Shown here: piece by piece, positions 1 to 64,000 of the stretch
Numbering within the stretch: position 1 is the stretch's first letter
Layout: each line of letters starts with the position of its first letter
Notes under the pieces: model-generated
Databases searched by the model: none
Told to the model about the DNA's origin: nothing
Seen by the model: only the letters and a program-made list of their open reading frames with translations
Program-made: the position numbers and the translations under genes
Assembly: GCA_031213475.1 (NCBI GenBank)
Contig: JARUPZ010000010.1
Coordinates: 11,579,917-11,643,916, forward strand
Origin: Nereocystis luetkeana
Lineage: Eukaryota > Sar > Phaeophyceae > Laminariales > Laminariaceae
DNA: 64,000 nucleotides
Reading direction: 5' to 3'

Positions 1-534
1 CTGTCCCCTTTCATGCTACACAAACAAGCACACACGCACACAGCTTCCTTTTCACGACCAACATTAAGACAACAAACAACCAGTTCGCAAGTCGTACAGA
101 TCATCGATCCGTATAGTTGATGACCTAGATCTCTCAGGGTGCAGGTATGTTGCTGTCGTGGTTTGCATCATCTAGCTCATGTTGCCGGGATGGAAGCCGT
201 ACGTACAACCTGCATGGTCGGGGACATGACATTCCCGGGTTGGGTCCGTACTTTCACAGATCCTGCACATTTCAAAACGGCAGCTTAGGATCTAGATGAT
301 CTATCTGTGTATGATATATACATGTATGTATATGATATATCTGTGTATGATCTATCTGTAGATTTTATATATCTGTAGATGAACTATCTGTAAATGATAT
401 ATCTGCAAATGGCATATATGTAGATGATATATCTGTAGATGATCCATCGGTAGATGATGTATCTGTAGACGATCTGTCGGACGCGTAAAACGGTCTCATT
501 ATTCGGTTTCGTTCTCCCATTCATCCGATACAAG

Positions 535-3500
535 GAATACGACGCCGTCACGGGTCTCGCCCGAGGAGGCGTCGCCGGGGTCGGGCTGGAGCTTGCAACG
601 ACCCCCGCATCCTCGCCCCAGCCGCTGTCGGTGCTGGTGGCGGGCGTGATCGAGGGGTCTCCAGCGGAGAAGGCGGGAGTTCTGGCGGGAGATCTTCTCA
701 CAGCCGTTGACGGAGAGGAGGTGCGTCGGACAGCCAACCAGTTACAAGCAGGGATGCAAGTCACGCGTGACGGCTATAAAACAAAGTGCAAACCGCGCCC
801 GTCAGCACGAAATTTGGCCAAACGTGCGAACGGCGCCCGCGAACGGCGAACCGAAATATTGAAAGGCATTTCTACAAGGGATGGAACACTTGCATCCCCT
901 TGCGGGGAAGGGAAAACTAAGGTTTCCCAGTTTACATGAAGGTATTTCCCGCCAGGGGGTACCCTTGGAATTCCACGAACGGCTTGATTTATTTTCGGAC
1001 GGCACAAGGATTTGCGAACGCGACCGTACGTGTAACGCGCAGAGTGCATCCCTGGCTATAAGAGTGTACACAAACAAGAGCAAAACCAGAGCAACCTGGT
1101 GTGGTACTCGGGTACCCCCAGAGCACATACCCTACCTACCGCAGTCAGGTTAGGGTACTCTGTATATATTTTATCATTGAACTCTTACTGCGGTAGCTTT
1201 ATTCCCTTCAAAACCGCAGTCTCGTTTTGGGTACAAACTACTTGAAATTTGCCTGGTTTATCCCTTGAATGGGACTGCGGTTCTAAAAGGGTTAAAGCAG
1301 GTGTCACTCTTTGCGGAAATGTAAGTAACGCTTCAAAAAGTCGTCAGAGGCCGAGTCCGAGTCACCGGGACTCAGTCAGTGACTCGCGAGTCCGGGTCCT
1401 CCTGGAGTTCTGAGTCCCCAGGGTACAAGAAGCTGAATTGATTTGAGTCCTCGCGAGTCCCCAGGATACCCGAAGGCTGATTTGGTTGGATCTTCACGAG
1501 TCCCCGGGGTACTACTACGGGGGGCCATAGTTAATGGGACATATGGTACACATAAAAACCTATATATTTAACCATTTTTACTAACAATATTTGGCCCTAT
1601 TAAGTATGGCCCCCAGTAATAGGAGCTGAAATGACTGAGTCCTCGCGAGTCGCAACGGTACCCAAAGCTGAAACGACTGTGTCCTCGCGAGTACCGGGCC
1701 GAACAAGGAAGAAAATACGTTTCTGCGTGTTTTTTGGTGTCGACCTCTGAAACGAAACGCAACAGGTGGGCGGAGTACAAGTACCAGTCATCAGGACTCA
1801 ACCGTTGACTCGCGAGTCCGAGTCTTGTTGAAATACTGAGTTCCCAGGATACCCGAAGGCTGATTTGGATGAATCCTCTTGAATCCCCAGGGTACCGAAA
1901 ACTGAAGTGACCGGGTCCCCGCGAGTCCCCAGGGTACCGAAAGCAGAAAAGGCTGAGTCCCCGCGAATCCCCATGGTATTGAAAGCCGAAATGACTGAGT
2001 CCTCGCTAGTCCCTAGGACACCGGAAGCAGAAATGGCTGAGTCTTCCCGAATCCCGAGGGCATTGAAAGCTGGAACGACTGGTACTCGGAGGTGCTGGTT
2101 GGTTATCCTTATGAGTACTAAAAAATTAGCTCGTTTCCGGACAGGGATAATATCGTATCGAGTACGAATATAGCAAGAAACTATTGGTAACTCCCGCGGA
2201 GATATAGCTCTGTTGTAGGTCAACAGTACCTGGTAGCTCCTGTCGAGGGCCAACCGAAGGCCATTGCAACAGTGCAGGAAAGAATGGTAGTTCGTGGGTA
2301 GTGGTGTTCATTTTCTTGTGTAGTTTTCACCCCTTGTCCCACTTTTGTTCCCCTGTACGATTCCGACGTACGGGTATGATTGTCCGATTTCGCTTATGTT
2401 TCCCCCATTTTTGTTTTCCCTTTCTATGTGCAATTCTGTCCGAAAATGTGAGGACTTATTGCATATTACAATCCAATCTAAGTGCTCATTATAATTGGGT
2501 ACGTCGTGTTACTCACGTGTGTGTGATGTGGGCAGTCCGATCTCGCTTTTTTTTCCGAAAACGCGTTTCCTCGTACGTATGTCACGACTCGTATATACGT
2601 TCGGGCGTTTTGTACAGTAGTTGCCTCGCCGGCAAAATCCAATACCAATGGTATACTCGTCTACATAGCGACATCCAAAAAGTGACGAAAGGCGTTTTCC
2701 ATTGTTGCGATCGATGCCTCTGTAACCGTTTCCCACCTTGGCAGGCGTTGGGGGCCGACCTTGACTCCGTGGCGGCGATGCTCAGGGGAGACCCCGGGAC
2801 TGGGGTACGCCTGGACGTTAGAAGAGGGGGCAAGGCGATGGCGTTTCCCCTCTCGCGGGCGCAGTTCAAGGTGGTTGTGTGTTGTTTGTTTGTTTTTTTC
2901 GGCGAATTTGTTCCGCGATGGCGAACCCCCTTATCTTCGCCGAGATGGTCATAATGTCATATGTAATATCACAATATCACAGCGGAATCACAGTATGTAC
3001 CGTATTGATATTATGATACCACAGACTAGTATCATAATGTCATAATATGCCTTGCAAGGATGCACGACAGAACGAGGCCCTATTCTTCTTTTCTACGAGT
3101 ACAGAGGATGCTCATTTTTTGTGCTCAGATGCCTGATGCTTCGTATGTATACACCTCTCTATACCGGTACCTCGTACCAGTACCAGGACTTGGTTGTAAA
3201 GTCATCATTATTTTGAACGAACTGACGATCAGGTGTTTTGAAAACCGACTACCAGTAAATATCGACTATCACATACTCGGACGCTTCGAATAGCCAAGTG
3301 TTCGAGAGATCGGATCAGCAAATTATCAATACGTCTAACCAAACATTCGAATAAACCTGATGAATGAAGCAATTGCTTCGTACGAGTATACGATCGAACA
3401 ATTACAAGCTGCTGTGTACGCAAAATCCATAAAATTGTCAAGCAAGCAAGCAGTCCAATATTCCACACCCTCACGAAAGCACAAAATGGTCGAGGAAAGC

Positions 3501-3670
3501 AAGTACAGTAGTCCAACATTTCACGCCCTCACGACAAAAGACTAAACTGCCTCTGCCAAGTTTGCCCAAACATATTGTCGCCAACAATCTATGCGTCGCT
3601 GGACAACGTTCCCCAGTCTTCGCGGCCTGCAGCAGATTTCCGTATATTTCTCCCTTCGTGTACTGTCGAA

Positions 3671-3717
<47 letters not shown>

Positions 3718-6700
3718 TCTATACCAGGTATATATTATTTTATATATATATATTACTTAACCTTATATATATTATTTTATATATATATATAATATATATA
3801 TAATATAAATAATATATACCTGGTATTTTATATATATATATATACAGTGGGTGCCCGCAGTTAAGAAACTTGCCGATACCAAAATTAGGCTCAGATCGGC
3901 ACGAAAAATAAGAAAATTGGGTTGGGAAACACGGCCCAACGGTGGGGCCAACTCTCAATCCTATACCAGGTACGATAGAGTTAGATCAAGGTCGGAAAAA
4001 ATGAAGACATTCGAGTCTGGACACCAAATTGCGTTTGTCAACACCCGGGCGTGCTTTCTGCACGAACTTCAAGACAACGAAATCTCAAAAATTTCTAATT
4101 CTACTCTCAATCTCAACCTGACCTTGCATATGTGTGTTCATAGCCTGTTTTTCGTATTATTAATGGGTGCCCTGTGCAGATATTTACCCGCTAATCGAAC
4201 ATTTCGGCGAACGCTTGCGCCTGTGTCCAGTATCAAGGGGTGAGGTGCGAGACTAAGAACACGCCCGGGGGGCACAAAGTAGGCGTGGTGACCATCAAGG
4301 TGTTCTCCAAGGATACGTTCGAAGATGTCAGGTGAAACAGTAGGCACCCCATTTCTACATGTACAAAGTACAGCATGTACCCCCCTTTAAGTGACAGTGC
4401 GATATGGGGAAACGGTGCACTCGGGACCTCAAGGATCTGGGCACCATTCCCCCCCCCCCCCCCACTATTAACTCGTACCAGGTTTCAAGAACAGGTGCCA
4501 GCTCTGATAAGGGATAATTGACACATGTGGGACCTCCCACCCCCAACGTACTAGGGTCCCTTGAATAGTGCTATACGCAGGGGAGTAGAGTACTGCCGGC
4601 CTGACAGTTTAGACCCTATCATGCCCTGGCAGGACACGCTGCGTTATTTATTCGCTCCGGTGTTTCGGCTCTGTTTTTTTGGTGTTTTGCGTTTTTGTTT
4701 TTGTTTTTTCACGGCGCAGCTGTGAGATGTTTTTCTGGAAAGTCCCATTTTTTATTCGCGTGGTGACCATGGAGGCCTTCTTCTTCAAGGATATGTTTGC
4801 GGATGTCAGGGGAAAAGAATGTAGGCACTGATTTTACGTGTGGACCCGCTCCTCTAGGTGGAATTATAAGCGCACTTAGAGCATCCGTATTATCAAGAAA
4901 CTCCCCTAATATATACCTGGTACGCGGCCAGAATGGTAGGTCTAAAGGGGCTCATCGATATCGTTTTTTTGTTTTTGTTCTGTCCTGTTTGGGCCTTAAG
5001 ATTGAAATTCGGAGTATTCGCTGCCATTTGTCGGCGGGCAGGGTGCAGCATGTGTCTGTGTAGTGACCATAGCGCCCCTTGCAACCAGTGCTGCTCGTAC
5101 AAATGTACAGAATGTATGTATGTGTTGCCTGTTCTCTACGGCGGTGTTGTCAGCGACTGTAGCCATTTTTTTCTACAGGTAGGAGTATACGTTTACTGGC
5201 CAATACATCAGACCCTCTACACCCCAGCCGGACACGCCGCGTTGTTTCTCCAGTGCTTTGGCTCTTGTTTTTTTTTGTTGTTGTTGTTTTTTTTTTCATG
5301 TACGCTGAGAAAAAACAGCCGTTTCTGGAGCACTCGTCTTTACAAGCTGCGTGCACTGGCAATAGGGGGTTTGCGAAGAGTCTGGATGGGTAGGGGGGTT
5401 TTTTGCCGTCTGTTTTTTACTATACTTTTAGTATAGCAGCAATCCCAACCCACGAGGAAGCAATTGCTGTGAGAAAAGGTTACCCAAAATGACGCTTTTA
5501 TCCTAGTGTAAAGTACAGGTATTATTGATTCGGATGAATTTTGTGGGTTGGTTGGCGAACGGAACAGCCTCTGACTCGCCTGTTTAACTTATCCTCACGT
5601 TTGTCGCTATCAAATATTATAAGTTTGATGACCCAACCGAACAGGATTATTCCAAACACCCTGATGATTCGGTCGCGCGTGCCAGATATAATTCGTATAG
5701 GCTGCACAGGAGTACCAACCCCGCTTGGAGCCCGCTGGGCAGTGACCCCATGGTTGGTGCTGCCTTAGCGCCAGCAGGGCCAACATGACGATTTGTGTTC
5801 GTGTGATGCAGGCGCGATTTTCGCAAATGTAGACACACCCACTCCTTGAGTTCTCCAGCTCCAGATTTTGTCTTCCTCATATACGTACTTGTATACCCAG
5901 CATGAGGCCTTATCAAACCGGCACGCAGCACGCGCGATGGAAGTATCACACAACAGCCTGCAAAGATGAGTTTCGGCGAAATCCTCGATCTCACAGCTGC
6001 TGTTTTTTATATATATATTATGTGCCTGTACGTACCGGGTATATTTTTGTGTGTTTGTGTTTGTTAATTTGTTTTGTGTGTTTTGTTCGTGGTTATGTTC
6101 GTGCATTTGCTTCTGCTTCTGGTCCTGCTTTTGGCTTCTGCTTCTGCTCTTTTTTCTTCCGTCTCAACGGGCCCGCCATTCTATTTCCCGTACGTACGTA
6201 CGTACGTACACACGCATCATGCCCTCTTTTTTTTGTTTTATTTTATAAAATTATGAAATACGTCAGCTGTGAGTCCGACTGATTAAATAGTTGATACCAT
6301 GGTACTCAACCTGGCAAGCTGCGTTATACGTCTCGTCTATACCCCATTTTTTACAAATTGTATGATAAGCCATTCGCGCGTATTCTATGCCAGGTATGTA
6401 TTTCCTTGTCAAGGATACAGGCCAGTGACTCCCCAGGATGTTACCCGGGTCAACAGGACAACTTACTTTTGTTTTTCCAACCGTGTCGTTTCATTTCGTT
6501 CCGCTGCGGTGCATTCCGTTTCCTGTATTCCCGGTCGGTTTGATTTCGTTCGGTTTCGTTACGTTTGGTTTCGTTCGGTTTCGTTTGGTTTGGCTTGGTT
6601 TTGTTTGGTTTGGTTTGGTTTCGTTACGTCACGTTTCGTTTCGTTACGTTATGTTTAGTTCCGTTCCGTTTCGTTTCGTTTCTGTGCGTCATGTTCTGTT

Positions 6701-9700
6701 TTGCGTTATGTTTAGTGTGTTCGTTTGCCTTGTTTAATTGTTTCGTTTCGCTTCGCTTAGTTTCGTTTCGTTTCGGTTACTTTCCCGTTCCGTTTCGGGC
6801 CCTCATATACCTGGAATGCAATTCATTCCGTTTCGTTTCGCTTCGATTCGTTTCGGGTATTTCCCCGTTATGCGTCGTATTTTGTTCCGTGTTGGGGTGT
6901 TACTTCGTTTTGTTTTGCTTAATATCCCGCTTCGCTTCGGTCCGTCATGTTTTATTTCGTTTCGCTTCGTTTTTTTGCCATCCCCCCCCCCCCCCCCCCC
7001 TTTTCCCGGGGTTTTCCACACAGAGTGGCGTTGGCCCGATCAGTGGACGAAGGGGCGGAGTCCATCCTGTTGGACCTGCGACATAACCCCGGTGGTTTTT
7101 TCCCTGGCGGGATAGACGTGGCCCGGTGAGTTTAGGCAAGGTTCTTCGTTCGCGCCGATATTTTGTCCGACAAAGAGTACCACTCTGTCCGGAAAAGTAA
7201 GGACAGTTTTGATACTAACAATGCTACGGGGGACCATAGTACCAGGTAATAAGGACCTATGGTATACACAAAAACCTATACATTCCCCTATTTTTGCTAA
7301 CAATATTTGGTCCTATTTACTATCTTCTCCCGTAATAGTGTACCAGTAGTATGTATGACTACAGTTGGGGTCATGGCTTGAGAGTCACATCATGTATCAG
7401 TCGGAAGATCGCGCGTGTTACGGGGTGCACGTCACCTCATGGCTCATACCAATACCAGACAGGGCATTACATGAGCTGTTGCGCTGTCGCCCTGGCGCAA
7501 TATTTAGATCGGAATTGCAGTTTTGCGCAACTGTCACCGGAGGGTGTGCCGCGCGCCAGCAGCGTGACTCGAGGTTTGGGGCGCGCAACGGTTTTCGCCG
7601 CACGCGAAAAAAACGTCGCGCGTGTCTTTTTCGCGGGAGGCGTGAAAAATGTTCGAGGCACCTTTTTCGTTTGCCGTACGTAGGCGTTATTGGGCTTCTG
7701 AACGCACTTTGTCTAGTGCTTCTCGGGCATGTGTCGACGCATATATCGCGTATTTTTGCCCTCCGGCGCGGCCCCTACGCGGGGAGAGGGCGGCCTCCGG
7801 CGGTTGTGCACAACACGCCTCATCAGATGCCGTGGTACCACCTTTTTAGATTGCTTGGGTCAGGTCGGGTCAACGTGCCCAAGGGCCAGTGGCAAGAGCA
7901 GCCTGCTCCTCTGCTGTTGCAACGGGAGGTATGATGGGTTAAATTGACACACGACACGAAATCTGAACATGGAAGTGTGGTGAGCTCAGGCTTTGTTTCT
8001 ACCAATCCGCCGGAGGATAAAAAAAACAAATAATAGACGTTAAAAAAAATGATCATGTTGTCCGCCCCGGCAGCGCCACGGTAGAATAATTTCACCCGCG
8101 GCAGGGGACGCAACGGCCATGTTCCCGGTCGGCTCATGCCTCCTTTCCCCTTGTGAATGGAATCAGGCTTTTCTTGCCGTCGAGCGAGACGAGCCACGGC
8201 AGTTTCATCCCACCCACGGCCGGGGGGCGAGACGGCCATATCCCCTGTTGGTTCATGTGCCCTTTTCCCCTTTTCCCGCTTGAAATGCAATCAGGCTTTT
8301 CTTGCAGTCAGAGATGACACAGTCCCCGGCGGTTTCGTCCTTCCTGCGGGAGGGGACGAAACGACCATGCCCCCTGTTGCTTCATGTCCCCTTCGACCGT
8401 GTAAATCTAATCAGACTTTCCTTGCAATCGGATGACACGAGCCACGGCAGTTTCCTATTTCATGCCTCCCATGGGAGGGGACGCAACGACCATTGTGGTG
8501 TTGCTGTCATTGTTGTTATTGCTTTCACATGAACTCATCGCCGCAATGCAGTTTGTGGTCACAGGACAGGCCCCAATAACTCTGGAGTGAAAGATTACCC
8601 CAGAAACAAGATACAAGAAAGCAGTATCAGGTGTACACCTCAAACACGGAAACAGGAGTAAAATCGGCGGTTCGTATGCACCAGATGTATATATATATAT
8701 ATGCATGTATATATGATGTTTAATACGAGCTGAAACCGACCGCGAGGAGACTATGTAGGGCCCGTGGTCAGCTCATACCCCCTTTCCCCTTTTCCCCAAT
8801 AATCAGGCTTTTTTTGCCTTCGGATGAGACGATCGTCTCCGTGGTGGACCGCAACGGCATCTCCGACACCTACGGGACCGTCACCACAGGAAAGTTCTCG
8901 GAAATTCCACTGGTGAGCGAGCGCCCCCCGTCTCAGTCCCAGCAAATAGTGTGGCCGGTGCGGCAACGACCATGTGGCCATGTGGCTTGTAAGAGGCGAG
9001 GGGGGGAGGGGGCGGAGTGTACTCGATATCGTTCATGGCCGTAATTGCATTACCATGGACCCTCGCATCCCTACAATGCCGGACGGAGCACGTCGTGTTT
9101 TCAACGACCAGGCAGACATTGTTTGCACCAAGCGCATGAGGTGTCCGGTGAGTCGCATGAAGGGCGAGCTGCATACTACTGTAAAGCGTTTGTGAGGCGG
9201 GGACTTGCATGTGGATGACAGCTTCAATGGGTTGATCGAATTTCCGGTGTGGCGGCTTTCAGAGACAGCAATGGGAGTACTATGTAACTGCCTTTTGGGT
9301 GCCTTTCCATGATCACTATGTGATACGATCATTTCCCTTGTGCGGAGTGAAGGTTTTCCACCGTGCACAAATGTTTTAACTCGACCACCAGCTGTGACCG
9401 GCCGAAAAACAAAATCAAACGGTGCCCTGCTTGTCTAGCTCAAGTGGTGAGCGGCATGTTTTACAGTGTCGTTGCCAATCGCCGCCAACCCAACCTATGT
9501 ACCAGTATTATATTTTTTGGGGGGGTACTGGACAGGAGAGATGTACTCGATCTCATGCATGGCCGTAGTCGTGTGGCCGTAGACCCTCGCAACCCTGCAA
9601 TGCCGGGACGGAGCATGTCGGATTTTCACCGACCAGGCAGACATTGCCTGCACCAAGCGCGAAGCGCCGTGAGGTGTCCGGCGAGTCGCATGAAGGGTGA

Positions 9701-12700
9701 GCTGCATCCTGCTAAGAATCGCTTGTGAGGCGGACTTGCTTATGGATGGCAACTGCAATGAGTTAATTAAATTTCCGGTGTAGGCATTTCCAGAGACAGC
9801 AATGGGAGTACTATGTAACTGCCTCTTGGGTGCCTTACCATGAGCACTCCGTGATATGATCAATTCCCTTGTGCGGAGGAAAGGTTCTTTACCTCGCACA
9901 AATGATCTATAACCCGACCACCAGCTGTGGGCGACCGCCAAAAAAACAAAAACAAACACAAAAACGGTACCCAGGTTGTCTAGCTCACGTAGTAAGCGGC
10001 ATGTTGTACTTTGTCGTTGCTAACCGACGCCAACCCAACCTATACGAAGTACGTAAGAGAGGGGGGGCAACAAGCCCCGCCACGGCGAAACGCCTGCAAA
10101 CTGTAAAAGAGCCGTTCCGCTCGTAGGTACCAAGGCAACCTATATTTCCGTCCATGGTTGCGAACTTGGTATATTTTTCGTCCCCAAATGCCGAAAATAT
10201 GGAATTGTGAATCCAACCCCTGAGGAGAAAGTACCGGCGTTCAGTAAGTACTCGATAAGCTGATGTAGGGTATTTCTACACGAAGCATCATCCAAAGGCC
10301 GAAATCGCACATATACAAGCTTCACACGTCGGACAGATCATATAAATAATCTACAGATCATCTACAGATAGATCATCTAGATCCCAGCCTGCCGTTCTGA
10401 GATGTTGTGAAGGGTACAGATTCAGCCCAGGAAATATGTTCTACTATCACATGTAGGTGAACACCGCTCCCGCCCGGCAATATGAGCTAGATCATACAGA
10501 TACTGCAGATCATACAGATCAGGGATATATCTGGCCTGAAAGATGCAGCTGATGTAGGGGTAATGACCTGTAGATTATCCATCTGATATGTCCGATGTGT
10601 GGAACGCTTCAATGTGTCATTTTTTTCGTTTGGCACAGGTGCTGGTTGTTGACGAGAAGACAGCGAGCGCTTCCGAGATTCTATCGGCTGCTCTGAAGGA
10701 CAACGGACGGGCTAAGCTTGCCGGCCACAAGACCTTCGGCAAGGCCAAGGCAAGCCTGCAAGCGTAACCCTGTGTGTTTCTAACTGAACTCGGACTTTCG
10801 TGGCGAAGGATTGGGGGAGAAAAAATAAGGGAAGCGGGGCGGGGGGGGGGGGGGGGTCATACTTTTTGTCGACTATGCTACGTGGGAATGGAAATTCCTA
10901 CAGTACGTACGAGTCGCGAGTTTTTTCCTAGGGTATGGTGCCTTGCCATTGTGGTAGGATCGGACTCCCTTTGGAGGCTTTATGTTAGCGCGATTCACAA
11001 GGGAGCACCGGCACATTTTGCTGTAGCTGCAGCAGTATTTGGACGGAACTGTAAGGACTGTTAGGTGTTGACATGAATGCGGAACGCTCCTTGCACCTCG
11101 TATGTATTACGGAACTGTAGCTATCAGTACGGCTTAAGGTGTTGATCACCGCGCACAGTTTCGACTCGAGCTTGTCACTCGTGGTATGACCGCCCTGGAT
11201 AACGTACTTCCAAGGTGCCGTCTGGGGCGATTGCTCGTTGGTTGCTCTCTCTCTCTCTCGCCCCCCCCCCCCCCCCCTCCCCCGAGACATGCATCGCGCG
11301 ATCGATAAAAATATATACTATTGATAGTATATATCAAGGCTATTCACGGGCCACGTCAAGCCTCGCGGGTCGGGTCGGGTCGGGTCCGGTCGGGTCAGGG
11401 TGGGCTTGCCCGATCCATGAGATTATGAAAACCTCCTGACCCGACCCGACCCGACCCGACCTGACACAACCCAACCTCTTGAGATTTGAAGACCCCCTGA
11501 TACCGAGTAGTGACCCGTGATGAGCCCTGAAAGTGAAATTAAATTAGATGCCTGCAACCGAAGGAAGCGTCGATAGTGTCATTGTAAGTGGCGACGTTGC
11601 CATCATTATTTTGCCTCGTGCCTCATCAATCACCAGGGAATAATCGATGTTACTGTATTTTTCCCCCGAGTTACTGGTCCGCTCCGGTTTTTTGGAACCG
11701 GTCCTGTGACCATGGACTCAATATTTGAACATTTTGGACACGACGAGTTGATGTCAGAACAGCAACAACAACGAAATCCTCGCACATATCCTGTGCCCGA
11801 CCAATGTGTTTGCTATTTTTTACGTACGTACGCACGCACGCTTTTGTGTTGCTCCCGCGTTCAATGCCCCCGCCGTGGAAATGCCGCCCCAGGTGCAAAC
11901 CCTGAACCAGCTGTTCGACGGAAGCGGAGTGGCGGTCACGATCAGCCTGTACAAGACTCCTTCTGTGAGTCACTTGCAGCGTTACTACAGAAAAATCACG
12001 AGGGCAAGATTATCAGAGATCGAGAACCGTTTCGTTGGTTTTTGTAGCGATAATTAGGCGTTCGGTTGATAAAATTGAAAATGTGATATTTTAACTGGAG
12101 AATGAGCTTCGATGGAGCCAGTCCCCAGCTCTACGCATAAATGACACAAAAAGGTTAAGACTGCTGCCGTAGAATGCAGAATCAAAAAAAATACACGCGC
12201 CAAAATATCTAGAATGCAGATGTGGCCATCGGGTACCTGGGCGTGCTTTTCGTTCAGCCCATTTTTTTCTGAGAACATGGCACAAGGTAATACCTAGCGC
12301 TGGTGGGTCTTTGTATGGAGGCATGTCTTGCTGTCGCCAACTATTGCAGCGCTATTCGCGAGTGGAAGGCAGTTTTTTTTTGTCGTTTGCTACTGTTTTT
12401 GGTGTTTATTCGGCGAAAACGTTTTTTTGGAAGATTTTCGATCGGACTGCGCAGATCTCCGGGGCTCACATTTTCTGTAGAATCTCCGGCCTTACCGAAC
12501 TAAAAAAGGAGATGATACGCCCTACTAAGGCATGCCCTACATTTCTGGCGGCCGTGTAAATTATCGTCTCGCTATTTGCTCGTAGGTTACAGGCTGGTAT
12601 ATGCACATACCGCCCCAAATTTCCTTACGAGACCAATGTCCACGTCGTTTTGGGAAATACGACCCTGAAATTTGGGACGTATGTTTTATCAGCCCCTGCC

Positions 12701-14440
12701 GACCCGTTAACGGTAGCCCCCCGCCCCCCCCACCCCCACCCCCACCCCCCCACATCTACGTGTGTTTTGTAGGGAGATTTGGGTCTTAAGGGTTCCCAAT
12801 TTTTGGCGAAGAAAAAGCAAAATAAACCATTCGTCAATGGTTCGGCAAGGGCATATAGAACACGTGGGCAAATGTTCAGGGTGCATCTCTTGAAAACGGA
12901 GTGGACATTTGGACCATTGTGCGCTAAACGTGCAAATTCCGGCATCGCCTCGGAAATACTTATTTTCAATATATAATCGATTTTGGGCGTACAAGTATGA
13001 CTTCGTAGTGATCATACGCAGTAAAATGTCCGAATAAGTGCGTGAAATTCTTAACTCTATAAAAAACGTGCCTTGAACCACCTGCACGCGAGTCGGTCAG
13101 ATATTAAAATGGAGAGAAAAAAAAATGCCCTTTGCGGAAATAAATGCCTGACTATCGTTGACCTCTTCGAAGGCCCGTGATTTATCGGGTCACATTTTTG
13201 GCGGGAGCGCCAGTCCTCAGTCCTCGAAAACAAAACTGGCTATGTCACGCCCTTTCACTGTTCGTGGCGGTCAGTAGGATACCCAATATGCGATACCAGG
13301 CATTTGAGTTTGCTGCTGCATGCGGCGTTCGGGGCTGTCGGAATCTGGGGCGATACTCTTGAGCCAGCTCGTCGCAATTTTCGAAGTGCTGTTCCACACC
13401 TTTGACAGAGATTCTACGGATCATCTACGGATCATCCACAGATATATGATCTAGATATTTTAGGGAATGTATATCCCTGACCTGTATGATCTGTGCGATT
13501 TAGCTCATGTTGCCGGGTCGGGGCCTCATGATCTGCAAGGTCTAGCACTGTTTCTTGGGTTATAGATAAGTCGGTACTGGACTACCGGGTATATATATAT
13601 ATGTACATAACCTGCACAACCTCTCGAACGGCGGGTTAGGATGCAGATGATCTATTCGATCTGTCTGTAGATGATCTATCTGTATATCATCTATCTGTCT
13701 GATGTGCGAAATATTGATTTCCTGGTACCTGGTAACTTCTACGCGCTGACCCCTTCAAGGTCGATCTGCCTTCCAGGCCAGATATCTCGACCGCTCCCGC
13801 CTCTGCACAATGCCGCACCAAACCGGGTTTTCCTTTTGTTGGACACCAAACACACATTTTTTTCGCATTGTTTTTTTCCCGCGACCGCACGACTTTTTTT
13901 TTTCCAAGTCTTCGTGTATGAGGACCGGGGTTCAAATCCCGGCCGATCCCCCCCCCCCCCCCCCCCCCACCATTTTTGTTTTGAATATTTTTCTCGTCGC
14001 GGATAGTGGGAGAGCGTGAGTTAGCAAAAATGTTTCTCCTTGCCGGCAAGTTCCAAATTATGTACTTGAAGTATATTTTTGTTTCTTGCGTTCCTTTTTT
14101 CTTTATTCCCTTCGCGAGCGAAATCCGGGCTTTGAAAACTCCGAAAGATCCAACATATCCAACAGATGTAAAATATCCGGACGTTCCGAAATATTCGAAA
14201 GATCCGAAATATCAAAGTTTGGTCAGTTTCCCGTATAACACTACTGTAATAAACATTTCCTGCTTGCATGCTTGCTTGCCATCCATTGAAAAGAAACACC
14301 CCCCGTCCCCGCTCGGTTTGTTTTTTTTACGACTACAGGGTGCCGACATCAATGGCCAAGGTATACCGGTCGACTTTCCCAGCGAGTGCTCCTACCCCGG
14401 GGACGCTCTGGCGTGCGTCCCCCCAGAGGCGTTGCGCTGA
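535..14440 (+). CDS. S41 C-terminal processing peptidase (CtpA-like, PDZ-S41), 5'-partial, 8 exons
   Basis: Exons: 535-720, 2745-2870, 4231-4331, 7024-7125, 8807-8912, 10639-10749, 11893-11964, 14339-14440. All phases agree, giving 301 residues and a TGA at 14438-14440. The family comprises serine-lysine proteases that trim protein C-termini; plant and algal CtpA matures the photosystem II D1 protein in the thylakoid lumen. Seen: a PDZ domain over exons 1-2 (GVGLEL, GSPAEKAGVLAGD, then GTGVRLDVRRGG), the strand VGVVTIKVFSKDTF, the core motif LDLRHNPGG (exon 4), the catalytic Ser in TASASEIL, and the catalytic Lys 25 residues later in TFGK (exon 6). The end GADINGQGIPVDF is typical. The N-terminal third and any transit peptide lie left of the window, so plastid location is unproven. 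Exon 1 could begin slightly differently. Exon 6 ends at a GC donor (10750 gcaagc); this keeps the expected FGKxxVQ spacing to exon 7. Confidence 0.92.
3673..3845. repeat. (TA)n microsatellite and AT palindrome
   Basis: A clean TA run of ~40 bases is followed by mirrored TATTATTTTATATATA blocks enclosing two copies of ATACCAGGTATA/ATACCTGGTATT. It could form a cruciform. Confidence 0.75.
4753..4832 (+). pseudogene. Decayed duplicate of S41 exon 3 inside intron 3
   Basis: This stretch repeats the 3' part of exon 3 (4283-4352). The real exon reads VVTIKVFSKDTFEDVR; this copy reads VVTMEAFFFKDMFADVR, followed by the same downstream GTAGGCAC. The donor is lost: AG|GTGAAA in the real exon has become AGGGGAAAA. 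An in-frame stop follows. A second duplicated block, 4622-4745 matching 5222-5325, lies beside it, so a local tandem duplication probably carried the exon. Confidence 0.65.
6440..6965. repeat. (TTTCG)n degenerate satellite in S41 intron 3
   Basis: About 500 bp of GTTTCGTTTCGTTACG units runs up to a C20 homopolymer (6972-7000) and then the acceptor of exon 4 at 7023. This makes a 550-bp pyrimidine-biased lead-in. Confidence 0.75.
8093..8480 (+). repeat. Tandem ~125-bp units copied from the exon-5 splice acceptor
   Basis: Three units each carry a pyrimidine-rich tract, the acceptor AATCAG and the first ~30 bases of S41 exon 5. The acceptors end at 8166, 8294 and 8414; the real one ends at 8806. 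In the correct phase the copies read LFLPSSETS, LFLQSEMTQ and LSLQSDDTS, against the real LFLPSDETIV. After that the copies diverge and would give unrelated peptides. Confidence 0.75.
9530..9940. repeat. ~400-bp dispersed repeat family D, class unknown
   Basis: Shared blocks: CATGCATGGCCGTAGTCGT, ATGCCGGGACGGAGCA, CGAGTCGCATGAAGGGTGAG, GACAGCAATGGGAGTACTAT. Other copies: 9005-9400 (+), 49630-50035 (-), 52600-52810 (-, partial), 56345-56600 (+, partial); fragments at 14805-14870, 15000-15065, 48765-48865 and 56085-56150. The CATGCATGG end often abuts a poly-G/C run (9518, 14877, 50038). No protein frame is conserved between copies and no terminal inverted repeats were seen. Confidence 0.7.
10323..10601. 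mobile_element. GATC-rich TIR element, full-length copy (279 bp)
   Basis: The terminal inverted sequences CACACGTCGGACAGAT and ATCTGATATGTCCGATGTGTG bracket GATCATCTACAGATAGATC-type repeats. It lies directly upstream of S41 exon 6 in intron 5. Confidence 0.6.
11335..11529. mobile_element. Short GGGTC-filled TIR element copy
   Basis: It starts AAGGCTATTCACGGGCCAC and ends in the inverse of AGGGCTCATCACGGGTCAC. Two facing GGGTC/GACCC arrays lie inside. It is a degenerate relative of the element at 31112-32007. No target duplication is visible. Confidence 0.5.
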
Positions 14441-14678
14441 CGGTTTCGTCCCCGAGGCGTTTCGCTGGCCGTTTCGCCCTTGGGACGTTATGCTGACGGT
14501 TTCGCCCACGAGGATTTACGCTGACGGTTTCGCCCACGAGGATTTACGCTGACGGTTTCGCCAATGAGGCGTTATGCTGACGGTTTCCCTCCCGAGGATT
14601 TACGCTGACGGTTTCGCTCCCGAGGATATACGCTGACGGTTTCGCCCACGAGGCGTTACGCTGACGGCTTCGTGCCCA
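14423..14678 (+). repeat. 28-bp minisatellite seeded on the S41 stop codon
   Basis: About nine units of ~28 bp with core GAGGCGTTACGCTGACGG. The first unit is the last coding segment of the protease gene (GAG GCG TTG CGC TGA), so the array grew out of the coding end and 3' UTR. Nearly every unit retains GCTGA. Confidence 0.8.
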
Positions 14679-17668
14679 AATCGCATTATCTGGGTTTTTA
14701 AAATAACCTTTATTTATCGCTCTTTACGAAAAAACAACACGCGCGCAAGCTCAAACTTGCACACCGCTACCCCCGTCACCGCCGAAAGGGCGAGGGAGTG
14801 CGTTCATGTCATGCATGACCGTAGTCGTATGACCATGGACCCTCGCATCCGTATAATGCCGGGACGTCGCACATAGGGGGGGGGGGGGGGGGGGGCGTAC
14901 TCATTTGCAGCTTGCCTGAGACGTTTGGCCATTGACCACGCATCCCTTTCGAGACGGATCACCGATCTTACTCCTAATATAGCACGTAGAGGGCGAGGAG
15001 GTGCACTCAATATCATACACGGCCGTAGTCGTATGACCACAGACCCTCGCATCCATTGCATGGGGGTGGACTCGTCGTAGTATAGTAGTTTGGTGCATGT
15101 TCAGCCCGTGTGGGGCTTCGCTTTGTTGCAGTAGTAGTTTTAGTAGTAGCAATAGAGGGATTTTTTTTCGATACAAAGTCGACGGTGAAATGACGGTTTC
15201 AGTCGCAGCATCGGCCACGCGCACAGCCCGGGCCGTTGGCGTGAATGATGCGTCCGGGTTGCGATGTATGGACGGACATCTGCTCCTTTTTTCGCTTCCG
15301 TTTTTTCCTTTCTATTAATAGACACTTTTGATGAAATCGCAGTACGTCGTAGTCTTTTTGTCACATTTTGTTTGTCGCAATATATCTATCGCTCTAGATG
15401 GGGGAGGGGGGAAAGAGGACGGTGATAACAGCGACTCATGGTACTATAATTATGTTTCCGTCGTGTTCTGTGTGTATGTTTCCTATTGTTAAAAAAAAGT
15501 GTGTTTTGTCTTGAAGAATACAGCATTTCAGCTCGCAAAGCGGTACAGAAATGCAGTTCTGCCCGGCGTGGGGTTCACGGTACGGAGCACCTGCTAACAT
15601 TTTGTACTTGAACCTGTACGAATTATTTTTGCCTTTGTGCCTGCTTCGCTTGCTTTGCAGAATTGTTCATTTAGCCTGTATTTTCCGGTATATAGAAGCG
15701 GGATATCCATGGGTGGGAGTACAACCGTTCACACGTCGGGGGGCAGATGATCCACAGATATATCAGATAGATCATACTAGTTATCTCGATATCTGGAACT
15801 CTAAGCTGCCGTTATGAGATGTGGTGCAGGATCTGTATAAGTACAGATCCAACCCGGGAAACTCGTTCTAGATCATGCAGATGATACGGTTCCCACCAAC
15901 ATGAGCTAGATCATACAGATCAGGAATAGATCCGCCCTGAAATATCTAGATCAAGTGGGAATCACAATAATTCTTTGCAATTCTCTGCCTGTGGCGAAAA
16001 TTTCATCTGGGCGAACATTTTCCACCATTCATCACTATAAGACAGGATGAAAATAGTTCGACGTCGAAAATTCGAAATCGAAATCACAAACACAAAAAAG
16101 GGAAGAGTGAAAAAACAAGCAATCATCACGAGAGATAACACACAAGAAAATACGCAGATGTTCGCAGATTGCAGGGTGTTGAACAGAGACCAAAATATAT
16201 TCGGTGTTCCAAGTCCACATACAACAAACTCTACCAACTACAACAGGTGGTTACGAGTACATACACCTGTGGAATAAGCACGCCAACCCCGTTTCTTGGC
16301 CGTGCAATAACAATAAAGTATCTGTCCTAGAGGTGTGGAACGGTTCGATGTGAACACACACGCGTCAGCTGTTGTCGCGCCGTTTCAGTGTAATTTCGAG
16401 GCAGCACCCATGCATCCATCCGTCTGGAATTTTGAGCGTGACCAAAAGTTCGAAGGCACTGTTATGATACTTCGTGCCATGTCAAGACTATAGACTACTG
16501 TATATTATTAATAGTAGTGGGAGAAGGGCCGCGAGGGCACTATTATTGGACTGCGAAAACCAGAGAAAAAAGGCCTGCCGGGAGAATGAGAAGGAACAAA
16601 AAGAGGCCACAAAAACGTTCCCCACTATCACCAAGCTCTTCACTCTTAATTTCCTGCTCCTGCAACAACAGAAAAAAGCCGAGTGCCTGGCATGACCCTG
16701 CTGCTGTGTATACGCTGCACGATAGCTTCTGTATAGACGACTCCTTCAGGCGAAAACGCGATAATCGGGGGTCGACAGATAACATGCCCGCCCCCCCTCC
16801 CCCCTCCGATCCTGCGACATACCGTACAAAACCCGAAGTACGGGGCACGAAACGAACCCTAATGTGTACAACTGTAGCGCCAAAAATAGGCCAAAGTAGC
16901 TTTTAAGTGGACAAACTACAACACCGCCAGAACAAAAAAACGGAACCAGGACTCCCCCCCCCCCTCCCTGCGTACGCCGAATTATTGATAAAACCTTCCG
17001 CAGGACCCGCGCGCAGCATGACACCGGCGTCGTCAGTCCCGTCGGGGGCGCGGCCTCTCGAACCTTACAGTGGTACGATAGGGCCGGTTGCCGCTATAAT
17101 GCCGGTATACGCGAGCCAGGAGTACCGGCACTATAGCGGCAACCGGCCTTATTCCGTATACTGTCACACTGGTTAACCCCATCAGTCTGTGACATTCCAC
17201 CGGCACTATAACGGGCACCCGGCCCTATTCCGCACACTACCACACCGGTCAATCCCATCTCATGTGCCAAGCGGTTCCACCGGCATTATTAGCGGGCCGC
17301 CGGCACTATAGAGGGACCACTACCGTAGTAGATACCTGTATATTCTACCAGGTATACATATACCAAGCATAAAAAAACACGCCTCAAGTAGGGTTTGCAG
17401 ATACCATTTTACTAGGTCTGCGCGACCTTTGCTCGTAGCCTCTAAGATGCGGTCTGTCTCGACTCTTCCGTGCGGAAGCCCCAGGGACTGGAGAACGGGG
17501 GGGGGGATAGGGGAGGAGGGAGTTGCTGGCAGCCTGCATCGACCCTGCTGTAGACTATTCCTGCACGCTTCTTTCCCAAAGGAAAAATAAAATCGGGGGA
17601 AACATTAAGGAATACGCAGCGCGCTGGCGGGCCGAAGGGACACTCACACGACGCGCGGCCACACTATC
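14441..17668. other. Convergent intergenic region, no gene seen
   Basis: This spacer lies between the 3' ends of the S41 gene (+) and the SNARE gene (-). It holds the stop-codon minisatellite, fragments of the ~400-bp family (14805-14870, 15000-15065) next to a poly-G run (14877-14895), a GATC-rich element (15735-15955), and a group of hairpins made of CCGGCACTATAGCGG units (17080-17300). No open frame looked like a conserved protein. Confidence 0.6.
17080..17146. repeat. Near-perfect hairpin, ~29-bp arms
   Basis: The arm GGCCGGTTGCCGCTATAATG is followed after a ~15-base loop by its inverse complement. Further CCGGCACTATAGCGG-type segments lie at 17205-17310, so this is probably one unit of a palindromic repeat family. 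Confidence 0.7.
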
Positions 17669-20600
17669 CTAATCGGAGTGTTTCCAGACTAGGAGAGCTA
17701 ACATAAGAATGATGAGGAAGACTAGGATGGCAATGCACTTGATTGGCAGGGCCGACTTCTGGTGTTCTTCCGCTCTCTGCAGCTGGGACACGCCCTCGCG
17801 CGTGTGCTCCACCACCTTCGTGCCGAAAGAAGTCGAGAGAGGGAAAATACAAGAGGAGAACAACAAAGGGAGAAGGAAAACGGGAACGAAAACAAGAAGG
17901 AGGACGAAAAGGATCATAAAAATGAAAGGACGAAAAGGATCATAAAAATGAAAGGACGAAAAGGATCATAAAAATGAAAGGACGAAAAAGAGAATACAAA
18001 CTGAAAATGAGGACAAGCAAGACGAAAGCGAGAATATATTTGAAAACGAACAAACGAAACGAAAGCCAAGAGGAGAATCGAAAATGACAAGGAGAGCAGA
18101 AAAAACGAAAAACGAAAACTAGAATATGAAGCGAAAAGGAGACGAAAACAAAAAACGAAAATGAAACGGAGAATGAAAATCGAAATGAAAAGGAGAACGA
18201 GACCGACGAGAACTAAGAACCAAAAGGAGAACGAAAACGACAACGCGTGGGAAACGAAAACAAAAACGAAACCGAGAGGAAACAAGCAAACACCAAAGGC
18301 AAGACGAGCAAGGGTAAAAGAGGGACAGCAGGTACGGCGGAGGAGACGAACAAGTCAACATGACGACTGCTAATAAGACGTTCCTACATACTCACTCTCT
18401 AGATCAGTAAATACTTATTTGGTCAACTTCAAAGATCACATAATACCTACCTTACAACAAAAAAACACCCATATCAGATCGATCAGATCCGCACATAAGA
18501 TCAGATCTCCGTATCATACCAGGTAGGGCCACACAAGCTATACTAGCGTTGGGGCAGAACCAAATCTTACCAATCTAACTGCTGTAGTTTCTCGTGATCA
18601 ATTAACGTTTGAGACCCATGGACAGCGGTAGATAAGAGCTGTGCTGTCATGTTAATCGTCTCCTATCATATTTCGAGATGTGCAGCATGCGGTGATATCC
18701 CACGCATCGGACACACCGGTTTCACGTGTCGATAGCTCACACTCCCACTCCATGATCTACAGCAGTTGATCGTTCGAGGCGAATCTATTCCCGATATTTG
18801 TACGCTTTGAGCTCATGCTGCCCGGTGGTACCCGTAAAATCCGCGTGATCTATGGCACACATTTCCTGAGTTGGATCTGTACTTAGACAGATCCTGCACG
18901 ACCGACCTCTCACAACGGCAGGCGAGGAACTAGGTCATCTACCTGTAGACAGATCATGATCTGTGTGATCTGTACATGATCTGCGCGAGGTGAGACTTTG
19001 CATGCAACGGATTTGCATTATAGTCCTACAGTAGTCCCGACCTTGAAACCACCCTCCCCTAACCAAGGAGGCCACATTACTTAAGTACGTACGTACAAGA
19101 GAGTGTTCAAGAATAATTTGGTAGAAACCAACTTTTGCTTTCGCTTTTTGTAGTCTGTTTCCAGAATAAAAATGACCCCCAAGCCACCAAAACCTTTTCA
19201 AAAGGATTTTCCTAAGGTTGTGGGGCAATACGTGACCACATGTGACCATTTCACCCCTTCGAGACCTCCCAACAAACGACGCAATGGTTGGTAGCTTCGG
19301 TGATATCAACCATCATCACCACCACCACCACCATCATCATCACCATCATCGCCATCATCATCTTCATCGTCATCACCGTCATCATCACCATCATCATCCC
19401 CATCATCGCCATCATCATCTTCATCGTCATCACCATCATCATCACCATCATCACCACTATCATCATCACCATCATCATCGCCATCACCACCATCATCACA
19501 CCCGTGCTAGAACTCGGGCATCAATACCATGGTACCTGGTATACATTATCCTCCTTTAATCAACCAGTGGCCGATGCCGTAAACCGTCCATTTTTTTCAT
19601 CGTCAATGTTTCTCCCTTTCATGTCTTAAGAGAGGGTTAACCTACTGTAACTATTCTGAGGAGGATTCCATGGGTTGAGGTAATTCTTACATAAGAAAAA
19701 GACCAGAAGAAACCACACCGACCGAATTGGGCGGGTCAACCAAATTCGTCCCAACTCCCCAATTTTTCTTTATGTGGGCTGACGATGTGATTGATCGTCA
19801 TTATCGTTCAGAAATGGCATGAACTGCGACCTGTTTTCGGCGGAGGTAGGGGGAACGGGGGGACACGTACATCCATCGTCCGTTGAAAACTTTGGATACA
19901 TCCGTTGGAAAGACGCACCTGCTCCATGTTGAAGTCGATCCGGTCCAGGATAGTACCCTGGTCAATCACCAGCACGGCCAGCTCCTTGAAGATCGTGGAC
20001 AAGTCTTCAATACTCTTGACTAAAACAACAAAAACAACCAGAAGAAAAAAAAAAAACGGAGGAAAACAAAAACGGGTCATGGATCGGAATGCAATATGGT
20101 TCGTTCGTGCGTGGGCCGTAGCCTTTTTGTATTCTGAACTACCATGATTTTGCGTTGATATCCTGACGCTGGCCAATTATTACTTTGGCCGTTCATTATT
20201 TTCATTTTCGATCATCATGCCCTTCTCACGTATCATAACTTGATCAATCTTGACGTCAGCCAATAATGGCAATGGTCGGTATCTCACGATACTGGATCAA
20301 TCATATACTTCGGTTGAAAAATCTTTCAAGCCGACTACTGGCTCGACCGATCCTGAGCTTGAACATCCACGACTTTTGCCTTTTGGGGTATATCAGGTAC
20401 CACTTCGTACCAGTTTTTGTATTATATTATGGAAAACAGCGCCTTACTCCAACTCCAAGAAGGTGATCCCTGAAAGGTGGCTGCAATTTTCAGGGGAAAA
20501 ATACGGTAACCCCCCCAAATAAGTCGGTTGACGGTCTATTTTGACCCGTCAAGGACTGTTTATAGTTAATACACTATTACGGGGGACCATAGTTAACAGG

Positions 20601-23600
20601 ACCTATGGTATACGTAAAAACCTACCAGGTATATGTTTAACTATTTTTACTAAATATATATGGTCCTGTTAACTATGGCCCCCCGTAATAGTTATAGCGT
20701 GCGGAGTTCCTGTCCAGTTTTTTTAAATGGTCTACTCCGCTCTTGATCCGTCAAGGAATGCGTATAGTTACTAAACTAGTTTTAGTGTGGGGAATTCGTT
20801 GACGGCTGTCCGAATTTTGACGCGTCAAGGGCTGTTTTAAATTATAAAAGTCTCCGTCTGGGAGTTCCTTGACGGTTGTCCGAGTTTTGACACGCGAAGG
20901 ACTGTTTTATAAGTGAACATTATAGTTTAGAGTGGGGAGTTCCTTGATGGCGGTTTAAATTTTGACCCGGTAAGGACTGGTTATTGTTAATATTAATCGT
21001 TTCGGTCGAGGGATTTCTTTGAATGGTGTCCGGTATTTGACGCGCCAAGGACTGCGTATAATTAACGCACTAATTTTAGTTTGAGGAGGCCCTTCACAGT
21101 TGTCCTTGACGGCGGTCCGTCAAGGGACACGAAGAGTGCCGCCAACCGATCCCGCCCCCTCACCCTCCCCGAGTACGGGCTCTCGCTCGCTCACCTATGT
21201 TGTTGATCTCGGAGTCTCTCTGTCCCACCAAAACCTCCGTGTCCTCTAGCACCGCCATCTGCTGTTCGTTGAACCCGGGGTCAAGCCTCCCCTTGGCATG
21301 CTTCGACGCGCGCTCCTCATCCTCCAAGAAATCGAACCCCCCGTTTCCCTGTCAAGGCAGTAGCGACAGTGGTAGCGGCAACGAGAAGGCGGAGCAAAGG
21401 AACGCAGCGGCGGCGGGGGGGGAGAGGGGGGGGGGGGTTGTTTGCTTTGCGGTTTTCGCTCTGCGTTTATCGCTTGGTATTGTTTTGCTTGGAAGTTTTT
21501 CGTTTGCGGGTATGTCAGCGGTCGGGTTCACGGTTCGGTTCGAGGTTTGGCTGGTGGTTTCGTCTGCGGTTCGGTTTGCGGTTCGGCGTTTACGGTCCCG
21601 CGTTGCGGTTCGGTTTCGCGGTACATTTGACTTATTTTTATCCGGCCCGTTTGGGAGTGCTTGTTTGATCGGTGGGCGGTTGGGTTAGCGGTTCACTTGG
21701 CGCTTTCGTTCGCTTCTGCGAGTCGTTTGACCGTTCGTTCCGCGGTACGCTGTGGCGGTTTGGTTGAAGGTTCGTTTGGCGTCACTTGACGGTACGGCTC
21801 TGTTGGTGGCTCGCTCGACGGTTCGGTTAGAGGGTTGGACTGGTTGGCGGATGGGTTGATGGATTGGCGATTAGGTTGGACATCCAGTTGGCCATCCGGT
21901 TGGCGGCGCGGATGGCGGTTCGGCTGCCTATTATGTTGGCTATCCGGTTGGCGGTTCGCTTGGCGATTCGATTGATGGTTCGCGTGACGGATCCCTTGAG
22001 GATTCGCTTGACGCTATCGACAATCGCTCTCGACATCCACCACTTCACAAAACACAGGCGCACACTGACACACACAAGACTCAGACTCGCACACATACAC
22101 ACATACCACACGGACACACGCAGACACACACGAGACGTAACGCAGAAACACACAGACAGCACTGAAGCAAGTTTCATTTCAAAATGTTAATGTCGTACGG
22201 GGCTCTTTAACCCCTTTAGGACCGCAGTCCCGTTTTGTGGGCAAAGCAGTCTGATTCTAGATAGTTTGTCCCCAAAACGGGACCGCTGAGGAACTGCCCT
22301 ATAAGGCATGCGCCTTATCGTTGGAACACCGTTTCTTTATGTTTACAAGAGTTTTCGCGATACATCTGCAATAATAATAGGCCATGGGATCGTTCAACGG
22401 TCTAGGTCTAAAGAAGGTTTTGGTGCTTCCGCAAGTATTGAAGTGTAAAGCTCTTCCCCTGTCAGCCAAGCACATAATTAGGCGCCACCCCCATAAGGCA
22501 AGCACGCGTCAGGCACGCTAGGTACACACGTGCACACGAGCATCCGTCCACCCGAAAACAAAATCGGGGGGCATCAGGGGACACGGCTGACCTTCTTTTG
22601 CGCGTGCAGTCGTCGCAGATAATCCTTCTGGCTCGTTCGGAACCCCCCCGAGAGCGACTGCAGTTTTCGCGCGGTAGCCCTCTGGATATTGTTCCGCACC
22701 TGCCAGAGCGCCGTTCGGGTTCATCATCCAATCGGCGCCAAACATGAGAAAACGAAAAACAAAACATGACGGAAGACATTCATTGAAAAAACAGGAATCT
22801 CTTTCGAGATTCGAGATGGCTTAAGCGATCGATCGATCGACCGACCGACCTACCGACCGGGATCGGCTACTTGTAACGCACACAAGCCGACAACAGTTAC
22901 AAATATCCTGCTGCGCGAGTTCCTGTTACGGCCGAACATACAGCAGTAATCAGAACCAAAACCCTCTGGGGGTGAATATAAGGACCGACCGGTCTTGATA
23001 TTAATGTAGAAACGGCCCTTATATATCCGTCCAAGAGTGAAAAATGGTGTGTAAAAATAGTGGGGTATCTGTTATTCGAGCCCGTCGTTGGTACTGATTT
23101 CTGGCATGTATTGCTATATATGGCTTATACGCCGGTATTGCTATATAACCTACATGCCCTAGTAGCGACAGGTGTTACTATAGATATATTAGATCAATCA
23201 AGGGCAGACGGGGTGGTGCTTCTCTTACCGTCGCCTCCGCCTGAGTGAGCCCCGAAGACTCCGTGATGAGCTGCTTCAACTGTCGCTCCGCCCTCCGGAA
23301 GAGCGCCGTTACCTGATTCAAACGCGACGGCGACGCCACATGTCGTGCAGAGAGGCAGGCAGGCAGGCAGGCAGGCAGGCAAGCAGGCAGGCAGGCAAGC
23401 AGGCAAGCAAGCAAGCAGGCAAGCAGGTAAACAGGCAAGCAGGTAAGCAGGCAAGCAGGCAAGCAGGCAAGCAGGCAAGCAGGCAAGCAGGCAAGCAGGC
23501 AAGCAGGCAAGCAGGCAAGCAGGCAAGCAGGCAAGCAGGCAAGTAGGCAAGCAGGCAAGCAGGCAAGCAGGCGGGTAAGCAGGGGTGAAGCGAAAGCACA

Positions 23601-26600
23601 ACATGCACCCCTTCGGGACTTCCGAGGGAAAAAACGACCACATGACCGAGGTGTCAAACGTTTAGAGTATACCAGGGTATCATAAATCTTCCCGGTAGGA
23701 CTTCATGTCGTTTTCGGCACCGCTCAAAAGCAAACTCAAGGGTCTGACCTCTCGCGTGGAGTCTTCGACGTCTCTCTCTCTCTCCACCTCGCTCTCGTCG
23801 AAGGTCACCATCAGCCGCTTCGTGTGAAGGGCAGACAGCTCACGTACTGCGCCGGAGGGAGTTGGAGAGGGCGGGTGCGGGGCGGGAGGAAGGGAGGAAG
23901 GAAGAAAGGGAGGGGGCGAGGGAGGGGGGAGGAAGGGAGGAAGAAAGGGAGGGAGGGACGTCCAGAAGCGGTGGCACGCCATAGCAGGCAGCGGTGATCA
24001 ACGGCAACATATCAGTTTCTGCGAACAAAACCAAGCGAGCCAACGGTACGCAAAAATCGGTCCCACCTTGACAGTACCGCCGTTTCAACCCAACCGCAAA
24101 CCACTCCACCCGTGAGCCCTCAGGTAGAGAGCCGTTACCATCCGACAGAAAAGCAAGAAAAGAAATCGCCTCAAAAGGCTGCGTGGGTTTTCATTATGAC
24201 GGCAAAAGGGGATCAGCTGCTGCAGCAGCAGCGAGTCAAGCCATGCGCCAAAACATAAAACAAGAGAAAAAAATGACAAAATAATCAGAAAAAAACAGAT
24301 TAGGGTCGGACGCAGACATGGAGCGCCTCAAGTGTCAAGTGACACGCTTCAGCTGTCCTTCGCGGACAGGCTTTAAGTTGGGGCTAGGGTTGGGGTTTAC
24401 AGTCAGGTATAGTTAAACCCTTGTCACTTGAAGCTGGGCCAAGTCATATACTGCATGGCTTGATCGGGAGCCGAACCGAGCGGAGTCGAACGGAATGGAT
24501 TCGAATCGGATGAAATCGAGCCGAACGGAATCGATTCTAACCGGAATCAAACCGTATCGAACCAAACCGAACTGATCGAACTGCACCGAATCGAGCCAGA
24601 CCGAACTGATTCAACCGAATCGAACCGAGCCGAACCGAACCGATTCGAACCGAGCCAAACCGAACAGATTCAACCGAACCGAACCGAACCGAACCGAACC
24701 GAACCGAACCGAACCGAAGGGTACAGTAAACTCACGTTTGAGCTGTATGAGACGGACATCTTCTTCGACGGCGTCCACCTTATCAACCCACAATGGTGGC
24801 AGCTGCTGCCTCGTCACTGCCCAGTTCGTGCTTGCCCCCGCATCCTGCGCCCGAGAAGATACAATACAAACAGACAAAAACGCCGCGCAAGGTGGAATGA
24901 GGCCAGTCACAAGCTATAAATTCATGTTCACCACTGCAAAACGCGATATCACCCCAGGGCAGTCACCAACCTCGATCCATTCAACGAGCAGTACGTAGTA
25001 AAAGGTGCTCGTAGAGTTATATAACTGGTATAATGTTTTAGGAATACACTACACCACTCTGTCCGTAAATATGAAGAACTTTTGTATCGAATACGAGTAC
25101 CGAAATGCTCCCTATATTTCGAGACAGAGTGGTATACCGTCTGCTCCGTGCCACGGTATCTACGGGTAGCAGCATTTTTTTTTCTGAGGTACATCTCCCC
25201 CCTTTTACCTTAGGCCCTTTTGGACACCCAAATTGCGATCAAAAAGAAAAAAAACTGAGCAATGCGTTTTTTTGGGCAACCGTGAAGGGGCACATCAGTG
25301 AGCAAGCACCCAACAGCACGTACGGGTAAGTAAGCTGGTTGAAACTCGGGCACCATATTGTAGAATACCATCCGCCAATCACGAGGTGGCCGATGCCGTA
25401 ACAGTCAGTTTTTTTTTATCGTCACTCCCCCTCCCCCTCGATTCCCAAGAGCTCTATACTCCATCCACCCAGCAACCGTCCTTGAGGACTACAGCAGTAG
25501 TGTAAGCTCATGCACGAGCATGATATTAGCTCGTGTATAAGCACTTTATTGCCTCATGTATTAGCATGATATTCTTCGCGGGGGACCATGGGAAGTAGGA
25601 CCAGATATTGCGAGTAAAAATAGGTAAAAATATACCGGTAGGTTTTCCATGTATACCATAGGTGCTATTTACTATGGTCCCCCGTAATAGTGTAAGCATG
25701 ATGTACCAGTACACAATCATCAAAAGGGCTTGCATAGAAAAAAATGCAATACGTACGCAGCGGATGCACATATTTAACGTCTGGACAGCTCCGTCAGTGA
25801 GAAACGTTCGGGTTTATCCCTTGTAGGACCGCAGTCCCGTTTTCGAGACAAACTACTTGGAATTGGTGTGGGTTGCCCCCAAAAAGGGACTGCAGTTCGC
25901 CCTAGAAGCGTGAAAAACTACATACAACCCCTAATTGCAAACCCTACACGGCTCGTTTCGGGGATAACTAAATGACTTGGAAACAGAGTCGGACTGTATT
26001 TTTCAGCATACACAGCAGTGCAGTAACAAAAGGGTTAATTTTAGTACGCTACACTTCTGTGGGGAGGAGCGCGGCTTCCTCAGGGAAAATCTTGCTCTGC
26101 CAAAAAAAAAAACGCAGGGCGTGTAGACCGTTCCGCTCTCGCGTCTATACCCACCCACCCACCCGACGTTCCTTCCGAAGGAGAGCCATACGGTGGGCCA
26201 CTGCTTCGCACGCCGAAGTGAACCGCGTCAGGCCATTTCTCAATACTTCTTAACAAGGAGCCTTGGGAAGCAGCCGTAGGCCGTTCGCTGTGGCGGGTCA
26301 AGCAGTGGTCCACCCCACGGCTCTTCGTCGAAGGGCACCTCGAGTGGGTACAGACGAGAGATTGGGACGGTCTACTCCCCGATCTTTTTTGGACGGAGAA
26401 ATATTTCCCCGCGGAAGCTCCACCTGTCCCACCCACGGCCAGTCCCGTCGTCGACGCCAAATGTGAGCACGGACTTAGGTTCGACTTGAGGACTGCAACA
26501 GTTTGTTATTTGTATCCGTACGTAGCGGTGGATACGCGCCGGGGCTTTGGGATCCAGACTCGACGACGAGTCGGAAGGACGATACGTGAGTGAGCAGATG

Positions 26601-29600
26601 CAGGACGCATCGTGTCACGCATCAGATTTGATGTCACGGCATCTTGCACGACAAGAGACCAGAATTTTGCGAACAGATCACTCGGTGATACCTGCATGAA
26701 AGATCTTTCACAAGGAGGTCCGGATACATGAAAGGTTGGCCCAAGACCTGTCACCTGCAACTGCACTACTGCTGCTACGTAAACGTGTATCATAATCTTA
26801 TCCCAAGAACTTTGCCCCCAGATCGGGAGTGCACTCCTCAAGGGGTCTACATGATCTAGGTGATCTATCTGATCTAGCTGATCTGTCAGGCGTGTGTAGG
26901 TAGCTTTTACTACTGCACCGTATCGAAATATATCAACAGTATTATGTGACTCTAATTCCAAATAATTTGTCCCCGAAACGGGAGTGCGGTCCTTAAGGGG
27001 TCTACATGATCTATCTGATCTATCTGATTTGTCAGACGTGTGTAGGTAGCTTTTACTACTGCACTGTATCGAAATATATCAACAGTAGTATGTGACTCTA
27101 ATTCCGAGTAATTTGTCCCCGAAACGGGAGTGCGGTCCATAAGGAACCTTTTAGCGTCAGCGCTAGTCTATGGTTACACTTGAAACATGAAAAACGACAC
27201 AGAAACAAGAAGGAAGTCCCTTGCCCAGCTGTGTGACATCCGAATCTTCTAAAAGTTTTCTCAGAACCAATATTTGCAAGCTTGGTGCGATGCATGTACT
27301 GTAGAACCTATACTAACAGTAAGATCAAGGGGTGCTCTTTACGGGGTGCGTACTGGTGTAGCGATGTATATACATAGGGTTTAGCCAAGCACTGCCGAAA
27401 AAAGAAAAAGAACGGGGGGGGGCAGGGGAAACTAACACCCGAGGCAGGCTGGTCCGAATGGTGAGGGGAATCGCGGGCAGAGGTTTCTCGATGGTGTCAC
27501 ATCATCACATGAGAGTGCCACCATCCCCTTTACTTTGCCAGTGTGTCAACCGGCGCCTTGAGCACAGCAGCCCACAGCCAAACACCATACACAAGGGGCA
27601 GAGGTAACAGCCGGGGAAGGGACTACGGAGACCGATGGGCGGCATAGGGGCACGCGATTCCTCAAATATTAGTAAACAAAAAACAAAATCACGAAAAAAA
27701 TGGTCATGTAGCTGCTACCCTCTTTCTTCGCCAGCGTGGCAGTCTACAGCCGAGGCAGTCTTCACACCGCTAAATTAGTCAAACAACACTCTGTCCGGAA
27801 AAGTAAGGACCTTTTGGTATTCACTTCAACACCCAAGCGTTCCTTACATTTCCGGACAGAGTGATACCTGGTACCGCAACAGACAACAGCAGGTGCCTCT
27901 TACGAAACAAAAAAACGAAAAACAAGAAAAAAAAAAAGAGCAGATTTACTTCGTGCGGTACTACTGGTGCTGTATAGACTACTGGTGTACCTGTTACCTG
28001 CTACCAGTATTTTTTAGGGTGGATAGCGTGGTTCTCGCTAGGAAGTCGAGATGGTGGGTGTTTGAAACTGTCGTAAACTGGCGCTATTGGTGGAAGGATG
28101 GCATAAAAACACTGACAAAACAACAACATAGAAGCTCTGCTGCTGACTGCGGTTTCTTTTTTCAACTACTGCTGTTACCAGGTACCAGGTACTTCTTAAT
28201 TCTCCCGCGGATTGGAACAAATTAAAGCTCCACCCTTTTAGGGCTGATCTCCCTTTTGGGGGACAAACCACACAAATCTCAAGTATTACGGGGGACCATA
28301 TTAAACAGGACCTACGGTAGACACAAAAATCCATATATTTTCGCAATTTTTACTGACAGTATTTGGTCCTATTTACTATGGTCCCCCGTAACAGCTTGCC
28401 CCCACAAAGGGACTGCTGTCCTGAAAGGGCTACGCTCACTACAATTCTTCCAGCTGCATGCTGCTTGTACTCAGGAATCGTTAGATCAATATGTTGGTCT
28501 GTCGTATTGGTTAAAAAAAAACAAGAACAAGAAACGGAGATGCTGCGGTGGGATGACGCGGGGACTCCGCTTCAGACCTCCGGCTTCATTCACCCAGCTC
28601 ACAAGTAAGGGCATGGCCAACGGTAGTAAGACATGACCCAAATCCAAACGGAACATGTCCTGTGCACTTCAGCAGTGCGTCTCGTAGATACATCCCCGTG
28701 CCGTCAGGAAATCACCATCCATGTCTACCTTTATGCCGCGTGCCTTTCGGGGGCCGGGGGGGCGGCTCTAGCGCATGCTCACGTCTAACAAGTGCTGCCA
28801 TTATTGTATACCTGATAATAAGTAGGAGCAGATCGTGTGCATGATCATTCCCTCAGTTTTTGTCTCTCAACCCGACAGGGTCTTAAAAGGAGATACTGTA
28901 ATACCGGGGGTATTTGCTCGGTAAATAGTGAACACCCTATATACCGAACCATACCGGAGTGTTCGGTACGCGCTCGATACCGGAACCCGACACTTCGGGG
29001 CCTTCGGGGCCTTCGGTATGCCCACCCAAATATACCCTGAGTACCAGTATCCTCCTGATCACAATACCGGGGATACTGGTATTTTTATACGGCCCGGCCT
29101 CCATACCGGTACCCGACACTTCGGTAAGTCCGGATATTTTCCAATATCGGTACCCGATACTTGGGTAGGTTCGGATATTTCCCAACATCGGTACCGTACA
29201 CTTGGGTAAATTCGGTACGCCCACCCAAATATACTCCGGGTACCGGTATACTCTTGACTACAATACCGGCCGTAGCGGTATTTGTTCGGTACTAGGCTCG
29301 ACTTCGGTAAGTTCGGTACTTTTTCGATACCGGTACCCGACACTTCGGTCAGTTCGGTACGCCCACCAAATATACCCCCGGTACTGGTACAGTATACCCT
29401 GTTGAACGTTCCCCAGCGACCTTTCTCGGCAATTTTCTCGGAAGGAAGCTATAACGAGGAGTTAATGTGTAGAATCAACCATTTCTGTCCGAAGCCGGGC
29501 CAAGCCATGAACACGTGAACGCTGTTGGTCGTTTCGGGCTGGGCTTTTGACACGATAGGAAAACGCGCAGCAGTGGCCATGTCAAGCAAGGCCCAATTAT

Positions 29601-32600
29601 TTGTTTGTTAGTGGTGGGTTCGACCGAGCCGCGTGATGCGTGTGGGTTGTCCTCATGATAAACCGTTGTTTCCGTGGTTGTTTCGATTACACTCACGAGA
29701 AAGATCAGCACACTCAGTGCCCGTCCTACTCCACCATCCTACGTACCAGGTACTGGTATGTACTACAGTAGTGCTGTAGAGGTAGGCAAGTGCTGCGGTC
29801 ACAGAGACTACCTGTTGTGTGGGACTCCCATACTGACACGGGTCAGTCGGGGTTTGGACGCAGTGCGTATGGCGTCAAAAGTTGAGCATTGGATGCCAAA
29901 ATGCATCTGTTATGTTGGGACTGCCATGCTGACGCGGATCAATGGGGGTTTCGACGTTGTGCGTATGGCGTCAAAAGTTAAACACTAAATTCCAACATGC
30001 TTTATAAATGGCGGAGGTCGAGATCGGGCCCCTGAAAACAAATCCGTTACATAGTGGGGGACAACGCTTTGACCCCAGGACTGAGCGCCCCCTACACTAA
30101 AAACTACTATTAATACTGTACATCAACCCCTTTATGACTGCAGTCCCGTTTTGAGGGGAAACCGTTCAAATTTCATGTAGTTTGTCCCCAAAACGGGACT
30201 GCAGTCCTAAAAGGGTGAATGCCAAAAGCGGCCTTAACGCGCCCAAAGCGACCGGTCTCCTCGCAAAATACCTGGTGCAGTACGAGTATATATTTTTTTT
30301 ATTTTAGGACACTCTTCTTTGAACCATGTAACGTGATAACCTCTGCTGTTAATACTATTATTAGTGGCAGAATTTCAGGGTTGATGCTGTTCAAACTGAG
30401 AGGTCTTGCAGTATGTCCGGGTTATGTGTACTGCTGTTGTATAGACGTACTGCTGTGGATACGACCTGCATCATACGTCGAGTATTTGGTATTTTGGGAT
30501 TCCATAAAGCAGTACTGTGGTTATGGCCGATGTCGCAGTGTTTCGGGATTCTGTCTGTACGTCGAGTATTTTGTATTTCGGGGTTCGATACAGCAGTACT
30601 GAGGTTTTGACGAAACTCGCAGTGTTTCGGGATTCTGTCTGTACAGCAGTACTACGGATACTGCCAGTATAGACTGGCAGTACTTTTTCGGCTGTTACTA
30701 CGTATAATAGTAGTACTGCCCATACTGCGAGTACTGTACCCTTGATACTCCCAGTATACTCGCAGTACGAACTACACTGCTGTACGGCTATGTTACATTG
30801 CAGCATTGCTATGCATAGTGCCGCGGTATAGCCGAACTCGCACTGTTTCGGGATTATGTCGGTACAGCAGGAATACGGATACTGGAGGTACTGGCCGTAT
30901 ATACCGTCAGTATTACTTTTTCGGCTGTTACTTTAAATAATAGTACCGCCCATACTGCGAGTACTGTACTCTCGATACTCCCAGTATACTCGCAGTATGG
31001 GAGGCACTGCTGTACAGCTACTGCAGTACTGCTAGCTGTGTATAGTGTATAGTTGGAGCATCTGCGCAACAAGGAACTTGTTCCTTGGCAAACACAGCTG
31101 CTTGAAATTTGCAGGGCTTTTCGCGGGTCATGACCCGACCCGCGGGTCGGGTCACTTGATGTTCAAAATGTCACGGGTCGGGTCGGGTCGGGTCGGGTCA
31201 GGAAGTGTTCAAAATCTCACGGGTCGGGTCGGGTCGGGTCAAGAATTTTTTAAAGCTCGCGGGTCGGGTCAGGTCGGGTCAAGAGTTTTTCAAATCTCAC
31301 CGGTCGGGTCGGGTCGGGTCAAGAGGTGATGAAAAGCTTACGGGTCGGGTCAGGTCATGACCCGCGAGAAGCGGGTCACTGGCGGGTCAGGCCAGCAAGA
31401 CCCGCGAGTTGTTTTTCGCTGACCCGCGGGTCGGACCCGCGCATTCGGCTCGCGGACCCGACACTTGAATAACTTCCCGCTCTCTTACCCCAAGACTTAT
31501 CTCGTACCAATACTCCATAACACCCCTTTGGTATCATATTCAGACATTAAAACACCGCCAAATTCATAAACGCATGCCCGCATCCATTCATACCCACTAC
31601 AGCCAGGTCATATATCGCTTCGGGGCACTAAAATGAACATTAAATTGTTTTTGAAGTGCCCACCCACGGGCCAGATCCGCGGGTCGAACCTTCGGGTCAA
31701 GATAAATGGTCTCGCGGGTCAAGGTGACCCGACCCGCATGAATCCCGTGTCTCACGGGTCAGTCGGAAAGTGGCGGGTCGGGTCGAGTCGGGTCAGGAGG
31801 TTTCGAAATCTCGCGGGTCGGTTCGGGTCGGGTCAAAACATTTTCAAATCTCATGGGTCGGGTCGGGTCGGGTCAAGAGGCTTTCAAAATCTCGCGGGTC
31901 GGGTCGGGTCAAGTCAACATACCTAAAACTTTTCGCGGGTCGGGTCGGGTCAGCTGACCCGATCCGACCCGACCCGTGAGGTTTGACCAGACCCGCGAAA
32001 AGCCCTGGAAATATGCGACGGACGTATGTACGCATACGGAGTACCAGGTATGCATTTTGTTGAAAATATGAAATGCTACGGCTCGAACCGATCCGCCAGC
32101 TGCCGTAAACCCTGCAAGAGGAGAACGTTTGTCCGCCTGTCGCCATAATACTGCAGCTGCTGTACGAGCACTAAATTATGTACTCGTAGCATGGTCAGGG
32201 AGGGGTGACCTTGGCCAGAGGACCGACGCACTCCCTCAGGCGCAGATCAACCACGACTCGGAAAGCCCGACAGAGACCTCGCAACTCTTGAGCAACGAGG
32301 TGAAGAGACAGCACTCCTCCATCCCTCGACAGACGTCACCATTTTTCCCGCTGCTCATTTTTTTCCTTGACAGCCGCTAAGCTGTTTCCTATGCGGTTCG
32401 ATTTCGAGCTAGAGATTTGTATTTTTCGATAAAAAAAAAGAATGACCCTGCATACGTACGCAGTCCAAATATGCAAAATCCAACCGGAATTGTTTCGATT
32501 TGAGAATCCGATGACCCAAGTCGGGTCATCAGATTTTCAAATAAAAAAATGGCATGCTCTCTAAATTCAAGATGTTATCCATGACACCAAACAGCAGCAG

Positions 32601-35600
32601 AACGATCGATGAGTTGGAAGGTGACACAGCTGTATATCGACGTTGCTTCGCGCCCGACGCTCGGGCGGCGAGACCCTCCGTGGCCAGACTACAGTCGCCT
32701 GGCGCGGGCTCGGGCCTAGAGACCAAGAGAAGCGCACTCGGCAAGTACCTCTCCGTGGATACGTACGAGTACTTGTACGTAGAATGCACTGATGTACAGC
32801 AGCAGCAGCAGTCAGTCACAACATGGAACCCAAAATACCAAGACAGGAGGCTCTAGCGCACTCGTGACGTCTCTTCGCCGCCAGACCAGAGGTGGTCAGC
32901 ATTGGCTCGGACGCTTGGGTCCTACGCGCAGTGCAGCGCACCCAGCGCGCCTCTTCGCGGCGCCAAACCACAAAAACAGCAGTTGGTCTCGGCGTTTGCC
33001 CAGATCTCTACACACACAATAAATCTGATTTTTCCGCATAGGAAGGCTGTTTCGATTTGCCAACTTCACATCTGAAAATGCGATGGGGCCAAAATCTGAA
33101 GCTCAAAAATTGAACCGCATAGGAAACGGCCTAAGACCTATGCCAATGGAAACGCGAAGTTGAAAAGTTTTTTTTCAAATATATCGCTTTAAAAAAACAG
33201 CCGAAAATTTTCTCGTACCGCCGCTGTGGGAAAAAAAAAGAAAAATGTTTGATTTCTTCTTGTTTTTTCCCCAACGGCTGCAGGCGGCGCAATTTGCGTT
33301 TTTCTGGTCGCGAATTGTCAACACGGTGATCGAAACCAGCTCGTGCGACGATCGACGCTCGATCTCCACATAGACTCAGCCCACGGCCAACCCACTCGGT
33401 ATCTGGCAAGCCCAACGAATATAGATGACGGCCTCGAAGATATCAGGTGGATCCATGGTCTAGGGGGTGAGAGCTTGCCGGCGGCGTCTTACGGTATCCT
33501 CCCAAACCTGAAAAAAAGTCTATTTTTTGGCATTCGAGACGGATGGAGAAGTTTTGTCTTCTGTTTTGTGCAAACCAGCGGCCAATTGTTTTTTTATCAC
33601 ACGCCTTGTCAGCTCCCGCCACATGACACCGGCCATGGTGTGAAGACGATGACCCTAGGGTGGGTCGGAGCCCCTAACGAGCGCACTCCGTTCAGAATTC
33701 ATGACGCAATCGTTGGTTTTGTTGATCGATGTCTGTCGAGGACTCGGAATCTCGCCGCTTCGAACCAAAGATCGGCCTGAGTTTTTCTCAAGCCGATGTT
33801 GGCCCAACATCGGCCCCAGATTTGCTTATTTGGGGCTTTTCCAAAAGTTAGGAACTTTTTTTTTTTTTTCACGTGGCCCATAGGAAGCGTGTTCTGTTTT
33901 TTTTTAGCGGGTATCTTTGAAATTCAAACTTTTTATTGCAACTTCGCTGTACCATTGGCATAGGTCTAAGGTCATCAGATTTTTAAATCGAAAAATAGCA
34001 TGCTCTCTAAATTCAAGATGTTATCCACGACAGCAAACAGCAGCAGAACGATCGACGAGTTGGATGGTGACACAGCTGTATAGCGACGTTGCTTCGCGCC
34101 CGACGCTCGGGCGGCGCGTCCCTCCGTGGCCAGACTACAGTCGGCTGGCGCGGGCTCGGGCCGAGAAACCAGGAGAAGCGCATTTGGCACGCACCTCTCC
34201 GTGGATACGTACGAGTACTCGCAGACTACACTGCTGCTGTACAGCAGCAGCAGCAGGCAGTCACAAAATGGAACACAAAATACCAAAACAGGCTGGCTCT
34301 AGCGCACTCGCCACGTCTCTTCGCCGCCAGACCAGAGGCAGCCAGCCTTGGCTCGGACGCTTGGGTCCTACGCTCGCGGCGCCAAACCACCAAAACAACA
34401 GTTGGTCTCGGCGTTTGCTCAAATCTCTACACACACAATAAATCTGATTCTTCCGCATAGGAAGGCTGTTTCGATTTGCCAAGTTCACATCTGAAAATGT
34501 GATCGGGTCAAAATCTGAAGCTCAGCAATCGAACCGCATAGGAAACGGCCTAAAGTGCGACGGACCATTATGTAAATATGGTACCATATTTCAGGTAGGG
34601 GTGACCTTGGGGCAGAGGCCCGGACGCACTCTCTCAGGGCAGCCCCACCACGACTCGGAAGAATGCCCGATCGGGACCAACAGCAGTACCTCACACCTGG
34701 TATCACTCTTGTGAGCGAATATGTGAGCAGACAACCCTTGTTGAACTGCAGTCCCGTTTTGGGGACAAACCACTCAGATTCTACATTACCAGGTAAGTGT
34801 TTCGTCCCCAAAACGGGGCTTATTTTTATTTTTATTTATTTATTTTTTTTGCTCATCCCATTCATTATCTTCGCACATCGTCTTCTCTCTCTCCTTCCCA
34901 CTCGTAACTCAGATCCGGGGTCACATAGCAGGCTCTTCTACCCCCTTCCCGCTACGGTACGTGCCTTCATTTTTATCGCGAGAAGATTTCAGCATTTTCT
35001 TCCCTCGTCGACTCGCATCGAATTGTGCCTACCCACGCTGCAAGGCGCTCTCAACAATTGAATCCTTTTGATTTTTATTTTTGCAAATAAAGTCAAATGT
35101 CCGACCCACCGGGGGCTCGAACCCAGGACATCAAACACAAGTAGAATTCGAGGTTAACCACTTGAACCACCCGGTCGACAGGACTGCGGTCTTAAACGGC
35201 AAGTTATCACGCAGCTTCATTTTCTCTTGACAGCTACCTGGTACTAAAACTGCTACCTGCTACGAAGTACCAGGTATTCATATACCAGTACCAAGGTACG
35301 AAGTACCAGGTAACTGTACCAGGTGTGATATACCGTAGGGTATACCTGGTTGGTACTGCTGTATACCCTGGTATGGCGTATCAGGTTTTAGGTTGGTGCA
35401 TTCGGCCCTACACCCTTGACGGATGCACGTTTTCATTTACTGTAACTCTTCTAGGACTGAAGTCCCCTTTTGGGGACAGACCAGTCTAATTCCAAGTAGC
35501 TTATCCCCAATGCGGGACTGCGGTCCTAAAAGGGTAATGGGGCATATCTCCCGACACGTTCTTTGTTTTTGAGTATGTACAGGTACGAGGTACGAGTGCC

Positions 35601-36262
35601 TCGCAGGTGCGCCCCAGGTGAATATCTGCTGCACAAAATGACCGGGATCAGAACAAGACAAGACATGCTTCTCTCGGTGCTGCTGCGCACATAGCTCAGT
35701 TGGAGATTGGGGGCACATTACCAACACGTGCCGTGTCTTTTCTCTGAAACCAGCTGATTCTCCAGTAGGCTTCCTGGCTAAGCGAGCCTGTCATCCAGTC
35801 TTGCTCGAGCTAAACTTGTGAGCAATACTCGTATTGGTGGTGCAACCTTCTGTTCAACGACAACTGCTGTCGATGCTGTTGTTCCATCTCGTGCACGAAC
35901 ACAGCCAACACGATGACGGAACACTGGGAAAGAAAGAATGAACAAAACTCCAACGAATCAGATGCAATTTTGTCCGAAAATGTAAAGATCGTATAGGCAT
36001 TAATACTGATACAAGATAGGTCCTTACATTTATGGACATAGCGGTATCACGTATCATGGGTATGCAACGTCGACGACCCGGCTTCTTCAAGTGGAAAAAG
36101 CCAAGACACGGCACAGAAAGCAGCAGCAACACCCCTCACATCCAGTAAACCGCTCTCGCTGAAAGCATCCCCGGGCCGCTTTGCCTCCGACCCTCCTCCG
36201 TCCACTCCATGCTGCAAAACTCGAAGCTCCGCGAATCGCCTTGTAAGGTCTCGCGTCGCCAT
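17669..36262 (-). CDS. Syntaxin-16/Tlg2/SYP4-type Qa-SNARE, complete, 8 exons
   Basis: Exons in transcript order: 36262-36140, 24844-24736, 23846-23749, 23312-23229, 22699-22592, 21348-21195, 20019-19919, 17815-17669. The phases agree, giving 307 residues; human syntaxin 16 has about 325. The family drives fusion at the trans-Golgi and endosome and binds the SM protein Vps45. Seen: the N-peptide MATRDLTRRF (residues 1-10, like syntaxin 16 and SYP4); PPLWVDKVD before the Habc helices (~residues 60-170); the linker DPGFNEQQMAVLEDTEVL; a SNARE motif split by an intron at NMEQ|VVEH, with zero-layer Gln 246 in DQGTILDRID; and a C-terminal membrane anchor (~287-303) with a four-residue tail. The first intron (~11.3 kb) carries most of the regional transposons. 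A missed small exon between residues 41 and 42 cannot be excluded, although the direct join already gives the family length. Confidence 0.92.
17830..18350. repeat. Purine/pyrimidine-asymmetric tract in SNARE intron 7
   Basis: The plus strand is almost all A and G (units such as GGACGAAAAGGATCATAAAAATGAAA, repeated at 17907-17990, and GAACGAAAAC). The minus-strand transcript is therefore C/U-rich directly upstream of the acceptor of the last SNARE exon and acts as a giant pyrimidine tract. Confidence 0.6.
19304..19500. repeat. (CAT/CAC)n trinucleotide microsatellite
   Basis: About 200 bp of CATCACCATCAT repeats inside SNARE intron 6. Its His-rich open frame is a by-product of the repeat, not a gene. 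Confidence 0.85.
20545..21125. repeat. ~80-95-bp minisatellite in SNARE intron, with a nested MITE
   Basis: Five to six diverged units share GAGTTCCTTGACGG, TTTTGACSCGTCAAGGACTG and ATAATTAAYACT. The MITE at 20575-20690 sits inside the first unit and so arrived after the array formed. Confidence 0.65.
21490..22015. repeat. GGTTCG-type degenerate tandem repeat
   Basis: Short units of the form GGCGGTTCGGTT, GCGGTTCG and TTGGCGATTCG alternate over about 500 bp in the intron upstream of the SNARE exon at 21195-21348. No conserved reading frame was found. Confidence 0.55.
23350..23580. repeat. (GCAAGCAG)n microsatellite upstream of a SNARE acceptor
   Basis: An octamer-type repeat of GCAGGCAA units. 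On the transcribed minus strand it is CTTGCCTG repeats that run to within ~35 bases of the acceptor for the exon at 23312-23229. No other AG lies between the array and the acceptor, so the microsatellite appears to supply the upstream pyrimidine-rich tract. Confidence 0.75.
24460..24720. repeat. CGAAC/CGGAAT pentamer-like array
   Basis: Repeats of CGAACCGAAC, ending in a clean run of CCGAA units that abuts the donor of the SNARE exon at 24736-24844 on the minus strand. Confidence 0.7.
26060..26440. repeat. Long imperfect inverted repeat (foldback), arms ~170 bp
   Basis: The left arm (about 26060-26230) matches the inverse complement of the right arm (about 26265-26440). Matching blocks include GTAGACCGT...CTCTCG.GTCT.TACCCAC and GAGCC.T..GGTGG.CCACTGCTT. 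The short spacer is centred near 26250. The arms differ too much to be a recent inversion. It lies inside the large first SNARE intron. Confidence 0.6.
26834..27145. repeat. Tandem duplication, ~158-bp unit
   Basis: Two nearly identical units contain a GATC-rich stretch (GATCTATCTGATCT), GTGTGTAGGTAGCTTTTACT, and one half of the TTAA-type MITE (CCCCGAAACGGGAGTGCGGT). Confidence 0.7.
27783..27872. mobile_element. MITE family C (~90 bp, CACTCTGTCCGGAAA termini), best copy
   Basis: CACTCTGTCCGGAAAAGTAAGGAC at the left faces CCTTACATTTCCGGACAGAGTG at the right. Other copies: 22965-23045, 25040-25135, 35965-36050, 37225-37318, 37778-37878, and a half copy at 7186-7210 beside a MITE A. Confidence 0.75.
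28880..29405. repeat. Minisatellite of GGTACCCGACACTTCGG units
   Basis: Roughly 60-110-bp diverged units share TACCGGTACCCGACACTTCG, CACCCAAATATACC and AATACCGG. Both strands are open for ~90 codons only because of the repeat. Confidence 0.6.
29805..29990. repeat. Two-copy direct repeat, ~100 bp
   Basis: Two successive copies share TGGGACT.CCAT.CTGAC.CGG.TCA and GTGCGTATGGCGTCAAAAGT. Confidence 0.6.
30410..31040. repeat. Degenerate tandem repeats rich in CAGTACTG
   Basis: Units share CGCAGTGTTTCGGGATTCTG and many palindromic CAGTACTGC motifs. A second set, CCCATACTGCGAGTACTGTA, occurs at ~30715 and ~30950. Confidence 0.5.
31112..32007. mobile_element. hAT-like non-autonomous TIR element filled with GGGTC repeats
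   Basis: The termini are inverted: CAGGGCTTTTCGCGGGTC at the left and GACCCGCGAAAAGCCCTG at the right. The flanking 8-mers are gaaatttg (31104-31111) and gaaatatg (32008-32015), 7 of 8 identical, as expected for hAT target duplications. The interior is ~50-bp units of GGGTCGGGTCGGGTC plus a spacer. No transposase frame was found. Probable relatives are at 11335-11529 and 57444-58186. Confidence 0.75.
32383..34560. mobile_element. Composite TIR element region with duplicated ~600-bp unit
   Basis: TIR-like sequence TTTCCTATGCGGTTCGATTT at 32388 has its inverse near 33110 and again near 34545. The segment 32505-33125 is repeated at 33970-34555 (shared blocks such as GCATGCTCTCTAAATTCAAG and CGCCCGACGCTCGGGCGGCG). 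The second copy follows directly after the 830-bp element at 33136-33965. No transposase was recognised. Confidence 0.55.
33136..33965. mobile_element. 830-bp TIR element, perfect 14-bp termini, 5-bp target duplication
   Basis: It begins ACCTATGCCAATGG and ends with the exact inverse complement CCATTGGCATAGGT. CTAAG flanks both ends (33131-33135 and 33966-33970). A second, diverged copy spans about 46787-47640 and shares GGATCCATGGTCTA and GAGAGCTTGCCGGCGGCGTC. The interior has no convincing protein, so both copies look non-autonomous. Confidence 0.7.
34819..35177 (-). mobile_element. tRNA-headed SINE inserted in a TTAA-type MITE
   Basis: On the minus strand the element opens with a tRNA-like head (box A-like TGGTTCAAGTGGTTA, box B GGTTCGAGCCC) and continues through a body shared with 62364-62707. 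It ends in an A-rich tail, seen on the plus strand as TTATTTTTATTT. The two halves of an older MITE flank it (34737-34818 and 35178-35200), so the SINE came later. Confidence 0.75.
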
Positions 36263-36639
36263 CGCACAATCGGCGTCTCCACTCCGCCAATCCCTGCCCC
36301 CCAGGACGACCCTCCACCTCCCAAAACACGCGTTAAGCGGCGAAGAAACCCTCTAAGCCACCCTAGCCCTGTCTTGGGGTGCTTAGCGTTGGTGATTCGC
36401 TGTTATTTAGCGAAAGAACTCCCACCTTCTGCTACGAAAGAAACGCGGGAGGAGAGAACCGAGGGTGATGTCCTGGATTTCCAAAAGGTTTCACGGCGTT
36501 ATTACTGCCTGCAAATTCGTACCGAGAAATCACGTATCATTCAACGGACGAACAATCGACCGCCCCTCACTGCTGCACCCCCACGCTCCTGGAGCGGGCG
36601 CCTAACAGAAGAGGAGCAGGAAGATAGGAGGCGGTAGAA
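36263..36639. promoter_or_regulatory. Divergent promoter of the SNARE and MDC1-like genes
   Basis: Only 377 bp separate the two start codons, so both promoters and 5' UTRs must fit here. The region is GC-richer than its surroundings and almost free of the regional transposons. A CCAAT sequence occurs (CGCCAATCC, ~36283) and no clear TATA box was seen. The initiation context of the + gene is GTAGAAATGA. Confidence 0.55.
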
Positions 36640-39600
36640 ATGACGCAACACATGGGCATGATGGACTTCAGTGATGAAGAGGAGAAGGATGACGAGGAGG
36701 TTGTGGGACACCTCTATCTGTTGCCTCCTCTCAACAGGACGTTAGGTTGGACCATCAAGGAGTTTAAGAACGGTGAGCGACGAGAGAGGGGATAGCTCGA
36801 AGACGACGCACAACTCACAGGCAGGTGTAAGCCGTCCTCCTGTCTACAATCATCTTCGCGTGGGAATAAGCTGCTATGGATAGGCAACCCCTCCGGTCGT
36901 CTTGTCTGGCAAGACCAAACCGACCTAATTTTGTTTCGGCTTTTGAATTCTCGAGCGGCACGACTGCTATGTACTCCTCTGTTGGTGACAATGATTCGCC
37001 AGGCATGAGGGGTAGCCAGGCTGGTAGACGCTCCGTCTCAATGAGCGAGCGACTGCTGTGCGTACCCATATAATATATGGTACCTGGTACCTGGTACTTG
37101 GTACGATTCACGCTGCAGTATCAATCAGATTCGCGTCGTGCATCAGCAGTCAGCACTTACTACCAGGGCCGTGCATGGCACAGCAGAGAGAGAGAGAGCG
37201 AGCACCGCTTTGCCACGTTGGTCACCATATTTGTACCATTCTGTCCGAATATGTAAGAATCGTCTGGGTGTTTATATCAATGATGAAACGGTATTATATT
37301 TTCGAACAGAGCGGCATACCGCTATTAGTAACTGCTGCATAGAGTACTCATTCAGGTACCTGGTACGCGCACGAGTACAGTACCTCATACATACCCTGGT
37401 ATGTCATATCGTTAAAGCGCGTCCCTGGTACTAAAACAGCTAAAGCAGTACCAGGTACTCGTATACATGGCACTATTAATACTATTAATAGTGGATATAC
37501 AACTCTAGGCAAGCTTGAACTTGGGGAAAATTTCCTTTCCAATCTTCAATTGCCAACCGTCGCAGCGACCAACGCCCCAACTCTAAAACGCCTCGCCAGC
37601 AAAGATGGGGAGTGGGGAGTGAGGGCGTGTCACCCAAAAATGTGAACAGCGGTCACGGCGTACGGCCGCAGCGTTCACAGAAAAACCTTCCGGTGCGTAC
37701 GTAATACCTGGTACCTGGTAGGTAATACCTGGTACTACTGCTGTACCTGGTATCGGTTGTTACGTACCACCACTCTATGTAGGCGTCCATACAATATAAG
37801 GACCGACCGCCTCGTCTGCATGTCTGCATATTACTTGTGGCATCTATGCGGCCTTGCTATTTGAGGCCAGAGTGGTTGGTATTGCCAAGGATCGATCACT
37901 TTTTTTTGTTCAACGAACGACATTGCCGTCACTTTTTTTCAAGACGATAAACGGCCGTCACTCCCCATTTTTCTCTGCCCGCCAGCAACTTCCAAATTCC
38001 CTGTATTTGCTTCACCCAGCAAGAGGGTAAATGCATACCAGGTATGACATGCCCTATATGCCTTCGGCGACCGTGGAAATTAGTTGATCTAGCAATTTGC
38101 TTGGGTTAATTTCTGTGGGTGTTGCAACTTGGCAGGAGAGACGACGGTGGGTCGCAACGACGATGAAGACATAGTCATCTCGGACCCGAGCGTTTCCGGT
38201 CGACACGCCTCCATCGACATCGTCGAACTCCCGGGGGCCGGGGGCAAGCGTGTAACGCTCAAGGTAACTTCTATCCATCGGCTCGTCCTTTACATTTCCT
38301 CCGGCGTGTTTGTGAGATATATATGAAGTATTCGCACCGGAGAGGCAGCGACGGAAACCGTAGCAATTCTTACCACGACGGTAAATGAAAGGCAAGATAG
38401 GAGAGATTCCTGGCCTCGTACGAGTATCCCAGGCGTAGGCACGAGGTGTACCACAAACAGCAGAGTGCTACGAGTATGCCTGGTACGTTGATAACACATC
38501 GCACGTCGCACCCTTGTACCTGTCAGACAAGCAGCAGCATACCTGGTATATATAGAACGGGCGACAAAGGTTGGTGTGTTCCTTTGGGTTTGCTCTACGT
38601 GCTTACTGCATCTGCCACAGAGTTAGAGTAGCACAGATATGATACGATGTCGGTTCCATCAGCTCCATGACTATCAATGAAAGGAAACAGAACACAACTG
38701 AGAGTCTTTCGCCGTCAGCCGAATATAGCTTGAGATACCTGGTACCAGGTATGTCTTACCTGGTATATGCTGCCAACGCCCCCTCCCCCTTCCGCCTTTG
38801 ATTGGTCTATGACAAAGATGTCAGGCGACAGCACTTTTACCCCTTGACAGACAGCAACTTTGCCTTGGCATGCCTTCATCGACACCAAACTACTATTAAT
38901 AGGTTTAAGTGTGGAACAACCGGCCGTGAACCGTTGGCAGCGCACGTTTTGCCTTGCTTGGCATGTCTCCTGGTATCTTTGGTCTATGGAACCCGAACCC
39001 TCGGTGCGATGTTGCGATGTCATCATGTTCAGACGCATGCTTGAAAGGGGGTAGGGTACGAGTAGCGCCTAGACTTTCTGAGGCTGCTCACCTGAAAAGC
39101 TCTTTGTCTGACACAAAAACTGAGTTACTTGTGATATACACTCCACCCCAACGAGCAATCCCGTAGGCTATGATAGGTGTATCACGAAACACATTGTCAA
39201 GCACTAGTGAGATCCCAGTGACATTGGGATACCGGGTAGTTACTCAGTTAAGGAGCCCAGTCAGTTAAACATATTTGCCTCATAAGGCTACATAGTGCTA
39301 CCCCTATCGTACCACACGCCTCTTTACATACCGTGTTGCCACGTTGCGATGATAACGCGATCAGGACCTCCGCAGCACCAACGGCACCTACATCATTGAC
39401 GCCGAAACGGGGTCCAAGACTCGCCTCGCACCGAAGAAGGCCACGATGATACCCGAGGAGGGCTGCCTTGTTCACTTCGGCGGCGCCATCTGCAAGGTGC
39501 GCGTTCCTCGCGAGCACCTCAAACCGGAAACGTTTTTGCGACTTACATGGCCGCACGAAGCTGGGCCATGATCTATCCGGCCCTCCTAAATTGACCGACG

Positions 39601-42600
39601 GCACGTATGTTGTGTGTACGTAAGCAGTGTGGTGAGCTTAACCCTTTTAGGACTGCAGCCCTGTTTTCGGGGACGAACCACCTAGATTTTTTCTAGTCCC
39701 CTAAACAGGACTGTAGTCCTACACGAACAAGGGGTAGGCTTTATTTTTACCAAACCGCCGGGGTTTTCAAGAGATAAAAAATCAACCGGCGTCTTATCTT
39801 GGACTGCAATAGCCATGGCAGTGAGGTATATACATAACCTGGTAGACTGGTATGATATTTGACGTAGAGTATCTACCACGTATCATTCACCACTTTTTTT
39901 TCAGGAGGCGATGTACACGTGCTGCCATTAGCAGTAGAGCAGTATTCCGGCTCGGTTTTCTTAGTGCCACGCTGGAATTTTCAGGTGTCACTTATTTTTG
40001 TGGACCTTTCATTCTTTCGTAAATTGTATTTTCCAGGAATTTTCTGTGGCAGCTGTGGAGAAGGTGAGGGTCGAGGGGGAGTGTTTTGTGTACGGCATGA
40101 CATACATCCTTGAAAATTCTGTGATAAAATATCGGGTAGGAGGCGGTCAGTCACAATAGGAGACTGGTCTTGCTGGGCACGTCAAGGCCTAGTTTGACCT
40201 GCTGATATATAATATTACAAGTGTTTTAGTGTGGGGGCGGTCAGTCAAGGCGCCAAACCGCCGTCTCGTACGTACCAGGTAGCATTTTTGTACCTGCCCC
40301 TTTTTCCTGTGCTGTCAAGTTTACCTAAAACACGGCCGTTACGCGTTGGTTTTCCCTTGGTTTTATGTGAATTGTGCAACAATCGCATACCAGGGTAGTT
40401 GACCCCCAAATGGGCCAAATTTGCAGCGGGCTTTTTTCAAATCCGCCTCAGTACTTTAAAAGCTATACCGCGCATACCTGGTACTATATTAGATATATGC
40501 GAGAAAACTCGGGAAAAAGGTCAATTTGACCGAAAATAGTCCCGAGCTTGTTGGGTCAAAGCCCACCGCCCGTGCTGTATATAGGGGCGCGTCGTCTGCC
40601 ACTGGTGTACGATTTGTTGCTATTGTGCATGCAGGACAGCGTCATGTCCTTTCTTTGTTTTGATGATAACTTCAATTTTTTGGAAGGTAACGATTTATAT
40701 AACACGGCCCAGAGAACAGCAGTGCGCCTTGGCTTTGTGAAAACAAGAGTTTGCTAGACGGACCGCACTATCGAATGCTCTTTTTTTTATCATCACTTTT
40801 ACTTTCCAGCCTAACTCGTCGAAGGTTTTACCCTCAACGAGCTTCTGGACAAGCCGCGGTCACAGGTGTCTAACCTTCCCCCCCCCGGGTACGTGCCTTC
40901 ATTTTTTGTCGCGCATAGGGTTCAGCATTCCCACTGCTCGTCGATTTTCATCGAATGTAGCTAACTCACGCTCTCGCGCTTTCCGCTTATAATTTTTTCA
41001 TGCAAGAAAAAGGCCCTACGAGCATGCAATCGGTGAGACTTGAACCCACGAAATTGATATTGATAGGCACGCGGACCACCTACCAAGCCACCGGAGACGC
41101 TGGCGCTCTACAGTATAAAAACAATGCAACTCCATATATTTTTTTTTTCAACTTTTTGGGCATTTTGGACTGCGCGGCTACGAGTTCTCCAACCTTTTCC
41201 TGTTCGCCTCGTTATAGTGTAAAACAAAGTCACAAAAGTTGGCGGCAACTTCGGCGTTTTGGTCTTCCAACAAGAAGTGGGATTTTAGTATTCCAAAAAT
41301 CGTTTCCGTCATGACAGGTGGCGATGGGCCCTCCCGCGCGGGACCTATGCGACTTGGACGTACGCGATGGGACTAACATTTATGACATGGACACCCAGCT
41401 GCCCGGAGGGGATTTGGACGATATCGATCAGGGGCAGGGTGGCGCCGCGGCTGGGGGTAGGGATGAGGGGGGGGGGACCGAGCCGCTCGCCACGGTGGAC
41501 GAAGCGGGGACCAAGCCGGACGTTGAACATGTGGCTGGAGTTGCGGACGTTGAAGTTACAGTTGAACCTGCGGTTGAACTTACGGTTGAACCTGCGGTTG
41601 AACTTGTAGAAATTAATCCTGAACCCGTAGTGGAATCTCCGGTTGAAGTTGCAGAACGATCGATTGACCTTGCGGCGGAACCTGCGGTTAGTGGTGCAGC
41701 TGAAGTTGCGACTGAGCCTGCCGTTGAAGCTACCGTTGAAGCTACCGTTGAAGCCACTGTTGAAGCTACCGTTGCACCTACCGTGACACCTACCGTTGAC
41801 CCTGCTGGGGTTGAACCTGCCGATAAACCTGCGGTGAAGCCTGTGGCCGAGTGCGAGAGCGGTGCTTGCTTTGAAGGAGTTGTGGAGGGAGCGGAGGATG
41901 CGGGGGCTAGATGTCGAGACGACGCGGCGGCGGCGGCGGCGGCGGCGGTTGAAGAGAAGGAGGGGAGGGTGAACCCTGAGGATTCGGGGGAGCCTCGGGG
42001 CGAGACTCTGCGCGAACAGGTGGGGGAGAACGGAGGTGCCGCTGACGGCGAAGATAAGCGGGAGGCGCTCGTACACGAGGAGGCGTTGTTGGGAGCGGTA
42101 GGTGAGGACGGCGGAGAGAAACCGCACGTGCGGTTCGAAGGCGTTCGTTTCGAGGGTGTGGGTTTGAGCGACGGCGGAGGTGCTGGCGTGGACGCGAAAG
42201 AGGTGGAAGGGGAGGAGGGGGGGAAAGAGGAGGAGGAGGAGAAGCATGACGAGGAAGAGGAGGACGGGGGGTACGAGCCTCCTACTCAGGCCATGGTGTA
42301 CGAGCTCGACGACAGCAGCGACGATGAGCAGGAGGTGGTAAGCGCCAACAAGGGGGCAGACCAAGACGGTGCCGGAGTTCCGACCGGTCCTACTTCTCCC
42401 TCTCCGTCTTCTACCGATGCTGCCATTGCTGCGGCAGCAGGTGACACCGCCACTGCCGCCGCCGCCGGCGACACCGCTACTGCTGTCGGTGCTGCTGCTA
42501 ATTCTGTCTCCGCGGGGCAAAGCGCTGGCCGCCGCGCGGACAACGGGGATGAGACTGCAGACGAGGGTGACACCGCCTCCCTTTTCAACAAGGAGGGCGA

Positions 42601-45600
42601 CGATGATGAGGGTACTGATACTGACGAGGACGAGGCGGAAGTAACGATCGGCCACGAGGACGGCGAGAAGGACAATGATACGGCGGACGAGGGGGAAACT
42701 GCTCTCCTCTTCAACAACGACAAGGAGGACACCGACGGGGAAGACGACAACGTCAAGGACTACATCAACGCCAGCGCCAACGACGAGGGCAATGCTGCGA
42801 GGGCGGTCGCCACCGCGGACACAAGCGCCGCAGCAGGGTCGGACCGCGACGGAGCAACCTCTAACAGCGCCTTGTCTCAAGGATTCACCCCCACGCCGAT
42901 GACGCCTTCCACTGCTCCGGAGTACCTCGCGCGCTCCAGCCAGGCGGCATCTCCAGGAAACGCGTCCGAGGTGTCTACGCTGAGGCAGGAGTCGCCGAGG
43001 ACTACCCCGAGGCGTGCTGGGAGGGAAGAACGCGATGGGTTGGTGGGGACGCCGGAGAGAGTCGCCGACCGGGGGGCTGAAGGGGAAGGAAGAAGAGGAG
43101 GAGGAGAGGTAGGAGAAGGAGGGTCGGGGGGGGGGGAAGAAGGAAGAGGAAGGCGAGGGGAGGAAGGGGGAGGAGGAAGAGGAGGAGAGGGGGAAGAAGG
43201 AGGGCAAAGACTTTTCGCGGAGTCACCGGGGAGGGGGTACGCCGCCGCTGGCGATGACGATGATGATGATAGCGACGAAGGGAGCGATGCATCGGGGGCG
43301 CTCATCCCCGCGCAAGATCTCGACGGCTTCGGGGACGAGGACGATCCACTGCTAGTAGGCTCGTCTCCAGACGACAAGGAACTGTCAGCTGTTGTCGCGG
43401 GTGCAGCAGAAGCTCCTCGTGTTGCGTGCGGTGAAGGACCCGTTGTCGGTGGCAGCGGCAGCGGCAGCGGTAGGGGTAGCGGTAACGGTAACGGCGAGGG
43501 TAGCCGCAGCGTTACAGTGGCACCGGCGGGGGCAGCGGCGTCAGCGGCAGCCGCAGCTGGCGACTCGGGCTCAGACACAGACGCCACCGAGGTGGACACA
43601 GATGATGGCCCCACCGGCGACGCCCGGCCGACCTCCCCGAACCCCAACAGTGCCAACGCTTCCGCCGCAGAAACCGCGCAGGACGGTGCGGCGGCGGCCG
43701 CGCCGTCGTCACGGTCACCGGATCGTAAAACTGGGCGTCACCTGGCCTCCCGCAAAGCGGAGGTTTCGGGTGACGAGCCTGCGGCGCTAGATGAGGCTCG
43801 CTCGCCCGGCGGGTCCGTACTGCTGAGAACGAGCACAGAGGACGCGATGCAGGCGATCGCGAGGGATCAGCAGAGGGCGGACGCCGCCAGGCTTGCTGCG
43901 CTTGCGGCGCGAGATGGGGCGGGGGGCTTTTCTTACGGACCGGAGGAAGAGGATGAGGAGGAGGATGAGGAGGAGGAGGAGGAGAAGAAGGAGGAGGAAT
44001 GGGAGGGGAAGGGGGAGGGGAGGGGACTGGAGAAGTGGGGGAGGGGGGAGGAAAAGGGGGGCGAGCAGAGTGGGACTGAAGCAGGAAACTTTGCAACAGA
44101 AGCTGAGACCCAGGCCTTTCCGATGCAAGTGGACGAGGACGAAAGGGAGGAGGAAGAGATGGAAGAGGATCCAGAGACGTGCATAGACGGAACAGAGATA
44201 CTGGAAGAAGGGGACTGCTCCCCCTTGCGGGAGAGCGATGCCGGCGCTTCGTACGCCGTCGGGGACCCTGCCGCCGTCGACCCCTCTCCGGGGCCTGGCT
44301 CGCCCCGCTCTCAGGCGGGGGCCGGCGACGCTTCGCCCGCGGACAAGGTGGCAGATGCCACCAAGAGCGGCAACAGGGTGCCGGATGGGGCGTTTGCGGG
44401 AGGGGGTGCGGGGACATCATCCTCGTCGTCAGCGGCAGCGGCGGCGACAAGGTTAAGGGCGACGGCGACGATGGCGGTGGGACGCCTCGGGCTTACAGAA
44501 AGTGGAGATTCTGAGGGCGACGATGGGGAGAGCGCGGTCGAAAATGAAGACGGAGGTGGGGTGGCGGTCGGTGAAGGTAAGCCGGCGGGGGCTGGCGGGG
44601 AGGGAGGCGGGGGTGGCCATGACGATGATGACGAGGAGGAACCTAAGGAGGAGGGGCAGGGGGAGGAGGATGAGGGGGGTGAGGAGGCGAGGGGAGAGGA
44701 GGAAAAGGGACAGGGGGTTTTGGGAGGGGAGGAGAAAGGGAGGGGAGGGGAGAAGGAGGACATGGAAAAAGAACAAGGGGGAGACCAGGAGGAGCGGAAG
44801 GAGGGGGGGGAGCAGGGGCGGCAGGATGTTAGGAACGCCGATCGACGTGATCGAACTCCCGCCCCGACATCGCCGAGGGTGAGCGGTCGACGAAGGGTAA
44901 GGCCCAAGGCGTTCGACGAAGATGATGAAACTGAACAACACAAAAAACAAGCAAAAGAGAAGCCGGTGGTTGCTGATGCTGTCGCGCCGCCAACCAAGGG
45001 CAGACGGAAGACGAGGGGGACGACGCACGAACCGGCAGCCGCCGCCGCCGCCGCCGCCGCCGCCGAGCAACCACAAGGTCCACCGGAAGCACCGGAAACA
45101 CCGGAGCCCAGGCGCACACGAGGAAGGGCCGCGAGGGGAAGCGAGGTGCGCCCGACGGCTCCTGCCCCGTCTCCAGCTAGACGCGGGCGAGGTGGTGGTA
45201 AAAAATCGGCAACAGATTTCGTTGAAACAACGGGGAATCGGCCCGTTCGATCCGGAAAACGCCTGCGGAGCCAAGTGTCCCCCGAAACGGTGCGGGGGTC
45301 ACAGAAGGAGGGGGCGGAAGAAGGGGAGGATTCTGAGGCCGGGGTTAACGTGGGCGAGAGGTCGCCGCCGCCTGAACGCGTGGTGAAGCGTGGGAGGGTA
45401 TCTCGCTCCGTCTCCACAGCCAACGCCGCTGTTGAGGCTGCCGTTTCTCCTAGAAGGAGGGGGAGGGGGCAAGCCGAAAAGGACGCCGTAGTTGATTCGC
45501 GCGTCGCTTCGAGGGCGTCTAGAGGGAGGGGACGGGGGCGGGGCCATCCCCGGCAGGAGGCGGGGACTGCGGAGGATCCGAGTGAAGATGTAAGCGCCGA

Positions 45601-48600
45601 GGGTAAGGGTAAAGGGCGCGGCAAGGCGGCGGTCGGTCGCAAGAGGCGGAGAGCTGACGAGGAGGGGGAGGAGGACGAGGGGGAAGGGGAGGGAAAAGGT
45701 GGGGGGGGAGTCGAGAAGGTTGCGACGGCTGGTCCCGGGAGGGGAAAGCGAGGGGTAGGTGTCACCCTCGGTAAGGGCAAGGGTAAGGGTAAGGGATCGA
45801 GAAAAGGAAAAAAGGAGGAAGATGACGCCTCTTTGCCGACAGCGATGGAGGAGGAGGAAGAGGAGGAGGCGATGGATGATGACCCTGCCGAGGACAGCGA
45901 GGCTGTACCCTCGTCGCCACGAGCGAGCGGCCGACGGAGAAAGGCGGCCGAGGACAAAAAGAAAGGACAGGCGGAGCCGGGGAGGGGGCGCGCCGCTACG
46001 CCGTCGGCGGAAGACGAAGGTTTGCCGCAGACTCCCCCGAGAGCGAGCGGGAGGGCCAAGGGTAGCTCATCTCCCCGGTCGCTGGGAAGGGATTTGCCGG
46101 CTGCCTCATCCACCGCGATGGGTACGGTGGGTCGTACCGCGAGCGCGGGGGGTACAAGCGGTGGCAGCGACGGTGGCAGCAGCAGCAAAGGCGACGTCAA
46201 GGTGAGGGAGCGCCGTGCTGCGAAGAAGAAGCAGGCGCGTACCGCGTGGTATGTGTGTGTGTGCTTGTTTTTTGGCAGATTGAAAGCTGAGGGAGGGCTG
46301 TACAAGGCAGACCTTGGGCCTCTCGCCAATTGGTTGAAATGCCCTTGGCTTTACGTAGACCTGACCCCGTACTACCCCAACCCCGACTACCTGGAATTTT
46401 ATGGAAATGACGATGTAATGAGGCGGTAATGTGGACTATCAGCCATTTTTGTCGAGGATGGACCAAGTCGTAAACACTGCCGACGTACCTACTGTCCATA
46501 GCGGCAGGTTAGGATCTAGATGATCTGAAGATGATAGAATCTACCTTTAGATAATCTGAAGATTATGTATAGATTATCTGAGGATGATCTGTGGATGATC
46601 TGTCCGACGTGCGAAACGCTACGAACTGGCCACAGCCAAGCCACTGCCAGACTGGTGGATTGGCTGAAGCTGGTCCACGTCGTGAACACTGTCGTACCTG
46701 GTACGATCACTCTACCCTATTCACTTCCGTGGGTGGAGATATGAAGGAAAGAAATATACGAAGAAAAAAGAAAAAAAAAACAGCTGTGAGACCTATGACG
46801 ACAATGGAAACGCAAGTCTGAAAGTTTTCTTTCAAAAGTGTTTGCTATCAAAGAATCAGCCGGAAATATTTTCGCACCGCCGCTATGGGAAAAAAGGGAT
46901 TTTTTTGTTTTGTTTATTTTCTCTTTTTCTTTTTATAAAAGGCTGCAGCCGCCGCTAGTTGTTTTTTCTCGTTGCAAAGTGTCAACACGCTGATAAAAAT
47001 CAGCTCGTGCGACGATGGACCTTCGATCTCTACATGGACTCAGCCCACGGTCAACCCGCTTGGTGTCGGGCAAGGCCAGCGAGCATAGATGACGGCCTCG
47101 AAGGTGTCAGGTGGATCCATGGTCTACGGGGCGAGAGCTTGCCGGCGGCGTCCTAAGCTCGTCCTACACTCTTCTCCAAAGCCTGAAAAAAATATAGATA
47201 TGCCAATCTAGACGAATCGTTTTTTTTTGCCATCTGCTTCGTGCACACCAGCGGCCAATTGCTATTCGTCATACGCCGATCCAGCGCCCGCCACATATCA
47301 CTGGCCATTCTGTGAACAGGGTGACCCTAGGGTGGGTCGGGGCCCCTATGACGAGCGCACTCTGTCGAGAATTCATGAAGCAATCGTTGTTTTTGTCGAT
47401 CGATATCTGTCGCCTACTCGTGATCTCGCCGCTTCGAACCAAACAATTGCCTGAGTTTTTATGAAGCCGATCTTGGCCCAACATCGGCCCCGGAATTGTT
47501 TTCTCCGGGGTTACCCGAAAGTTTGGAAGTTTCGGTTTGAAGAAACGGGCTCAGAGCAAGCTGTACCTGAACATTTCTGCCGAGCGTCTTTAGAATTCAA
47601 ACGTTTTATGGAAAATTTCCGTTACCATAGGCATAGATAGGTCCGAGATAGATCGTAATATTTCGTCGAAACTCATCTTTGCAAGCTGTGTGGTACTATT
47701 AATAGAGATACTACGAATAGTGATGCTTCGAACGCGCGTACTACAATACGCACGGGTTTTGTTCAAGCTCTTGAAGTATAGATATATATATATGCCTCGC
47801 ATTAAGGTTCATTCTTATCGGAGAGAGTTTTTTCCTTAATATACAAAGTTTGGAAATAATTGGAGATGTGTGTCAATATACGGAGGTGTTCTGTCACTAT
47901 TCGTGAAATTCTCCAGAACCAAAAATATCAAGTTCGTTAACATTCCAACATTTGGAAAAAAAAACAGGAAAATATGGAAGATTGAAAAATTGCTCGAAAC
48001 AAATGTCGAAAAATTGGAGAAAAAGCTCCCCAATAAGAATGACCCTAAAATGTCGAAAAATTGGAGAAAAAGCTCCCCGATAAGAATGACCCTAAGTGGG
48101 GTTTCTGGCTGAAACAATACACAACAGTATATATCAGCTGTGAGACCGATTTTTCCTCGAAACTCGACTTTACAAGCTTGGTGTGACATGTCGGGATATG
48201 TAGCTCCTCATAGCCGCCCCGTGTCCTGCCACTCGGCACAAATTCTTGTTTTTTTGGAGATACCGCCTGCTTGGCTACACCGACGACTAAGAGGTGTCTT
48301 GGACGCGCCCCAAATGATCGGTCTCTCGGCCGATAAATGTTACAGGGCTTTTTTTTGTTCGTTTTGCAACTTGGAAGCTTGGGGTGCTCGGCTGCTCTAA
48401 CACTCAGAGATGGTACGGTATCAGACGCTTTGAAGAGACCGCGGTTTGACCGCTTGGCTGACCGCCCCCCTCTGTACGCCGAAACTGGCATATTAAGACC
48501 AAAGAGAGGCCTTGACGCGCCCTTAATGACAGGTCTCCTACGAGTATATACCTGGTACCTGGTATGGCGTATTTGCTGACTAACACTGTACCTGGTCTAT

Positions 48601-51600
48601 ATATATTTTTGTTTGTTTGTTTCATTGAACAGGTTTGCTTCACCAACGTGAAGGTCACCGCTAAGGAACGAACGTGCATAAAGAAGCTGGGAGTGTCGGA
48701 GGTACGATTCGCACTGCTTGCAGCACCGGTCACCTGCTTGACCTACGGCGTGGGTGGGTGGGAGTGTACTCATTATCATGAATGGCCGTAGTCGTATGGC
48801 CATAGACCCTCGCATCCCTACAATGCCGGGATGGAGCACGTCGAGTTCACCGACCAGGCGGCGGGGGTATCCTGACTGCTGCTGTCGTTGTCTTTTTTGT
48901 CGAGCACTGGAAAACTGAACGATTGTTGTGGCGTTGTGACTGGTGCCAGGAGATAGTTATCCCCGCACCCCATTTTCGCCTCGGGTCGTGCCGGCCTTTG
49001 TCCAGCTTCGAAAAAAAAAGTATCAACGTAGTTGATTTTAAATGCTAACGTCAACCCTTCTGCAGCAGACTGCACTCCCATTGGTTTGGGGGCAAACTAC
49101 TTGGAATTTGAGTGCTGTGTCCCCAAAACGAGACAGCAGTTTGCCCTACAAGAAATCAATGCTAACGTTAACCCTAACCCGACCGCCTGGGAAATTTATC
49201 GGAATACGTAACGATGAATTTGTGTGGGCCCTTAACCATTTGTCATTGTGTTGAACCTGGGCCAAGTCATAAACGCTATACACAAGGTTTCCCTCCGGAG
49301 GCGTTCAGACATGGGTTGTCGCGAACTAAAAATCCGATGCCGTCTTGTGCATCTTGACCCCTTTAGAGCCGCAGTCCCGTTTTGGGGTTAAAGTACTTGA
49401 AATTTGACTGGGTTGTCCCCAAAACGGGACTGCGGCTCTAAAGGGGCAGAAAGGCCCATCAGCCGTTACATGCTGGTGTCTAAACAGCCCGAAAAACGAA
49501 AGGCACGACGACGAGCGAAAGGAAAATCGGTACATGTATGTACGGCGGTGACTGTGACTTAGGGGGGATTGCTGACGTCGTTTTTTTGGAGTACTGGGTC
49601 ACCCGACCCAAGTCCCCCGCCCCCCCCGTCCACAGCTGGTTGTCGAGTTAGATCACTTGTGCGAGGTAAAGAACCTTTACTCCGCACAATTGAGAAAGAT
49701 CTTATCACGTAGTGTTCAAGGTAAGGCACGCAAGAGGCAGTTACATAGTACTCCCATTGCTGTCTCTGGAAATGCCTACACCGGAAATTAAATCAACTCA
49801 TTGAAGCTGTCGTCCATATGCAAGTCCGCCTCAAAAGCGGTTCTTAGTAGGATGCAGCTCACCCTTCATGCGACTCGCCGGACACCTCACGGCGCTTCGC
49901 GCTTGATGCAAGCAATGTCTGCCTGGTCCGCGAAAACCCGACATGCTCCGTCCCGGCATTGTACGGATGCGAGGGTCTATGGTCATACGACTTCGGCCAT
50001 GCATGAGATCGAGTACATCTCTCCTATCGAGTACACCCCCCCCCCCCCCCCCCCCAATATATAGCTTTTATGTGCGGCTTGTTTTTTTTTAAAACCAGTT
50101 TTCCACGTTAAAATTGTTTATCAGTGAGTGCTATTAATAGCTGAAGTGAACCCCTATGGGTTGTGGCCCAGTGACCACATATTGTTTTATCGACTCTGCT
50201 CTGTACTCCCGTGCACGTGTTCTTCGAGACGCTTGCCGGAAAAACGGGGGGGGAGGGCGGGGTAGAAGGTTGCGAGTAGCGGTGGAAGGAGCCCTCCTTC
50301 CAGTGCAGTCGGTACCTTTTACGCATCGGCCAGATCAGATAGATCATACGACCATTTCATAATGTATACCTGGTACCTGGTATTTTTTTAGGGGAAATAC
50401 ATCCCTGAAATATATTTATGAAAAAATCTATACCATCTGCTGTGAGATCAAGGATTTCGTCGAAAGTCATCTTTGCGAGCTGCGTGTATTTCTCCGCTCT
50501 CGGGCGTACATTTTTTTGTGTGATATCCCAGTACATGTATTGCTGTTGTCTATTGTTGTCGCTGTTGTTGTTGCCGTTGTTGTTGCTCTCACATTAACTC
50601 AGCGCCACAATGCAGTTTTGTGGTCACAGGACAGGCTTAAGAAACTCTGGAGTAGAACATTACGTTAGGAGGGAAGAATATTGATGCGCCCAAGCCTTGG
50701 CCACAGCAGTGTCCGTAGGCCGTTCCCCTGACGAATCTCTTTGCGTTTGTGCTGACCGTGCGCGTCCGAAGAGATACGATCGAAAGCAGAGCAAACGCCC
50801 CCAAATATACGTAGTCTATGCACAGGGTCATAATGTGGAGGGCGCTCTAGAACCTACACACTCCGTAGGAGAAGCGATCGAAGTATCACACCATCCTTGG
50901 TAAAATATGTTTTTTCAAGGTTTTTTCGATCTCCCAGCTCAGTTTCGTTTTTTCAAATGAATAATGTGTTTGAATCGCAGTATACTGCACCTGGTATATT
51001 TTTTACAAACATACATAATATGCACACCCGGAAGCCAAACGCCTCTTCTTGTGAGAAACCCCAGCATTTTCGCACGACAAAATCGCTGTCGCCGTTTTGT
51101 ACCCCCAAAGGTGGAGAGCGTGCTGGAGGCAACGCATTTGGTAGCGGGCGGAAGCGGGGTGCCGCTGAAGCGTACACCCAAGCTCCTCGCGGGGCTGGGC
51201 CGCTGCAGGTTCGTGCTGGACGTGGAGTGGCTGTATCAGAGCGCGAAAGAGGGGAAGCTGCTGGACGGATGGGAGTACGTGCTTTGCGATGTGGAGGTAT
51301 GAACGCCGTGTTTGTGTTGTGTGTGTGTTTGTGTTTTCACGGTTTGTGCGCCTTTTATGTGTGTGTTAGGTGGTGGTGGTGGTGTTGATGGTGTTGTTTT
51401 TTTATTTGGTCCCTATTGTTGTTTTTGGTATTGCTATTGTTGAGGTGGTGGTGGTCTTGGTGATGGTGTTGCTCTTGATCTGGTCCGTATTGTTGTTCTT
51501 GGCATTGCTATTGTTGCTGTGGTGGTGATGATGTTGTGCTTGTACTTGCTGTTTTGCGTCTTGAGGGTGTGTATATATTCTGCCGTTTGTTCTACGATTT

Positions 51601-54600
51601 TACCGCTCTTATTGCGCTTTGCATAGTGTGCGTTTTGTATCTTCACGTGTCTGTATGCTGTTTGTTGCTGACATTACACTTCGTTGGTGACGGCATTTTT
51701 TCGCTCTCCACAGGTCCTCTGTAAGCGCCCCCGTTGGCCCTTGTTTTTTTTTTTCTTGTTTGGGTTCTTTTTGTGTCCCCTTATCCCCTTGTCGAAACGC
51801 GGACTCAGGCGGAAAAGCGTTGGGATTTCAACATGCGCATGTCGCTTGGCTGGAGACCCGACGCCGGGCTTCTCGCGGGGCTGTCAGTTCACGTTGATCC
51901 AGCCGTGGTGAGTTACCCTCGCCCGTACCGTGATCATTTTCCTTTCACCCCTACCCTCGCCCTTGCTCTTACCCGAACCCTTCAGTTTACCCTACACGTT
52001 TAGTCTCGCCCTTGCTCGTGCTTCGTTCCTTACCCTATCATTATCGTTACCCGTAATGTTGCCCTTGCCTTTGTCCTATCCCGGACCCTTACCCTCACCC
52101 GTACATACACCCGCACCATTGCCCGTACCATTACTCGAACCTTTACACGTATCCCTACCCTAGCCATTGTCCATACCCGTACCCTCCCCCTACCCGTATA
52201 TTTGATCTCAGCCCTAACCTTACTCGTACCCCGTACCCGTACCCTTACCTTTACCCTTACCCGTACATATATCCACACCCTTGCCCGTATCGTTACCCTG
52301 GCCTTTTCCCGTACCCTCACCCTAGCCAATTGTCCCTACCCTTATCTGTGCCGTTTCCCGCACCCGTACCGCTCACCTTGGCCTTAGCCTTACCCGTACC
52401 GCTCACCTTGGCCTTAGCCTTACCCGTACCCTTACCCGTACCCTTCCTTACCCGTACCCTTACCCGTACCGGTGAACAACCCCCTGGGGGCTAGACATAT
52501 AACGACTACCGGTAATGTTGTATCACAAAAATGACATCACCAGTATATCGGGCAGTTCCTCCCATTGGCTTTTTATGCCGTTAGTCAGAGCGTCTCTATC
52601 CAATGCAAGAAATTCCGCCTGAGAAACGATTTTTAGTAGGATGCAGCTCACGCTTCATGCGACTCGCCGAAAACCTCGCGTTTCGCTTTGCGCTTGGTGC
52701 AAGAAAGCAATGTCTGCCTGGCCCGTGAAACCCCGGCGTGCTCCGTCCCGGCACTGTAGGGATACTGGGGTCTACGGTCATACGACTACGGCCATACATG
52801 ACATGAGTACGCCCCCTCCATCATCACCCCCCTTACCCCCGTGACATGACACGATGCTGTGATAGGCGTGGCATGTTCCGCGCCCGCATTGTAAGCGGTA
52901 GCAAAAGGAGGGGTAGTGGCATTCGTAGTAATACGGAGGGCCATAGTAAATAGGACCAAATAGTGTTGGTAAAAAAAGCGAAACATATAGGTTTTTGCAT
53001 GTACCGTAGGTCCTATTTAATATGGTCCCGCGTAATGGTACTGTAGTATTACGGGGGACAATAGTAAATAGTAAAAAGGACCTAATATTGTTAGTAAAAA
53101 TAGTTTAACATATAGTTTTTTGTGTGTACAGTAGGTCCTATTTAATATGGTCCTCCGTGATAGTAGTGAACGTCCCGGGTGATCCGAATTCCTGCCCGTT
53201 TGCGGCGAACAAGTTTTTCCCTGAGCGCGACAGCACCAAGAAACTGAAGGAAGCTCGTCTATTAATAGATGACGCAGACACATGCAGACGGGCTTCGTCT
53301 GCTTGTTGGTGCTGTCGCGCTCCGGGCGAAAATTGTTTGTGGTGAAGGGGCAGGAGTTCGGATCACCCTGCGCGTTCACTGCTACGACTGACACTGCTAC
53401 TCCCCCTACTGCTCGTGCTCCTCGTCAAGGGGACTGTGGACCCTCTGGAAAGTAATGCCATTTTACGTTTCGGGCTGACACTCGTATGAACCGACTTATT
53501 TCGCGATGACACTAATATATGTAGAACTACATACTTAAATCACAACCCCTGAGCGTGCTCGGTTGGTGCATCCCTGGCCTCTCAGAGCTCCCACTTCCAA
53601 ACCGCCTCCTTTCATTACTTGCCGGACCTGTCCAGCAGTCCTTTGTTTTCTCGGTCCTTTCTTCCTTTTTTCTTCTTTCGTTTTGTGTGCGTGCGTGTTC
53701 TCCGAGCACGGCATCGCGGGAGGACCCGGCACCGTCGCGGGTGTCACCGGGTGCTGACGGGTAGAGGGGGGGTTGCAAGGAGCGCGGTCGCCGCTTTCGT
53801 GCCTAGGCGTCGCGTGTGCCTCGAGACACGAGAGATGCATGAACGGGCTTTGTCTGGCTTCGATTTATGATTGTTGATAGAGTATGTACGAGTTTATAAA
53901 GGTCGTTCGGGAGGGCAAGAGAATATACAAGCGGTGCTTATTTTTGCGACCACGCTGAAGTTGAAAGAGGGAGGTGTGCAGTTTGAACACCAACGTTATC
54001 GAGCTGGCGAACGACGGCCACGGTGAGCACCGGGCTTCACACGGGGCGGGCGACGGGGCTGATTGTGGCAGAGAGTGATAAAAGCTTTGCCCGGACCGAA
54101 TCGGTAGCGAAGTGGTCGCGAGAGGGGCGGGCGGCGTACGAGGCTGTGAGAGAGAAGCTATTATGTGCGATTTTTTCTTTTCTTCTTTACGACCGGGTGT
54201 AAGGTGTTCAATCAGGCAGAAAAATATTACACGAGAGGGGACGGGGATTTTTTTTCCTTTCCGAATTTTCGGTTTCATTTTGATTGTTTTTGCTGCTGTG
54301 CCGTGCTGTGCTTTCGCTTTCTTCGTACATACAGTACAGACATACCAGGTAGAGCATATCGAAAGAAGAAAATAAGTACAGACAGCAGTAGTACCCTACC
54401 TGGGGTGTATGTACGTATGTACGACATCCGCGACGCGAAGCGTATATGTGGCATCCAAGCTGACGTCGGAGCTGTTTTTTCCTGAAGCATGGCGGCGGGA
54501 CTCTTGGCATTATCAAGTCGCCGGTTTGCAGTTACGATCCTTGAAAACACTAAACTCAATCGTGGACCTCTGTTCGCTTCGCATAATTTGATGTACTTTT

Positions 54601-56008
54601 GTCCTTCCTGAGCGAGCGTAGCGGGCGGCGCAGGCCGCCCGCGGAGCGAAGCGCCTTGTATATACATATATATTATATGTATACCTGGTACCTGGTATAT
54701 TATACCAGGTATGTATGATGTACTTCGAAGTATGTATATATATACATATATTTTATGTGTATATATTGACGAGGCACATTTCGCGCTGAGCCCGTAATGA
54801 CGCAAAAGGGCCCACCCGGGACGATGCTGTGATGGCGCTGTGATGACGCGCGACAGGCCGGCACGAAGGGAATGGGGTGCCCTCCTCTCGACGAGATGAA
54901 GATGGTCGTCGTTTCCGCCGGCGGCCGCTGGTTGCCGCAAATTCCGAAGGTTCGTGTGCCGGAGATTTTTCCACCCCAGTCGGGTCGAATGTTCGCAGAT
55001 TATTTACGTACGTACGCAGTAGAGGGCTGTGTGTGCCTTGGCCCAGGTTGGAACCCAAATGGTTGATTTTCTGTTCGGCCTTCAAAGCGTAGACCGTTAC
55101 GTACGTGTAGCTCCGACCGCCTGGAAGTTTCTGGGAAAATGGTTTGTCCCTGATAGTGAGGAATTACGCGTACTTCTGTAGGTAGGGGTAACACCTATTG
55201 ATATGACATATGTAGTAACAGGTAACATTTCTGAGCCTCCTCACGTGAGGAGGTCCATGTTATAAACAAGTCATTAGTACTATACCTGGTAATGATTTTC
55301 ACAGAGGGTGATAGGGCGGAAGTTCGTGGGTAGAGCTCGCTGCAACTTAGAAAAAAACGCCTGCAAATTGAACGTCGTTGCCTTTTACTCCGTTGGTTCT
55401 CGGACTCTCCTCCCTCACCCCTTCCATGCCCCCCGTCTGACCTTCTTGTAAAGAAAATTCAGATATGTAGAGAAGTCGCCCCTCCCCTCCCCTCCTCCCC
55501 CTCCTCTTCCCACCATCTCTCACTGCCACCCCCTTCCTTTTCCATCCACCCTCGTTTCCAGACGCCCCCTGTTCCGTCTCGAAATGGATGCGTGGTGTCT
55601 CGAAAGGGATGCATGGTTGATATTCAAATGACGAAGGCAAGCAGCAAATGAGTACCCCCCCTCCCCCTCCAACTCTTTTCCCACTCCCACTCCCTCCCTC
55701 CCTCCCCCCCACCCATTACGCGTCCTCCCCCTATTCAGCGGGGCGGCCCCGACGCATCGTCTCTCCTCACGATATCCCACCCGGATGCCCTCAAGGCCAC
55801 AGGAGCGAAGGGAACCAAATCACGCGCAGCAGCCGCGGCGGGCCGTAAAGGCAAGGCCTATCTCCCGGAGATGCTTTTCTTGTGCATCTTGAGGCAGCGC
55901 ATGTCGTGGCCCGCCAGTTTGGCTGTTGACGGTGGGGGCGGAGTTGGGAGAGGGGGGGGCGGCAGCGAAGACAAGAAGAAGCCGGCGAAGCGTCGGAGGG
56001 GGGCTTGA
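36640..56008 (+). CDS. MDC1-like DNA-damage mediator: FHA + acidic centre + tandem BRCT, 10 exons
   Basis: Exons: 36640-36772, 38136-38263, 39365-39496, 40037-40063, 41318-46201, 48633-48701, 51111-51296, 51809-51907, 54857-54949, 55739-56008; 2006 residues, phases consistent. MDC1 binds phosphorylated H2A.X at DNA breaks and recruits checkpoint and repair factors in the nucleus. FHA (~22-140): GR (Arg51), SVSGRHA (Ser65, His68) and DLRSTNGTY (Asn93), the phosphothreonine-binding set. Centre (141-1768): acidic, Ala/Glu/Gly-rich; DTQLP (T166), PTQAM (T463), SDTD (S892), ETQAFP (T1071, a TQxF motif), then basic SPRVSGRRR/SPRASGRRR repeats and RGRGRGRG. BRCT1 (1769-1853): VCFTNV and RTPK (R1812, K1815), aligning with the human Thr/Arg/Lys pocket (T1898, R1933, K1936). 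BRCT2 (1854-2006): EKRWDFNMRMSL, SAGGRWLPQIP and CILRQRMSW, then the basic tail KKKPAKRRRGA. Uncertain: exon 4 may extend to 40135; exon 9 may start at 54869 or 54896; the donor at 46202 was chosen for phase. Confidence 0.88.
40866..41110 (-). mobile_element. Diverged SINE copy in MDC1-like intron 4
   Basis: It shares the body (ACGTGCCTTCATTTTT, CTCGTCGATTTTCATCGAAT) with the other SINEs. Its minus-strand head carries box B GGTTCAAGTC in a tRNA-like context. A headless fragment of the same family lies at 62035-62165. Confidence 0.55.
41540..41830 (+). repeat. Coding tandem repeats, VEPAVE/VEATVE
   Basis: Within the giant exon, short units such as GTTGAACCTGCGGTTGAACT and GTTGAAGCTACC encode VEPAVE and VEATVE runs. 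These are in-frame expansions typical of disordered linkers. GGA-rich runs encoding Glu/Gly tracts follow at 43080-43200, 43940-44050 and 44640-44820. Confidence 0.8.
46500..46620. mobile_element. GATC-rich TIR element family, partial copy
   Basis: Repeats of AGATGATCTGAAGATGAT end in GATCTGTCCGACGTGCGAAACG. The fullest copy is 10323-10601, bounded by CACACGTCGGACAGAT and its inverse (ATGTCCGATGTGTG). Other copies: ~96-490, ~13400-13705, ~15735-15955, ~18745-18995. Several hold the internal strings GAGCTAGATCATACAGATC and TACAGATCCAACCCGGGAAA. The class is unknown; the ends suggest a small DNA transposon. Confidence 0.55.
46787..47640. mobile_element. Second copy of the 830-bp TIR element
   Basis: This is homologous over its whole length to 33136-33965, with decayed ends (ACCTATGACGACAATGG at the left, CCATAGGCATAG at the right). 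It lies in the MDC1-like gene intron 5. Confidence 0.65.
51915..52480. repeat. Degenerate telomere-like CCCTTA/CCCGTA hexamer array in MDC1-like intron 8
   Basis: More than 500 bp of CCCTTACCCGTACC-type hexamers begins only a few bases after the donor of exon 8 (51908). The units are imperfect and mixed with CCCTCGCCCTTGCTC variants. Open frames here are by-products of the repeat. Confidence 0.7.
53166..53379. repeat. Foldback inverted repeat with coding-like arms (~95 bp each)
   Basis: The left arm (53166-53260) and the inverse complement of the right arm (53286-53379) are about 75-80% identical. Read inward, both encode the same peptide core: GDPNSCPFAANKFFPERDST and GDPNSCPFTTNNFRPERDST. 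Differences fall largely at third codon positions. The loop is ~25 bp. It lies in the MDC1-like gene intron 8, directly after a MITE A. Confidence 0.7.
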
Positions 56009-57578
56009 GTTTGAGCGCGAATGGGAGGGGGCGGCCATATAGCTGTTTTTGGTGGGGTGTACTAGATTCAGGACGGGCGGGGAGGTGTACTCGATATCAC
56101 GCATGGTCGCAGTTGGAGGTCGATATCATGCATGGCCGTAGTAGTATGACCCTGGGGCAGCGGGTAGAAGGTGGGAGGGGGAGGGGCGGGTTATATATTT
56201 GGGAAGGGAAAAGGGGGCGGTAGCAGCTAGGGTAATAAGGCTGTTAGAAGGATGAGTGCCTGCCTCTGTATACGTACCTGAAGAACCCCTAACGCGACAA
56301 AGAAGCCGGCCAAGGGTCGGTGGGGGAGATTAACGTGCGAGGCACGGAAGGAGTGTACTCATTATCATGTATGACCGTAGTCGTACGACCATAGACCCTC
56401 GCATCTGTACAATGCCGGGACGAAGCACGTCGGGTTTTCACCGACCAGGCAGACATTGCTTGCACCAAGCGCGAAGCTCCGTGAGGTGTTCGGTGAGTCA
56501 CATGAAGGGTGAGCTGCATCCGACGAAGAACCGCTTGTGGGGCGGACTTGCATATGGATGGCAGCTCCAACGAGTTGATTCAATTTCCAATGTGGCCACT
56601 TGAGGGCGCGCGGGGTATACATATTGATCTTCGTGTTGTGCATTGGTACTTATGATGTGTGCTGGGTGTTGAGTGGTTGAGCAACGGGGCACCTTGTTGA
56701 TTTGTTTTCCATAGCGCTTGATGGGGCGGGGAGAAGCGCCGATATTTTTGTGGTGTGTGGTAAGCCTGCCGGTTTGATCGTTCCGCCCTCGGGTTTGCAT
56801 ATCGTGCGAGGCGGGGCGGTGACCGTGCGGCATTCTCAATATTTGCATCTGCGTTTCCTCCCAGAGGCAGCAAATAAGATTCGGCCGATATTGATTATTT
56901 TGATAGTTTTTTTTTCCTTGCGACGGTCCGGTCGGTAGTAAATGTACTTTGTATGTATGTATGTATTTGCCCCCTCCCCTCTTTGGGCATGTTTTGGCGC
57001 CACCTGATGATGGGCCTATGAAAAGTGTTGTATAGATATGCATGCATGCATGCCTTAAGTACAGTGAGGTGTTGCGCAGGCTGGGTGCGAGTATTGTTTT
57101 TGGTTCTAGTTCAGTGGGCAGGATATTTAACTCTCTCCTCGCAGGACTGGAGGCCCTCACTCTCTTGATGGCCTGCGAGTAAGAAATCAGCTAATGATAA
57201 TATTAGACATCCGAGGCTCATGTTTTGGGGGGTTCTACGAAAATTGGATGAAAAAATCGAGCTTGGCGGCGGGCACTAAATCCAATATTATGGATATACA
57301 TACCGAAGTATGCCTGGTATATCTCAAGCTATCTATGCTGCAGGTTGTTGAAGGGCGATGTCACAATAATAAGGTTTCAAGGCTTGCTCAGATTGGGTGT
57401 TTATTGTTGGTGGCGGGCCCATACTGTAGCATAGTATTATGTGCCGGACTCTTCGCGGGTCATGGCCGTCACCCACAGGTCGGGTCAGAAACTTTCACTT
57501 TTTTCAAATATCACGGGTCGGGTCGGGTCAGGAGGGATTCAGAACCTCGCGGGTCGGGGTCGGGTCGGGTCGGGTCCC

Positions 57579-58109
57579 TGTTATAATACTTAGATTGGGT
57601 GGGCGGTTGGTTAACCTGTCACGAGTAGCCCAACGGATTCACACACTTGGCGCATGGCGCCTATCGGCGGGACACGGGTCGTTCGTCGTGAGTTCGAATC
57701 TCTCGTCCACCAACGCGCTTTTTAACCCTTTTAGAACCGCAGTCTCGTTTTGGGGACAAACCACTCAAACTTTAAGTAGTATGTCCCCAAAACGGGACTG
57801 CGGTTCTAAAGGGGTTAAAGAAGAGTGAAATCTCCTCTTGTTGTCAAGAATCTGATAAAACACTCTTTCTGGGTCCCCAGAGATGCGAAGAACCGCTGTG
57901 GACTACTAATAGGCGCGTACGACCCCATACGAAGAAGGCCAACCCCAGAGATGGTGGAGAACCGCTGTGGACTAATACTAGGCAGGTACGGCCCCATACG
58001 AAGAAGACCACAAGGACCCCGCTGTTCCCAAGGGGGGGAGAGTGTTAGAAGGCTTATATGGAGTGATTAAGCTTTGACCAGTATAACCCAACAGACGAAG
58101 ACCTTCGCA
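57579..58109 (+). mobile_element. TRIM-like LTR element with a nested MITE B
   Basis: The 5' LTR (57579-57643) starts TGTTATAATACTTAGATTGG; the degenerate 3' LTR (58043-58109) starts TGTTAGAAGGCTTA. A purine-rich tract (AAGGGGGGGAGAG) touches the 3' LTR. Just inside the 5' LTR is TGGCGCATGGCGCC as a candidate primer-binding site, then a tRNA T-arm-like GTGAGTTCGAATCTCTCG. The interior carries a MITE B (57722-57817) and a ~70-bp tandem duplication (57890-58015). It lies inside a GGGTC-rich element (57444-58186). No coding capacity. Confidence 0.65.
57722..57817. mobile_element. MITE family B (~90 bp, CCCTTTTAG termini, TTAA flanks), best copy
   Basis: TTAA flanks CCCTTTTAGAACCGCAG on one side and CTGCGGTTCTAAAGGGG on the other. 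The CCC terminus and TTAA target are the piggyBac hallmark. Other copies: 1195-1294, 22207-22293, 25812-25905, 28228-28425 (split by MITE A), 30124-30215, 34737-35200 (split by a SINE), 35442-35536, 39637-39720, 49065-49150, 49355-49445, plus halves at 26803-26835 and 27110-27145. This copy sits inside the TRIM at 57579-58109. Confidence 0.8.
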
Positions 58110-58216
58110 TTGCCCTTAACATTACCATTACCCGACCCGGCCAGACCTGACCCCGCGAAATTTGACACGACCCGTGAACAGCCCTGCTAGTATAACAATA
58201 GTATATTTATAGTATA

Positions 58217-58326
58217 TTATTACGGGGGACCATAGTTAATAGGACCTATGGTATACATCAAAACCTATATGTTTAACCATTTTTACCAACAATATTTGGT
58301 CCTATTAACTATGGTCCCCCGTAATA
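58217..58326. mobile_element. MITE family A (~110 bp, TTACGGGGGACC termini), best copy
   Basis: The ends TATTACGGGGGACCATAGTT and AACTATGGTCCCCCGTAATA are near-perfect inverse complements. A TA flank suggests a Tc1/mariner-type target. The interior holds ACCTATGGTATACA and CAATATTTGGTCCTAT. Other copies: 1513-1622, 7222-7338, 20575-20690, 25576-25689, 28284-28392, 52930-53037, 53047-53162, 59039-59147, 60549-60657, 60851-60960. Two lie back to back at 52930-53162. Confidence 0.85.
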
Positions 58327-58546
58327 GTAGTACATGGTTCACTCGTGCTGACGGGTGTAGTTATTGTGTACCTCTGGTACCTCCTATCATATAATACTAA
58401 TATGTGACAAGAGGGAGGGACACACGCAGGTTTTTGTTCGCGTGCGGGTGTACCTCGAGGCGCCTATGGTAAGTGAGCGGCCGTGCGGACCGGACCGACT
58501 GGTTGGTGGCGCGAATCAAAACGAAAAAAGGGAGATATGTTATAAG

Positions 58547-58604
58547 GATTACCCTGGGCTGGGTATAATTGATCGATCGATTACCCACAGCCCAGGGTAA
58601 TCCT
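58547..58604. repeat. Hairpin, ~22-bp near-perfect arms
   Basis: AAGGATTACCCTGGGCTGGG is followed after a GATCGATC-containing loop by its inverse complement with one indel. It is isolated in the spacer, and its role is unknown. Confidence 0.65.
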
Positions 58605-58749
58605 TAAAAACACTCTTCCCCCCGCCCTCTGAACGGCGGGACCTTTGGGGCGTCAGAACCGTTTACGTCTGTACGCTGACCTACCCGCTTCGTTTCATTA
58701 CCTGGGGAATCAGGGAGATGTGTGTGTGTGTGTGTTTTCCCCTTAACAG

Positions 58750-58905
58750 GATCCAATTTGTTTCTGTGTGCGCCACAGCATCTTGTTCCACGCGGTGCCG
58801 TTAGCCCCCCCTAAACAACGTGCCGTTAAAAAAAAAGCGTTCGTGGATGCTCTCGGCATGGGCTGTGGGCGTCTCGCCAGCGCGTCCGAGCTGGATTTGA
58901 GGTAG
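58750..58905 (+). CDS. Candidate terminal exon, unknown protein
   Basis: A strong pyrimidine tract and acceptor (TTTTCCCCTTAACAG, ending 58749) precede a 52-codon open frame ending in TAG at 58903-58905. It has GC-rich third positions like the other exons and reads SILFHAVPLAPPKQRAVKKK then AFVDALGMGCGRLASASE. I do not recognise the family. No upstream partner exon was found, and the minus strand is also open here. Confidence 0.25.
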   Translation, partial: DPICFCVRHSILFHAVPLAPPKQRAVKKKAFVDALGMGCGRLASASELDLR

Positions 58906-59644
58906 AGGCTGGGGCACGCACGCACGGGCTTCTATCGCGGACCTATACTGTTCCATACCTGGTATAAAATAAGGGGGAAATATTGTTAGTAATCCCCCCC
59001 CTTTCCCCCTTTATTTCCTTGATTATGAAATAATGTTACTATTACGGGGGACCCTAGTTAACAGGACCTATGGTGTACATAAAAACCTATATATTTAACC
59101 ATTTTACCAACAATATTTGGTCCTGTTAACTGTGGCCCCCCGTAATAATATTAAATAACACACTCACTCACACTACGAGGGATGGGAAGTGGGGGGCTCT
59201 ACCTGTCAGACGCCTTCATTGTGCGCAGGGGGAGCTGTGGATGACATGGGCTCATATATACATGGACGCGTGGGCAGCAGCAAAAGCAAAGAGCATTCAC
59301 CCTCCTGCCGCGATTGTGTCATAATCATCATTAACCTGTCACAGAAAAAAGAAAAATCTGTGTGAATCAACCTCATGCACGATGAGGCGCAAAAAAAGTG
59401 CACGTACCAGATTCATACCAGGTACCTGGTATCACGTACATCAGTGCCAGATATTGGACTACATAGCAACGATTGCCCATTCATATGCAGCTGTGCGAGT
59501 ATTGGCACAGCACACAAGAACTACGCCAGAAAAAGTCGCCGCATCTCGTTCCTAACAAGGGACTGGGGCACCCGTGTCCGCGTTCTTTGTTTTGGTGGAA
59601 AAAACAAGGGGACGTTTTCAGCTTTTTCCCGGCTGGTCATGAGA

Positions 59645-59785
59645 TGGATAACGCCTGTGCAAGGAAATAGAATATTTCCTTTGCTCCTCCTCTTGCTTCT
59701 TCAGCTTGTCTTGCTCGAGCTTGCACCTCTTGGTTGCACCTCCGATTCCAGCCTGCTTTATCTCCAGCCCTGTAACATCGAACCT
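59645..59785 (-). CDS. Candidate minus-strand exon, charged coiled-coil-like
   Basis: On the minus strand, an acceptor-like TTACAG is followed by LEIKQAGIGGATKRCKLEQD and KLKKQEEEQRKYSISL. The Lys/Glu pattern suits a helix. No donor of usual form and no partner exons were found. It may instead be the 5' leader of the gene at 59875 read on the wrong strand. Confidence 0.2.
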
Positions 59786-59874
59786 GACTGACCTGGCTGA
59801 CACGATCAGGGTAGTGATAAGCGACTCTAGCACGCTTGCGCTGCCGGGGGCATGCTGTAAGGGCGGGAAAGAAC

Positions 59875-60079
59875 ATGCCAACAACTGATGAGGCAGGGTT
59901 TGAAGTAGGGAAGATGTCGTCGCCGGCCGACAGCAACACTCTTATTGCTCGTGCCGGCAGTCCGGATCAGAGCAGCGGCAGCAACAGTATGGTGACGCTT
60001 GTGTCCATGGACCGATCCAGGTTCGTAGTGGAAGCTTCGTCAATGTTAGAGTGCAAGCTCCTCAAGGCTATGGTGGACG
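59875..60079 (+). CDS. Skp1/Elongin-C-like BTB-fold protein, first coding exon only
   Basis: The ATG at 59875 opens 68 codons ending at a GTGAGC donor (60080), phase 1. After a Ser-rich leader, residues ~38-68 read SMVTLVSMDRSRFVVEASSM then LECKLLKAMVDG. This matches the first strand-turn-strand and helix of Skp1/Elongin C (xVxLxSxDxxxFxV...xIKxM). Those proteins are adaptors in cullin ubiquitin ligases, and Elongin C also acts in elongin. The rest of the fold, including the family's usual C-terminal ALELLMAANxL, was not found up to position 64000, so the gene runs on to the right or is broken. Skp1 versus Elongin C cannot be settled from this fragment. Confidence 0.5.
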
Positions 60080-63000
60080 GTGAGCCGAGACGACTGCGTC
60101 TGGACGATATTAGTTGATATTTTTACTGCGGCAAGCGGAGGATCGGCCGTTTTTTTTGTGAGGTCTTACGCTGTCATGCTCTTCAACATTCCGAGCCCTT
60201 CCGACGGGTACCAAGCCGTGCCAGCCATCGCTTACATCCCCGTTAGCAGAGCAGTAGCTTTATGATACCTGCCGGCCTTGTTGCTGCAACCAGCACCACG
60301 CGCACGGCGGCTGAAACTCCGAGCTACTGAGAACAGTCGAGCGGGTGTCGTGTGCTCACGCATGCAACAATCACGGCATCAGGGAGTATGTACCCACTGT
60401 GTTTAAATAGTATCAGTAGTACCTGGTACCAGGTACCTGGTATTAAGTAAGCATGAAATAGAAACTGTACTCGTACTCTGCGCGTACTACATTCCGTCTG
60501 ACTTGATCAACGTTTCCGAGATAAACGGAAGCTCCCTTGCACGAGTACTATTACGGGGAACGATAGTAAATAGAACCAAATACTGTGAGTAAAAATAGGT
60601 GAATATATAGGTTTTTGTCTATACCATAGGTCCTATTAACTATGGTCCCCCGTAATATTAGCATGATACATTCTGTATTACTACATGTTGGGACTTGAGA
60701 CAGGGGGAAATTGCCGCTAAGAAGTGATGATTACGTGGTTACAGCACTGGCCACTGCTGCGTTGTTGGGGCATAATGTGGCATTGTCGGTGTTCGAGTTA
60801 CAACGGTTGAGTGCAACGAGTCGTACGGCACCGGCTCGACATCATCCTGTTGTTACGGGGGGATATACGTAGTAAATAGGACCTACGGTACACACAAAGA
60901 ACAGTAAATTTACTTATTTCTACCAACATTATTCGGTCCTATTTACTATGGTCCCCCGTGGCAATCACATCCTAACATCCTATTAATAACATCCTACCAC
61001 AGGTACCGAAACTCGTTTTTTTCTGTCGGTTTTTAGTCCGTTTTTCCAACCGAAAACCGACTTTTTTATTTGTGGGTCTTTCGGTTGGAAAAATAAACCG
61101 AAACCGGAAAAACGACCCGGTTTTTCTCGGTCGTTTTTCCCCCTGTCCCCTACCCCAATAAAGCTTTCATATCTGTACGGGAACCCCTTCATAATTTTTG
61201 GATACATGCGCCACACGCGACACAGCCAGCACACAGCCCATAGCCAGCACGCAGCCCACATATCGCAACAGCATAGCAGTACGTATAGCAGCACGGCAGT
61301 GGCGGCAGGCAGCAGCTGTCGCACAGGGCACAGGGCACTGCTGTGCGCCGCGAGACTGCGAGGGATCAACCATGTCGAGTGCAGACGGCAGTGCTGGCTT
61401 CTTCGTTTGCTGCACTGCTGTCGCACTGCGACTATCGCCCTCTGCCTACAACAATGAATGCTTCTTCGTCTTCACAGCCCCCCCTTGAGCAACGTAGGCT
61501 GATACCTCATGGCTCATGGCGTTATCTGTATGCTGCAAGTTGTGTCTTCACAATCCTACGAGAAGGTTTTTATTGCAGCAACTAACTGCAGTATCTGTAA
61601 TTATTGTTTGGCTCAAAACATTAGCACGTCTAACGGGCCCCGTCTGACGTACCAGGATGATAGCTCATGTCGGCCTGTACCGTCTGGTGCAGCAGACGCA
61701 GGTACTGCAGGAGGGCCAGTTGACACCATACGAGCATATGTCACATTATGCCAACACATGCACATCGAGCCCTTCGAAACACTGACCATTCTAATGGGTT
61801 TGACGAGAAACCGACTGAGAAACCGACCGAGAAATCTTCGGTTTCGGTTTCGGTTTTGTTCGGTTTAAACCGACCGAAACCGACCGACGTTTTGGAGAAA
61901 AACCGAAAAACCGACCGAGCCACTTTTCACTTTCGGTTCACAACACTGGTAATGATGCGGATGACACAAAAGTCAAAGTTACCATTGCTTGGTCGCTATC
62001 TCGGCGTCCCATAAGGGTTGATAGTTAACAGTTTGCAAGATTCGATGAAAATCGACGAGCAGTGGGAATGCCGTGCGAAGCCTGAGAAAGGGATTTCGTG
62101 CCCGCAGTTTACTTGTATGTGCGATTAAAATGAAAGCACGTACCGGGGAGGGGGGGGAGGGACGACACCTGTGACCACGGCTTGTCCATATGGTCGCTGA
62201 GGGCAATACCTCCGAGAGCTGGAAAGTGAAAGTGACGAACAAAAAAAAACGTGAATACGAGCTGGGCCAGCCGAGGTGCTGATTTTTTGGTTGATCGGCG
62301 ATGCTCCGCTCAATAATACATATCGGGATGGGATTTTTTGACACCGTGTTGATCATGCCCCAACCGGTCGCCCCGGTGGTTCAAGTGGTTAACCTCGAAT
62401 TCTACTTGTTTGAGTCCTGGGTTCGAGCCCTAGGAGGGTCGGACTTTGACTTTATTTGCAAAAATAAAAAAAAGGGATTCAATTGTTGAGAGCGCCTTGC
62501 AGCGTGGGTAGGCACAATTCGATGCGAGTCGACGAGGGAAGAAAAGGCTGAAATCTTCTCGCGATAAAAATGAAGGCACGTACCGTAGCGGGAAGGGGGG
62601 AGAAGAGCCTGCTATGTGACCCCGGATCTGAGTTACGAGTTGGAAGGAGAGAGAGAAGAAGATGTGCGAAGATAATGAATGGGATGGAAAAAAAAAAAAA
62701 AAAAAAACGACAAACAGAAAAATTGCCTTTTTCTATTTGTTCGAGGGATATTACCGATACGACGATCCGAACAAATACAAAAACGGCCATAACTTGTCTG
62801 AAAGAAACAAAAATGAAAAGGGCGTGTTCTTCGCTAGTTTGCACATGCGGTTCAAATGTGAGGTTTAACTTTTGGATCGAAACTCGCAAAATTGAGCGGG
62901 GCATCGCAAAAAAACCCACGTTCCTCGTAATAACTTGGTTTATGCATGAAAATCGTGTTTTGGCAATATCTCTTGGTGGGTTGCGACTTGGGCAATGAAA

Positions 63001-63655
63001 GTAATATCGATCTTCTCCTAGGGTCTTGAGCTACGCCTCCACCAATTTTCGCCTTGATCGGTAACGAAGATTTTGTGGCGAATTTTGTGTTAAAAAATGG
63101 ACGTTTTTGAGTTTCCGTCGATAACTCGTCGAGATCGACTTGGATTATAAAAATATCATCATTTTAATATACTTTTTATTTCTGCGCGTGCAGTATAGTG
63201 TCGGGGGCAGTGCCCTCCAAATTTCGAGTCCAATTTCGCAGTGGTTCACGAGACACGACCTTCGGATGGTTTATTCATTTTTCGGCTGGCCCAGCTCGTA
63301 TACGTATACGAAAACTATCTCCGTTTTGTAATTATACGTGCGGTACGTATGACATGTGCGTATGAACGTATGCTTCCACTGCTGTACAGCAGTAATACCA
63401 GTATATAGCACGCTATATGATAACACAATACATGCAACCCCTCGGTTGATTTGTATGATGGCATAATGGCACGAGCGGTATAATGTCACGTATCATACGT
63501 ACTGGGCTGTTCGGGTTTGCACATATTTATCCTTTTTCACCACCCGGCATGGATGGACCCGGTTCCCATTTGCTACTTCGACCCCGTGGGCCCACCCCGT
63601 TTGACACCCTGCTCCCACTCTACTCACACACTACTCAGTGATGCAGAACACATAA
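60080..63655. other. Intron or spacer right of the Skp1/Elongin-C-like exon
   Basis: It contains two MITE A copies (60549-60657, 60851-60960), arrays of CCGAAA/CGGTTTTT repeats (61010-61140 and 61800-61935, possibly the two ends of one degenerate element), a SINE fragment (62035-62165) and a full SINE (62364-62707). No conserved exon was recognised. Confidence 0.5.
62364..62707 (+). mobile_element. tRNA-headed SINE with poly-A tail
   Basis: A near copy of 34819-35177 in the opposite orientation. The head is CCCCGGTGGTTCAAGTGGTT with box B GGTTCGAGCCC, the body contains TAGGCACAATTCGATGCGAG, and the tail is a run of about 18 A. No flanking duplication was confirmed. Confidence 0.75.
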
Positions 63656-63997
63656 TGTGAAGGTCTTAGTCCGTTGGGCTAAAGGTAAATGGTTAACCAA
63701 TCGCCTACCCAATCTAAGCCTCATAACACTCTCCCCTCCTGGAATGGATCGGATTTTAACGGGTCGACACGCCACCACACGCGGTTCCAATTTCTGGGGA
63801 TCCAGAAGCCTTTTTCAGGTTCTTGACATGAGGAAACTCACTTGGTCTTTGAAAAAGCGATTTCATGGTGGACGTGAGATTCGAACTCACGACCAGCGGC
63901 CCATGTTCTGCCGTCGTCGCCATTTGTGAAGGTCTTAGTCCGTTGGGCTAAAGGTAAAAGGTTAACTAATCGCCTACCCAATCTAAGCCTCATAACA
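63656..63997 (-). mobile_element. TRIM (miniature LTR retroelement), 342 bp
   Basis: Direct 73-bp LTRs at 63925-63997 (5' on the minus strand) and 63656-63728 differ at 2 positions. They begin TGTTATGAGG and end CTTCACA (TG...CA). Two bases after the 5' LTR is TGGCGACGACGGCAG, a candidate tRNA primer site. A polypurine tract AGGAGGGGAGAG abuts the 3' LTR. The 196-bp interior holds GGTCGTGAGTTCGAATCTCA, which resembles a tRNA T arm and Pol III box B, and the LTR holds the box-A-like TAGCCCAACGG. Host flank on the right is cut by the window end, so the target duplication cannot be checked. Confidence 0.72.
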
Positions 63998-64000
63998 ATA

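Follow-up and report, generated by a model that had tools for sequence, protein, structure and literature searches.

Our analysis of a 64,000-nt stretch of the Nereocystis luetkeana genome (the window) pointed to a gene that probably encodes a brown-algal orthologue of MDC1, a chromatin scaffold at DNA breaks. This identity draws on gene structure, FHA and tandem-BRCT homology, the residues of the phosphoserine pocket and candidate partner genes, all of them assessed by sequence. The gene spans positions 36640-56008 on the plus strand, exactly where a previous sequence-only reading had placed it, and in our splice model its nine exons are joined across eight GT-AG introns into a single frame with no inner stops, yielding a product of 1984 or 1997 aa. 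The start ATG at 36640 is preceded by an in-frame stop at 36625. From end to end, the predicted protein comprises an acidic N-terminus, an FHA domain, an acidic centre of 1628 aa and a C-terminal tandem BRCT; Pfam and the spliced translation bore out the earlier description of FHA and tandem BRCT at the two ends with about 1600 acidic residues between them. The label "compact-exon" was dropped, since the introns span 512-2988 bp and the gene is therefore not compact.

Gene structure

All exons lie on the plus strand. Exon 1 (36640..36772) holds the start, the MTQ N-terminus, an acidic stretch and the first FHA strand, and ends in a GT donor with the spliced frame open. The FHA core (VGR...SVSGRHAS) lies in exon 2 (38136..38263), where Pfam recognised it within the exon even before splicing (8.9e-8), and the second half of the domain (DLRSTNGTY...) in exon 3 (39365..39496). 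Exon 4 (41318..46201) is one open frame encoding the acidic low-complexity centre, with a GC content of 0.649 as against 0.447-0.517 in the introns. BRCT1 starts in exon 5 (48633..48701), which includes VCFT with the pocket Thr1763, continues through its core in exon 6 (51111..51296; KRTPK, with Arg1803 and Lys1806, and DVEWLYQS) and ends in exon 7 (51809..51907), together with the inter-BRCT linker (AEKRWDFNMRMSL...). BRCT2 starts in exon 8 (54857..54949; SAGGRWLPQIP) and ends in exon 9 (55739..56008), which carries the pocket Glu (Glu1952 in 1997-aa numbering, within YLPEMLF), a basic tail and the stop. Two acceptors are available for exon 8, CAG at 54857 or GAG at 54896, each in frame; the score against human MDC1 was 65.3 bits with the former (query ends trimmed) and 62.5 with the latter. 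On unspliced frames Pfam detected half of the FHA, and the BRCTs were detected only after splicing.

The tandem BRCT and its relatives

In the spliced protein, BRCT1 matched the Pfam family RTT107_BRCT_5 (4.2e-6, at the cut-off of 27 bits) and BRCT2 matched BRCT_2 (5.4e-5; 23.9 bits, under the cut-off of 27.3). The nearest relatives of the pair were ranked among solved structures, with few lineages among the matches: human MDC1 came out on top (4e-16, or 6e-17 in a second comparison), followed by PTIP (1.8e-8), fission-yeast Mdb1 (1.1e-5) and Brc1 (0.54). The identity to human MDC1 was 34-36% (36% over 148 aa). VCFT does contain the Thr, and RTPK the R-x-x-K pair, that the sequence-only reading had noted, and the algal T1763, R1803, K1806 and E1952 align with the human MDC1 pocket residues T1898, R1933, K1936 and E2063. 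The splice junction K|VCFT restores the KVxFT of human MDC1 (KVLFT in human), and two neighbours of the pocket differ, human Gly1899 and Arg1932 being replaced by Asn and Lys in the algal protein.

The comparison of the BRCTs with animal MDC1 and PTIP, which had been proposed as a check, was in favour of MDC1 in part. When the comparison was confined to the 120 columns that a partial PTIP stretch also covers, the algal pair was 38% identical to MDC1 and 31% to PTIP, and bootstraps placed it nearer MDC1 in 94% (BLOSUM score) or 93% (identity) of cases. On the same columns, however, MDC1 and PTIP are equally close to each other (36%, BLOSUM 211, versus 38%, 204, for the algal protein and MDC1), and human MDC1 scores 80 bits with PTIP versus 62-65 with the algal protein. 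Because human MDC1 is as near to PTIP as to the algal protein, the assignment to MDC1 is based in addition on the FHA and on no further BRCT being found in the modelled protein. PTIP/PAXIP1 has multiple BRCTs and is not known to have an FHA, and Brc1/Rtt107 likewise have extra N-terminal BRCTs and no known FHA; the modelled algal protein has an FHA, and Pfam, run on it in three pieces, recognised as BRCT-type the two C-terminal domains and no other. The unspliced scans missed even real BRCT exons and add little on extra BRCTs.

An alternative, which we consider improbable, is that the protein is of the PTIP/Brc1 type, or belongs to another kind of tandem-BRCT protein, gained its FHA independently and resembles MDC1 by convergence. 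The rank of PTIP as second match, its closeness to MDC1 and the RTT107_BRCT_5 label of BRCT1 would all agree with such an origin, as would plant BCP4, described in a 2024 study as a tandem-BRCT reader with an unrelated N-terminus (PMC11014961). The lead of MDC1 over PTIP (28-31 bits) and the restriction of BRCTs to the C-terminal pair argue against it, and so does the recurrence of the combination: FHA with tandem BRCT is reported in 119/119 metazoan MDC1s examined (PMC11014961) and in two amoebozoan proteins (PMC4013092). Within the genome we saw no PTIP-type relative; the spliced tandem BRCT matched just its own five exons with E up to 1, in a search of low sensitivity for split exons, and RTT107_BRCT_5 gave four matches, all below the cut-off (best E 0.53).

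The FHA domain and its probable link to the rest of the protein

Pfam identified the FHA at residues 47-109 of the spliced N-terminal piece (3.4e-14), its link to the remaining protein being part of the splice model. It is 31% identical to the human MDC1 FHA over 84 aa (E 7e-9, for a single pair), and a mycobacterial FHA, Dun1 and GarA score slightly above MDC1; judged by these scores, the FHA by itself does not single out MDC1.

The locus could also be divided between two neighbours, the first (36640-39571) encoding a small FHA protein and the second, from the ATG at 41324, an acidic protein with the tandem BRCT, in which case the MDC1 architecture would be a joining artefact. Read-through of exon 3 to a stop at 39569-39571 would indeed give a clean FHA-only protein of 155 aa, which scores no worse against MDC1 (18.8 vs 18.5 bits), the ATG in exon 4 comes soon after the acceptor, and the FHA exons are joined to the centre on the strength of frame, splice sites and architecture. 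That join is GT-AG and in phase 0, though, and if the 13 FHA matches over the cut-off, this gene's own included, were spread evenly, the probability that an FHA exon would fall by chance on the same strand and no more than 5 kb upstream is about 7e-5. The order of the domains and the acidic N-terminus also agree with animal MDC1; human MDC1 too has, in its first 17 residues, a TQ close to the start and acidic residues after it, as in the algal MTQ start. We regard two separate genes as slightly less probable still than convergence, and a single MDC1 gene as the preferred reading.

That an animal MDC1 gene was recently transferred into the alga, or contaminates the assembly, is very improbable: human MDC1 is the best match, though among solved structures from few lineages, and against this the identity is just 34-36%, the large introns contain repeat families present elsewhere in the window, an adjoining S41 peptidase exon best matches an algal D1 protease, and the gene sits on a 12.4 Mb contig. 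Pattern searches for relatives of exon 6 gave 6 viral and 186 bacterial/archaeal matches, none of which was confirmed, as expected for a eukaryotic gene, and a 20-mer taken from one of the window's repeats matched nothing in viral or bacterial/archaeal contigs. The Pfam scans for neighbouring genes covered part of the window, and two of the scanned portions had no match.

Candidate docking motifs in the acidic centre

The 1628-aa centre contains 22% Asp+Glu, has a net charge of -177 and matched no Pfam family. Four motifs of interest are encoded in it on the plus strand: TQAM, a TQx-hydrophobic site, at residue 454 (42284..42295, by arithmetic from the exon table), TDTD at 564 (42614..42625; TDTDEDE, both Thr with an acid at +3), SDTD at 883 (43571..43582) and TQAF, a TQxF motif, at 1062 (44108..44119). 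SDTD and TQxF were both reported previously, at positions 892 and 1071, and it is these positions that had to be corrected. The description of SDTD as CK2-type holds for S883, which has Asp at +3 (S-x-x-D), and fails for T885, which has Thr at +3, so the motif is only half CK2-type. Among 5000 composition shuffles, 4.9% contain SDTD and 1.5% TQxF; among 3000 dipeptide shuffles the figures are 4.5% and 2.1%, at least two TQx-hydrophobic sites arise in 4.0%, and SDTD and TQxF occurred jointly in none (0/3000). The two motifs are thus mildly unlikely by chance and constitute weak evidence; as single copies with weak statistics, they alone show neither NBS1 nor RNF8 docking.

Candidate partner genes in the same genome

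The suggestion that the whole H2A.X-MDC1-NBS1/RNF8 logic may exist in this lineage is supported at the level of candidate genes, namely an SQDY-ending H2A, an NBS1-like gene and an FHA+RING locus; the candidate docking motifs are weak evidence, and the histone appears to be of the H2A.O type. The search for an H2A variant ending in SQ[E/D]Y/F did reveal an H2A ending in SQDY, with the alpha-2 signature LEYLTAEVLELAGNA and SQDY within one exon. About 0.6 kb upstream lies a K/G-rich piece (MSGKAGG...), which a GT donor and a CAG acceptor join in phase. Published H2A.O signatures are alpha-2 LEYLTAEVLELAGNA, the SQDY tail and a K/G-rich N-tail (PMC12459048), and the histone is a candidate H2A.O, fitting these rather than plain H2A.X, with the K/G-rich tail common to H2A.X too. 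Histone counts are lower bounds, with at least two H2A matches in each of two H2A searches and at least 11 histone matches, and leave room for other H2As with an SQ tail.

NBS1 was sought as well, and an FHA-then-BRCT candidate was found whose joined exons best match human nibrin (2e-8; TOPBP1 next, 1.4e-3). Its FHA is recognised by Pfam (3.4e-10), its BRCT matches are under the cut-off, and it has a Lys at the column of human K160. For RNF8, FHA (8.5e-14) and RING (7.3e-8) pieces lie within 3 kb in one candidate FHA-RING locus, its exons joined by eye and one RING junction bridged with X; the pieces may form a single protein, of either RNF8 or CHFR type. FATC ends of PI3K-like kinases, one of them ATM-like, are also encoded in the genome. 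Genome searches with the Pfam families NIBRIN_BRCT_II and Mre11_DNA_bind were empty, with the control silent too, and say nothing on absence. The genome (465 Mb) holds at least 150 EsV-1-7 motifs, which, with the H2A.O-type histone, agrees with a brown alga.

Proposed mechanism and evolutionary meaning

As most brown seaweeds are reported to have no H2A.X and do have H2A.O with an SQDY tail, a variant whose role is untested (PMC12459048), we infer that the algal MDC1 may read phospho-H2A.O. A PI3K-like kinase (ATM/ATR type) would phosphorylate the Ser of the SQDY tail on the H2A.O-type histone, and the tandem BRCT would grip the phosphoserine and the free carboxyl end via Thr1763, Arg1803, Lys1806 and Glu1952. 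The long acidic arm may display sites for phosphorylation, with those of the SDTD/TDTD type as possible docking points for NBS1 and the TQx-hydrophobic ones for an FHA-RING ligase. The FHA could join MDC1 molecules by way of a phosphothreonine, for which T2 in the MTQ start is a possibility; in human MDC1 this FHA-mediated role is played by Thr4. The algal gene is a concrete candidate reader of the H2A.O SQDY tail, through which a takeover of damage signalling by H2A.O can be tested directly.

The 2024 scheme defines the ancestral MDC1 by its C-terminal tandem BRCT, the other parts having been gained separately in animals and plants (PMC11014961). A stramenopile MDC1 with FHA and tandem BRCT, added to the two amoebozoan proteins, speaks for an FHA acquired early, before the stage that this scheme implies, and lost later, and extends the architecture to stramenopiles. 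Together with the candidate partner genes and the histone tail, the gene suggests that an MDC1-type alarm for DNA breaks long predates the animals. More tentatively, and with the odds slightly against it, the full scaffold (FHA+tandem-BRCT MDC1, FHA+BRCT NBS1 and an FHA-RING ligase) may predate the split between the animal/amoeba and algal sides of eukaryotes. Plant and fission-yeast MDC1 would then have lost their FHA or kept it in blurred form, and in brown seaweeds, most of which lost H2A.X, the reader would have been re-aimed at an H2A.O whose SQDY evolved separately. Literature searches pairing MDC1 with Ectocarpus or stramenopiles found nothing, those on MDC1 and the last eukaryotic common ancestor returned unrelated titles only, and MDC1, FHA, dimerization and Thr4 combined gave no match.

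Comparison with known systems

The algal protein shares with human MDC1 (PDB 2AZM, 3UOT) the N-terminal FHA, the long low-complexity arm, the C-terminal tandem BRCT and the Thr/Arg/Lys/Glu pocket residues. SDTD and TQxF are repeated in the human protein, whereas the algal one has one of each; SDTD repeats for NBS1 are reported to be restricted to vertebrates and PST repeats to mammals (PMC11014961). The view that MDC1 is studied mainly in animals is incomplete, as published work covers Mdb1, two amoebozoan FHA+tandem-BRCT proteins (PMC4013092) and plant BCP4 (PMC11014961). The amoebozoan proteins, D. discoideum EAL70982 and P. pallidum EFA74881, have the same two-end architecture outside opisthokonts as far as that source describes them (PMC4013092); they belong to Amoebozoa and not to stramenopiles, and are likened to the algal protein by architecture, not sequence. 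PTIP/PAXIP1 (PDB 3SQD) has a related tandem BRCT that matches the algal pair less well than MDC1 does. S. pombe Mdb1 (PDB 7P0J), the third-ranked molecule, is likewise a tandem-BRCT reader of phospho-H2A, but has 624 aa and no obvious FHA, its authors suspecting a diverged FHA-like fold (PMC4013092). Arabidopsis BCP3/BCP4 also have a tandem BRCT, and BCP4 reads phospho-H2A.X and has TQx-hydrophobic motifs; unlike the algal protein, they are described as having neither FHA nor SDTD, and BCP4 as binding NBS1 through another region, with no need for phosphorylation (PMC11014961).

Structure of the probable algal MDC1 gene

The proposed algal MDC1 gene lies on the forward strand of the window, with exons 1-3 at 36640-36772, 38136-38263 and 39365-39496, exon 4 at 41318-46201, exons 5-7 at 48633-48701, 51111-51296 and 51809-51907, exon 8 at 54857-54949 or 54896-54949 (two alternative starts) and exon 9 at 55739-56008. 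The introns between them, all GT-AG, measure roughly 0.5-3 kb, and splicing the nine exons leaves a single frame open for 1997 or 1984 codons up to the stop; all junctions except the first are phase 0, and an in-frame stop at 36625 precedes the start ATG at 36640. The GC content of seven of the nine exons (0.61-0.66) exceeds that of every intron (0.45-0.52); exons 1 and 5 have 0.50 and 0.52, and third-position GC across all nine is 0.64-0.84. As far as sequence goes, the gene is real. The FHA, acidic centre and tandem BRCT proposed by the sequence-only reading stand in one frame. Pfam searches of spliced pieces reported the FHA (3.4e-14) and two BRCT-type matches, RTT107_BRCT_5 (4.2e-6), whose score equals its cut-off, and BRCT_2 (5.4e-5), whose score falls short of its own; a Pfam scan of the 1628-aa centre found no family.

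Two adjoining genes, an FHA-only protein followed by a separate protein from exon 4 onward, could be imagined, as read-through of exon 3 would end the former at 39571 and an early ATG lies inside exon 4. This arrangement is improbable, however. FHA exon matches over cut-off number 13 (this gene's own included; 23 were scored) in the 465 Mb, 1987-contig genome searched, and if they are evenly spread, one would fall on this strand in the 5 kb upstream by chance with a probability of about 7e-5, or 1.2e-4 with all 23. Moreover, the splice K|VCFT rebuilds the KVxFT of human MDC1 in the alignment, which ties the centre to the BRCTs. We consider it very likely that the FHA exons, centre and BRCT exons form one gene.

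Relationship to MDC1

Against solved structures, the BRCT pair matched human MDC1 best (4e-16; PTIP 1.3e-6, Mdb1 8.5e-6), and did so again when exon 8 was taken in its longer form and the ends were trimmed (MDC1 6e-17, PTIP 1.8e-8, Mdb1 1.1e-5); this result is clearer than that of Pfam. By BLASTP the pair is 36% identical to human MDC1 over 148 residues. Where a partial PTIP stretch could be compared as well (120 shared columns), the identity of the algal protein is 38% with MDC1 and 31% with PTIP, and MDC1 is the nearer in 94% of bootstraps; because human MDC1 also lies close to PTIP (36% over those columns; 80 bits), this three-sequence comparison is suggestive of MDC1 rather than PTIP kinship and does not amount to a tree. 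Over 84 residues the FHA shares 31% identity with that of human MDC1, some unrelated FHAs in the structure set scoring slightly higher. The algal protein probably adds a member to the known MDC1 family and is no new kind of system.

The Thr of VCFT and the R-x-x-K pair noticed earlier fall where expected: T1763, R1803, K1806 and E1952 (1997-aa form) align with human T1898, R1933, K1936 and E2063, named contacts in the accessible text of PMC4013092 and PMC11014961. The pocket differs at G1899 (Asn) and R1932 (Lys). The centre holds a single SDTD (residue 883) and a single TQxF (1062); these are weak as docking evidence, at least one copy arising in 4.9% and 1.5% of composition shuffles (n=5000) and in 4.5% and 2.1% of dipeptide shuffles (n=3000), respectively; the two together arose in 0 of the latter. 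The CK2-type character ascribed to SDTD applies to S883, with Asp at +3, but not to T885, with Thr at +3; in TDTDEDE at residue 564 both threonines have an acid at +3. The N-terminus, MTQ and then an acidic stretch, is similar to that of human MDC1 (MEDTQ and an acidic stretch), in which Thr4 drives FHA-dependent dimer formation. FHA-promoted oligomerisation is described in the part of PMC6858307 available, which lists dimerisation papers and does not name Thr4.

Candidate partners in the same genome

The sequence-only reading had proposed looking in this genome for an SQ-tailed H2A, NBS1 and RNF8. An H2A exon at C15:1493651-1494001 reads LEYLTAEVLELAGNA and, before its stop, VLLPKKSVTGKAKSSASQDY, giving an SQDY end; about 0.6 kb upstream lies MSGKAGGKGKGGRGDKKSTSK, which on inspection of the DNA is joined in phase to SSKAGLQF by a GT donor and CAG acceptor. 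It has all three H2A.O features given in the accessible part of PMC12459048, where H2A.O is reported from brown seaweeds, Schizocladia and one red alga, H2A.X as absent in brown seaweeds except Discosporangiales, and the two as not orthologous; an earlier paper, as far as its available text goes, named a probable H2A.X in Ectocarpus (PMC7784034). A second H2A exon (C35:4455546-4455743, reverse strand), perhaps H2A.N-type, has the tail KKLARKVEEGE, without SQ.

An NBS1 candidate was also found, with five exon pieces (FHA, then BRCT) running from about C2:14713940 down to 14710020 on the reverse strand; joined, they matched human nibrin best (2e-8; TOPBP1 next, 1.4e-3) among solved structures, with a Lys at the column of human K160, which we take to be nibrin's phosphate-holding lysine. 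As for RNF8, FHA (8.5e-14) and RING (7.3e-8) pieces, joined by eye, share a forward-strand locus at about C32:5016350 to 5019010, which may be of RNF8 or of CHFR type. A search for the FATC ends of PI3K-like kinases gave seven matches with E no higher than 1; the four that exceeded the cut-off are, by signature, presumably one ATM-like, one ATR-like and two TOR-like. Among other FHA genes, L001 (C20), L024/L026 (C21) and L028/L036 (C18) presumably resemble NIPP1, SNIP1 and kanadaptin by their motifs, and a weak FHA piece, VSDQRVSSKHCRIY, at L037 (C19:5074000) presumably resembles checkpoint-kinase FHAs.

Genomic surroundings

The window corresponds to C10:11579917-11643916 of the assembly. On the same strand as the algal MDC1 gene, PDZ (window ~490-760, 3.4e-10) and Peptidase_S41 (10639-10749, 6.3e-11) pieces probably belong to one C-terminal processing peptidase gene. 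A plastid in the source organism seems likely, because the 39-aa S41 piece has its best match in the D1 protease of algal photosystem II (2.6e-6); the PDZ piece matches DegP-type proteases best (3e-10) and D1 protease more weakly (4.8e-4). A SNARE domain (2.8e-6), with pieces such as DLSTIFKELAVLVIDQGTILDRIDFNMEQV at 19916-20005, lies on the reverse strand at ~17.7-23.8 kb, and we take it to be syntaxin-16/Tlg2-like. Several interspersed repeat families of ~100-250 bp, some inside introns of the algal MDC1 gene, occur in the window (D5, D6 and D8, e.g. 49337-49433, 48748-48847 and 58215-58330), as does a tandem array of an 8-bp AGGCAAGC-type unit (23305-23624); one 20-mer of a window repeat had no match in viral and bacterial contigs. 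The genome has at least 150 EsV-1-7 cysteine-rich motifs, a number based on scoring 150 of 1710 candidates; many of them sit in clusters and in long open frames (e.g. C1, C13, C14, C25, C26). This family is described as expanded in brown algae in the accessible text of PMC7457493, and we take the source organism to be a brown alga or a close relative of one.

Comparison with known MDC1 proteins

In animal MDC1, according to the available parts of PMC6858307 and PMC11014961, the tandem BRCT binds phospho-H2AX, phospho-SDTD holds NBS1 and phospho-TQxF recruits RNF8. The algal tandem BRCT would likewise read the phosphorylated SQDY tail of H2A.O, histone-tail binding being the safest inference, and the acidic arm may display docking sites; docking of NBS1 and a RING ligase, resting on weak motifs, is plausible.

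Our search of open-licence literature, with subscription papers mostly outside its coverage, found no report of MDC1 with Ectocarpus or stramenopiles. In having an FHA with its tandem BRCT, the algal protein resembles all 119 metazoan MDC1s examined (PMC11014961) and two amoebozoan proteins (PMC4013092), and differs from plant BCP3/BCP4, without FHA (PMC11014961), and fission-yeast Mdb1, whose FHA is not obvious (PMC4013092), as the accessible text of these sources has it. Given this combination in a stramenopile, an ancestral FHA and tandem BRCT would be the simpler history, and would predate what is implied by the 2024 scheme, in which, from the part available, parts of MDC1 were gained separately in animals and plants (PMC11014961).
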